From Actinoallomurus sp. (GTDB lineage Bacteria; Actinomycetota; Actinomycetes; Streptosporangiales; Streptosporangiaceae), in the NCBI GenBank assembly GCA_025964625.1, contig JAOPYL010000204.1:1-41903 (forward strand): a DNA stretch of 41,903 nucleotides. The letters run 5' to 3'. Position 1 is the stretch's first letter. Each line of letters opens with the position of its first letter. The position numbers and the translations under genes are program-made. Positions 1 through 41,903 of the stretch are shown one piece after another. The notes below the pieces were generated by a model. That model saw only the letters and a program-made list of their open reading frames with translations. It did no database searches and was not told the DNA's origin.

Positions 1-712
1 TGATCATGGTTGTGGCTCGTGTCGCTTGGCGCGGGGGCAGGACTCGGTCGCGGGTGCCCCAGGCGATGGTCACCGGTACGTCGGGGATGTCGCCGGTGAA
101 CAGGTCAGGTGCCCGGCCGGCGTGCAACGTGGCCTCGAATCCGACCGCCTCCCGCAGCGTCCGCAGGCATGCGAGGACGGCATCCGGCCGGCAAAGGTCG
201 GGGCGTCCGTACAGGGTGCCGGTCAAGACCGCCCGTCCGATCAGAGTGGCGGAAAGCCGGGCCAGGGCGGGTTGGGGGAGCCGGGCGATGCGTCGGGCCG
301 CGGTCAGTACGGCGAACGCGTACCGGCGTTCGGTGTGGTTCCAGAAGCCTGGCGGGGCGAGCGCGGTCACGGTGCGTGTGAGGCCGGCTTGGGCCAGGCG
401 GAGCGCGATCAGTCCGCCGAGTGAATGGCCGACCACGTGTGGCCGCTCAAGCTCCAGTGCGGTGAACACTGCTCTCAACGCCGCGACCATGGTCGGTAGA
501 TCATGTGGCAGGCATGCCGGAAAATCCGGCGACTGACCGAATCCGGGCAGATCGATGGTGATGACTTCGCGTTCGCCGGCCAGGAGCGGGACCACCGTGT
601 CCCATGCCCGCTGATCAAGCCCGAGGCCGTGCAGCAGGACCACCGGCTCCCCGGCCCCTCGCCGCTGATACGCCACCCTCACAGGGCCCAGACCCGTCAG
701 CCGGCCTTCCAC
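1..712 (-). CDS. alpha/beta-fold hydrolase, 3' end cut by window edge
   Basis: On the reverse strand the frame reads an oxyanion-loop segment VVLLHGLGLDQ (about 630-600) and the nucleophile elbow HVVGHSLGGL (about 443-412, Ser in GHSLGG), with DLPGFGQSPD between them. This is the standard order of an alpha/beta hydrolase. The frame stays open to base 1, so the C-terminus, with the catalytic His, lies outside the window. GTG at 712 gives a family-typical start just before the first beta strand. The frame is also open upstream to about 928, and a TTG at 904 would add a hydrophobic segment (LLIVVVSSIVAAA) that could be a membrane anchor, so the start is uncertain. The substrate is unknown; the fold includes esterases, peptidases and haloperoxidase-like enzymes. 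Confidence 0.85.
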   Translation of the reverse strand, partial: MEGRLTGLGPVRVAYQRRGAGEPVVLLHGLGLDQRAWDTVVPLLAGEREVITIDLPGFGQSPDFPACLPHDLPTMVAALRAVFTALELERPHVVGHSLGGLIALRLAQAGLTRTVTALAPPGFWNHTERRYAFAVLTAARRIARLPQPALARLSATLIGRAVLTGTLYGRPDLCRPDAVLACLRTLREAVGFEATLHAGRAPDLFTGDIPDVPVTIAWGTRDRVLPPRQATRATTMI

Positions 713-1531
713 GAAGGACGTCGATCCCGCCGCGGCAAGACCTTCTCCGCTGCCGCTGGGATCGGCAGCCGCATCGCCCCGCGGCGCGGCCGCTCCAGCG
801 GTCCAGCCGCGCAGCCAGGCGCCCGCCCGCGCCCCTCCCCGCAGAACACCACGGCCACGGCGGTCGGCGGCGGCGACGATCGAAGAAACGACGACAATCA
901 ACAAGCACCCCCACTCGCTCGGGAGCGTTCATGCCTCCGCGCCGTCCCGGACCCTGATCCCCCGCAGGCCGCCTATCTCCTGTTATACCTGGACAAAGGT
1001 AGATCGTTGGCTGGCATAGCCACCGTGATCGCTTCTCCGTGGCTGTCCTTCGTCATCCTCATGGCCATGGCCGGTTACGGGTGCGCCCCGTGGGGCACCT
1101 GTGGCCAAGGCGGTGATCGGCGTTGCGAGGGCGCCGTCGCACCGTCAACTGGTGCGACTGGGGGTGGTCAGGGCAGACGTGCACTCGTGGCCTGTCTCTA
1201 CCCACCATTCTTCTCGGCCTGGTCGCGGCAGCAGACCCGGCTCAGCCGGTATTCCATCGCGGGCCCGAAGATTCGGATAAAAGGGATAGGGGGGCGTGGT
1301 TATCTCGTGTGGGCCGGGGCAGGGGAAGGTCGATGGCCGTCGTGGGTGGGCATGTGGTCGTGCACGTAGTCCGCGGCGGGCTGGTCGTGTGTGGGTGCGC
1401 TCGTCGCTTCCGGGGGGTGTCGGTGGGATCGGGCGTGTGGTGGTGATTCGCCGTCGCGGCACGTAGTCAAGAAAACGCCGTCAAGAAAACGGGGTCAAGA
1501 ATAACGGGGTCAAAAATAACGGGGCGCCGCA
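713..1531. other. gene-poor stretch between the hydrolase and the DUF2267 gene
   Basis: I see no convincing gene in these roughly 800 bases: the open frames are rich in Arg, Pro and Gly and have no recognisable motif. Part of 713-928 may encode an N-terminal extension of the hydrolase. A GC-rich hairpin lies at 1080-1099 (GGTGC then GCACC around a C4/G4 core). From about 1260 the plus strand becomes strikingly G/T-rich. The stretch ends with the tandem repeat at 1467-1524. Confidence 0.6.
1467..1524 (+). repeat. 14-15 bp tandem repeat, four copies, directly upstream of the DUF2267 start
   Basis: Four head-to-tail units start at 1467, 1481, 1495 and 1510: tcaagaaaacgccg, tcaagaaaacgggg, tcaagaataacgggg and tcaaaaataacgggg. 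They drift stepwise from one end to the other and the last stops 7 bases before the ATG at 1532. The A-rich core is unusual in this GC-rich DNA. The final GGGG may act as a weak ribosome binding site. The array could be an mRNA leader, a regulator site array or slippage-generated. Confidence 0.9.
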
Positions 1532-1963
1532 ATGACTAAGACAGGGTATCGGTCTTTTGACACGACGGTAGATAAGACGAATCGTATTTTGAAACGGATC
1601 GAGGAGTCTTATGGTTGGCCGAAGGAGCGTCGGAATCAATCGTATGCCGCTTTGCGTGCGGTGTTGCATGCGTTGCGTGATCGGCTGACGGTTGAGGAGG
1701 CCGCTCATCTCGCCGCGCAGTTGCCGATGCTGGTGCGTGGGCTGTATTACGACGGGTGGGATCCGAGCCGGGTGCCGAAGAAGATGCACCGGGAGGACTT
1801 CTTGGATCAGGTACGCAGAGAGATGCCGCCGTATGAGGTGAAGGGCGGTATGGAGGGGCTGGTGCATGCGGTGGCGCAGGCGCTCAGGCTCTATATCACC
1901 GAGGGGGAGTGGGAGGACGTCAAAGCCGAGATGCCCAAAGATCTGGCGGCCATGCTGCCCTAG
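1532..1963 (+). CDS. DUF2267 domain protein
   Basis: This 143-residue protein matches the DUF2267 family over its whole length. It has an N-terminal helix, then RNQSYAALRAVLHALRDRL and EEAAHLAAQLPMLVRGLYYDGW, which are hallmark segments, and an acidic C-terminal helix. No catalytic residues are recognised, and the biochemical role of the family is unknown. It often sits beside stress-type genes in actinobacteria, as here. ATG 1532 follows the tandem repeat. Codons end largely in G or T, unlike the C-ending codons of most of the window, a bias it shares with the first half of the next gene. No terminator separates it clearly from the gene at 2239, but the 275-base gap argues against tight coupling. 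Confidence 0.85.
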   Translation: MTKTGYRSFDTTVDKTNRILKRIEESYGWPKERRNQSYAALRAVLHALRDRLTVEEAAHLAAQLPMLVRGLYYDGWDPSRVPKKMHREDFLDQVRREMPPYEVKGGMEGLVHAVAQALRLYITEGEWEDVKAEMPKDLAAMLP

Positions 1964-2238
1964 AGGAAGGGTCTCATGAGTGGAGTAACGGGGGAGTTGA
2001 CGGGAGACCACGCCTGACGACGACATCCAGCCCCCGCATCGTCCGGGGGAGGTCCTGCCGGACGGTTACAGCAGCCACGTCGCGGCCCAGTGCGTGGGGC
2101 ACCTGGTGTTGGCCGCCGCGGGCGGGGTGTTGTGGGGTGGGGCGTAGGGTCGATGGTTAGGGCGAGGTCACGGGGTTGTTGGTGGGATGGGTCTAGTGGT
2201 CTCGTGGTCGGGGTTCCGCCTGGGGGGCGGTGGCGATT

Positions 2239-4251
2239 ATGTCTGAGCGTGTTTTCCGTGATCGTCGGGATGCGGGTCGTGTGTTGGCCGGTCTGCTCGA
2301 GCATTATCGCGGTCGTGGTGATGTGGTGGTTCTGGGGTTGCCGCGGGGTGGGGTGCCGGTGGCGTATGAGGTCGCTACCGCTTTGGATGCTCCGTTGGAT
2401 GTGTTCGTGGTGCGCAAGCTGGGGCTTCCTGGGCATGAGGAGCTTGCGATGGGGGCGATCGCCAGTGGTGGGGTGGTCGTGCTGAATGAGGATGTCGTGG
2501 CCGGGTTCGGTATCTCTTCGGAGGTGGTCCGGGAGGTGGCCGAGCGAGAGGGCCGTGAGTTGTTGCGGCGGGAGCAGGCCTATCGCGAGGGCCGGCCTAT
2601 GCCGGAGTTGTCGGCTAAGACGGTGGTTTTGGTTGATGATGGTCTGGCGACGGGGTCGAGCATGCGGGCGGCGATTTTGGCGTTGCGGCGGTTGGAGCCG
2701 GCGCGGATCGTGGTGGCGGTGCCGGCGGCGCCGAGTTCGACGTGTGAGCAGCTGCGGCTGGAGGTCGATGAGGTGGTGTCCGCTACGACTCCGTCGCCGT
2801 TCTTCGCTGTTGGCCGGTCGTATTGGGACTTCACCCAGACCACCGATGAGGAGGTGCGTGATCTGCTGCGTGCGGCGGCGCGAGGACCGGCCGCGGTAGC
2901 GGCTGGGGGTGGGCCGCCATCGGAGGTGGCGGTCATCCGGATGTCGGCCGCGGTGGTGGAGGAGGGGGTGCCTTCGGACGAGGTCCTTTTCGGGCTGGTC
3001 GGGGATGCGCGGCTGGTGTTGATAGGTGAGGCCTCCCATGGCAGTCATGATTTTTATGCGGCGCGGGCGCAGATGACGCGCCGGTTGATCGAGCAGCGGG
3101 GTTTTTGCGGGGTGGCGGTGGAGGCGGACTGGCCGGACGCCTACCGGGTGAACCGCTTCGTGCGCGGCCGAAGCGACGATGTGACCGCGGAGGAGGCGCT
3201 GCGGGGTTTCGAGCGCTTCCCGACCTGGATGTGGCGCAACACCGCCGTGCTGGATTTCGTGGGGTGGCTGCGTGAGCGTAACGACCGGGTCGGTGAGGAG
3301 CCGCGGAAGGCGGGTTTTTACGGGCTGGACCTGTACAGCCTGCGCCGGTCCATGGAAGAGGTCATCTCCTACCTGGAGCGGGTCGATCCTGAGGCCGCGG
3401 CACGCGCCAAAGAGCGTTACTCCTGTTTCGACCATGTCAGTGGCGATGACGGTCAGTCCTATGGGTTCGCGGCCGCGTTCGGTGCGGGGCAGTCGTGCCA
3501 GCAGGAGGTGGTCGCACAACTGGTCGAGTTGCAGCGGCACGCCGCCGAGTATGCGAAACGCGACGGGTTGCTCGCCGAGGATGAGGCGTTCTACGCGGAA
3601 CGCAACGCGGTGACCGTGCAGGCCGCGGAGAAGTATTACCGGGAGATGTTCGGCGGGCAGGTCGCCTCGTGGAACCTGCGGGACCAGCACATGGTCCAGA
3701 CGTTGGAGGCACTGGCGGAGCATCTGGGCCGGGTGCGGGGCGAACCGGCCAAGATCGTGGTGTGGGCGCACAACTCCCATCTCGGCGACGCGCGCGCCAC
3801 CGAGTTGGGCTCTCGAGGCGAGCTGAACGTCGGGCAACTCGTGCGTGAACGCCACCCCGGGGACTGCCGCCTGATCGGGTTCACCACCTACACCGGCACG
3901 GTCACCGCAGCCGATGACTGGGACGCCCCCGCCGACCGCAAGGTCATCCGGCCGGCCCTGCCCGACAGCGTCGAAGAGCTGTTCCATCAGGTGGGCAGCA
4001 AGGAATTCCTCCTCTGGTTCGACCTGGTCCCACCCGCCGCCGAGGTGTTGCGGGCGGCCCGGCTCGAACGCGCCATCGGCGTGATCTACCGGCCCGAAAC
4101 CGAACGGCAAAGCCACTACTTCCACGCCCGCGTGGCCGACCAGTTCGACGCCGTCATCCACATCGACGAGACACGAGCCCTCGAACCACTCGAACGAACC
4201 GCCCGATGGGAACGAGGCGAAGCCCCCGAGACCTACCCCTTCGCGGTCTAG
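2239..4251 (+). CDS. phosphoribosyltransferase-erythromycin esterase fusion protein
   Basis: This 670-residue protein has two domains. Residues 1-215 are a type I phosphoribosyltransferase with the PRPP loop [13 protein letters not shown] (about 130-142). Residues 240-670 are an erythromycin-esterase-like domain with GEASHG (Glu264, His267), VEADWPD, and the second His pair in [11 protein letters not shown]. The same architecture and length occur in mycobacterial Rv2030c, from memory a DosR-regulon dormancy protein; I saw no DosR box here. The domain is named for EreA/EreB, which hydrolyse macrolide lactones, but most fused members have no shown macrolide activity, so resistance should not be assumed. 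ATG 2239 is preferred because GGGGGG lies 11 bases upstream; GTG 2230 is the alternative. Codon use shifts from G/T-ending to C-ending along the gene. Confidence 0.9.
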
Positions 4252-4288
4252 CTGTAATGACCACAGAGGTTGAGTACGGGGCCGACAC

Positions 4289-4319
4289 GAGGTCGATGCC
4301 TCCCACAGGCATCGATCTC
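4289..4319 (+). terminator. hairpin terminator after the fusion gene
   Basis: A 13-bp stem (gaggtcgatgcct pairing with aggcatcgatctc, one G-U pair) closes a 5-base loop, 37 bases after the stop of the fusion gene. There is no T-run, as is common in actinomycetes. It implies that the two erythromycin-esterase genes are separate transcription units. Confidence 0.7.
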
Positions 4320-4461
4320 CGCGCACGGGAACGGGACTGAATACGGACACAGGCGAGGAGGTGGCGCATGATTTGTAACGCGGATGGTCATACCTTCTGC
4401 CGCGTCGGGTGCGCTCGCGAGGTAGGAGTGGAGCACGCCGGGGCCTGACCGGCGGATCGCC

Positions 4462-5757
4462 ATGAACCACATCGACGAGATCCGGGGGATGGCCCTTCAG
4501 CTCGAGTACGGCACCGATCTGGACCCGCTGATCAATCGCATCGGGGACGCACGCTGCGTGCTGGTGGGCGAGGCGAGCCACGGCACGCATGAGTACTACG
4601 CCTGGCGAGCGGCGCTGACCCGTCGGCTCATCACAGAGCGCGGTTTCTCATTCGTGGGGGTGGAGGGCGACTGGCCGGACTGCTGGGAGGTCAACCGCTG
4701 CGTGACGCTGGCGGACGGCGCCCCGGAGGATCCGCGCGACGTCCTGGTCCGCTTCCGGCGTTGGCCGACCTGGATGTGGGCCAACATCGAGGTGGTCAAC
4801 TTCTGCCAGTGGCTGCGCGGCCACAACGCCGCCGTGTCGCCCGAACGGCGCGCCGGCTTCTACGGCCTGGACGTCTACAGCCTGTGGGAGTCACTGCGTG
4901 CCATCATCCTCTACCTGGTCGAGCACAGGCCCGAGTATGTGGAGACGGCGCTGGACGCCTATCGCTGCTTCGAACCGTACAGTGAGGATCCGCAGGCGTA
5001 CGCCCAGGGCACACGTCTCATCCCTGAAGGCTGTTCTGCTGAGGTGCTGAACCTGCTGACCCAGTTGCGCGACGCGGCGGCGCCGGCCCACACCGACGAT
5101 CCGGCGGAGCTGCTGAACGTGAGGCAGAACGCCGAGGTCACGGCGGGCGCCGAACAGTACTACCGCGCCATGGTCCGCGGTGGCCCAGAATCGTGGAACG
5201 GCCGCGACATCCACATGGCCGACACCCTCGACCGGTTGCTGGATTTCCATGGCGCGGACGCACGGGCGGTCGTCTGGGCGCACAACTCCCATGTCGGGGA
5301 TGCTCGTGCCACCAACATGGCGCGCTACGGGCTCACCAACCTCGGCCAGTTGGTGAGGGAGCGGCATGGCCGCGACCAGGTCGTCCTGGTCGGCTTCGCC
5401 GGCGGGCACGGCGAGGTGATCGCAGCCCCCCGCTGGGGCGCCCCCATGGAGATCATGACCGTACCGGCGCCGCGATCCGACTCAGTGGAGGCGCTGCTCG
5501 GCGAGACCGAGCTGGACCGGGCCCTGTTCATTTTCTCCGACCAGCCGGACGCCGACTGGCTGCGGACCGAGCGCGGACATCGCGCCATCGGGGTGGTGTA
5601 CGACCCGGACCACGACCACCAGCGCAATTACGTGCCCACCCGGCTCGGCGACCGTTACGACGCGCTGTGCTGGTTCCACCGGACCACGCCGATCCGGCCG
5701 CTGCACCTGGAGGCCGCCCGCCGCGGCGATCTGGAAACGCTGCCCGCCGGAGTATGA
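4462..5757 (+). CDS. erythromycin esterase family protein, single domain
   Basis: This 431-residue protein aligns along its length with the second domain of the gene at 2239. It keeps the family's metal/catalytic residues: Glu37 and His40 in GEASHG, Glu68 in VEGDWPD, and His274/His277 in WAHNSHVGDAR. It lacks the phosphoribosyltransferase domain. Its codons are C-ending throughout. The pair therefore looks like paralogues of different history rather than a recent tandem copy. ATG 4462 has only a weak GGCGGA upstream. Known family members hydrolyse the macrolide ring ester, but the true substrate here is unknown. Convergent with the TetR gene. Confidence 0.9.
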   Translation: MNHIDEIRGMALQLEYGTDLDPLINRIGDARCVLVGEASHGTHEYYAWRAALTRRLITERGFSFVGVEGDWPDCWEVNRCVTLADGAPEDPRDVLVRFRRWPTWMWANIEVVNFCQWLRGHNAAVSPERRAGFYGLDVYSLWESLRAIILYLVEHRPEYVETALDAYRCFEPYSEDPQAYAQGTRLIPEGCSAEVLNLLTQLRDAAAPAHTDDPAELLNVRQNAEVTAGAEQYYRAMVRGGPESWNGRDIHMADTLDRLLDFHGADARAVVWAHNSHVGDARATNMARYGLTNLGQLVRERHGRDQVVLVGFAGGHGEVIAAPRWGAPMEIMTVPAPRSDSVEALLGETELDRALFIFSDQPDADWLRTERGHRAIGVVYDPDHDHQRNYVPTRLGDRYDALCWFHRTTPIRPLHLEAARRGDLETLPAGV

Positions 5758-5859
5758 CGCGCTATGGGTACCGAGAATCTCATCCGTCCCGCGACCTGCA
5801 TTGGTATGGATCTCCTCGGTGGGGATGGCTGTCAGCGGGTGGCCCGGACCGCGCGAGGC

Positions 5860-6429
5860 TCAGGAGCCGAGCGCGTGGGCGATGAGCTTGGCGACCGCGT
5901 CCGGGTCGACGCGCTGGCCGGTGAGCTGGTGGAGGTTCTCCTGGTAGAGCAGCACCGTCGCGAAGGTGGCCGCGGCCACCTCCAGCCGGACCCCGTCGCC
6001 GCGCGCGCCGGGCAGAGCCACCTCCAGCGCGCGGCGAGCCCGTCGTACGACCTCGGTGTTGGCCCGCCTGAGCCGCTCGCGGGCCGAGCCGTGCGTGTCG
6101 GCCTCGCGGAACAGAATCCGCCGCATCGCCGGCGAGGCCCTCAGCGGGAATCGTCGCGCGAGCCGTGACAGCGTGTCGGCCGGGTCGCCGGGCACGGCCT
6201 CGACGTCGTCCTCGGGCAGCACCTCGACGAAGGTGCGCTCGTCGATGAGCGCGGTCAGCACATCTATCTTCTGCGGGAAGTAATGGAAGACCAGCCCTTT
6301 GGGGACCTTGGCCCGCTTGGCGATCCCGGCGGTGGAGGAGCCGTTGTAGCCGGCCTCCGCGAACAGCTCTTCGGCCGCGTCGAGGATCCGGGTCCGGGTG
6401 TCGGCCGGCCTCGTCGGTGGCCTTTTCAT
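5860..6429 (-). CDS. TetR family transcriptional regulator
   Basis: This 189-residue protein has an N-terminal helix-turn-helix typical of TetR: TRTRILDAAEELFAEAGYNG, then AGIAKRAKVPKGLVFHYFPQK (about residues 10-55). A variable ligand-binding domain follows. ATG 6429 is chosen because GGAGGG lies 4-5 bases upstream and because it begins close to the first HTH helix; longer in-frame starts add only Arg-rich low-complexity sequence. It lies 103 bases downstream of the SPW-repeat gene on the same strand, so both may share the promoter carrying the palindrome at 6927-6942, giving self-regulation. The ligand is unknown. Confidence 0.9.
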   Translation of the reverse strand: MKRPPTRPADTRTRILDAAEELFAEAGYNGSSTAGIAKRAKVPKGLVFHYFPQKIDVLTALIDERTFVEVLPEDDVEAVPGDPADTLSRLARRFPLRASPAMRRILFREADTHGSARERLRRANTEVVRRARRALEVALPGARGDGVRLEVAAATFATVLLYQENLHQLTGQRVDPDAVAKLIAHALGS

Positions 6430-6532
6430 GAGCCCTCCGCGTCGTCTGTGGAGGGCTCCCGCGCGGAAACGTCCCCGAGAAGGCGTACGGCCCCTGAACA
6501 CCTGCGCGCCAGGGGCCGTCTCGGGGCCTTGG

Positions 6533-6910
6533 TCATGTCGCCGTCGAGCTGCCCCGTGCCTGGGTCGCACCCCACACGCCGACGATAGCCGCGACGCCGC
6601 CCGCGATCCATGCCGTCCAGGCCGCGGCGTTCTCGCCGGTGAACCCGAAGGCCCATGGTGAGATGAAGATCAGCACCGCGAAGGCCGTGGCGGTCCATGT
6701 CGACGGCCCGACGGCCGACAGGAGCGCGTACAGGCCCGCCAGGGCGAGCAGGGCGCCCAGCACCATCAGAGGCTGCTTACCCGCGTTGTCCGCCCACAGC
6801 CCGGGCGCGAGAAGCGCGGCAAGACCGGCCACGAACGCAACGCCGCCCTGCCAGGAGAAGTTACCCATCCGCCACCTCCAGGGGGTTCCGGTTTGGAGGT
6901 ACTTGTCCAT
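6533..6910 (-). CDS. SPW-repeat integral membrane protein
   Basis: This 125-residue protein has about four hydrophobic segments in two repeats. The second contains the family motif in FISPWAFGFTGENAAAW; the first is degenerate (ALLAPGLWADN). The SPW family has no established biochemical function and is typically a small membrane protein. The start at 6910 (MDKYLQTG) is chosen over the longer frame from 6967 because the longer one would run through the palindromic operator. Another possible start is the internal Met of MGNFSWQGG. It is probably the first gene of an operon with the TetR gene. Confidence 0.85.
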   Translation of the reverse strand: MDKYLQTGTPWRWRMGNFSWQGGVAFVAGLAALLAPGLWADNAGKQPLMVLGALLALAGLYALLSAVGPSTWTATAFAVLIFISPWAFGFTGENAAAWTAWIAGGVAAIVGVWGATQARGSSTAT

Positions 6911-6926
6911 CTTAGGGATTCCCTGA

Positions 6927-6942
6927 TTGACCGACCGGTCAA
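6927..6942. promoter_or_regulatory. palindromic operator, probable TetR site
   Basis: TTGACCGACCGGTCAA is an inverted repeat (TTGACC, four bases, GGTCAA) located 17 bases upstream of the SPW-gene ATG on the minus strand. Its size and GACCG/CGGTC core resemble known TetR-family operators. The nearest regulator is the TetR gene two positions downstream in the same direction, so autoregulation is the simplest reading. Confidence 0.7.
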
Positions 6943-7017
6943 GCGCTCCTGATGGATGGGCCGCCATGGCCGCCGAGGTACATCTGCCTAGCCCGCGAGC
7001 TCTTGGCGACCGGCCTG

Positions 7018-7242
7018 TTATGGCATCTGCTTGGCCCGCTCGGCGGCCTCGCGCAGCGCGTCGGCCATCGGCGGCACCCGATCGGGATCGTAAAGCAGGA
7101 TGAATTCCCGCTCCTGCCCGTTCTCATCCGCCGCGGTGACCTGGTGCACGACCACCGGGGCGTCGATCACAAGGTCCTTAGTCGAGATATCCATGCGGCC
7201 TACACCGATGTCGACCCGGCGGGCGAAGAGTTTGTCCGGCAT
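7018..7242 (-). CDS. small hypothetical protein
   Basis: A 74-residue product with a plausible protein-like composition: a beta-rich first half (DLVIDAPVVVHQVTA, EREFILLYDP) and a C-terminal amphipathic helix (ADALREAAERAKQMP). No family is recognised. No strong ribosome binding site precedes ATG 7242; the internal Met at about 7194 is an alternative. It is on the same strand as the SPW/TetR genes, upstream of the palindrome. Confidence 0.5.
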   Translation of the reverse strand: MPDKLFARRVDIGVGRMDISTKDLVIDAPVVVHQVTAADENGQEREFILLYDPDRVPPMADALREAAERAKQMP

Positions 7243-7416
7243 ACCCCGGACGTTATGTCGCCGAGCCGGAGGTCACCACCAGCACCCGTTGAAGGTTCCG
7301 CCAGCAGTTGGTCTCACCGGCCTGCCGCCCGGGTTCACCGCTGACCCACGAATCCGCTCCAGCCGCCTCTACCGGCCGGCGGTCGCATCGGTGCTGGTAC
7401 CTGGCACGCTGGGGGG

Positions 7417-7725
7417 ATGAACGAGGATCGGCTCGCGTCACGTGTCGAGATCACGTACTGCACCCAGTGCCGGTGGCTGCTGCGTGCGGCGTGGATGGCA
7501 CAGGAACTGCTGAGTACCTTTTCCACCGATCTTGCTGAGGTGGCGCTCGTGCCGGGGACGGGTGGGGTCTTCCGGATCACCGCCGGGCGGACGGTCATCT
7601 GGGACCGCTCGGCAGACGGCGGCTTTCCCGATATTACGGTGTTGAAGCAGCGTGTTCGCGACGAAGTGGTTCCCCATCGTCACCTGGGACACGCTGATCG
7701 TCGGCACGGCGCAGGCGAGACGTGA
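7417..7725 (+). CDS. SelT/SelW/SelH (Rdx) family redox protein
   Basis: This 102-residue protein has the family's thioredoxin-like start: a beta strand (VEITYCTQC) with a CxxC motif at Cys15/Cys18, then WLLRAAWMAQELLSTF. Downstream come GGVFRITAGRTVIWDRS and the family ending with GHADRR. In selenoprotein members the second Cys is selenocysteine; here it is a TGC cysteine. The family is thought to act in thiol redox control, but the partner is not known. It stands alone, convergent with the reductase gene at 7844-9214. Confidence 0.88.
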   Translation: MNEDRLASRVEITYCTQCRWLLRAAWMAQELLSTFSTDLAEVALVPGTGGVFRITAGRTVIWDRSADGGFPDITVLKQRVRDEVVPHRHLGHADRRHGAGET

Positions 7726-7821
7726 CCGAGCCGACCCAGCCCGACATACCCCCTGAACGCCGGAAATAAGGGATGCCGAGTTGCCGCTCCACGGTGTGAG
7801 CGCTCCGCTCAGGCCGCCGGT

Positions 7822-7837
7822 CGCGGGACATCCCGCG
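7822..7837. terminator. small hairpin between convergent genes
   Basis: cgcggg and cccgcg pair around acat just beyond the stop of the reductase gene (7844) and about 100 bases past the SelW-like gene. The stem is only 6 bp but GC-only, so it could serve either direction. Confidence 0.4.
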
Positions 7838-7843
7838 CGCGAT

Positions 7844-9214
7844 CTAGTCGCGGATCATGGCCTTTGTGCGCATGAGGAATTCCGCGAGGTAACCGTCATG
7901 CGGGATTCCTGGTCTCATCCAGTGGGTGGGGTGGTCGCCGATGTAGACGTTGCTGATGGTCGGTTCGTCGACCAGTCGGTCGATCAGCGCCTCGTCACCG
8001 TTGATCACGGTCAGCACGAGTGTGTTCTTCAGCGGCTGGATGTCCTCGGCCCGAGACCACGGGGCCACCCAGACACAGGGAAAGGCCAGTTCGATGCCGG
8101 TCTGGGGTGCGTCTGAACGATCCACCTGGAATACGGCCGGCCGCATAACCGCGCTGCCGTCGCCGAGGTCGTCCACGATTCCGTCACCGCCGAGGTGGGC
8201 CGTGGCGTTGCCGGCGTGGTCGAGCAGGTACCTTTCCGTGGCCTTCGCGACGGCCAGAGGCTGGGTGGGTAGTACGGCCTTGTCGTCGTCGGGTGGCAGG
8301 CTCGGGATGGCGGCCAGTCGTTCGGCGATGGCCTCGGCCACCGGGGTCGGATCGCCCTCGACGAATACCGCGGTGGCGTTGATGCAGGCCATCCCGCCCA
8401 GCGCGCTGACCGAGTCGACGATCGTGTCCAGATGCGGCTGCCAGTCGTCGTCGGTCAGCAGGATCTTCGAGCGTCCCGGGCCCTGCGACAGCACGGTGTT
8501 GTCATTGCCGTACTTGTTCACCACCTGTTGGCCGCCGTACACCATCGCCCGGTCGGCGGCGCGGATGATGTCGTCGGCCACAGAGTGGTCGGTGGGCAGG
8601 AGCACCACATGGCCGGTGCCGAAGCCGGCCTCGCGCAATGCGGTGATCAGGCGATGTGGGGTGAACGGCTCCCGCTGAGAGGGACGGACGGCGACCCGGT
8701 AACCAAGGGCCAGGGCTTCCAGCCACTGCGTGTGGACCGCGGGCTCATTCCCGGGGGCGTGTACGGCGAGGACCCGAGCACGCCGTGTCCACACCGCGTC
8801 ACCACGGCGGGTCAAGGGATCCCGCCAATCGTGGACCGAGCCGTGAGGCCGCGCGCGGACCGCCGACCGGTAGGCCTCGGCCGCACTGTGAGTGATGGCC
8901 TCGGTGGCGGTGCGCACCACGGAGATGGGCATCCCCGACACCCGGCTCACGATGTGCTGATATTCCTCGATGCTCAGTCCACCGATGATCCCGGTGGCGA
9001 ACGCCTGACCCGCCTGGGCGATCACACGGGCTCTCTCGTCGGCCGGCACGGTATGCGCCAGGTGCAGCGCGGCCAGGCTGCGCTGCACGAACAGTCGCGG
9101 CACCAGGCTCAACTCGGCGACCGGCGTACCGGTCAGGTCGGAGATGGTGAGCCGGTTACGGGTGCGGTAGGGACCGCTCGACCCAAGGGCCTCGAGCTGG
9201 AGCAGCTCGCTCAT
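7844..9214 (-). CDS. LuxC-like acyl reductase (aldehyde dehydrogenase superfamily)
   Basis: This 456-residue protein has the aldehyde-dehydrogenase fold order: a Rossmann region (VLAVHAPGNEPAVHTQWLEA), VAVRPSQREPFT, MVYGGQQVVNKYG, and the nucleophile segment ALGGMACINATAVFV with Cys277. The N-terminal half resembles LuxC, which reduces activated fatty acids to aldehydes with NADPH, more than ordinary aldehyde dehydrogenases. Its ATG overlaps the stop of the adenylating gene (TGATG), so the two are translationally coupled and probably work together: the partner activates a carboxylate and this enzyme reduces the acyl group to an aldehyde. The phenazine genes ehpF/ehpG, as I remember them, pair similar activities. 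The substrate is unknown. Confidence 0.8.
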   Translation of the reverse strand: MSELLQLEALGSSGPYRTRNRLTISDLTGTPVAELSLVPRLFVQRSLAALHLAHTVPADERARVIAQAGQAFATGIIGGLSIEEYQHIVSRVSGMPISVVRTATEAITHSAAEAYRSAVRARPHGSVHDWRDPLTRRGDAVWTRRARVLAVHAPGNEPAVHTQWLEALALGYRVAVRPSQREPFTPHRLITALREAGFGTGHVVLLPTDHSVADDIIRAADRAMVYGGQQVVNKYGNDNTVLSQGPGRSKILLTDDDWQPHLDTIVDSVSALGGMACINATAVFVEGDPTPVAEAIAERLAAIPSLPPDDDKAVLPTQPLAVAKATERYLLDHAGNATAHLGGDGIVDDLGDGSAVMRPAVFQVDRSDAPQTGIELAFPCVWVAPWSRAEDIQPLKNTLVLTVINGDEALIDRLVDEPTISNVYIGDHPTHWMRPGIPHDGYLAEFLMRTKAMIRD

Positions 9215-10314
9215 CAGTAGACCCCCTCGATGACGGCCTCGTTCTCGAACACCGCGACCGGGGTGACATCGGCGACCGAGTCGCCGAGCTGCCGGGGCAG
9301 GGGCTGGATACGGGTCGCCACATCACGCTCGAGATTGTTGGGGAGCAGCATGCTCTTACTGATGTGGTTCATCACGACCTGGCCTCGCTCCCCGTACGCG
9401 ACGTCCTCTCCGGTTACAGGATCGACCACGGAAAAGGAGATGTAAGGGGAGAACGGGTCGAAGATCATCGGATCGTTCTCGGTAAGCCCCGTACGCTCAG
9501 TCGCGGTGCCCAAGATCATGGTGCTGCCGTATGTACCGCATAGTCTCACCTCCGGGAAGATCTCTGTGCGGAACAGGTCGCGGGTATCGGCGTCCATCTG
9601 TGCCCCGCCCCATATGATCAGCTGGAGCTTCTCGTTGATCAGTGAGACGAGTTCGTCCCTTCGCGCGATGCGTTCCAGCAGCGGCGGCGTCGTCATCATG
9701 ATCCCGATGTCCTGGGTCTCCAGCACGAAGACGCCCTGGTCGATCAGGTGCTCGGCGTAACGGTCGGCCTCCTCGGTGCGGCCATCACGTAGGCACTTCT
9801 TGACCCACCGGGGGTCCATGTCGATGCTGAACTTCATACCTCCGCGCAGCCGCGCCTGCCACGTGGCGATCTCGCCGAACAGATGCGGCCCGCTCGGCCC
9901 CAGTGACAGCCAATCCACATCTCGTGGGTCGCCGCGCTCGTCCATGACCTGCATCTGGTGGGTCATCAAGCAGTTCATCCAGTCGGCGAGGAGGACCACG
10001 CGCTTGGGGGCTCCGGTCGTGCCGCCGCTTTCAAAGACACCGACCACGTCGGCCTTCGGTCCGTAGCCCGTGGGGATGAGGTCCTCGACGCGTATGTCGC
10101 GCAACTCGTTGGCCACGTTGGGGAACAGGCGGAGGTCGGCGAAGGTGCGCACGTCCCGGCGAGGGTCGAAGTCGAGGGTCCTGGCCCGCTCCAACCAGAA
10201 CCGTGAACCGGTCCGCGGGTCGAAGTGCCACTGTATCGCCGCTTCGATCAACTCTTCGGGATCCGGGACCTGGTCCACAGGACAGTCAAGAACCGGATCC
10301 AGTGGATATGACAT
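9214..10314 (-). CDS. EhpF-like adenylate-forming enzyme
   Basis: This 366-residue protein (about 41 kDa) belongs to the ANL superfamily but has only the large N-terminal domain, as in EhpF of D-alanylgriseoluteate biosynthesis. Visible motifs are the phosphate loop ESGGTTGAPKRVV (about 95-107), a central LIIWGGAQMD, the A5-type TYGSTMILGTA (about 261-271), and an acidic/Arg segment ERDVATRI near 330. The usual C-terminal lid with its catalytic Lys is missing. It would form an acyl-adenylate from a carboxylic acid for the coupled LuxC-like reductase. ATG 10314 is preferred; GTG 10344 would add ten residues. No phenazine core genes are in the window, so the substrate need not be a phenazine. 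Confidence 0.82.
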   Translation of the reverse strand: MSYPLDPVLDCPVDQVPDPEELIEAAIQWHFDPRTGSRFWLERARTLDFDPRRDVRTFADLRLFPNVANELRDIRVEDLIPTGYGPKADVVGVFESGGTTGAPKRVVLLADWMNCLMTHQMQVMDERGDPRDVDWLSLGPSGPHLFGEIATWQARLRGGMKFSIDMDPRWVKKCLRDGRTEEADRYAEHLIDQGVFVLETQDIGIMMTTPPLLERIARRDELVSLINEKLQLIIWGGAQMDADTRDLFRTEIFPEVRLCGTYGSTMILGTATERTGLTENDPMIFDPFSPYISFSVVDPVTGEDVAYGERGQVVMNHISKSMLLPNNLERDVATRIQPLPRQLGDSVADVTPVAVFENEAVIEGVY

Positions 10315-10410
10315 CCGATCGCCCCGATAGTGATAGCCCTCCACTCATCATGCATCTGACCTGCGCATTCAACAAGGCGGCCCGGGACACCGGCCACGGC
10401 TCCGGCGTCC

Positions 10411-10620
10411 TCAGATCGTGAGACCGAGGGTGTCACGAGCGGACGTGCCGGCCACGGCCAGGCCGAGCAGCTCATCGACGGCCGCCAGGTGACCGGCCGG
10501 CCAGTGCCCGGCCACCTTGGCCGCGTGCTCGTCATCGATCCGGTTGAGCATCCGGGAATCCTGGACGCACCCGGCGATCGCAACCGCCCGGTCACATGGT
10601 CGCGGCTGCTCCGGGTTCAC
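10411..10620 (-). CDS. doubtful small ORF upstream of the adenylating gene
   Basis: A 69-residue frame on the same strand, ending 96 bases before the adenylating gene. The second half looks protein-like (HAAKVAGHWPAGHLAAVDELL), the first does not. I recognise no family and see no good ribosome binding site. It may be a gene remnant. The rest of 10315-10861 shows no gene. Confidence 0.25.
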   Translation of the reverse strand: MNPEQPRPCDRAVAIAGCVQDSRMLNRIDDEHAAKVAGHWPAGHLAAVDELLGLAVAGTSARDTLGLTI

Positions 10621-10861
10621 CGGGTCCCGGCGGGCACACGATCGGGTCCCTGGCCTTGACCTACGGGTGACGGCGGTCGGCCTTGAAGACCTGAAGGGTA
10701 TGGACTATCCAGACCTCCATCTTCCGTCGAGAGCACGCGAGGTGCCCATGAGCGCACGTCGACGGCATCTACCAGCCGGAGCGGCCGGTAAAACCGGCCG
10801 TGTCCTGGTGCTCAGCATCGTCCGCGACAGCAACGCGGTCCAGGGAATGTCGTGATGGTCA

Positions 10862-11356
10862 TCACGCCGGGGCGAGCGACCGCTGGCTTATGTCGTGCCC
10901 GAGCCGCTCGAAGCAGCCCGCCGCCTCGTCCACCTGAACCAGGTTGGTCTGCAGGAACTGCGCGCATTGTGTCTGACCCATGAGCGTGGCCTTGTCGACC
11001 AGGCCCTTGTAGGTCGCGCTCTGGAAGCTTGAGATCTTCAACTCCGACCCGACGGTGAACATGTCGATCACCTCCGGCGACGGCTCCTGCCTCATGAACT
11101 GCTGGAACTCCGCGGCCATGCCGTCGACGGCCAGGCACGGAACGTCCTGCCGCGAGGCTCCCAGGGCCTGGAAGCAGGCGTCCAGGTTCTGGATCTTCTG
11201 CTCGCCCTTCGCCTGCTCGTTGCGTAGCTGCTGCGACAGGCTCTCGTCGCGAACCATGCCGGCGATCTCGCCCCTCATCCGGGTGATCTTGCTATCCGCG
11301 TCGTGGGTGGCGGACAGTTCGTATAGGAACAGGTCCGTGGGGTTGTTGAGTGCCAC
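10862..11356 (-). CDS. DUF892 (YciF-like, ferritin-like) family protein
   Basis: This 164-residue, all-helical protein opens with NPTDLFLYELSATHDADSKI, the typical DUF892 start. It continues with helices rich in Gln, Glu and Lys (QAKGEQKIQNLDACFQALGA, QFLQTNLVQVDEAA). E. coli YciF is a stress-induced ferritin-like fold protein of unknown activity. GTG 11356 is supported by AGGAGG about ten bases upstream. Two of the four-helix-bundle carboxylate positions cannot be judged without alignment. It is transcribed alone on the minus strand. Confidence 0.8.
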   Translation of the reverse strand: MALNNPTDLFLYELSATHDADSKITRMRGEIAGMVRDESLSQQLRNEQAKGEQKIQNLDACFQALGASRQDVPCLAVDGMAAEFQQFMRQEPSPEVIDMFTVGSELKISSFQSATYKGLVDKATLMGQTQCAQFLQTNLVQVDEAAGCFERLGHDISQRSLAPA

Positions 11357-11783
11357 GTCCTTCGCCTCCTGACGTTTCTACGGGCCTTGGCCCCGGTCGA
11401 CTACCCGCGGCCCGGCAGGAACGGCGGAATTTTCGGCGGATCTGGCTTACCTGGAAACTCGGGGCGCTGGATAGCGGCTGTATGGATAGCCCCGATCACG
11501 GCACTGGTCACCGGACGCCCGCCTGAGGCAAGCTTCTCGCAGGTCGCCGACTCCACACCAGCACCTCGGCATCCCGCTGGAGGGACGTCCACCGGACGCC
11601 ACCGAGCCAGAACTCAGATCCGCTGGTTTGCCGTCTGCACTACCGGGCCCCTACCCATTCCGGTGTGATCTATCCGGTCAACCTGGTTCTCCTGCGGCGG
11701 CCCTGCGCCAAGCGCACTGTCGGCATAGCGTGGAGTCAAGGGTCCGTGGTCAGTCCACGTATTCACCGGCATTGGGCAACACC
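11357..11783. other. intergenic stretch without a recognisable gene
   Basis: About 425 bases between divergent genes (the DUF892 gene leftward, the channel-like gene rightward). It should hold both promoters. Frames here are short or Pro/Arg-rich with no motif. No clear -35/-10 pair or palindrome was found. Confidence 0.6.
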
Positions 11784-13031
11784 ATGCACACCACCCTCGC
11801 AGTGATCGCCGGCCTCATCGGTGTGACGATCATCGCGCTCACGACCGCGTCCGCTCTGCAGACGTTCGTGGTGCCCCGTGGCACGCCGCTGCTCCTCACA
11901 CGGTGGGTGCTGCTGGCCGTCCGCGCCGTCTTCATACTGTCCATGCGCCACTTGCGGGACTACTCCACCCGCGACCGCGTCATGGCCATGTTCGCCCCGA
12001 CCGGGCTGATGACGCTGCCGGTCGCCTGGATGACCCTCCTCCTCATCGGTTTCGTGCCCCTCTACTGGGCCTTTGGGAGCGGCTCATGGAAGGACTCGCT
12101 CCTCGCCAGCGGCTCCGGGTTGCTGACGCTCGGCTTCCACGCCCCGGACAACCTGTGGACCGGTGTGCTGTCGATCATCGAAGCGGGTTTCGGACTGGGC
12201 CTCCTGGCACTGCTGATCAGTTACCTGCCGTCGATCTACAACTGCTACTCCCGGCGCGAACAACGCGTCACCGCGCTTGAGGTGGAGGCCGGATCGCCAC
12301 CGTTCGCGCCGAACCTGCTCGTACTGCTGCTTCAGATCAAAGGACTGCCACTCCTCCACACGTACTGGTCGGCCTGGAGGCACTGGTTCAACGACATTGA
12401 GGAGACCCACTCCACAACACCGATCCTGGTGTACTTCCGCTCTCCCGCACCCGAACGATCATGGGTGACCGCGGCCGGCGCCGTCCTGGACTCCGCGGCA
12501 CTCGCCGTCTCCGTCCTGGACGTGGACAAGCCGCAGCCGGACGCCGAACTCTGCATCCGCTCCGGTTATCTCGCGCTCCGCCGCATCGGCGACTACTTCC
12601 TCATGCCGTACGACCCCGACCCAACCCCCGACCTCCCCATCGCCATCACCCGAGAGGAGTTCGACGAGGCATGCCAGCGCCTCGCCGACGCCGGCGCCAC
12701 GCTCAAGGCCGACCGTGACCAGGCGTGGCACGACTTCGCCGGTTGGCGCGTCACCTACGAAGGCCCCCTGCTGCGGTTCGCCTCACTTTGCATGGCACCG
12801 CCGGCACCATGGTCATCCGACCGGCCCATCCACTTCAACCGCCTCCCCGTCACCCGGCGCCACGCGCGAGCCCGGCTACACACTCACCGCGGCAAGCGGC
12901 TCGTTCCTGACCGGCCGCTGCCCGCCGTGCACGACGTTCCCCGATCACGCCCCCATCCGGGGTCGAGCGCTGGCAGGCGTTCTCGCTTTTCCTCGCTTCT
13001 CCGCGGACGAAGCACAAGATCGACGCGCTGA
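11784..13031 (+). CDS. ion-channel-like integral membrane protein
   Basis: A 415-residue product. Residues 1-160 have four hydrophobic segments (LAVIAGLIGVTIIALTTA; WVLLAVRAVFILSM; PVAWMTLLLIGFVPLYWAF; IIEAGFGLGLLALLISYLPS). A pore-like loop GLLTLGFHAPDN occupies the place of a potassium-channel filter but without TVGYG. A cytoplasmic domain of about 190 residues follows, ending near MAPPAPWSSDRP. The last 67 residues are Arg/Pro/Ser-rich with no family character and look like read-through past a lost stop or a shifted frame. ATG 11784 begins directly before the first membrane helix; the frame upstream looks non-coding. Ion selectivity cannot be assigned. Confidence 0.75.
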   Translation: MHTTLAVIAGLIGVTIIALTTASALQTFVVPRGTPLLLTRWVLLAVRAVFILSMRHLRDYSTRDRVMAMFAPTGLMTLPVAWMTLLLIGFVPLYWAFGSGSWKDSLLASGSGLLTLGFHAPDNLWTGVLSIIEAGFGLGLLALLISYLPSIYNCYSRREQRVTALEVEAGSPPFAPNLLVLLLQIKGLPLLHTYWSAWRHWFNDIEETHSTTPILVYFRSPAPERSWVTAAGAVLDSAALAVSVLDVDKPQPDAELCIRSGYLALRRIGDYFLMPYDPDPTPDLPIAITREEFDEACQRLADAGATLKADRDQAWHDFAGWRVTYEGPLLRFASLCMAPPAPWSSDRPIHFNRLPVTRRHARARLHTHRGKRLVPDRPLPAVHDVPRSRPHPGSSAGRRSRFSSLLRGRSTRSTR

Positions 13032-13183
13032 AACAACCTCTGCGACAGCCCATTGGGGAGCCAGAGCCCTCCGCGCCGGCCGACGCGGCCACCAGCGCGG
13101 GCGCGCGGCAACAGGCCCGCAGCGCCCCGGAGAGGCCATGGAGGGAGCCGAGTTCGTGGCCCTTCGCGGACGGAACCCAGGCG

Positions 13184-13381
13184 TCATCTGCTGGGCTGTG
13201 GAACCCTGCAGGAGACGCTCGGGTCGAGGCCCACGTAGTTGAGCGGACCGGAGATTATCGTCACGCCGATCGTGGCGGACTTGGCGCAGCTGGCGTCGAA
13301 GTGGGAGTAGTAATGGCGCTGCTCCGCGGCGAGTCCCCCGATGATCAGCCAGACGACGACCAGCGACGGTCCGGCCCGCAT
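13184..13381 (-). CDS. small secreted or membrane peptide (65 residues)
   Basis: The product begins with a hydrophobic helix (MRAGPSLVVVWLIIGGLAA) followed by a short outside part with two Cys (DASCAKSATIGVT ... DPSVSCRVPQPSR) and the segment ISGPLNYVGL. Very similar small proteins, with the ending C-x-VPQPS, are widespread in actinobacteria and have no known function. ATG 13381 has an excellent ribosome binding site, GGAGG six bases upstream, which strongly supports this start over longer frames. The two Cys could form a disulfide. Convergent with the channel-like gene and divergent from the pentapeptide-repeat gene. Confidence 0.75.
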   Translation of the reverse strand: MRAGPSLVVVWLIIGGLAAEQRHYYSHFDASCAKSATIGVTIISGPLNYVGLDPSVSCRVPQPSR

Positions 13382-13661
13382 TGCCACCTCCGATGACCTC
13401 GTTGCCGACCTGGGAGGTACGGCGACTACGACAAGATCGCCCATAGTTAAGCAAGTCAAGCCGGCGGTGTCATCCGCTGGAGGTCTCGATCCGGTCAGGC
13501 GCCGAGGGCGCCGAATTCGCCGCAGCCTCCTCGTCACCGACCTTTACCGACGTATTTCCGGCGTCGGTGACCACGGCGAGGAGCCCGGAACCCGCTCCGC
13601 GCTCCGAGATGCCGGTCAGAACAGGGTGTCGGGCTCGGCCGTGCGAGCGATGATCGGTGGC

Positions 13662-15002
13662 ATGAGCAATGGAGACCTGCCGCCCGCCGATCGGGATGAC
13701 GACCGGCCGCTTCGGGTGATGCCGTGGTGGCTCGTCCTGGGGGGATTCGTCGTCGCGATTCTGCTCGGATGGGTCGTGGTCGCGTGGCTGTTGAAGGAAG
13801 CGGACCAGGGCACGACGCGAGCGCAACTGCGGATCGACGCCATTCGCACCGGGCTCACGGTGGTGGCCGGCACCGGTGGAGCGGTCGCACTGCTTCTCGC
13901 CGCTCGCCGGCAGTGGCTGAGCGAACGGGCGCAGCGGCACCAGGAGCGGGTGGACGCGCGGACGCAGGCATCTCAGGAGCAGAGCACCGCCGCCACACAG
14001 CAACATCAGGACCGGCTGTCCCGCATCACTGAGTACGACGCTACAGAGCGACGGGTCACGGAGTTGTTCGCGAAGGCAGTGGACCATCTCGGCAACGACA
14101 AGGCGGCGGTCCGCCTGGGTGGTCTGTACGGTCTGGAGCGGCTGGCGCATAACAACGAGGAGTATCGGCAGACCATCGTTGACGTGATCTGCGCCTACCT
14201 CCGGATGCCGGACCCAGGCACAACCGATGACGAGCGGCATGTCCGGATCGCCGCCCAGCGTGTGCTGTTCCCCCGGCTCTCGGCCGGCAGCCGGATCGAC
14301 CTGTTCGGCGCCATTCTCATCGACCTGGATGCCACCTCTTGTATGTTCGCGAAAGTGGATTTCACCCGCGCGGTCTTCACTGGAGGAACCCGCTTCGACG
14401 ATGCCGTGTTCGCAGACTCGGCGGTGTTCACCGATGCCACGTTCGACGGCGATTCCTCTCTACTCCGGACGCGATGGCGGACGGCCGCCGACTTGCAAGG
14501 TGTGACCTTTCGTGGAGCGTCGATATTCAACGAGGCGACCTTCGAGCGGCGCGTGTCATTCGGCGGCGAAGCGCGCTTCCTGGGCGAGACCGCCTTCCGC
14601 GGCGCGCGGTTCGCGGATAGCAGCGTCTTCGACCGGGTGACCTTCTCCGGGAAGGTGTCGTTTCGCGGCGCCGCCTTTGACGGCAACGTGTCGTTCGAGC
14701 ACGCGACGTTCGGTGGCGAGACGTCCTTCAAAGATGTTTCCTTCGCCGACATGGCGATGTTCCGCCGGACGTCGTTCAAGGGGGCCGGATCCTTCGAGAA
14801 CGCCCGCTTCGGCGGCTACACCGGCTTTGAGCGGTCGGAGTTCGCCGACGGGATCACCTTCGAGCCGCAGCACATGGAGCGCGAGCCATCATTCGGCCAC
14901 GCCCGCATCGCCGCCCAAGCCCCCCGGATCTGGCCTCCGAACTGGCGTGAAACGCCTGTCGAGGACGGCTGGGTCAGCATCTCGCCTCGGCGAGGGGCGT
15001 GA
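13662..15002 (+). CDS. membrane-anchored pentapeptide-repeat protein
   Basis: A 446-residue product. Residues 20-75 hold two membrane helices (WWLVLGGFVVAILLGWVVV; GLTVVAGTGGAVALLL). A Gln/Glu/Arg-rich coiled-coil-like segment and a conserved helical block follow (ERRVTELFAKAVDHLGNDKA, VRLGGLYGLERLAHNNEEYR). From about residue 210 to 400 come repeats in a ten-residue rhythm, F-x-G/D-x-x-x-F-x-x-A-x-F, expected to form a right-handed quadrilateral beta helix. Some pentapeptide proteins mimic DNA and bind gyrase, but a membrane-tethered one is more likely a scaffold. ATG 13662 and ATG 13650 are both possible; neither has a strong ribosome binding site. Confidence 0.85.
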   Translation: MSNGDLPPADRDDDRPLRVMPWWLVLGGFVVAILLGWVVVAWLLKEADQGTTRAQLRIDAIRTGLTVVAGTGGAVALLLAARRQWLSERAQRHQERVDARTQASQEQSTAATQQHQDRLSRITEYDATERRVTELFAKAVDHLGNDKAAVRLGGLYGLERLAHNNEEYRQTIVDVICAYLRMPDPGTTDDERHVRIAAQRVLFPRLSAGSRIDLFGAILIDLDATSCMFAKVDFTRAVFTGGTRFDDAVFADSAVFTDATFDGDSSLLRTRWRTAADLQGVTFRGASIFNEATFERRVSFGGEARFLGETAFRGARFADSSVFDRVTFSGKVSFRGAAFDGNVSFEHATFGGETSFKDVSFADMAMFRRTSFKGAGSFENARFGGYTGFERSEFADGITFEPQHMEREPSFGHARIAAQAPRIWPPNWRETPVEDGWVSISPRRGA

Positions 15003-15299
15003 CGCCCTGTGGGGCTCGAAATTCCAGATTTGATGTTGTGACCAGCGCCTTCGCCTCGGTTCCAGGAGGCATCGGCTCGCCGTGGCGCGGAATCAACGCC
15101 GGCCTGGTGCAGGATCCTGTGGGTGCCGATCACCGGTAGCAGCCGTATGAGGCGAACACGCTCGTGAGCGCCAGACCGGGCAGGCGCAGCAGCACGCTGG
15201 ATCATCGTGGCGCGCCTGTGCGGGGATCGTCAGCCGCTCTCGAGGACCTGCAGGTCACAGGCATGGATGGGATTTCGGCACCCGCAGCCCTCGGATCTC
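15003..15299. other. intergenic stretch ahead of the ABC operon promoter
   Basis: About 300 bases with no open frame of protein-like composition and no clear terminator hairpin for the pentapeptide gene. The promoter and operator of the next operon begin at 15300. Confidence 0.6.
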
Positions 15300-15327
15300 T
15301 TGACAGGCGCGAATCGCGTGGGATAAA
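15300..15327 (+). promoter_or_regulatory. promoter of the eight-gene ABC operon
   Basis: A perfect -35 hexamer TTGACA (15300-15305) is followed after 16 bases by GATAAA (15322-15327, four of six matches to TATAAT). Transcription would start within the palindrome at 15328-15348. This is the clearest sigma-70-type promoter in the window. Confidence 0.65.
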
Positions 15328-15348
15328 CCTTACGAAACTTTCCTAAGG
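15328..15348. promoter_or_regulatory. ROK-like palindromic operator overlapping the start of transcription
   Basis: A 21-base palindrome, CCTTAcGAAA-c-TTTCcTAAGG, with 9 of 10 base pairs matching, lies directly after the -10 element and overlaps the ribosome binding site AAGGA (15345-15350 region) of the binding-protein gene. Its GAAA/TTTC core with TTA flanks resembles operators of ROK-family repressors. The operon encodes a ROK regulator, so autorepression is likely. Confidence 0.7.
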
Positions 15349-15356
15349 AAGATTCC

Positions 15357-16742
15357 ATGCAGCTCACCTCGCGTAGGCAGTTCCTCAAACAGGCCGGGCT
15401 CGCGGGCCTGGTCATGGGGGCGCCTCCGCTCCTTTCGGCCTGCGGTCCCGGTCGACGTGTGGTGCGGGGCGGCAAGCCGCTGACGCCCCCTACCGCCGGC
15501 CACGCCCAGCTGAGCATGCGGATCTGGGGTGCTTATCCCGACTTCGTGACCAAGCAGGTCGCGGGGTACGAGCAGGCGTACGGCGACCACGTCGACCTGG
15601 GCGTCATCGCGGGCGACTACCCCTCGCTGCTCACCAACCTGCTCCGCCAGGACACCCACATCGACATGGCGTACAGCCTCTGGCACATGCCGCAGGCCTA
15701 CTCCGAAGCCGGGTGGATCCACGACTACGAGCGCTTCTGGGCCAAGGAGGACGCGGAGCGGGAGATGTTGCCGGCCGTGCGCAAGGCCCTCACCATCAAC
15801 GGGCGCCTGATCGGACTCCCGTACTTCGCTTTCGTCAATGGCGCGTTGTTCGCGAATACCGACGTGCTCAGGAAGGCGAACCTTGAGGGGCAGTATCCCA
15901 AGACCTACGACGAGCTCTACGATCAGGTAAGGCTCATCAAGAAGCGCGGGGCGAGCGACACGCCCTACCTGCCATCGTTCTGGTCCGCGCCGTGGTTCGG
16001 GATTCCCTTTGGTTTCATCCAGGAAGCGCTGAACAGAAACATCCCTCTGTTCGGCAACGGTGGCGAGCCGCTGTTCGACGAGAAATCTCAGGTCGTCGAC
16101 ATGCTGCGACAGTGGCGTGCTCTGTATCGGGAAAGGCTCGTACCACAGGGCGTGCTGACGTTCCAGGAATCGGACTGGACCGAGGCGTTCGCCAAGGGTG
16201 GCATCGCCTACTCACCTCAGCTTCAGTACGACATCAAGACCTTCGCGACTCCCGGCAGCTCGCAGGTGGTCGGCAAGATTGTCCCGGTGCCCCAGCAGGG
16301 CCAGAAGTGGGGGATGTTGCATATCGGCGCCTATCTCATCGGCAATTACGGACAGAGCGACGCCCAGCTCGCGCAGGCCTACAACCTCGCGCAGCACTTC
16401 GGCTACCGGAACCGCAGGACCAACAAGTTCGAGGTGCCGACCGCATGGGCGAGCAACTACTACCTGACGCAGGGCTACGCCGCCGTCAACGAGAGCCCGG
16501 AGGTGGCCGCAGCCGTTGCCACGTGGCTCCCCGACCCTGAGAAGAACTGGCCGGTCCTGAAGGATTATTTGGCGAACCCGCAGGTCGCCACCGAGCTGTT
16601 CCACACCTCGTGGGGACCGATGTGGATGAATTATGCCTCACACGAGCTGCCCAAGGCTGTAGACGGCAGCGAGGACCCCAAGACGGTTGTGCGGAATCTC
16701 CGCACCAAGGCCGAAAGCCTGTTCAATGACTTCGGACACTAG
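15357..16742 (+). CDS. ABC importer solute-binding lipoprotein (Tat-exported)
   Basis: A 461-residue family 1 extracellular binding protein. The N-terminus has a twin-arginine signal (SRRQFLKQAGLAGLVMG) followed by a lipobox, LLSAC, so it would be exported folded and lipid-anchored. Later segments such as PYLPSFWSAPWFGIPFG and the C-terminal GPMWMNYASHELP are typical of sugar-type binding proteins. AAGGA sits about six bases before ATG 15357. It is the first gene of the operon and, as usual, determines import specificity; many aromatic residues suggest carbohydrate or glycoconjugate binding. The ligand cannot be named from sequence. Confidence 0.92.
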   Translation: MQLTSRRQFLKQAGLAGLVMGAPPLLSACGPGRRVVRGGKPLTPPTAGHAQLSMRIWGAYPDFVTKQVAGYEQAYGDHVDLGVIAGDYPSLLTNLLRQDTHIDMAYSLWHMPQAYSEAGWIHDYERFWAKEDAEREMLPAVRKALTINGRLIGLPYFAFVNGALFANTDVLRKANLEGQYPKTYDELYDQVRLIKKRGASDTPYLPSFWSAPWFGIPFGFIQEALNRNIPLFGNGGEPLFDEKSQVVDMLRQWRALYRERLVPQGVLTFQESDWTEAFAKGGIAYSPQLQYDIKTFATPGSSQVVGKIVPVPQQGQKWGMLHIGAYLIGNYGQSDAQLAQAYNLAQHFGYRNRRTNKFEVPTAWASNYYLTQGYAAVNESPEVAAAVATWLPDPEKNWPVLKDYLANPQVATELFHTSWGPMWMNYASHELPKAVDGSEDPKTVVRNLRTKAESLFNDFGH

Positions 16743-17679
16743 GGCCGTGACGACCGCGGTGGGCGGCGTCGCACCCCCCAGGGTGCCATTCAGCTCGCGG
16801 CGGACCCCGACGGGGTTCGGCATGCTCTTGGTCGCCCCGGTGGTGCTGCTGCTGCTCGCGATCGTCGCCTATCCCATCGGGTACTCGCTCTACCTGAGCG
16901 TCATGGCGACCAACCCCATCACCGGCTCGCAGCATCTGGTCGGTATCGCCAACTTCCGGGCAGCGCTCACCAGCGGCGACTTCTGGCATGCGGCCGGGCT
17001 CACCCTCTACTACGTCATCTGCGTGACCGTGATCGGAACCGGCGTGGCGCTGGGCATGGCCCTGCTGCTGCGGGAGCGTTTCGTCGGCCGGCCCGTTCTC
17101 ATGGCGGTGATCGTGTTGCCGTGGTCGCTGTCCACGTACGCGGCAGGCGTGGTGTGGCGCTACGTCTACAGTCCGCAGTACGGCCTCCTCGCGGGAATCG
17201 CACAGCACCTCGGGCTGCATCCCTTCGACTTCCTGTCGAAGCAGGCGGTCATCCCCTCGCTGGCGATCGTCCATGCCTGGCAGTTCGCGCCGTTGGGGAC
17301 GTACTTCCTCCTGGCCAGCCTGCAGGTCATCCCCGACGACCTGTACAAGCTTGCCAAGGTCGACGGTATGGGGATGGCGAAGCGGTTCCGCAACATCACG
17401 TTGCCGCAGATCCGTATGCCGCTCGCCATCTTCCTGGTGTTGATCGGCGGGCAGGCGGCGACGGCCTTCGACCTGATCTACTTCCTGACGTCGGGTGGTC
17501 CCGGTGACGCGTCGCAGACGCTCACCTATGACGCCTACCAGCAGACCTTCCAGGACCAGGACTTCGGCGGCGGCTCGGCCACATCGTGGTTGCTGCTCGT
17601 CCTTGTGACCGTCGTCACGGTGGGCTACTACGCGGTGGCGATGTCGTCGTCGCGGCGGACCCGAAAGGCATCGTCATGA
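16726..17679 (+). CDS. ABC importer permease (MalF type)
   Basis: A 317-residue membrane protein with about six helices and the inner-membrane permease signature KVDGMGMAKRFRNITLPQIR (EAA loop) that docks onto the ATPase. ATG 16726 lies inside the end of the binding-protein gene (stop 16740-16742), so translation is coupled. The N-terminus has an extra 25-30 polar residues before the first helix (MLLVAPVVLLLLAIVAYPIG), as in MalF/UgpA-type subunits. It pairs with the next gene. Confidence 0.92.
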   Translation: MTSDTRAVTTAVGGVAPPRVPFSSRRTPTGFGMLLVAPVVLLLLAIVAYPIGYSLYLSVMATNPITGSQHLVGIANFRAALTSGDFWHAAGLTLYYVICVTVIGTGVALGMALLLRERFVGRPVLMAVIVLPWSLSTYAAGVVWRYVYSPQYGLLAGIAQHLGLHPFDFLSKQAVIPSLAIVHAWQFAPLGTYFLLASLQVIPDDLYKLAKVDGMGMAKRFRNITLPQIRMPLAIFLVLIGGQAATAFDLIYFLTSGGPGDASQTLTYDAYQQTFQDQDFGGGSATSWLLLVLVTVVTVGYYAVAMSSSRRTRKASS

Positions 17680-18536
17680 GTACGCGTCGCCGGGTCGTCC
17701 TGCATCTGCTCGCTCTGCTGGCGCTGGTGTGGACCATCGCCCCGCTGGCCTGGATCCTGCTGATCTCGCTGACCTACCACCACGAGTTCGCGTCGTCGAC
17801 CATTCATCTGTTGCCGCACCAGCCGACGCTCGCCAACTACGTGCGGCTGTTCGGCCGCAGTGCGGCGGACTGGAACGGGACGATCCAACCGCCCAACGCC
17901 TATGGGCCGCTGATCCGCAGCGGGCTGGTCAACAGCGCGGAGGTAGCGGTCGCGGTAACCGTGCTCAGCATGGTCTTCGCGGTTCCGGCCGCCTATGCGC
18001 TGGCGCGCGTGGACATGCGGTTCCGGCAGGCCGGCCTGCTCACCATCGTGGCGACCCGCGCCCTGCCGCCCGTCGCCACGACCATCCCCTTTTTCGTGCT
18101 CTACCAGACCCTGGGCCTGTCCGGCACTCGCCTGGGTCTGGTCATCGCGCACCTGACGATGACGGTTCCGCTGCTGGTGTGGATGGGAACCAGCTTCTTC
18201 GGCGGACTGCCGCCCGGGTTGGAGCGCATGGCGCGGGTCGACGGGTGCTCTCGGTGGCGGGCGTTCACCCGGGTGGTCGTGCCCGCGTCGCGGCACGCGA
18301 TGACGGCCATGGCGGTGATCGCGTTTCTGACCTCGTGGGACGAGTTCACCTTCGCACTGATCTTCAACACCGGAACGTCGGCCCAGACCTTCCCGCCCGC
18401 ACTGTCGAGCATGTTCTTCCAGGTGTCGGTGCCCACCGAGGTGGCGAGCGCGACGGTGCTCGGCCTCCTGCCCCCGCTGGTCATCGCGACCCTTTTCCAG
18501 CGTTACATCCGCAAGGTCAACCTTGTCGGTCTCTAG
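17676..18536 (+). CDS. ABC importer permease (MalG type)
   Basis: A 286-residue permease with an N-terminal helix (LHLLALLALVWTIAPLAWIL), a large periplasmic loop (about residues 35-85), and the EAA loop RMARVDGCSRWRAFTRVVVP. ATG 17676 overlaps the preceding TGA as ATGA. It is the second half of the heterodimeric channel. The loop with NGTIQPPNAYGPLIRSGL after a LANYVRLF-type segment is normal for carbohydrate uptake class 1 systems. Confidence 0.92.
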   Translation: MSTRRRVVLHLLALLALVWTIAPLAWILLISLTYHHEFASSTIHLLPHQPTLANYVRLFGRSAADWNGTIQPPNAYGPLIRSGLVNSAEVAVAVTVLSMVFAVPAAYALARVDMRFRQAGLLTIVATRALPPVATTIPFFVLYQTLGLSGTRLGLVIAHLTMTVPLLVWMGTSFFGGLPPGLERMARVDGCSRWRAFTRVVVPASRHAMTAMAVIAFLTSWDEFTFALIFNTGTSAQTFPPALSSMFFQVSVPTEVASATVLGLLPPLVIATLFQRYIRKVNLVGL

Positions 18537-18580
18537 ATCCGGTGATCTCTCGTGGACAAAGCTATGAGGACAAGCAGGCT

Positions 18581-19696
18581 ATGAAGACGAGCAATGTAGG
18601 CGTCGCTATCGACGCAGTGAGCAAGCGCTACAAGTCGGCGAAACAGCCGGCCCTGGACGGCGTGACGCTGGACATCCGCCCGGGCGAGCTGCTGGCCCTG
18701 CTCGGTCCCTCGGGGAGCGGCAAGACCACGTTGCTGAACGTGCTCTCCGGACTGGAATCGGCCGACGACGGGCGCATGCTCTTTGGCGACCAGGACGTGA
18801 CCGACATCCCGGCGGAGCGGCGCAGTGTGGCCGTGGTCTTCCAGTCGTCGATGCTCTACCCGCACATGTCGCTGCGCAAGAGCATCGCCTTCGCGCCTCG
18901 CCTGAACAAGGTGCCCGATGCCGAGATCGAGCAGCGCATCGCCGATATCACGGGGTGGCTGCACATCGCTCATCTGCTGGACCGCCGTCCCCATGAGGTC
19001 TCCGGCGGCGAGCGGCAGCGCGCGGCCATCGCGAAAGCGCTGGTCTCCCGGCCCGCCCTGCTGCTCATGGACGAGCCCTTCTCCGCCGTCGACGCGCAAT
19101 TGCGCCGCCAGCTGAGGAGTGAACTGGTCAAGTTGCACCGGGAGTTCGGCACGACGACCGTCTTCGTCACGCATGACCAGGAGGAGGCGATGGCCATCTC
19201 CGACCGCGTCGCGGTGATGCGCAATGGGCGCCTGGTGCAGGTGGACGAGCCCCTCGAGCTCTACCGGTCGCCGGTGAACGCGTGGCTGGCCGACTTCGTC
19301 GGCGTGCAGCCGATCAATGTGCTGCCGGTGCGACGTTCGCCGTCCGGCGACACGTTGCAGACCGCTGACGGCGAGCTGACCCTCAAGCCCGAGGGCCGCG
19401 CATTCCCGGATGTGCTGGACCTCGGTGTCCGGCCGGAGCACATCAAGATCATTGCCAGCGGCTCGGCCTCACCACTGCGCGTCTACACGCGGGAGGTGGT
19501 CTCCGGCCAGATGAAGTACACATTGCGTACCGACCAGGGCACGGAGATCGTCGCCATCCGTGGCAGCGACGACGTGCTGGACATCGACACTCCGGTCGAC
19601 GTGGCCGTCGACTGGCGGCACGCGATCGCGTTCGACTCGACCACAGGCGAGCGTCTCGACGTGAACCTGGCGAAGGGAACCGCAGGTGTTTCTTGA
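18581..19696 (+). CDS. ABC importer ATPase (MalK/UgpC type)
   Basis: A 371-residue ATPase with Walker A GPSGSGKTT, Q-loop VVFQSSMLYPHM, signature VSGGERQR, Walker B LLLMDEPFSAVD and H-loop VTHDQEEAM. It has a C-terminal TOBE-type regulatory domain of about 130 residues (GVRPEHIKI). Many actinomycetes use one shared MsiK for sugar importers; a dedicated ATPase in this operon suggests a self-contained system. ATG 18581 has GAGGA upstream. The gene overlaps the next by 11 bases. Confidence 0.93.
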   Translation: MKTSNVGVAIDAVSKRYKSAKQPALDGVTLDIRPGELLALLGPSGSGKTTLLNVLSGLESADDGRMLFGDQDVTDIPAERRSVAVVFQSSMLYPHMSLRKSIAFAPRLNKVPDAEIEQRIADITGWLHIAHLLDRRPHEVSGGERQRAAIAKALVSRPALLLMDEPFSAVDAQLRRQLRSELVKLHREFGTTTVFVTHDQEEAMAISDRVAVMRNGRLVQVDEPLELYRSPVNAWLADFVGVQPINVLPVRRSPSGDTLQTADGELTLKPEGRAFPDVLDLGVRPEHIKIIASGSASPLRVYTREVVSGQMKYTLRTDQGTEIVAIRGSDDVLDIDTPVDVAVDWRHAIAFDSTTGERLDVNLAKGTAGVS

Positions 19697-20903
19697 CCTT
19701 CTGCGCCGTCGTAACCCGGCGCTGCTGCAGGCGGCCGCCGACCTGGCGATCCAGCGCCGCATCCCGCCCAACTCCTACGTGCTCGACCTCGACGCGATCC
19801 GCGCCAACGGGTCGGTCATTCGCGAAGAGGCGGACCGGCTCGGCCTCAAGCTGTACTTCATGACCAAGCAGATCGGCCGCAATCCGCTGGTCACGGCCGC
19901 CCTCGTCGAGGAGGGCCGGCCGGAGACGGTGGCCGTCGACATCGCCTGCGCGAACGCCCTGAGCGGGCACGGCTTCAAGCTCGGGCACGTCGGCAACCTC
20001 GTGCAGACGCCGCTGATCGACATCCCCCGCATCGTCGGACTCCGGCCCGAGGTCATCACCGTCTTCTCGGTCGACAAGGCGCGCCAGATCGCCGAGGAGG
20101 CCCAGCGGCAGGGCATCACCCAGGGGCTTCTCCTGCGCGTGTCGGACCGCGAGCGCGACGTCTACCTCGGGGGCATGGAGGGCGGCATCGAGCTGTCGGA
20201 CCTGAGGACGGCGGCGCGGGAGATCGCGGCCCTGTCCGGGGTCCGCATCGACGGCGTGACCACGTTCCCCGCGCTCGCCTACACCGAGGTGGGGGAGGCG
20301 AAGCCGACGCCCAACTTCGAGACGCTGCTCCGCGCCCGCGATGTCCTCGAAGAGCTCGGCATCGCCGTACGCCAGCTCAACGCGCCCGGCAACACCTCGG
20401 TGTTCACGCTCGGACTCCAGGCGAAGATGGGCGCCACGCACGTCGAGCCGGGCCACGGTTTCCTCGGGACGACACCCTTCCACCTGCGCCACGAGCTGCC
20501 CGAGGTGCCGGCCGCGTGCTACGTCACCGAGGTCGCGCACGAGGTCGGTGACCGCGCGTACGTCTACGGAGGCGGCTTCTTCGTCGACGACCCGATGTGG
20601 CTGGACCCCGACTTCCAGCGCTACGCGCTCGTCGGGCGTACGACCGAGGAGCTGATGGAGCACCGCGTGCCATTCCGCGGGGCAGGGTCGGGAACGACCG
20701 GCGGCTTCGGCGGCATCGACTACTACGGGTTCATCGACCGTGCCGGCGACGCGGTCCGAATCGGCGCGACTGTGGTCATGGGCTTCCGGGTCCAGTCGTT
20801 CGTGACGCGGGCGAACATCGCCGTGGTCAGTGACTGCGAGACCGAACCACGGCTGCACGGGGTGTTCGACCAGGCCGGCAACCGGATCGAGTTGTATGCC
20901 TGA
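19686..20903 (+). CDS. YhfX-like PLP-dependent enzyme (alanine racemase fold)
   Basis: A 405-residue fold-type III PLP protein. The Schiff-base lysine is Lys61 in YFMTKQIGRNP, and the barrel continues with DIACANALSGHGFKLGHVG, and GHGFLGTTPFHL near the phosphate site. The C-terminal domain has GAGSGTTGGFGGIDYYGF. It fits the YhfX/D-threonine-aldolase/racemase group, which acts on D- or L-amino acids, rather than the cell-wall alanine racemase, which is shorter and lacks these motifs. GTG 19686 overlaps the ATPase stop. In this operon it probably racemises or cleaves an amino acid released by the deacylase at 22997. The reaction is inferred. Confidence 0.8.
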   Translation: MFLDLLRRRNPALLQAAADLAIQRRIPPNSYVLDLDAIRANGSVIREEADRLGLKLYFMTKQIGRNPLVTAALVEEGRPETVAVDIACANALSGHGFKLGHVGNLVQTPLIDIPRIVGLRPEVITVFSVDKARQIAEEAQRQGITQGLLLRVSDRERDVYLGGMEGGIELSDLRTAAREIAALSGVRIDGVTTFPALAYTEVGEAKPTPNFETLLRARDVLEELGIAVRQLNAPGNTSVFTLGLQAKMGATHVEPGHGFLGTTPFHLRHELPEVPAACYVTEVAHEVGDRAYVYGGGFFVDDPMWLDPDFQRYALVGRTTEELMEHRVPFRGAGSGTTGGFGGIDYYGFIDRAGDAVRIGATVVMGFRVQSFVTRANIAVVSDCETEPRLHGVFDQAGNRIELYA

Positions 20904-22026
20904 GGTCCGCACCGCAGACCGCGGTGACGTGCGGGACATCAACCTGCGCGCCGTCTTGGAGGTGCTGCGCGCGGTCGGCGCCACCACCCGGGCCCAGATC
21001 GCCCGCGAGACAGGCCTGAGCGCCCCCACCGTGTCCGCGGTCGTCGCGGCCCTCACCGAAGCCGGCATCGTCGCGAGCGCGGGCGTCGGTCCGTCCACCG
21101 GCGGCCGGCGTGGCGACCTGATCGAGTTCCGGCCCGACGCGCGGCTGGTCTTCGCCCTCGACCTCAGTGCCGATCCGCCATGCGCGGCGCTGGTCGATCT
21201 CAGTGGTTCCATCGTGGACGGCTCGCGCGTCACCGTGCCCGGGTCGGGGCTGTCCGGACCCGATGAGCTGGTGACGTGGGTCCAGCGCCGGGTGCGCGAG
21301 GCGGCCGGCGTCATCGGCATCGGTGTCGCGGTACCGGGAGTCACCGATCCGGTCGCCGGTGTCATCGACTGGGCGCCGAGCCTCGGGTGGCGTCACGTCC
21401 CCCTGCGCGCGGCCCTCGAAACAGCCGTACCCGAGGTCATCGTCGCCATCGACAACGACCTCAACCTCGCGACGCTGGGCGAGTACGCCTACGCGCCGGA
21501 AAAAGCGCAGGATCTGGTCATGATCGGCCTGCGTGGAGGGCTCGGCGCCGGCGTCATGCTCGGGGGCTCCCTTCACCGCGGCGTGCACTTCGCGGCGGGG
21601 GAGATCGGTTACCTGCCCGTGCACTCCAGTGTGCGCGGCAGCCGTGACTTCGGCGAGCTGGAGACCACCGTCTTGGCCCGCCTTGGTAAGCACGGATCCG
21701 GCCGCCACGCTTCCGCGCGGCAAGCCGAGACCACGTCGGACGGAACGGGCGTATTGGGCGCCGGGGAGGGCGAAGTCGTTGATCTGCTCGCCTTCGCGTG
21801 TGTGGCCATCGCCGCCGTGCTCGACGTGGCCGCGATCGTCTTGAGCGACGAGGTCGTCCAGCAGCGCGCCGATCTTCCGGGAGAGATCGCCCGGCGCCTT
21901 GCCGAGTCGCTGCCTCATCCACCTCAGGTCATCGCGTCCCAGCTTGGCGCGGAAGGCACGTTGCAAGGTGCCGCGGTCGCCGTACAACAGCGGCTCACGC
22001 TCAAGATCCGGCGGTTGCTCACATGA
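20896..22026 (+). CDS. ROK family transcriptional regulator lacking the zinc site
   Basis: A 376-residue protein with an N-terminal winged helix (LRAVLEVLRAVGATTRAQIA, GLSAPTVSAVVAALTEAG, then STGGRRGDLIEF), followed by a ROK sugar-kinase-like domain (GIGVAVPGVTDP, IDNDLNLATLGEY, GLGAGVMLGG). Classical ROK proteins carry an ExGH motif and a CxCGxxGC zinc site after it. Here the segment reads GEIGYLPVHSSVRGSRDFGE: His is Tyr and all the Cys are gone. The kinase activity is probably lost and ligand sensing may differ. ATG 20896 overlaps the previous stop. It is the likely binder of the palindrome at 15328-15348. Confidence 0.87.
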   Translation: MPEVRTADRGDVRDINLRAVLEVLRAVGATTRAQIARETGLSAPTVSAVVAALTEAGIVASAGVGPSTGGRRGDLIEFRPDARLVFALDLSADPPCAALVDLSGSIVDGSRVTVPGSGLSGPDELVTWVQRRVREAAGVIGIGVAVPGVTDPVAGVIDWAPSLGWRHVPLRAALETAVPEVIVAIDNDLNLATLGEYAYAPEKAQDLVMIGLRGGLGAGVMLGGSLHRGVHFAAGEIGYLPVHSSVRGSRDFGELETTVLARLGKHGSGRHASARQAETTSDGTGVLGAGEGEVVDLLAFACVAIAAVLDVAAIVLSDEVVQQRADLPGEIARRLAESLPHPPQVIASQLGAEGTLQGAAVAVQQRLTLKIRRLLT

Positions 22027-23000
22027 TCTGTATCGGCGTCGACGCCGGCGGCACGAACTCGCGGTGTCTCGTGACCGACGCGCATGGAGCCGTCCGTGCG
22101 CACGTGACCGGGCCGGGCGCGAACCTGCACCAGTACGGCATCGACAACACCGCACGCAGCGTCGCGGGCTTGGTACACGAGGCGCTGGCCCGTGCGGGGG
22201 ACCACCAGCGCGAGGTCCACGCCGCCGTGTGCGTGGCCGGCCTCGACACCGACGCGTCACGTGAGCGACTGGATACGGCACTGCGCGCGATCGATTCGTC
22301 GATCCGCTGGCAGTCCGCGAACGACGCGCTGGCCGCCTGGTACGGCGCGTTCGGCACGGAGCGCTCGGGGGTCATCGCCATAGCGGGCACGGGTTCGGCC
22401 GCGTACGCCCGCAATGGCGAGTGGGAGGCACGCGCCGGCGGCTGGGGCGCGATGCTGGGTGACGAAGGCAGCGGGTACGACCTCGGCCGACGCGGGCTCA
22501 TCGCCGTTCTGCGTGCCCACGACCGCATCGGCCCCGCCACGTCGCTGCGGGGCGCTGTCCTCGGGCGGCTCGGACTCGACCGCCCCGAGGCCATCATCGA
22601 TCACCTGCACTTCCACATGGCTCCCGCCGATGTCGCCGCCCTGGCGCCGGTCGTGCTGGGCTGTGCGGCGGAGGGAGATCCGGTCGCAGAGGAGCTGGTC
22701 GACGCGGCGGCCGCGTCGCTGATCGAGATCACCGCGGGTGCGGCTTCGGCCGTGGGCCTCGGCGAGGCGGAGGAACCGCTGTTCGCGCTCGTTGGCGGGG
22801 TGGCCCGCGATCCGTTCTTCCGAGCCGCCGTACGCCGCCGGGCCGGGCGCGGGGACCGGCCGCTGCGCTGGCACGAGGCGGGCGCGCCCCCGGTGGCCGG
22901 CGCGGTCTACCTGGCGATGAGCGGCGCCGGATTCTTCAGCGCGATCCAGCACGACTTCGGTCAGCTGGAACTCGAGGCGACGTCGAGACGGAGACAATGA
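22023..23000 (+). CDS. BadF/BadG-type kinase, N-acetylglucosamine kinase-like
   Basis: A 325-residue ASKHA-fold protein with phosphate 1 motif GVDAGGTNSRCLVTD, phosphate 2 region GVIAIAGTGSAAYARN, and GDEGSGYDLGRRGL, the signature shared with eukaryotic NAGK and bacterial MurNAc/GlcNAc kinases. It lacks the iron-sulfur cysteines of BadF activases. A sugar kinase for an amino sugar is therefore the best reading. ATG 22023 overlaps the ROK stop (ATGA), and its own stop overlaps the next start the same way, so the three are translationally coupled. Confidence 0.83.
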   Translation: MICIGVDAGGTNSRCLVTDAHGAVRAHVTGPGANLHQYGIDNTARSVAGLVHEALARAGDHQREVHAAVCVAGLDTDASRERLDTALRAIDSSIRWQSANDALAAWYGAFGTERSGVIAIAGTGSAAYARNGEWEARAGGWGAMLGDEGSGYDLGRRGLIAVLRAHDRIGPATSLRGAVLGRLGLDRPEAIIDHLHFHMAPADVAALAPVVLGCAAEGDPVAEELVDAAAASLIEITAGAASAVGLGEAEEPLFALVGGVARDPFFRAAVRRRAGRGDRPLRWHEAGAPPVAGAVYLAMSGAGFFSAIQHDFGQLELEATSRRRQ

Positions 23001-24658
23001 TGCAACTGGACCTGATCATCCGCGATGGCACGATCGTCGACGGAACCGGAGCGCCGCGCTTCGTGGCCGACGTCGGGGTCACGGGCGGCCGAATCACCTA
23101 CATCGGTTCCTTGCCGGAGGACCTCGCCGCGTCCCGCGAGATCGACGCGGCGGGGAAGATCGTCTGCCCGGGGTTCATTGACATCCACAGTCACTCCGAC
23201 TTCGTGCTCGCCGATCCCGAGCACGACGACATCCTGGGCTGTTTCCTGCGCCAGGGCATCACCACCCTCGTGACGGGCAACTGCGGATTCGCCCCTGCCC
23301 CGGTCGCTCCGGAGTTCGCTGCCGAGATGCACTCCTACACCTCGTTCCTGCGCTCGGCGGGGACTCGGCCGCATTGGCCGACGATGGGGAAGTACCTCGA
23401 CGAACTCGAGGCGGGCGGCGTCGCGCTGAACGTCGTTCCGCTCGCCGCACACGGTGCGCTGCGCATCGCGGTGATGGGCTTCGCGCGACGGTCGCCGGAC
23501 GCCACCGAGCGCCGGCGGATGCGCGACTTGCTCGCCGAGTCCCTCGATGCGGGATGTTTCGGCATGTCCGCGGGTCTGGCCTACGCGCCCGGCATGTACG
23601 CCGAGACCGACGAAGTAACCGAACTCGCCAAAGTCGTCGGCGCGCAGGACGGTCTGTTCACCTGCCACAGCCGGGGATTGTCCGAGACGCTGGTCGACGC
23701 GGTCGCGGAGGTCATCGACATCTCGGCGTACGGCGACGTCCGCGCGCAGTTCTCCCACCTGTGCGCACTCGGCGAGGCGAACTGGCCGCGCATCGGTACG
23801 GCGATCGAACTACTCGACAACGCCCGCAAGCGCGGTATCGATGTGGCGACGGACTGCCAGGCCTACATCGCCGGCAACACGACACTGGCCGCTCTCCTGC
23901 CACCGTGGGCGCTGGAAGGCGGCATGCGGGCCGCGGCCGAGCTGCTGGCCGACCCGGCGGGGCGGAAACGCGTCCGCCGCTCGATCGAGGACACCGGCCC
24001 CACCTGGCCCGTCCCGCCAGGGGGCTGGACGGACAACATGATCGGCTCGCTGGGTTACGACAACATCTGGTTGCTCACCATCGGCGCGTCGGAGTACAAG
24101 GCCTACGAAGGCATGTCGCTCGCCGAGATGGGCGAGCGCACCGGCCGCGGAGCGTTCGACGCGACGATGGACCTGATCGTCGCCGACAGCGGTCAGACCA
24201 TGATGCTGGTGGTCGGGTCGGCGGGCAGCATGAGGTCCGACGCGCCGTTGCGGGACATCCTGCGCCTGCCGTACACCGCGCTCGAGACGGACGCCATCAT
24301 CACCGGGAACGGAACGCCCAACCGCGGTGCGCTCGGTGCCTATCCCCGCATGCTGGGTCATTTCGTGCGCGAGGAGCGTTTGCTGTCGTTGGAGCAGGCC
24401 GTCCACCAGATGACCGGACTGGCCGCCGACCGCATCGATCTGTCCTCGGTGGGCCGTCTGCGCGCGGGTGCCGCCGCCGACATCGTGGTCCTGGACTTCG
24501 ACCAGGTCGGCGACACGAGCACATACTTCGACCCGGCTGGTGCACCCCGCGGAATCGAGTACGTGCTTGTGAACGGCGTGCCCGTTGTCGACAGCGGCCG
24601 TTACCAGGCGGCGCGGGCCGGTCATGTCTACCGACGCCAGGGATCCGGAGCGGCATGA
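22997..24658 (+). CDS. N-acyl-D-amino-acid deacylase family amidohydrolase
   Basis: A 553-residue amidohydrolase of the D-aminoacylase type. Metal site features are His64/His66 in IDIHSHSDF, Cys96 in GNCGFAP (the position of the bridging Cys of characterised D-aminoacylases), His224 in FTCHSRG, and His254 in QFSHLCA. SAGLAYAPGMY is a further family motif. Near 408-415 the usual catalytic Asp region reads GSAGSMRSDAP. The family hydrolyses N-acyl-D-amino acids to D-amino acid and fatty or short acid; some members act on dihydropyrimidine-like or amide substrates. It is the last gene of the operon, followed by a strong terminator. It would act after import, on the N-acyl bond. Confidence 0.88.
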   Translation: MMQLDLIIRDGTIVDGTGAPRFVADVGVTGGRITYIGSLPEDLAASREIDAAGKIVCPGFIDIHSHSDFVLADPEHDDILGCFLRQGITTLVTGNCGFAPAPVAPEFAAEMHSYTSFLRSAGTRPHWPTMGKYLDELEAGGVALNVVPLAAHGALRIAVMGFARRSPDATERRRMRDLLAESLDAGCFGMSAGLAYAPGMYAETDEVTELAKVVGAQDGLFTCHSRGLSETLVDAVAEVIDISAYGDVRAQFSHLCALGEANWPRIGTAIELLDNARKRGIDVATDCQAYIAGNTTLAALLPPWALEGGMRAAAELLADPAGRKRVRRSIEDTGPTWPVPPGGWTDNMIGSLGYDNIWLLTIGASEYKAYEGMSLAEMGERTGRGAFDATMDLIVADSGQTMMLVVGSAGSMRSDAPLRDILRLPYTALETDAIITGNGTPNRGALGAYPRMLGHFVREERLLSLEQAVHQMTGLAADRIDLSSVGRLRAGAAADIVVLDFDQVGDTSTYFDPAGAPRGIEYVLVNGVPVVDSGRYQAARAGHVYRRQGSGAA

Positions 24659-24734
24659 ATCCCGACCTGTGACCCCTACCGACCCGGCGGGCGATCCCGG
24701 ACTCCGGTCCGTCCCCGCACCGGGTGAGTACAGC

Positions 24735-24754
24735 GCGGGTCACCGGTGACCCGC
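24735..24754. repeat. perfect 20-base palindrome between deacylase gene and terminator
   Basis: gcgggtcacc is followed immediately by its exact complement ggtgacccgc. It lies 77 bases after the deacylase stop and 12 bases before the terminator stem. It may be a second hairpin of the terminator or a binding site for a dimeric regulator. Confidence 0.75.
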
Positions 24755-24765
24755 ATCAACGGAAC

Positions 24766-24798
24766 GAGACGCCCCGGCCGACCCGGCCGGGGCGTCTC
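24766..24798. terminator. strong terminator of the ABC operon
   Basis: A perfect 15-bp GC-rich stem (left arm gagacgccccggccg, 24766-24780) with a 3-base loop and the right arm at 24784-24798. No T-run follows. It separates the operon from the glycerol-phosphate operon. Confidence 0.85.
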
Positions 24799-24855
24799 GC
24801 CGTCTTGGGCGTCTCCGCGCCGGGTCATGCACGCCGGTTTCCCGCCGTCCCCCAT

Positions 24856-24894
24856 GTCACAGTAGAATGTGCGATCGTCACATAATTTGTCACA
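24856..24894. promoter_or_regulatory. promoter with GTCACA repeats ahead of the DeoR operon
   Basis: GTCACA occurs three times, at 24856, 24877 and 24889. Two AT-rich -10 candidates lie among them: TAGAAT (24863-24868) and CATAAT (24881-24886). The first repeat also faces a TGTG at 24869, giving a loose TGTG-N7-CACA inverted repeat. Repeats flanking a promoter just before a DeoR gene suggest autoregulation. Confidence 0.6.
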
Positions 24895-24901
24895 GGATCG
24901 G

Positions 24902-25747
24902 GTGAGTGCGATGCCGGACACGGACGCCCTCGGCGGCCAGTGGCGGACCACCGCCGACCGCCGCTCGTGGATCGGGGGACGCGTCCTGGCCCGTGGCTCG
25001 GTAGGCATCGACGAGGTCGTCGCCGAGTTCGGCGTGTCACGGATGACCGTCCACCGCGACCTGGACGAGCTGGAGCGGCGCGGCGTACTCCGGAAAGTGC
25101 GCGGCGGCGCCTCCGCGCAGCCGTCCACCCGGTTCGAAAGCGACGTGCGCTACCGGCTCCAGCAGCGCGGCGCCGAGAAGGAGGCGCTGTCCGCGGCGGC
25201 CGCGCGACTCGTACGGCCGGGCGACGCGGTGCTGCTGGACGAGTCCACCACCGTGCTGCCGCTGGCCCGGATGCTGCCGGGAATCGGCTCGGTCACGGTG
25301 CTGTCCAACTTCCGCCTGCTGCTGAACGAGCTCGCCGACGCCGACGACGTCCGCCTGGTCGGCCTCGGCGGCGACTACGACCCGCGCTTCGCCACGTATA
25401 CCGGGCCGCTGTGCCGGGACATGGTGAGCGCGCTGCGCCCCGACCTGTACATCACGTCCACGACGGCGGTCGACGGGCTGACCGCGTTCCATCCCGATCC
25501 GCAGATCGCGGACGTCAAGCGGGCCATGCTCGCCGCCGCCGCCCGCAGTGCCCTCCTGCTCGACCACACCAAGCTCGGCCACCGGGCGCTGCACCGGGTG
25601 GCCGCGATCGGCGACTTCGACGAGGTCTACGTGGACGAGGCCGCCCCGGCCGCCGTCGTACGGGAACTTCGCGAGGCCGGTACGGAGGTCACCGTGGTCC
25701 CCGTGCCTTCACCGAGCCGGTCCGCCGACACGAAAGGAATCTCATGA
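24902..25747 (+). CDS. DeoR/GlpR family transcriptional regulator
   Basis: About 281 residues. The N-terminal HTH of the DeoR family reads IDEVVAEFGVSRMTVHRDLD followed by ELERRGVLRKVRGGA. The C-terminal domain has the DeoR sugar-phosphate sensor layout (GDAVLLDESTTVLPLARML, VTVLSNF, LVGLGGDYD). The family binds phosphorylated sugars; E. coli GlpR binds glycerol-3-phosphate. Since it heads an operon with glycerol kinase and GlpD, glycerol-3-phosphate is the likely effector. GTG 24902 is taken as the start (VSAMPDTD); ATG 24911 is nearly as good. Its stop overlaps the next ATG. Confidence 0.87.
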   Translation: MSAMPDTDALGGQWRTTADRRSWIGGRVLARGSVGIDEVVAEFGVSRMTVHRDLDELERRGVLRKVRGGASAQPSTRFESDVRYRLQQRGAEKEALSAAAARLVRPGDAVLLDESTTVLPLARMLPGIGSVTVLSNFRLLLNELADADDVRLVGLGGDYDPRFATYTGPLCRDMVSALRPDLYITSTTAVDGLTAFHPDPQIADVKRAMLAAAARSALLLDHTKLGHRALHRVAAIGDFDEVYVDEAAPAAVVRELREAGTEVTVVPVPSPSRSADTKGIS

Positions 25748-27144
25748 CCGACCAGCACCTTCTCACGGGCCTCATCGCCCGGTTCGGCCCGGACCGCGTC
25801 TCGACGGCGTCGCCGGACCTGGCCGCCCACTCCCACGACGTATGGCCGCTGAGCACCAAGCAGGCCATGCAGGGCAAACACCCGCACGCGCCGGAGGCCG
25901 TGGTGCGGGCCCGCGACACCGATGAGGTCGCGCAGGTGCTGTCCTGGGCGAACACGCACGGCGTGCCCGTCACCCCGTGGGGCCTGGGGTCCTCGGTCAC
26001 CGGCGCGCCGCTGCCGCTGCACGGCGGCGTGGTCCTGGACCTGTCGGAACTGCTCGCCGAGCCGGAACTGGACGAGACGGACCTGACGGTCACCGTGGCC
26101 GCCGGGGCCCGGGGTGACCGGCTCGAAGGATGGCTGACCGAACGCGGGTACACCCTCGGTCACTCTCCCCAGTCCCTGGACCGGTCCACCGCGGCCGGCT
26201 GGCTGGCGACCCGGGCCACCGGCCAGTTCTCCTCCAAATACGGCGGCATCGAGGACCTGGTAGTCGCGTTCACCGTCGTACTCGCCGACGGCACCGTCGT
26301 GCACACCGCCGACCACCCGCGTGCGGCGATCGGCCCGGACCTGCGGCACCTGTTCATCGGCTCGGAGGGCACGCTGGGCGTCATCACGGCGGTGAAGCTC
26401 AAGGTGTTCCCCGTCCCCGAGCACCGCGTGCTCCAGGCCGTACGCTTCGACGCGGTCGAGGCCGGCCTGGCCACGATGCGGGAGCTCACCCGCGTCGGCC
26501 TGCGTCTGTCGATCGTGCGCTTCTACGACCACGACGAGGCCCGGCACGCGATGGTGGACTCCGGCTTCGAGGGAACCGTGCTGTTCCTCGGCAGCGAAGG
26601 CCCCCGCGCGGTGGCCCAGGCCGAGCAGGCCGAGGCGCTGCGCATCGCGGCGGCGAACGGCGGGACCGAGCTCGGGCCGGCGCCCGTCGAGGCGTGGATG
26701 GCGCGGCGCTATGACTTCTCCACCATCGAGCGACTGATCGAGGAGCCCGGCGGTTACGCCGAAACGATCGAGATCGCGCACTACTGGAGCGGCATCGGCG
26801 ACGTGCACGCGGCGGCCAAGAAGGCCCTGGAACCGCTCGCCGACGAGGTCCTCGGGCACTTCTCCCACGTCTATCCCCAGGGGACCTCGCTCTACTTGAT
26901 CCTGCTCGGCCGGGCCGCCGACGACGCCGAGGCCGAACAGCGGATCGAACGGATCTGGGCGACCGCGATGGAGGTCACCCTCGCGCACGGCGCCGCGCTG
27001 TCCCATCACCACGGGGTCGGCATCGCGCGCCTGCCGTACGTGCGGGCCGCGCTCGGCGACTCAGCGCTCGTCCTTGATCGCGTCAAGTCCGCACTGGACC
27101 CGAACACCGTGCTCAACCCCGGCAAGCTCGGGCTCGGCGACTGA
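25744..27144 (+). CDS. FAD-binding oxidase, alkyl-dihydroxyacetonephosphate synthase-like
   Basis: A 466-residue flavoprotein of the vanillyl-alcohol-oxidase fold. FAD-binding segments are VTPWGLGSSVTGAPLPLHGG, GHSPQSLDRSTAAGWLAT, and GSEGTLGVIT. The C-terminal SHHHGVGIARLPY matches the HHH active-site motif of alkyl-DHAP synthase, which makes ether lipids from acyl-DHAP. Close homologues in bacteria are often annotated only as FAD-binding oxidase. ATG 25744 overlaps the regulator stop (ATGA), and the next gene starts 12 bases on, so it belongs to the glycerol-phosphate operon. It may oxidise a glycerol derivative or act in ether lipid metabolism; this is not decided by sequence. Confidence 0.82.
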   Translation: MTDQHLLTGLIARFGPDRVSTASPDLAAHSHDVWPLSTKQAMQGKHPHAPEAVVRARDTDEVAQVLSWANTHGVPVTPWGLGSSVTGAPLPLHGGVVLDLSELLAEPELDETDLTVTVAAGARGDRLEGWLTERGYTLGHSPQSLDRSTAAGWLATRATGQFSSKYGGIEDLVVAFTVVLADGTVVHTADHPRAAIGPDLRHLFIGSEGTLGVITAVKLKVFPVPEHRVLQAVRFDAVEAGLATMRELTRVGLRLSIVRFYDHDEARHAMVDSGFEGTVLFLGSEGPRAVAQAEQAEALRIAAANGGTELGPAPVEAWMARRYDFSTIERLIEEPGGYAETIEIAHYWSGIGDVHAAAKKALEPLADEVLGHFSHVYPQGTSLYLILLGRAADDAEAEQRIERIWATAMEVTLAHGAALSHHHGVGIARLPYVRAALGDSALVLDRVKSALDPNTVLNPGKLGLGD

Positions 27145-27156
27145 AGAGGGACACCG

Positions 27157-28650
27157 ATGACTCAGCAGCAGATCCTCGTCATCGACGAGGGGACCACCGG
27201 AACGCGGGCCGTGGTCTTCGACCGGGACAGCCGGGTGCTCGGCCAGTCCTACACCGAGTTCGGCCAGTACCACCCCGAGCCGGACCGCGTCGAACACGAC
27301 CCGGAGGAGATCTGGCAGGCCACCCGGCGGATGATCCGGGCCGCGCTGGCCGAGGCCGGCACCGAGCCGGACCGGCTCGCCGCGGTCGGCATCACCAACC
27401 AGCGCGCCACCACGGTGCTGTGGGACCGGCACACCGGGGACGCCGTCGCGCCGGCCATCGTCTGGCAGGACACCCGCACCAGCGGTTACGTCGACGAGCT
27501 CCGCGAGACCTGGGGCGAGAAGGTCTACCGTCGCACCGGGTGGGCACTGGCGCCGGTGTACTCCTCGCTGTCCCTGCGCTGGATCCTGGAGCACGACGCG
27601 GACCTGCGCCGGCGCGCCGAAGCCGGCGAACTGGCCTTCGGCACGATCGACTCGTGGCTGATCCACCGGCTCAGCGGCGGCCGTACGCACGTCATCAGCG
27701 CCTCGAACGCGGCGGTCACCGGCTCCTACGACCTGCACACCGATACGTGGTACACCGAGTGGCTGGACGCCCTCGGCGTACCCGCCGCCCTCTTTCCCAA
27801 GATCGCCGACGACTCCGGCGTCCTCGGCCACACGGACCCGAAGGTCTTCGGCGCGGAGATCCCCATCGCCTCCGCGCTGGCCGACCAGTCGGCGGCGCTG
27901 TTCGCGCAGCACTGCCTGCGGCCGGGCGAGGTCAAGTCCACCCACGGCACCGGCACCTTCCTGGACATGAACGTCGGGACGGAACCGGTGATCTCCAAGA
28001 ACGGGCTGAACAGCATCATCGCCTGGCGGCGCGACGGCGTCACCACCTACGGGCTGGAAGGGTACGCGGCGGTCACCGGCGCCGCCGTGCAGTGGCTGCG
28101 GGACAAGGCGCGGCTGATCGGCCACTCCGCCGAGACCGAGGCGCTGGCCCGCGCGGTGCCCGACAACGGCGGGGTCTACTTCGTCCCCGCGCTCACCGGC
28201 CTGTCCGCGCCCTACTGGGACTCCTACGCGCGCGGCACCATCATCGGCATCTCTCCCGGCACCACCCGCGAACACCTCGTACGGGCGACGCTGGAGGGCA
28301 TCGTCTACTCGATCCGCGACTTCATCGACACGATGGCCACCGACAGCGGGCAGCCCATCGCCACGATCCGGGCCGACGGCGGCGGCGCCGCCAACGACTT
28401 CGTGCTGCAGTTCCAGGCCGACATCCTGAACAGCGACGTGGTGCGGCCGGCCAACACCGAGGCGACCAGCCTCGGCGCCGCCTACCTCGCCGGTCTGGCG
28501 GTCGGGGTGTGGTCCGACCCCGAGGACTGCTTCCCGCCGTCCCATGGCGACACCACCTTCCGTCCCCGCATGGGCGAGGACGAGCGCGATCGCCTGTACG
28601 CCGGGTGGAAGCGCGCCGTGGACCGCAGTCGGGGATGGGCGGCGCAGTGA
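27157..28650 (+). CDS. glpK: glycerol kinase
   Basis: A 497-residue FGGY-family kinase with features of GlpK: N-terminal IDEGTTGTRAVVFD, WQDTRTSGY, the glycerol-site segment GTGTFLDMN, and LSAPYWDSYARGTIIGIS. Length and motif order fit glycerol kinase (about 500 residues), which phosphorylates glycerol with ATP. The first motif has Glu and Gly where most GlpK have Gln and Ser (DQGTTSTR), and GLSAPYW replaces GLGAPYW, so a related polyol is possible. A ribosome binding site (AAGAGGGA) precedes ATG 27157. The stop overlaps the start of the next gene. Confidence 0.88.
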   Translation: MTQQQILVIDEGTTGTRAVVFDRDSRVLGQSYTEFGQYHPEPDRVEHDPEEIWQATRRMIRAALAEAGTEPDRLAAVGITNQRATTVLWDRHTGDAVAPAIVWQDTRTSGYVDELRETWGEKVYRRTGWALAPVYSSLSLRWILEHDADLRRRAEAGELAFGTIDSWLIHRLSGGRTHVISASNAAVTGSYDLHTDTWYTEWLDALGVPAALFPKIADDSGVLGHTDPKVFGAEIPIASALADQSAALFAQHCLRPGEVKSTHGTGTFLDMNVGTEPVISKNGLNSIIAWRRDGVTTYGLEGYAAVTGAAVQWLRDKARLIGHSAETEALARAVPDNGGVYFVPALTGLSAPYWDSYARGTIIGISPGTTREHLVRATLEGIVYSIRDFIDTMATDSGQPIATIRADGGGAANDFVLQFQADILNSDVVRPANTEATSLGAAYLAGLAVGVWSDPEDCFPPSHGDTTFRPRMGEDERDRLYAGWKRAVDRSRGWAAQ

Positions 28651-30281
28651 GACGCTTCACCGAGGCCGACCTGCCCGCCACCGCCGACCTGCTCGTGATC
28701 GGCGGCGGGATCACCGGGGCGGCCACCGCCCGCGACGCCGCGCTGCGCGGCCTGTCGGTGGTCCTGGTCGAACGCGACGACTTCGCGGCCGGGACCTCCA
28801 GCCGGTCCTCGAAGCTCATCCACGGCGGCCTGCGCTACCTGCAGACCTACCAGTTCCGCATGGTGCACGAGTCGGTGCGGGAGCGGGAACTCATGCTCCG
28901 GCTCGCCCCGCACCTCACCTCGCTGCGCCCGTTCATCTACCTCGTCTACGACGGCTATCCCGAGGGGCGTGCGCTGCTCAACCTCGGCCTGACGTTCTAC
29001 GACGCGTTCTCGCATGCGCCGCTGCGGCGCTGGCACCGGATGCTCGGCCGCGAGGCCGTGATCCGGCGCGAACCCCATCTCAACCGGGCCGGGCTGCGCG
29101 GTGGCGGGCTGTTCCACGACGCCCTCACCGACGACGCCCGCGTCGTCATCGACACCCTGAAGGCGGCGGCCCAGGCCGGTGCGCTGGTGGCCAACCACCG
29201 TGAGGTAACCGGCCTTATCCGCGAGCGCGGCCGCGTCCGCGGGGCCGAGGTCACCGACCGGCTCACCGGGGAGCACCTGCGGATCCGCGCCCGTGTGGTG
29301 CTCAACACCGCCGGCCCCTGGGCGGACCGGGTACGCCGGCTGGAGGCGCCCGCCGCGGCGGACTCGCTGCGGCCCACCAAGGGCGTGCACCTGGTCCTGC
29401 GCAAGTCCGACCTCCCGCTCCGACACGCCCTGTTCCTGCGGTCTCCCCGCGACGGCCGGGTCGTCTGGCCGATCCCGGCGCTCGATGAGGACTATGTCTA
29501 CGTCGGTACCACCGACACCGACTACGACGGTCCCCCCGACGAGGTCGTCGCCGACGCCGAGGACATCGACTACCTGCTCGAGGTCGCCAACCACGCGGTC
29601 CCCGACGCGAAACTGGACTACGGCCATGTGGTGGGTTCCTGGGCCGGGCTGCGCCCGCTGATCGCTCCTTCCTCGAATGTCTCGGCCAGCTCGGTGCCCC
29701 GCGAACACCAGATCACCATGGGTCCGGACGGCATGCTGACCATCGCCGGCGGCAAGCTCACCACCGCCCGCGTCATGGCCCGGCAGTTCATCGACGCGGC
29801 CGCGCGCGTCCTCGCGGACGAGCACGGCATCCGCGGCGTGCCGGAATCGCGCAGCGCCGAGCACCCGCTGTCCGGCGGCGACCGGGCCCAGCTCTTCCGC
29901 GCCCGGCGCCTTCTGGCCGGCGGGGACCTGGACGAGACGGTGGCCCGGCGCTGGCTGACGAGGTATGGCGGGAACGCCGCGGACCTGGCCGAACTCGCCC
30001 GGGAACGCCCTGACGGGGCGGCCCCGCTCGGCTCGACCGGGCTCACCACGGCCGAGATCGACTACGCGGTGCGCGAGGAGATGGCCCGTACCGTCACCGA
30101 CCTGCTCGCCCGGCGCACCGGAACCTTCTTCTGGACGCCTGACGGCGGCGCGCACGCCATCGAGCCGATCGCCGACCGCCTCGGGAAGATTCTCGGCCTG
30201 GGCGAAGAGGACCGGCGCCGGCAGGTCGTGGCCTACCTCGCCTGGGTGCGCAAAAATCGGCCGCGCCCCCTGGACGCCTGA
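28647..30281 (+). CDS. glpD: glycerol-3-phosphate dehydrogenase, FAD-dependent
   Basis: About 544 residues. The N-terminal FAD-binding Rossmann motif is LLVIGGGITGAATARDAA, followed by VVLVERDDFAAGTSSRSSKLIHGGLRYL, here given only to show the order: FAD ribose site then the SSKLIHGG motif unique to GlpD. Later features are GTTDTDYDGP and GGKLTTAR. The C-terminal helical domain is complete. It oxidises glycerol-3-phosphate to DHAP and passes electrons to quinone at the membrane. GTG 28647 overlaps the kinase stop as GTGA; ATG 28635 is an alternative. It ends the operon. Confidence 0.93.
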   Translation: MRRFTEADLPATADLLVIGGGITGAATARDAALRGLSVVLVERDDFAAGTSSRSSKLIHGGLRYLQTYQFRMVHESVRERELMLRLAPHLTSLRPFIYLVYDGYPEGRALLNLGLTFYDAFSHAPLRRWHRMLGREAVIRREPHLNRAGLRGGGLFHDALTDDARVVIDTLKAAAQAGALVANHREVTGLIRERGRVRGAEVTDRLTGEHLRIRARVVLNTAGPWADRVRRLEAPAAADSLRPTKGVHLVLRKSDLPLRHALFLRSPRDGRVVWPIPALDEDYVYVGTTDTDYDGPPDEVVADAEDIDYLLEVANHAVPDAKLDYGHVVGSWAGLRPLIAPSSNVSASSVPREHQITMGPDGMLTIAGGKLTTARVMARQFIDAAARVLADEHGIRGVPESRSAEHPLSGGDRAQLFRARRLLAGGDLDETVARRWLTRYGGNAADLAELARERPDGAAPLGSTGLTTAEIDYAVREEMARTVTDLLARRTGTFFWTPDGGAHAIEPIADRLGKILGLGEEDRRRQVVAYLAWVRKNRPRPLDA

Positions 30282-30652
30282 GCGAACCCAAGGAGCCGTC
30301 GCCGTGAGGATGGGGCTTCGGCGCCCCGTAGAGGGCGTTCGGCGTACGCCTTCGGGCGGGTGGTCCCGTGCCTTGGTCATGCCCTGTCGCCCCCGCCTTG
30401 GCGCGTGCGGAAACTCACGCGGCACGAACCCGCGACCCCCTGAAACGGGCCACTGATATGCGCAAGAAGCCTTGTCCGAAAGTGGACGATTCATTGCTGA
30501 ATGTCTTGACGGTGCGGTCGCGACCGGAGGAAGGTCTCGTCGGGCGTCCGAGACATGCCGAGGTCGAGGCGGGCGCCCGGTCGAGGCGGCCACTCCGCCC
30601 GTCCGGTCGTGACGCACCACCTTGACCCCGGCGGTCCAAAGGAGGCCAGTGA
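30282..30652. other. intergenic stretch between glpD and the first GH3 gene
   Basis: No gene is seen. A short hairpin at 30312-30327 (GGGGC, six-base loop, GCCCC) may terminate the glpD transcript. A small inverted repeat GTCC-N6-GGAC lies near 30475-30488, in the only less GC-rich part (about 30450-30520), where the GH3 promoter is expected. A perfect AAAGGAGG ribosome binding site ends the region. Confidence 0.55.
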
Positions 30653-33268
30653 GTGAGAAGGAAAAATCGGGCGACACGAGGGGCTTTGCGGGTCCCGGCC
30701 CTCACGGTGGTGACATGTCTCGCGCTGGTGACGAGCCTGGTCGGCACGGCTTCCGCGCAGCAGGCGACCGCAAGTGCTGCGAACCCCCAGTGCCCCTGGG
30801 TGGGCTCGACGGCACCGGTGGGTCAGCGGGTCGCCGCGGTCATGGCGAAGATGACGCTCGATGACAAGATCGCGATGGTGCACGGCGCGGGTGGGTCAGC
30901 CTACGTCGGCTATGTCCCGCCCAATCCGGGACTGTGCATACCCGCCCTCAAGCTGGAGGACGGTCCGGCCGGCGTCGCTGACGGGATGACGGGCGTCACC
31001 CAGTTGCCGGCCCCGGTGGCGGGTGCTGCCAGCTGGGACCCGGCGCTCATGAAGACCTATGGTTCGGTGATCGGGTCGGAGGAACGGGGGAAGGGCGCCA
31101 ATGTCGACCTGGGTCCCACGGTCAATATAGTGCGCGACCCCCGCTGGGGACGTTCATTCGAGTCGTTGGGCGAGGACCCGTATCTGGCCGGCCAGGTCGG
31201 TGCCTCTGACATCGAGGGCATCCAGCGGCAAGGCGTCATGGCTCAGGTCAAGCACTGGGACGTCTACAACCAGGAGACCTACCGCAACACTCCGGCCGAC
31301 GACGCCAACATCAGCGACCGAGCGATGCATGAGATCTACATGCCCGCCTTCGAGCCGGCGATCAAGCAGGCGCACGCCTCCTCGGTCATGTGCTCCTACA
31401 GCACGGTGAACGGCCACTACGCGTGCGAGAACGCCTACCTGCTGGGCGACGTGTTGAAGAAGGACTGGAACTTCCCCGGGTTCGTGACCTCGGACTGGGG
31501 CGCCACGCACTCCACCGCCGACTCGGCGAACAACGGCCTTGACATGCAGATGCCGGACGACAGCTACTTCGGCGCCCCGCTGAAGCTGGCCGTGCAGGCC
31601 GGCCAGGTGCCCGCAGCCCGGTTGAATGACATGGTCAGCCGGATCCTGACCGAGGAGTTCCGCTTCGGGCTGTTCGACCACGCGCCGGTCGGCTCGCCCG
31701 GTGCCGTCGTGACCACCTCGCACCATGCGGCGGTCGCGCGCGACATCGCCGAGCAGGGCACCGTGCTGTTGAAGAATTCCGGTGGGATCCTGCCGTTCAC
31801 CGGCAAGGCCCATTCGATCGCAGTCATCGGCGACGACGCCGGCAAGGGCGCGATGAGCGCGGGCGGCGGCAGTGCCAGCGTCCAGGCTCCCCACGTCGTG
31901 ACGCCGTACCAGGGCATCGCCAAACGGGCCGGATCCGGCGTCAAGGTGACCTACGCCCAGGGCAATTCCAGTGGCACCCTCCCGGCGGTACCGTCGCAGT
32001 ACCTCACCCCGTCACAGGGCACTGGGAACGGTCTGACCGGCCAATACTTCAACAACATGAACCTGTCCGGTACGCCGGTGCTGACCCGCGCCGACGCGAA
32101 CATCGACAGCGACTTCGGCGGGAACTCGCCCGGACCGGGGGTGAACGCCACGGGATGGTCTGTCAAGTGGACCGGAACACTGACCGCGCCCACGACCGGC
32201 CGCTACACCTTCTCGCTCACCAGCGACGACGGCAGCCGGCTGTTCCTGAACGGTCAGAAGGTCATCGACAACTGGCGTGACCAGGCGCCGACCACCGAGA
32301 CCGGCACGGTCGACCTCACCGCCGGCCAGCCGGTGAAGATCGAGGTCGACTACTACCAGAATGGTGGTGGCAGTTCGGTGACACTGGGCTGGCAGCCGCC
32401 GAACAGCGGTTCACTGCTCGACCAGGCGGTCGCCGCGGCCAAGTCCGCCGACGTGGCGGTCGTCTTCGCCAGCAAATTCGAGAGCGAGGGCGGCGATCTG
32501 GCCGACATCAACCTCTCGGACGACCAGAACACGCTCATCTCCGCCGTCGCGGCGGCGAACCCGAAGACCATCGTGGTGCTCAACACCGGCAGCGCGGTCA
32601 CAATGCCATGGGTCGACTCCGTCAAGGGCGTGCTCGAGGCGTGGTATCCGGGTCAGGAGGACGGTAACGCGATCGCCTCGGTGCTCTTCGGAGACACCAA
32701 CCCCTCCGGCAAGCTGCCGGTGACATTCCCGAAGAGTCTGAACGACGTTCCGGCCTCCACCCCGGCCCAGTGGCCCGGCGTCGGCGGCAAGGTCCAGTAT
32801 TCCGAGGACCTACTCGTCGGCTACCGCTGGTATGACACGAAACACATCGTGCCGCTCTTTCCGTTCGGCTACGGCCTGTCGTACACCGACTTCGCGTTCA
32901 GCCATCTGGTCGTGGCGCCGAACAGGCTCACCCCGTCGGGGCATGTCACCGTGGGCGCCAGCGTGACGAACACCGGTGAACGTGCGGGTGCGGAGGTCGT
33001 TCAGGTCTACGTCGGCGACCCGGCCAGTACCGGTGAGCCGGCCCGTCAGCTCAAAGGATTCCGCAAGATCGAGCTGGCACCGGGCCAGACCAGCCGTGTG
33101 ACGTTCCAGCTCGACGCCCGGGCGTTCTCCTCTTGGGACACCACCGCGCACACCTGGAAACTCAACAGCGGTACCTACCACGTGATGATCGGCGACTCGT
33201 CGGCGAACCTGCCCGTGTCCGGCCCGCTCGTCATCACGTCGAAGTCGGGTGCCACGCCCATCAAGTGA
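30653..33268 (+). CDS. secreted GH3 glycosidase with PA14 domain
   Basis: An 871-residue exported enzyme. Residues 1-36 are a Sec signal peptide (VPALTVVTCLALVTSLVGTASA). The GH3 barrel spans about 60-360, with the nucleophile Asp281 in GFVTSDWGATHS. A PA14 carbohydrate-binding insertion lies at about 455-590 (GLTGQYFNNMNLSGTP ... FSLTSDDGSRLFLNG). The second GH3 domain resumes with a Glu-rich acid/base region (SKFESEGGDLADINLSDDQ), and a fibronectin-III-like C-terminus ends the protein. The usual KHF motif is KHW (Lys200-His201-Trp202) with DVYNQET after it, an uncommon variant. GTG 30653 follows AAAGGAGG by eight bases. Likely a beta-glucosidase or related exo-glycosidase. Confidence 0.9.
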   Translation: MRRKNRATRGALRVPALTVVTCLALVTSLVGTASAQQATASAANPQCPWVGSTAPVGQRVAAVMAKMTLDDKIAMVHGAGGSAYVGYVPPNPGLCIPALKLEDGPAGVADGMTGVTQLPAPVAGAASWDPALMKTYGSVIGSEERGKGANVDLGPTVNIVRDPRWGRSFESLGEDPYLAGQVGASDIEGIQRQGVMAQVKHWDVYNQETYRNTPADDANISDRAMHEIYMPAFEPAIKQAHASSVMCSYSTVNGHYACENAYLLGDVLKKDWNFPGFVTSDWGATHSTADSANNGLDMQMPDDSYFGAPLKLAVQAGQVPAARLNDMVSRILTEEFRFGLFDHAPVGSPGAVVTTSHHAAVARDIAEQGTVLLKNSGGILPFTGKAHSIAVIGDDAGKGAMSAGGGSASVQAPHVVTPYQGIAKRAGSGVKVTYAQGNSSGTLPAVPSQYLTPSQGTGNGLTGQYFNNMNLSGTPVLTRADANIDSDFGGNSPGPGVNATGWSVKWTGTLTAPTTGRYTFSLTSDDGSRLFLNGQKVIDNWRDQAPTTETGTVDLTAGQPVKIEVDYYQNGGGSSVTLGWQPPNSGSLLDQAVAAAKSADVAVVFASKFESEGGDLADINLSDDQNTLISAVAAANPKTIVVLNTGSAVTMPWVDSVKGVLEAWYPGQEDGNAIASVLFGDTNPSGKLPVTFPKSLNDVPASTPAQWPGVGGKVQYSEDLLVGYRWYDTKHIVPLFPFGYGLSYTDFAFSHLVVAPNRLTPSGHVTVGASVTNTGERAGAEVVQVYVGDPASTGEPARQLKGFRKIELAPGQTSRVTFQLDARAFSSWDTTAHTWKLNSGTYHVMIGDSSANLPVSGPLVITSKSGATPIK

Positions 33269-33292
33269 CCTGAGCGCGCGGTTGCTTCGACC

Positions 33293-33325
33293 GGTGGGCC
33301 CGCGGTACGACACCGTGGGCCCACC
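33293..33325 (+). terminator. terminator after the first GH3 gene
   Basis: A 14-bp stem (ggtgggcccgcggt pairing with accgtgggcccacc, one G-U) closes a 5-base loop, 24 bases past the GH3 stop. It suggests that the two GH3 genes are transcribed separately. Confidence 0.75.
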
Positions 33326-33426
33326 ACGTAACCGGTCCAGGTCCTGAATCCGCGTCAACGAGATCCGATCGCCTCCCTTGACACGTCAGGAAAACCTTTG
33401 CACGCTCAGATCACCTCCGTACGGCG

Positions 33427-35538
33427 ATGGGTGGAACAGTGGTACTTCGGACTCATGCGGTCAAAGGCCTGGCCGCTCTCTCGGTGCTCGTTGCGTCGCT
33501 GGTCGCGGCGCCCGATGTCGGGGCGGCCGGGACCCGCCCCGCGCGGACTCCGGAGCAACGGGCCGCACAACTCGTCTCCCAGCTGACACTGGACGAGAAG
33601 ATCACGCAGTTGCACGGCATCCAGGACGCCGATCACCAGCGGTACGTCCCCGGCGTTCCCCGGCTCGGCATCCCGCCGCTGCGGGTCACGAACGGTCCGG
33701 CCGGGGTCGGCCCGAGCGACGATCGGCAGCAGAAGCCGGCGACCGCGTTGCCCGCGCCGATCGGCCTCGCGGCGACCTTCGACACCGGGCTCGCCGGCGT
33801 GTACGGCATGGTCGAGGGAAGCGAGACCCGCGACCTCGCGCACAGCGTGCTCGAGGCGCCCGACATCAACATGACCCGGGTTCCGCAGAACGGCCGCACG
33901 TTCGAGACCTACGGCGAGGACCCGTATCTCGCCGGCCGGTTGTCGGCTGCGAACATCCGCGGCATCCAGGGGCAGGGGATCATCGCGGAGGTCAAGCACT
34001 ACGCCGCCAACAACCAGGAGACCAACCGGTTCAACGTCGACGAGAAGGTCGACGAGCGGGCCCTCCAGGAGATCTACCTGCCCGCCTTCGAAGCCTCGGT
34101 GAAGGCCGGCCACGTCGGAACGGTCATGTGCGCGTACCCGAAGGTGAACTCCACCTTCGCCTGCGAGAACCCGTACCTGCTCGACACCGTACTGCGCGGT
34201 CAGTGGGGCTTCGACGGGTTCGTGCAGTCCGACTTCGGCGCCACCCACAGCACGGTGGCGTCCGCGGTGGCCGGTGAGGACCTCGAGATGCCGACCGGCA
34301 AGTACTTCGACACCGCCATGCGCCAAGCCGTCGACTCCGGGCAGATCAAGGAGTCCGTGATCGACCAGATGATCACCCGGCGGTATGCCGTGATGATCCG
34401 GTTCGGCCTGTTCGACCGGCCGCTCACCCCCTCGCCCATCCCCGTCGAGCGCGACGGCGCCATCGCCCGGCAAGTAGCCGAACAGGGCACCGTACTGCTG
34501 AAGAACGCGAACGCGCAGCTCCCGCTCGATCCCGCGAAGACGCACTCGGTCGCGGTGATCGGCCCCTACGCCGGCGCCGCGCACACCGGCGGCGGCGGCA
34601 GCTCCCACGTGGTCCCGCTGTACACGGTGGACCCGGTGACCGGCGTCAAGAAGAGGCTGCCCTCCGGCTCGACCGTCTCTTATGCCGACGGCTCCGACGT
34701 CACCGCCGCCGCCGCGCTCGCCAAGTCGGCCGACGTCGCGCTCGTCATGGTCGGCGACCAGGAGACCGAGGGCAAGGACCGGCCGAACCTCTCGCTGTCC
34801 GGCGACCAGGACCAGCTCGTGGCGGCGGTGGCCGAGGCCAACCCGCACACCGTCGTCGTGGTGAAGAGCGGTGCGCCGGTGCTGATGCCGTGGCTCGACA
34901 AGGTGCCCGCCGTCATTGAGGCGTGGTACCCCGGCGAGGAGGACGGCAACGCCGTCAGCGCCGTGCTGTTCGGGGACGTCAACCCGTCCGGCAAGCTGCC
35001 GGTCACCTTCCCGCGCGCCGAGGGCGACACGCCGGCGCACACCCCCGACCGGTGGCCGGGCGTCAATGGCACGGTCACCTATTCGGAGGGATTGCAGATC
35101 GGCTACCGCTGGTACGACGGGCAGGACATCACGCCGCTGTTCCCGTTCGGGTACGGCCTGTCCTACACGACCTTCCGGTACGGCGACCTGAGCGTCAGCC
35201 GGGCACTCGCGCCCGGTGGTCACGTCAGGGTCGGCGTGGACGTCACCAACACCGGGAGCAGGGCCGGCGCCGACGTGGCGCAGGTGTACCTCAGCGCTCC
35301 GGCGTCCGCGGGTGAACCGCCCCGGCAGCTCAAGGGCTTCCAGAAGGTCTACCTCCGGCCCGGTCAGACCCGGCACGTGACCTTCACCCTCGACCAGCGC
35401 GCGTTCTCGGTCTGGGATCCTGCCGTCCACGCCTGGACCACGGTGCGCGGCCAGTATCAGGTTTCGGTCGGCGACTCGTCGCGGGACCTGCCGCTGCGGG
35501 CCACCGTCCGCGTGGACCGAACGGCCCGTTCCTCCTAG
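33427..35538 (+). CDS. secreted GH3 glycosidase without PA14
   Basis: A 703-residue GH3 enzyme with an N-terminal signal peptide (VKGLAALSVLVASLVAAPDVGAAG). The canonical VKHYAANNQET (Lys190-His191) and nucleophile Asp269 in GFVQSDFGATHS are present. The acid/base region is VGDQETEGKDRPNLSL, and a fibronectin-III-like domain closes the protein (GVDVTNTGSRAGADVAQVY). It is clearly paralogous to the preceding enzyme but lacks the PA14 insertion. The start is uncertain: ATG 33427 has a poor ribosome binding site, and GTG 33439 with GGTGGA before it is possible. The two enzymes probably attack different linkages of one plant or fungal polymer. Confidence 0.88.
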   Translation: MGGTVVLRTHAVKGLAALSVLVASLVAAPDVGAAGTRPARTPEQRAAQLVSQLTLDEKITQLHGIQDADHQRYVPGVPRLGIPPLRVTNGPAGVGPSDDRQQKPATALPAPIGLAATFDTGLAGVYGMVEGSETRDLAHSVLEAPDINMTRVPQNGRTFETYGEDPYLAGRLSAANIRGIQGQGIIAEVKHYAANNQETNRFNVDEKVDERALQEIYLPAFEASVKAGHVGTVMCAYPKVNSTFACENPYLLDTVLRGQWGFDGFVQSDFGATHSTVASAVAGEDLEMPTGKYFDTAMRQAVDSGQIKESVIDQMITRRYAVMIRFGLFDRPLTPSPIPVERDGAIARQVAEQGTVLLKNANAQLPLDPAKTHSVAVIGPYAGAAHTGGGGSSHVVPLYTVDPVTGVKKRLPSGSTVSYADGSDVTAAAALAKSADVALVMVGDQETEGKDRPNLSLSGDQDQLVAAVAEANPHTVVVVKSGAPVLMPWLDKVPAVIEAWYPGEEDGNAVSAVLFGDVNPSGKLPVTFPRAEGDTPAHTPDRWPGVNGTVTYSEGLQIGYRWYDGQDITPLFPFGYGLSYTTFRYGDLSVSRALAPGGHVRVGVDVTNTGSRAGADVAQVYLSAPASAGEPPRQLKGFQKVYLRPGQTRHVTFTLDQRAFSVWDPAVHAWTTVRGQYQVSVGDSSRDLPLRATVRVDRTARSS

Positions 35539-35545
35539 CGAATCC

Positions 35546-35583
35546 GCGTCGCGCACCATCGAGGTCTCGATGGTGCGCGACGC
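35546..35583. terminator. bidirectional terminator between the GH3 gene and the amidase
   Basis: A perfect 17-bp stem (left arm 35546-35562, right arm 35567-35583) with a GGTC loop sits between two convergent genes, 8 bases after the GH3 stop and 50 bases before the amidase stop. It is the longest perfect hairpin in the window. Confidence 0.85.
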
Positions 35584-35632
35584 GCTCTCCGGCGATCAGT
35601 CGAGGGGATGGGAGGTAATACGTGTCGACGGT

Positions 35633-37104
35633 TCAGAGCGCCCGCGTCGCGCAGTGGGCGTAGTCCTGCCGCCACGGCCGCAACCGCTCCAGGGCCGAGG
35701 CTGCGGCGATCACACCCGGATCGTCGTGCCGGCGTCCGATGATCTGCAGCCCCACAGGCAGGTTGCCCTCCGCGAGACCGGCGGGTACCGAGATCGCCGG
35801 ATGCCCGCTGTAGTTGGTCGGGTACGTCATGCACCACCCGATCAGGGGATTCACCTCCACACCGTTGATCTGGCTGGGACCGGCGGTGTTGCCGTCGGCG
35901 GCGTTGTGCACCGGCAGGCAGGCGAGGGTCGGCGTGACGATCAGGTCGTAGTCCCCGAAGACGTCCTGGATGGCGTCGTACACCTCCGAGCGCATCTGCT
36001 GGTCCCGTAGGGTTTCCACCGCGCTGCGCCGGTACGACGCCTCGACGTGGGCGCGGTACTCCGCGGGCAGTTCGTCGGCGTGGTCGCGGAGCAGGTCGAT
36101 GCCCTGCGACTTGAAGATCTCGAAGACTTCGACGCCGGACATCATGCGGCACCAGAGTTCGGCCAGTTCACTCTGGTCGTACGGCATCGTGATGTCGACG
36201 TCGTCCACGGTGGCGCCCGCGTCGCGGAAGACGGCGGCGGCCTGTGCCGTCACCGCGGCGACCTGCGGATCCACCGGGTACATGCCGAAGTCGGCGCTGT
36301 AGGCGATACGTACTCCGTCGAGTGACCTTCCGCAGGCGCCGAGATAGTCGACGGCCTCGTCGAGGGCGAACGGGTCCCGCGAGTCGTACCCGGTGAGCAC
36401 TGAGGCGCCGAGCGCGGCGTCCGCGACAGTACGCGCGAGCACGCCTTCGAACAGGAACGGACTGATCCCCCGAACGCGTTGGGCCGCGTGACGAACGGGA
36501 CCCGCCCGAACGACGCCTTGTAGCCCACCACGCCACACCACGAGGCGGGGATACGCACCGATCCACCGCCGTCGGTGCCCTCGGCGAGCGGCAACAGGCC
36601 GTCGGCCACAGCGGCGGCCGAACCTCCGGAGGATCCGCCGGAGTTACGGCTCGGGTCGAACGGATTGCGCGTGGGACCGAAGAGCGGGTTGTCGCACGTC
36701 CCACGGAAACCCATGACCGGCGAGTTGGTCTTCCCCAGCAGGATCGCACCGGCCTCCTTCATCCGCCTCGCATAGGTGCAGTGCAGCTGGGTCACGTTGT
36801 CGCGCAGGGCGGGAATGCCGCCGTAGGTCGAGGGCCAGCCGGGATTGAAGTCGAACAGGTCCTTCAACGCGGTGGGTACGCCATGGAGCGGCCCGAGTTC
36901 GTCGCCGTCACTAACGGCCTTCTCCGCACGCCGGGCAGCTTTCCGGGCCTCATCGGCAGCGAGGAAGACGAAGGCGTTGAGGCTGGGATTGCGCTCCGCG
37001 ATGCGGTCGAGGAAATAGTCGACGACCTCAACGGGTGACACCTCGCGGCTCCGGACGGCGGCCGCCAACTCCGTCGCGCTCTGGTATGCCAGCTCCTGCG
37101 TCAT
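35633..37104 (-). pseudogene. amidase signature family gene broken by a one-base frameshift
   Basis: The N-terminal part (from ATG 37104, ribosome binding site AAGGAG) reads as an amidase: TALKDLFDFN with the catalytic Lys, GKTNSPVMGFRGTCDNP, and the Ser-rich signature SGGSSGGSAAAVA. After RPNAFGG the frame fails. The C-terminal part continues in another frame from ISPFLFEGVLARTVADAA to about 35633 and is intact (VTPTLACLPV, GLQIIGR). Adding one base to the five-C run at 36467-36471 restores one frame of about 490 residues. Either it is a recent frameshift mutation or a sequencing error in a homopolymer. The family hydrolyses amides such as N-acyl compounds. Its neighbours are an MFS transporter and D-amino-acid genes. 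Confidence 0.85.
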
Positions 37105-37130
37105 GGGCGCTCCTTCGGTCGTTCTGCGGT

Positions 37131-37277
37131 TCACAGGCTGTTGGCACGCCGCGCGGTGGCGGCGAGGACATCGCGTCGCAGTTGATCGGCGGGTACGCCG
37201 CGCCAGGTGCCGACCAATGTGGCGAAGTCGGTGCAGATGTTCACCACGGGATGATCTGCGTACGAGCCGTGCCCCAT
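37131..37277 (-). CDS. possible remnant or small ORF before the amidase
   Basis: A frame reading GSYADHPVVNICTDFATLVG and ending TARRANSL lies 26 bases upstream of the amidase start on the same strand. It looks protein-like but I do not recognise the family. Longer in-frame starts to 37370 run almost into the MFS gene start and would leave no room for its promoter. It may be the tail of a lost gene. Confidence 0.3.
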   Translation of the reverse strand: MGHGSYADHPVVNICTDFATLVGTWRGVPADQLRRDVLAATARRANSL

Positions 37278-37391
37278 CCAGCGGCTCGTTCGGGCCGACA
37301 AAGCTCGCGGTCCCATTTCGTCCGGTAGTACGACGCGGAAGCGCCCAGGTAGCCGTACCGTCCCGCACAACCTCGACGGAAGGGGAGGCCT

Positions 37392-38693
37392 GTGAGCGTC
37401 ATCCCGCAGGATATTCCGGCCGCACCGGCCGGCCGGACCGTCATCCGGATCGCCCGCACCAGCGTCGTCCTGCTGTTCCTCGCGTGGGTCATCGACTACA
37501 TCGACCGGCTCGTCATCACGCTGGCTCTACCTTCGATCGGTCACCAGTTCGGCCTGGACAAGACCGAGCAGGGACTGGTGCTCACAGCATTCTTCCTCAC
37601 CTACGCCGCTTTCCAGGTGCCGGGCGGCATGCTCGCCGACCGGTTCGGCTCCAAGGCGACCATGCTGGTCGCTCTTGTCGCATGGTCGGTGTTCACCGGC
37701 CTGACAGGGATCGCGATGAACTTCGCGGTCCTGCTCGTCATTCGTGCCCTGTTCGGCATCACTGAGGGCGTCTTCCCTCCCGCCTCGATGAAGGCCATCA
37801 GTGAGCGCACCCTGCCGGAGGACCGCATGACCGCCAATGGGGCCATGCTGGCCTCCAATCCGCTCGGCTCGGCCATCGCACCCCTGGTCGCAGCGCCTGC
37901 CATGCTCGCGGTCGGATGGAGGGCGGCGTTCTTCATTGTCGCCGGCGCCGGCGTCCTGATGGCCGTCGTGCTCGCCGTGGGTCTGCCGAAGCCGCTGCCG
38001 GCGGCTACGACGCAAGCGGCCGGCGACGCCGCCGCGGCCCGCCGGGTGCGCCCCGGTGAGCTGATCCGCTGCAGGACGCTTTGGCACTTCGCGCTTCTCT
38101 TCTGCGGCTTCGACATCGTCTCGTGGGGACTCATCAGCTGGGCTCCCAGCTACCTGCTCGACGAGCGGGGTATCTCCCTGAGCAAAGTCGGCGTCCTTTC
38201 GTCGATCCCGTGGTTCGTCGCGGCCGGCGTGACCGTGGTCGGCGGGATTGCGTTCGATCGGTTCTTCCACGACCGGGCTCGCCGTCTGATCGTCCCGTCC
38301 ATGCTGGTCACAGCGGTGTTCCTCGGCTTCATGATCCGGGCGCGCAGCGCGGACGGGTTCGTCCTCTACGAGTCACTGGGCATGGCGGCGATGTGGGTGT
38401 CGTTCATGCCGATCTTCGGCCTGCCGCTGCGGCTGCTGCCGGCACCTGTCGCCGGTATCGGAGGCGCCCTGGTGAACTTCGGCGGCCAGCTCGCCGGCGC
38501 CATCACGCCCTTCATCATGGGGTGGCTCGCCGACGCGTACTCGTTCGCGGCGGCGTTCAGCTTCCTGCTGGTCGGCTGTGCGCTCGCCGTCCTGGCGGCC
38601 GCAACCGTCCCGCAGACCGCGGAGGCGTTCCGGCGCAGGCTCCCCTCCAACGTCCGTGACCTCGACGGACCGACCGTCGCCGCTCGCGACTGA
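37392..38693 (+). CDS. MFS transporter, anion/organic-acid symporter type
   Basis: A 433-residue protein with twelve predicted membrane helices. The MFS signature between helices 2 and 3 reads GGMLADRFGSKATM, and an N-terminal WVIDYIDRLVITLALPSIGHQF resembles the sugar-acid and anion:cation symporter groups. GTG 37392 is supported by AGGGGAGG eight bases before it. It is divergent from the amidase and upstream of the GNAT and racemase genes, so it may import the amino acid or amide they process. The substrate is unknown. Confidence 0.87.
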   Translation: MSVIPQDIPAAPAGRTVIRIARTSVVLLFLAWVIDYIDRLVITLALPSIGHQFGLDKTEQGLVLTAFFLTYAAFQVPGGMLADRFGSKATMLVALVAWSVFTGLTGIAMNFAVLLVIRALFGITEGVFPPASMKAISERTLPEDRMTANGAMLASNPLGSAIAPLVAAPAMLAVGWRAAFFIVAGAGVLMAVVLAVGLPKPLPAATTQAAGDAAAARRVRPGELIRCRTLWHFALLFCGFDIVSWGLISWAPSYLLDERGISLSKVGVLSSIPWFVAAGVTVVGGIAFDRFFHDRARRLIVPSMLVTAVFLGFMIRARSADGFVLYESLGMAAMWVSFMPIFGLPLRLLPAPVAGIGGALVNFGGQLAGAITPFIMGWLADAYSFAAAFSFLLVGCALAVLAAATVPQTAEAFRRRLPSNVRDLDGPTVAARD

Positions 38694-38928
38694 CCGCTCC
38701 ACCTCGGCGTCAGGCCCCTTTCGAACCGGTGAGTTGTCGCATGGTCTCAGTCGCGGCCTGTGCATTTGGCCGCTCGTACATCCATGCCGAAGAGCGGGAC
38801 TTGTAATTTCGCAGGTGCTGCCCGCGATGCAGGCCGGCAATGCCGATTTCCACAGCTGACCGTCGGCGCGAGGGACGCAGCCGGGTCGCCCGTCCATGGG
38901 CGGCGCGGCTGCAGCAAGGAGAACAGTG

Positions 38929-39792
38929 GTGCGCTCACCAGCCGGCGACGACGTCCTCGACGAGGTCGCCGTGGAGGCGGCGGCCGATGCCGAACACGCC
39001 GCGCAGGCGGCGGGCGTGACCATCCGGACGGCGGAGTCCGTACCGGATCTGCGGGCGCTCATCGCCGTCGGCGATGCGGTGTGGGGACCGAACGGGACCT
39101 TTGCGACGAGCGAGCTGCGGGCGCTCGCCTTCGCGGGTGGCGTGGTGCTCGGTGCCTGTGATCCGGCGGATGAGCGGAGCGGACCCGTCGGCTTCCTGGT
39201 CGGTTTTCTCGGCTGGAACGGCGGGTTGCACCTCCATTCGCACCAGACCGGTGTGGTGCCGGGCCGGCGCGGTGGCGGCGTCGGATACGCGCTCAAGCTC
39301 GCACAGCGCGCGATCTGCCTGCGCCGCGGCATCCAGGAGGTCCGCTGGACGTTCGACCCTCTCGTTCTGCGCAACACATCGTTCAACCTGCGCCGCCTCG
39401 GCGCCGAGGCGGCGCGGTTCCTGCCCGACTTCTACGGGGAGATGAGCGACTCGGTGAACAGCAACGACCTGTCCGACCGGATGGAGGCGGTCTGGCGGCT
39501 CGCCGCCCCGCTCCCAGCCGCGGATCCGGTAGGGGAGACCGGGTGGACCCGGCCGGCCGCGCTCGTCTCCTCGGACGGCTGGCCCGAGGAGACCGGCCTG
39601 CCACCATCGGCGGGCCATCATGTCGCCATTCCCGCGCACTTCCCGCGACTGCGACAGCGGGCGCCGGAATGTGCCCGGGCCTGGCGGCTCGCGGTCCGGC
39701 GGGTGCTGACGGCCGCCTACGCCTCCGGGCTGCGCATCGGCCAGGTGGACGGTCACGGCTACGTCCTGACGACTGGACAGCCGGGTGACTGA
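38929..39792 (+). CDS. GNAT acyltransferase, probable D-amino acid N-succinyltransferase
   Basis: A 287-residue protein with GNAT features: FLVGFLGWNGGLHLHSHQTG for the beta strands and VVPGRRGGGVGYALKLAQRA, the acyl-CoA pyrophosphate loop (R/Q-x-x-G-x-G/A type). EVRWTFDPLVLRNTSFNLRR is characteristic of the large COG3375-type GNAT group. It is followed by the N-succinylamino acid racemase gene. In Geobacillus the same neighbour is a succinyl-CoA:D-amino acid N-succinyltransferase, so that role is inferred here. AAGGAG lies seven bases before GTG 38929; GTG 38926 is the alternative. Confidence 0.78.
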   Translation: MRSPAGDDVLDEVAVEAAADAEHAAQAAGVTIRTAESVPDLRALIAVGDAVWGPNGTFATSELRALAFAGGVVLGACDPADERSGPVGFLVGFLGWNGGLHLHSHQTGVVPGRRGGGVGYALKLAQRAICLRRGIQEVRWTFDPLVLRNTSFNLRRLGAEAARFLPDFYGEMSDSVNSNDLSDRMEAVWRLAAPLPAADPVGETGWTRPAALVSSDGWPEETGLPPSAGHHVAIPAHFPRLRQRAPECARAWRLAVRRVLTAAYASGLRIGQVDGHGYVLTTGQPGD

Positions 39793-39861
39793 GGTGCTCC
39801 ATCGAGGACGGGGCGGCGACTCAGACGGCGATCTCGCCGGTACACATCGGAAGGGAAGAGC

Positions 39862-40971
39862 ATGAAGATCGAGAGTGTCGAGCTCCGGCGGCTGCGGATG
39901 CCGCTGGTTGCTCCGTTCCGTACGTCATTCGGGCTGCAGACCGTGCGCGACGTGCTGCTGGTGTTCGCGCACACCACCGACGGCGTGACGGGATACGGGG
40001 AGTGTGTGGCGCTCGCCGACCCGGTGTACAGCGAGGAGTACGTCGACGCGGCCGAGCGGGTGATCGCGTCATACCTCGCGCCCGCCGTCCTGGCCGGTGG
40101 CGACGTCACCGCCGCGGACGTCGCCCTCCTGACCGAGAAGTTCGTCGGTCAGCGGATGGCGAAGGCCGCGGTCGAGATGGCTGTGCTCGACGCCGAGCTG
40201 CGGACGGCCGGCATGAACCTCGCCGACTACCTGGGCGGGGTGCGTACCAGTGTCCAGGTCGGCGTCTCGGTGGGGATCACCCCGACGGTCGAGCAGCTGG
40301 TCGACGTCGTGCGCGGGCATCTGGACGAGGGCTACCACCGCATCAAGCTGAAGATCCAGCCGGGCTTCGACCTCGAGCCGGTGGCCGCGGTCCGCGAGGC
40401 GTTCGGGCCGGACGTGATGCTGCAGGTCGACGCCAACACCGCCTACCGCGCCGGTGCGCTCGGCCTGCTGACCGAGCTCGACGCGTTCGACCTCCTGCTG
40501 GTCGAGCAGCCGTTCGACCACGACGACATCGCGCTGCACGCCGAGCTCGCCCGGCGGATGCGGACCCCTGTCTGCCTCGACGAGTCGATCACCTCGGCGA
40601 AGACCACGGCGACAGCGATCCGCGCCGGCGCCTGCGAGATCGTCAACATCAAGGCTGGCCGCGTGGGCGGTTACCTGGAGGCCCGCCGGGTGCACGATGT
40701 CGCCGGGGCCCTGGACGTGCCGGTCTGGTGCGGCGGGATGCTCGAGACGGGCATCGGCCGCGCGGCCAACCTGGCGCTGGCGTCGCTTCCCGGTTTCACG
40801 CTGCCCGGCGACATCTCCGGTTCGGCCCGGTACTACCGCGAGGACATCACCGAGCCGTTCGTCGCCGCCGACGGTGAGATGTCCGTGCCCACGGGCCCGG
40901 GGCTCGGCGTGGAGGTCGACGAGGAACGGATCGCGAGCCTCACGGTGTCCCGGCAGGTCGTCACCGGCTGA
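39862..40971 (+). CDS. N-succinylamino acid racemase / o-succinylbenzoate synthase
   Basis: A 369-residue enolase-superfamily enzyme. Residues match the Amycolatopsis racemase with a one-position offset: Lys162/Lys164 in RIKLKIQPG, metal ligands Asp190 (VDANTAY), Glu215 (VEQPF) and Asp240 (LDESI), and the second base Lys264 in VNIKAGRVGG. Enzymes of this type can both racemise N-succinylamino acids and make o-succinylbenzoate for menaquinone. The upstream GNAT gene and the absence of other men genes favour the racemase role. ATG 39862 has GGAAGGGAAG before it. It would convert N-succinyl-D-amino acids to the L form. Confidence 0.9.
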   Translation: MKIESVELRRLRMPLVAPFRTSFGLQTVRDVLLVFAHTTDGVTGYGECVALADPVYSEEYVDAAERVIASYLAPAVLAGGDVTAADVALLTEKFVGQRMAKAAVEMAVLDAELRTAGMNLADYLGGVRTSVQVGVSVGITPTVEQLVDVVRGHLDEGYHRIKLKIQPGFDLEPVAAVREAFGPDVMLQVDANTAYRAGALGLLTELDAFDLLLVEQPFDHDDIALHAELARRMRTPVCLDESITSAKTTATAIRAGACEIVNIKAGRVGGYLEARRVHDVAGALDVPVWCGGMLETGIGRAANLALASLPGFTLPGDISGSARYYREDITEPFVAADGEMSVPTGPGLGVEVDEERIASLTVSRQVVTG

Positions 40972-41065
40972 CCGGCTGTCCCAGGCCGCCATGCCGCAGG
41001 CGGCGAACATGACAGCGCTCCCGCGGGCGGCGGTGGGAACGGTCCAATGAGGAGGTCGCGCCACC

Positions 41066-41515
41066 GTGGCGTCAGATGAGGTCTTCGGCGCCGAGTGCCT
41101 GGAGCAGGACCGCGCCACCCGGCTGTTCCTCTACCGCGGGGACATGGACCTCGAATGGCGCGCCTACGGCCAAGGCACCGAGGACGCCGCGAAGTCGTTC
41201 GTGGCCGGCATCAACTCCTACGTCGACGCGTGCCTGGACGGCCGGGAGACGATGCCGGAGGAGTTCCGGGTGCTCGGCTAAGCCCCGGCGAAGTGGGCTC
41301 CTGAGGACGTGGCGCGGATCCGCAGTCACGGGCTCTATCACAACGTCGAGCAGGAGGTCGCCCGCGCACGGACGATCGCGCGTCATGGCCAGGACGTCGA
41401 GGACCTGCGCCGCCGGCGTGAGCCCGAACGTGCCGTGCGGGTACCGGACGGGCTGGATCCGTCCGCCGTCCCGGAGGACGTCCTGAAGGTCTACCGGCTC
41501 GCGACCTCGCCGCCG
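41066..41515 (+). pseudogene. penicillin acylase family, internal fragment with a nonsense codon
   Basis: The frame opens at GTG 41066 with QDRATRLFLYRGDMDLEWRA, and SFVAGINSYVDACLDGRE and MPEEFRVLG follow, as in the alpha subunit of penicillin/acyl-homoserine-lactone acylases. A TAA at 41279-41281 breaks it; the same frame continues AKWAPEDVARIRSHGLYHNV and DVLKVYRLATSPP. The signal peptide, first subunit part, and the whole catalytic beta subunit (N-terminal Ser) are missing. It is a dead internal fragment. AGGAGG lies ten bases before the GTG, perhaps by chance or from the lost gene's neighbour. Confidence 0.8.
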
Positions 41516-41584
41516 ATCGTGCCCGGCGGCGGTCCGGTACGCCCGACCGAGGCGCAGCAACAACTGGGCGCTGTCCGGCCGCGC

Positions 41585-41850
41585 GGCTTCCGCTCGCCGG
41601 CCTGGGACTTCTCCGAGGCCACACTGGGCCTGCTTGAGGAGTTCGGGTACGAGTGGGACAGCTCGCTGATGGGCCGTGAGTTCGAGCCCTACCATCCCGC
41701 CCGGTGAAGGTGAACTGGGAGTCGGCGAGCGAGTTCGGGCCCGAGTCGCGCATCCTCGAAATCCCGGTGTCGTGGTATCTGGACGACTGGCCCGCCTCGC
41801 TCAGCGAGGTCCACGACCGCTGGACCGACGACGAGCCGGTGGTGCCGTAA
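41585..41850 (+). pseudogene. polysaccharide deacetylase fragment, frameshifted
   Basis: In the same frame as the acylase fragment, GFRSPAWDFSEATLGLLEEF and DSSLMGREFEPY match the NodB-type peptidoglycan/polysaccharide deacetylase family. The frame stops at 41705-41707. A shifted frame from 41710 reads ESRILEIPVSWYLDDWP, the next conserved block of the same family, and stops at 41848-41850. The N-terminal metal-binding region is absent. Two unrelated gene remnants are thus joined end to end. Confidence 0.78.
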
Positions 41851-41903
41851 GGCGGGCCCGGTGGCGGGGCGAAGCGGTGACGGACGTACGATCGCCGCCT
41901 TGC

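Follow-up and report, generated by a model that had tools for sequence, protein, structure and literature searches.

What compound would be taken up and degraded by an operon that sets a sugar-type ABC importer and a hexosamine-type kinase beside a D-aminoacylase-like hydrolase and a PLP enzyme of the YhfX family? Such an operon lies in the window, by which we mean the whole 41,903-nt stretch of Actinoallomurus sp. DNA that was analyzed. The initial annotation had seen here a unit joining sugar-type uptake and an amino-sugar kinase with enzymes of D-amino-acid type, and the predicted set of importer, hexosamine-type kinase, amide hydrolase and PLP enzyme agrees with that description. Judging from the encoded families, the operon probably imports a sugar-like compound and splits an amide bond in its substrate. 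We tentatively favor catabolism, under ROK control, of an amino-sugar amide conjugate, a reading that we hold to be somewhat short of an even chance. As had been expected, the accessible text of the open-access literature yielded no described pathway with this gene set.

Gene order and putative control elements

Eight intact, co-directional ORFs span positions 15357-24658 of the + strand, in keeping with the eight-gene operon first proposed. Overlaps had been claimed at six of the seven junctions, and the computed spacings (-17, -4, +44, -11, -8, -4 and -4 bases, in order) bear this out. The domain assignments of all eight proteins exceed the Pfam gathering score. The features are as follows:

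15300..15327, + strand: putative promoter TTGACA-16 nt-GATAAA, read by eye (TTGACA at 15300, GATAAA at 15322)
15330..15346, no strand assigned: putative ROK operator TTACGAAACTTTCCTAA, a near-perfect palindrome 10 bases 5' of the first gene
15357..16742, + strand: solute-binding protein of the ABC importer (Tat signal, SBP_bac_8)
16726..17679, + strand: permease 1 of the ABC importer (UgpA-like, BPD_transp_1)
17676..18536, + strand: permease 2 of the ABC importer (GlcU/MalG-like, BPD_transp_1)
18581..19696, + strand: ATPase of the ABC importer (UgpC/MalK-like; ABC_tran and TOBE_2)
19686..20903, + strand: YhfX-like PLP enzyme with a GTG start, from a clade outside yhf operons (Ala_racemase_N and YhfX-like_C)
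20896..22026, + strand: ROK-family transcriptional regulator, NagC-like (winged HTH; HTH_24 and ROK)
22023..23000, + strand: BadF/NAGK-type hexosamine kinase (BcrAD_BadFG)
22997..24658, + strand: D-aminoacylase-like amidohydrolase (Amidohydro_3), with the metal site retained and the alpha-carboxylate anchors altered
24765..24799, + strand: 16-bp G+C-rich hairpin stem without a T-run, likely transcript end

The ends of the transcription unit are less sharply defined than the single promoter and strong terminator that had been described. The promoter scan detected no site, with the TTGACA/GATAAA candidate falling below its threshold, so the promoter stands as a candidate read by eye. Likewise, the 16-bp stem at 24765-24799 is present, but it has no T-run and is absent from the list of the terminator scan.

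The palindrome lies directly 3' of the GATAAA candidate, and the window contains no further match to it when up to 3 mismatches are allowed (expected number 0.03; a match arose in 3 of 100 shuffles). It occurs at five sites in the 5.84-Mb genome, and two of the four other sites lie beside what looks like a ROK regulator gene. The operon thus has the sequence features of a ROK-regulated unit, namely an HTH-bearing ROK regulator and a putative palindromic site at the promoter.

YhfX and its gene neighborhoods

The window's YhfX scored 52.2 bits against Ala_racemase_N (cut-off 24.1) and 62.3 bits against YhfX-like_C (cut-off 27). YhfX is encoded in E. coli, and its solved structure (4kbx) matched residues 1-401 of the window's protein with an E value of 1.1e-69, which places the latter in the YhfX family; identity in the structural alignment was 36%. 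In the open-access literature, as far as its accessible text goes, we found no paper assigning a function to YhfX and no function study of yhfS, yhfT, yhfU, yhfW or the yhf operon.

In a tree of 38 sequences, one branch (support 95/93) splits the members from yhf operons from a second clade that holds the window's YhfX. The tree covers 38 of 40 loci; L028 and L087, whose YhfX is shorter than 300 aa as translated, appear only in the neighborhood map, and the partial YhfX of G727 (L085/L071) is in neither. Ten of the 19 plasmid records with YhfX were used, leaving out H9-H13 (Aminobacter), H16-H18 (E. coli) and H19 (Vibrio), and the scan of genome contigs for YhfX is not exhaustive because it detects close relatives only. 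The yhf operon of E. coli and Clostridium (yhfU-T-php-S-X-W) shares a YhfX-family PLP enzyme with the window. However, the window's YhfX is on the other side of the supported branch, and no match to YhfS, YhfT, YhfU, YhfW or Php was found within 11 kb of it, so this is not a yhf operon. We know of no substrate for any member of the window's YhfX clade.

We compared the neighborhoods of 39 other YhfX loci, 19 outside yhf operons and 20 in yhf operons. Among the former, a ROK protein is encoded at 14, an Rbs-type importer at 15, an M20 or AS-amidase hydrolase at 12 and a NagB or NagB-II-like SIS protein at eight. The 20 yhf operons include no such hydrolase, no Rbs-type importer, one ROK gene and two NagB/SIS genes. 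The NagB/SIS contrast is weak (p = 0.03, from loci that are not independent). NagB scored above the TIGR00502 cut-off at L012 and L013, and the two SIS proteins scanned had NagB-II as their best match, below its cut-off. An "amidase family protein" annotated at L056 has a homolog in 12 of the 20 yhf operons and matched no Pfam or NCBIfam family; proteins of this type were excluded from the hydrolase counts, and counting them as hydrolases would make the hydrolase contrast between the two YhfX sets vanish. Absences at L011, L014, L027, L031 and L082 carry little meaning because these contigs are short.

Two arrangements stand out in the second clade. Alphaproteobacterial plasmid clusters, such as those of Ruegeria sp. 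TM1040 (L054) and Nitratireductor (L050), read ROK-M20-RbsB-RbsC-YhfX-RbsA, and clusters in Bacilli (L010-L012) read ROK-YhfX-amidase-RbsC-RbsB-RbsA. Both lie on the window's side of the YhfX tree and combine a ROK protein with an amide hydrolase and an ABC importer of sugar type, but their hydrolase and importer come from families other than the window's, and they have no BadF kinase. No paper on these clusters was found in the accessible text of the open-access literature.

The exact combination of YhfX-like protein, BadF kinase and deacylase, whose co-occurrence the initial annotation had proposed to check, did not recur: neither a BadF kinase nor a D-aminoacylase-like gene was found in the neighborhoods examined at any of the 39 other loci. 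At the functional level the co-occurrence holds, since a same-clade YhfX, a ROK protein, a sugar ABC importer and an amide hydrolase are found together at 11 of the 19 loci, across phyla. The window operon looks like a version of a recurring YhfX design with swapped modules, and the presence of YhfX in similarly built operons of other phyla hints that the enzyme serves amino-sugar breakdown.

The pattern is not uniform, which counts against the amide-conjugate reading. L009, which has the YhfX nearest to the window's on the tree, carries an M20 gene, with neither a ROK nor an importer match in 21 kb. In the neighborhoods of L033 and L053, neither a hydrolase nor an Rbs importer was matched. 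In favor of the reading, amino acid permease genes are close to YhfX at these two loci and at L032. By eye, the gene counted as ROK at L033 seems to lack an HTH at its start and may encode a kinase.

The amidohydrolase and its possible substrates

According to the accessible text of PMC12017989, the metal ligands of PpOngB are Cys97, His222, His252, an HxH pair and the catalytic Asp, and its substrate-carboxylate residues are Lys254, Tyr285, Ser291 and Arg379; both the D-aminoacylase and the OngB group are described there as conserving these four strictly. The window's amidohydrolase retains the metal and catalytic residues (H64, H66, C96, H224, H254 and D432). At the anchors, Lys is replaced by Cys (C256), Tyr by Gln (Q288) and Ser by Asn (N294), and the HPR of the fourth reads NRG, with the Arg shifted one place. 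Regions with relatives were taken from 10 of 13 other genomes (G165, G301 and G318 were left out), and among 12 relatives Tyr and Arg are kept in all, Ser in 10 and Lys in nine. The label "N-acyl-D-amino-acid deacylase" is therefore doubtful despite the kept metal ligands; the importer, YhfX, ROK and BadF families named alongside it all stood above their Pfam cut-offs. Changes at anchors for a free alpha-carboxylate are expected if the substrate is no N-acyl amino acid.

For an amide conjugate, the imported compound would be an N-acyl or aminoacyl amino sugar, whose amide the amidohydrolase would cleave. BadF would phosphorylate the released amino sugar, a NagB-like enzyme encoded on contig C361 would turn the hexosamine phosphate into fructose-6-phosphate, and YhfX would racemize or otherwise convert the released amino acid. 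The ROK protein would leave the palindrome in response to the sugar. Elsewhere in the YhfX clade, these roles would fall to Rbs-type importers, to hydrolases of the M20 or AS-amidase family and to NagB or SIS deaminases. It counts against this reading that the Lys anchor is also missing from three of the 12 amidohydrolase relatives, of which two lack Ser as well, and that just eight of the 19 loci have a NagB or SIS gene.

Among the known systems closest to the operon is the marine ong pathway of oxidative chitin use, in which OngB, a D-aminoacylase-like GlcNAc1A deacetylase, is followed by OngC, a PLP deaminase, and by KdgK, a sugar kinase (PMC9537276, accessible text). In a similar route, which we consider unlikely, an N-acetyl aldonic acid (N-acetyl-D-glucosaminate from oxidized chitin, or an epimer) would be imported and deacetylated by the amidohydrolase, YhfX would deaminate or cleave the product, and BadF would phosphorylate what results. 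As far as the accessible text of PMC9537276 and PMC12017989 goes, the two systems have in common a D-aminoacylase-like amidohydrolase, a PLP enzyme, a sugar kinase and a repressor, and the pairing of OngB's hydrolase superfamily with the other two enzymes favors the route. So do two kinds of predicted fold neighbor of the YhfX model, namely D-threonine aldolases, which rank first and are closely followed by alanine racemases, and D-threo-3-hydroxyaspartate dehydratase, also among the nearest; both kinds act on 3-hydroxy-D-amino acids. Glucosaminate is itself a 3-hydroxy-D-amino acid. At L060, by eye, an amidohydrolase relative also lies beside genes of D-serine-dehydratase type and PfkB-kinase type. 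However, YhfX did not align significantly with this dehydratase-type protein in a profile comparison (probability 0.3 of 100), a weak result because a single template sequence was used and there was no positive control. The substrates known for BadF kinases are ring sugars, not KDG, which also speaks against the route. The window has an ABC importer where ong has a sodium symporter, YhfX for OngC, BadF for KdgK and ROK as the regulator, and Pfam detected neither a RidA nor a PfkB domain in the eight proteins. Together with the changes at the four PpOngB carboxylate residues (PMC12017989, accessible text), the kinase family led us to reject the ong pathway as an assignment.

The initial annotation had raised as a possible substrate an N-acylated D-amino compound, joined to or derived from an amino sugar. 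In the form considered here, N-acyl-D-amino acids would be scavenged and YhfX would racemize the freed D-amino acid. The hydrolase family fits, as do the alanine racemases among the predicted fold neighbors and the M20 and amidase partners of YhfX at other loci, but we regard this as quite improbable. Each anchor changed in the window's protein is kept by 9 to 12 of the 12 relatives, and a second relative in the same genome (contig C54, L067) keeps all four, as though that role were filled already. On this reading there would also be no need for a sugar-type importer or a hexosamine kinase. A D-amino-acid pathway was rejected as first choice for the changed anchors; the idea of one catabolic unit survives from that reading, without its exact co-occurrence or its substrate.

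The kinase and the fate of the amino sugar

The window's kinase carries the motifs NDA (with the catalytic Asp), GTGS and GGWG-GDEGS, as expected of the BadF/NAGK family. It resembles NagK and MurK in its BcrAD_BadFG domain, its catalytic motifs and its nearest solved structures, the closest of which is the MurNAc/GlcNAc kinase 8zo3, but against the NagK NCBIfam model it reached 100 of 370 bits, far under the cut-off. Among 335 genomes of the class, only the window's own copies of the kinase (E 1e-35) and of the binding protein (E 1e-30) were found, so their contexts gave no hint. Nor did the accessible text of the open-access literature yield anything relevant on a BadF or glucosamine kinase together with an amidohydrolase.

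The name of that closest structure raises the idea of cell-wall fragment uptake, in which a MurNAc-peptide would be split at the lactyl amide, BadF would phosphorylate MurNAc and YhfX would handle the amino acids of the peptide. Human NagK phosphorylates muramyl dipeptide (PMC10465942, accessible text). We nevertheless give this little credence. The operon has no MurQ-type etherase, and in the kinase an Asn precedes the catalytic Asp and a GGWG stretch is present, which is the NagK pattern; by our matching of positions, Tannerella MurK has Thr94 and S133-P134-L135 there (PMC10465942, accessible text). The accessible text of a study of mycobacterial MurNAc recycling (PMC13041923) had no bearing on the operon.

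That the kinase and amidohydrolase joined a YhfX/ROK/importer unit by chance in one draft genome, sharing no pathway with it, is conceivable because the exact gene set has no second example among the loci examined, and the genomes searched contain few or no close relatives of YhfX, the kinase and the binding protein. It is nevertheless very improbable, given that the genes overlap tightly and that 12 of the 19 other loci pair YhfX with an amide hydrolase from a different family.

The amide-conjugate reading extends to a broader proposal, that the window's YhfX clade marks an undescribed catabolism of amino-sugar amide conjugates across Actinomycetota, Alphaproteobacteria and Bacilli. Three unrelated hydrolase families (M20, AS amidase and amidohydrolase) and two importer families would have been recruited around the same PLP enzyme, and the window would hold a novel version, its D-aminoacylase converted into an amino-sugar amidase. 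We think this possible, if on the unlikely side. A YhfX clade in sugar-import operons with ROK and exchangeable amide hydrolases offers a concrete substrate class and a route to the reaction, and the proposal, if true, would show how a D-aminoacylase scaffold changes substrate. The window operon itself has no NagB or SIS gene, which counts against the amide-conjugate reading. In its favor, NagB-like and NagA-like genes adjoin on contig C361, both scoring below their NCBIfam cut-offs.

Operon layout and putative regulatory sites

The operon lies on one contig of a draft assembly of 5.84 Mb in 375 contigs. As initially annotated, it is a real eight-gene unit, with all eight genes intact on the plus strand (15357-24658) and overlapping at six of the seven junctions. 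The sole intergenic gap is 44 bases, 5' of the ATPase gene.

15357-16742, plus strand, solute-binding protein with a Tat signal (Pfam/NCBIfam)
16726-17679 and 17676-18536, plus strand, two sugar-type permeases (Pfam/NCBIfam)
18581-19696, plus strand, UgpC/MalK-like ATPase (Pfam/NCBIfam)
19686-20903, plus strand, YhfX-like PLP enzyme (Pfam)
20896-22026, plus strand, HTH-ROK regulator (Pfam/NCBIfam)
22023-23000, plus strand, BadF kinase (Pfam/NCBIfam)
22997-24658, plus strand, Amidohydro_3 enzyme (Pfam)

A 16-bp hairpin at 24765-24799, the strong terminator originally described, follows the last gene; it has no T-run and is absent from the list produced by the terminator scan. A sigma-70 pattern scan found no promoter; TTGACA-16 nt-GATAAA can be picked out by eye at 15300-15327. 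Beyond the hairpin, a DeoR-type regulator gene at 24869 begins a separate unit that also holds a glycerol kinase and, by reading, an apparent FAD-linked oxidase.

Ten bases 5' of the first operon gene is a near-perfect palindrome, TTACGAAACTTTCCTAA, which fits a putative ROK operator. It is the sole match in the window at ≤3 mismatches (0.03 expected; one present in 3 of 100 shuffles). Genome-wide, five sites were found at ≤2 mismatches and none with the reversed control. By eye, an apparent ROK regulator gene starts alongside two of the other four sites (L089 and L092), with an apparent sugar-binding protein gene nearby, and different genes adjoin the remaining two (L091 and L093).

Substrate of the amidohydrolase

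The amidohydrolase matches 9g5m, N-acyl-D-glutamate deacylase, D-aminoacylases and PpOngB, the D-aminoacylase-like deacetylase of the ong pathway. The four alignments displayed run from residues 2-4 to 297 and again from about 406-420 to the end, leaving the middle unaligned. In PpOngB, Lys254, Tyr285, Ser291 and Arg379 are reported to hold the substrate's alpha-carboxylate and to be conserved in D-aminoacylases too (PMC12017989). We compared the window protein in an alignment with 12 relatives and parts of 3gip and 1m7j. Its metal ligands are intact, but all four anchors are altered: the sites hold Cys256, Gln288 and Asn294, and NRG replaces HPR, shifting the Arg by one place. Among the relatives, Tyr and HPR are kept in 12/12, Ser in 10/12 and Lys in 9/12 (L060, L062 and L064 lack Lys; L062 and L064 also lack Ser). 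The relative on another contig of the same genome, C54, has all four. With its metal ligands kept and its anchors changed, the window enzyme is predicted to be active, with an ordinary N-acyl-D-amino acid an unlikely substrate, which argues against the N-acyl-D-amino-acid deacylase assignment in the initial annotation; this prediction is based on the alignment, and a loop shift could rescue part of the anchor.

At E 1e-90, 14 of 394 genomes in the class (own included) have a relative of this enzyme, at 36-41% identity. We examined 11 regions carrying such relatives: C54 supplied one, and 10 of the 13 other genomes supplied one each. None matched YhfX, BadF, ROK, M20, SIS or NagB at E 1e-10. 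The region in L060 (genome G245, same class; 8684-12720) pairs the relative with genes that look by eye like a PLP enzyme of the D-serine dehydratase type and a PfkB-type kinase, which makes the set ong-like; the metal Cys of its amidohydrolase relative is replaced by Asp.

The YhfX family and its neighbourhoods

The YhfX-like protein had no match in NCBIfam, and its residues 1-401 are matched by E. coli YhfX (4kbx) at E 1.1e-69. A structural model built from 20 sequences (mean pLDDT 88.4) also had 4kbx as its top match, followed by D-threonine aldolases, beta-hydroxyaspartate aldolase, alanine racemases, decarboxylases and D-threo-3-hydroxyaspartate dehydratase (E-values 2e-15 to about 1e-12). 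Lys61 in MTKQ is invariant in 20/20 sequences and is likely the PLP lysine. The model does not discriminate among a racemase, an aldolase and a dehydratase.

Among 149 genomes of relatives, four have a YhfX match at E 1e-20, and the seven other genomes of the genus gave none. Across the phylum the count is 5 of 396 (own genome included in both larger counts). A second copy in the same genome (L031, contig C6; 44% identical) lies 3' of a NagB-II-like SIS gene in pieces, either broken or split. In the 335 genomes searched for each, the operon kinase (E 1e-35) had no match beyond the window's own, nor did the binding protein (E 1e-30).

We mapped 40 YhfX loci (the window, 22 genome contigs, 7 further genomes and 10 plasmids) using 28 reference proteins (tblastn, E 1e-10) within 11 kb of YhfX, or less where the sequence was shorter. 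Presence of YhfS or YhfW defined 20 yhf operons; the other 20 loci, window included, form a second set. In a tree of 38 YhfX proteins, one branch (95/93; 97% of bootstrap trees) separates the two sets. With Fisher p values taken as a guide only because the loci are related, the 19 other second-set loci and the 20 yhf operons, respectively, carried a ROK protein in 14 and 1 (p 1e-5), Rbs-type importer genes in 15 and 0 (p 1.5e-7), an M20 (9) or AS-amidase (3) gene in 12 and 0 (p 1.3e-5) and a NagB or SIS gene in 8 and 2 (p 0.03). An amino acid permease occurred in 3 versus 1 and a ROK kinase in 2 versus 0. ROK, importer and hydrolase were all present in 11 of the 19. Some loci do not fit this pattern: L033 and L053 had neither hydrolase nor Rbs importer matches, and L086 had no ROK or M20 match.

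The window groups with L009 and three Bacilli loci (L010-L012, ROK-YhfX-amidase-Rbs) in a set of five supported at 97/95. L009, its closest neighbour on the tree, is another exception: it has M20, with no ROK or importer match in 21 kb. The window operon is a member of a recurring design for which we found no published description. The co-occurrence once proposed, of YhfX with the window's own amidohydrolase and kinase, did not recur: neither was found at any of the 39 other loci.

One yhf operon, L056 (Cetobacterium somerae), contains a gene at 5994-7022 that is annotated 'amidase family protein', and homologues lie inside 11 others, making 12 of the 20. The L056 protein had no family match in either Pfam (E 1e-5) or NCBIfam (1e-10), so this type was left out of the hydrolase count. 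Should the annotation be correct, both clades would pair YhfX with amide hydrolases and would no longer differ in this respect.

In L010 (Paenibacillus sp. BSR1-1), YhfU- and YhfT-like matches at about 19300-20600 lie 9-10 kb 3' of the second-clade YhfX, placing pieces of both designs in proximity. L087 (Rhizobium sp. RCAM05350) has a ROK-M20-Rbs-YhfX cluster in which several genes, YhfX included, are fragmented.

Links to amino sugars and other genes in the window

The closest solved relative of the operon kinase is the MurNAc/GlcNAc kinase 8zo3. NagB exceeds the TIGR00502 cut-off in L012 and L013 and falls under it in L083 (213.6 vs 236.9 bits); for the SIS proteins in L051 and L032 the best match is glucosamine-6-phosphate deaminase NagB-II, under its cut-off. 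In L013 (Clostridium sp. OS1-26), NagB (12590-13324) comes after yhfW. Its presence in a yhf operon is a hint that amino-sugar phosphates may be linked to the entire YhfX family. On contig C361 of the window's genome, NagB-like and NagA-like genes lie side by side, both under NCBIfam cut-offs.

In a case built on one draft genome, the operon is best read as a unit that would import an amide conjugate of an amino sugar and then split it. This substrate is inferred, as are the chemistry of YhfX and the part played by the kinase.

Elsewhere in the window, 38896-40971 holds an apparent GNAT acyltransferase gene (no match in NCBIfam at 1e-6) and an o-succinylbenzoate synthase gene (NCBIfam, above cut-off), a family that includes N-acylamino-acid racemases. 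Counterparts of both genes (43% and 62% identical) occur in L065 near an anchor-keeping amidohydrolase relative. Two large consecutive genes at 30653-35538 are beta-glucosidase-/beta-xylosidase-like, all under NCBIfam cut-offs, and presumably belong to glycoside hydrolase family 3.
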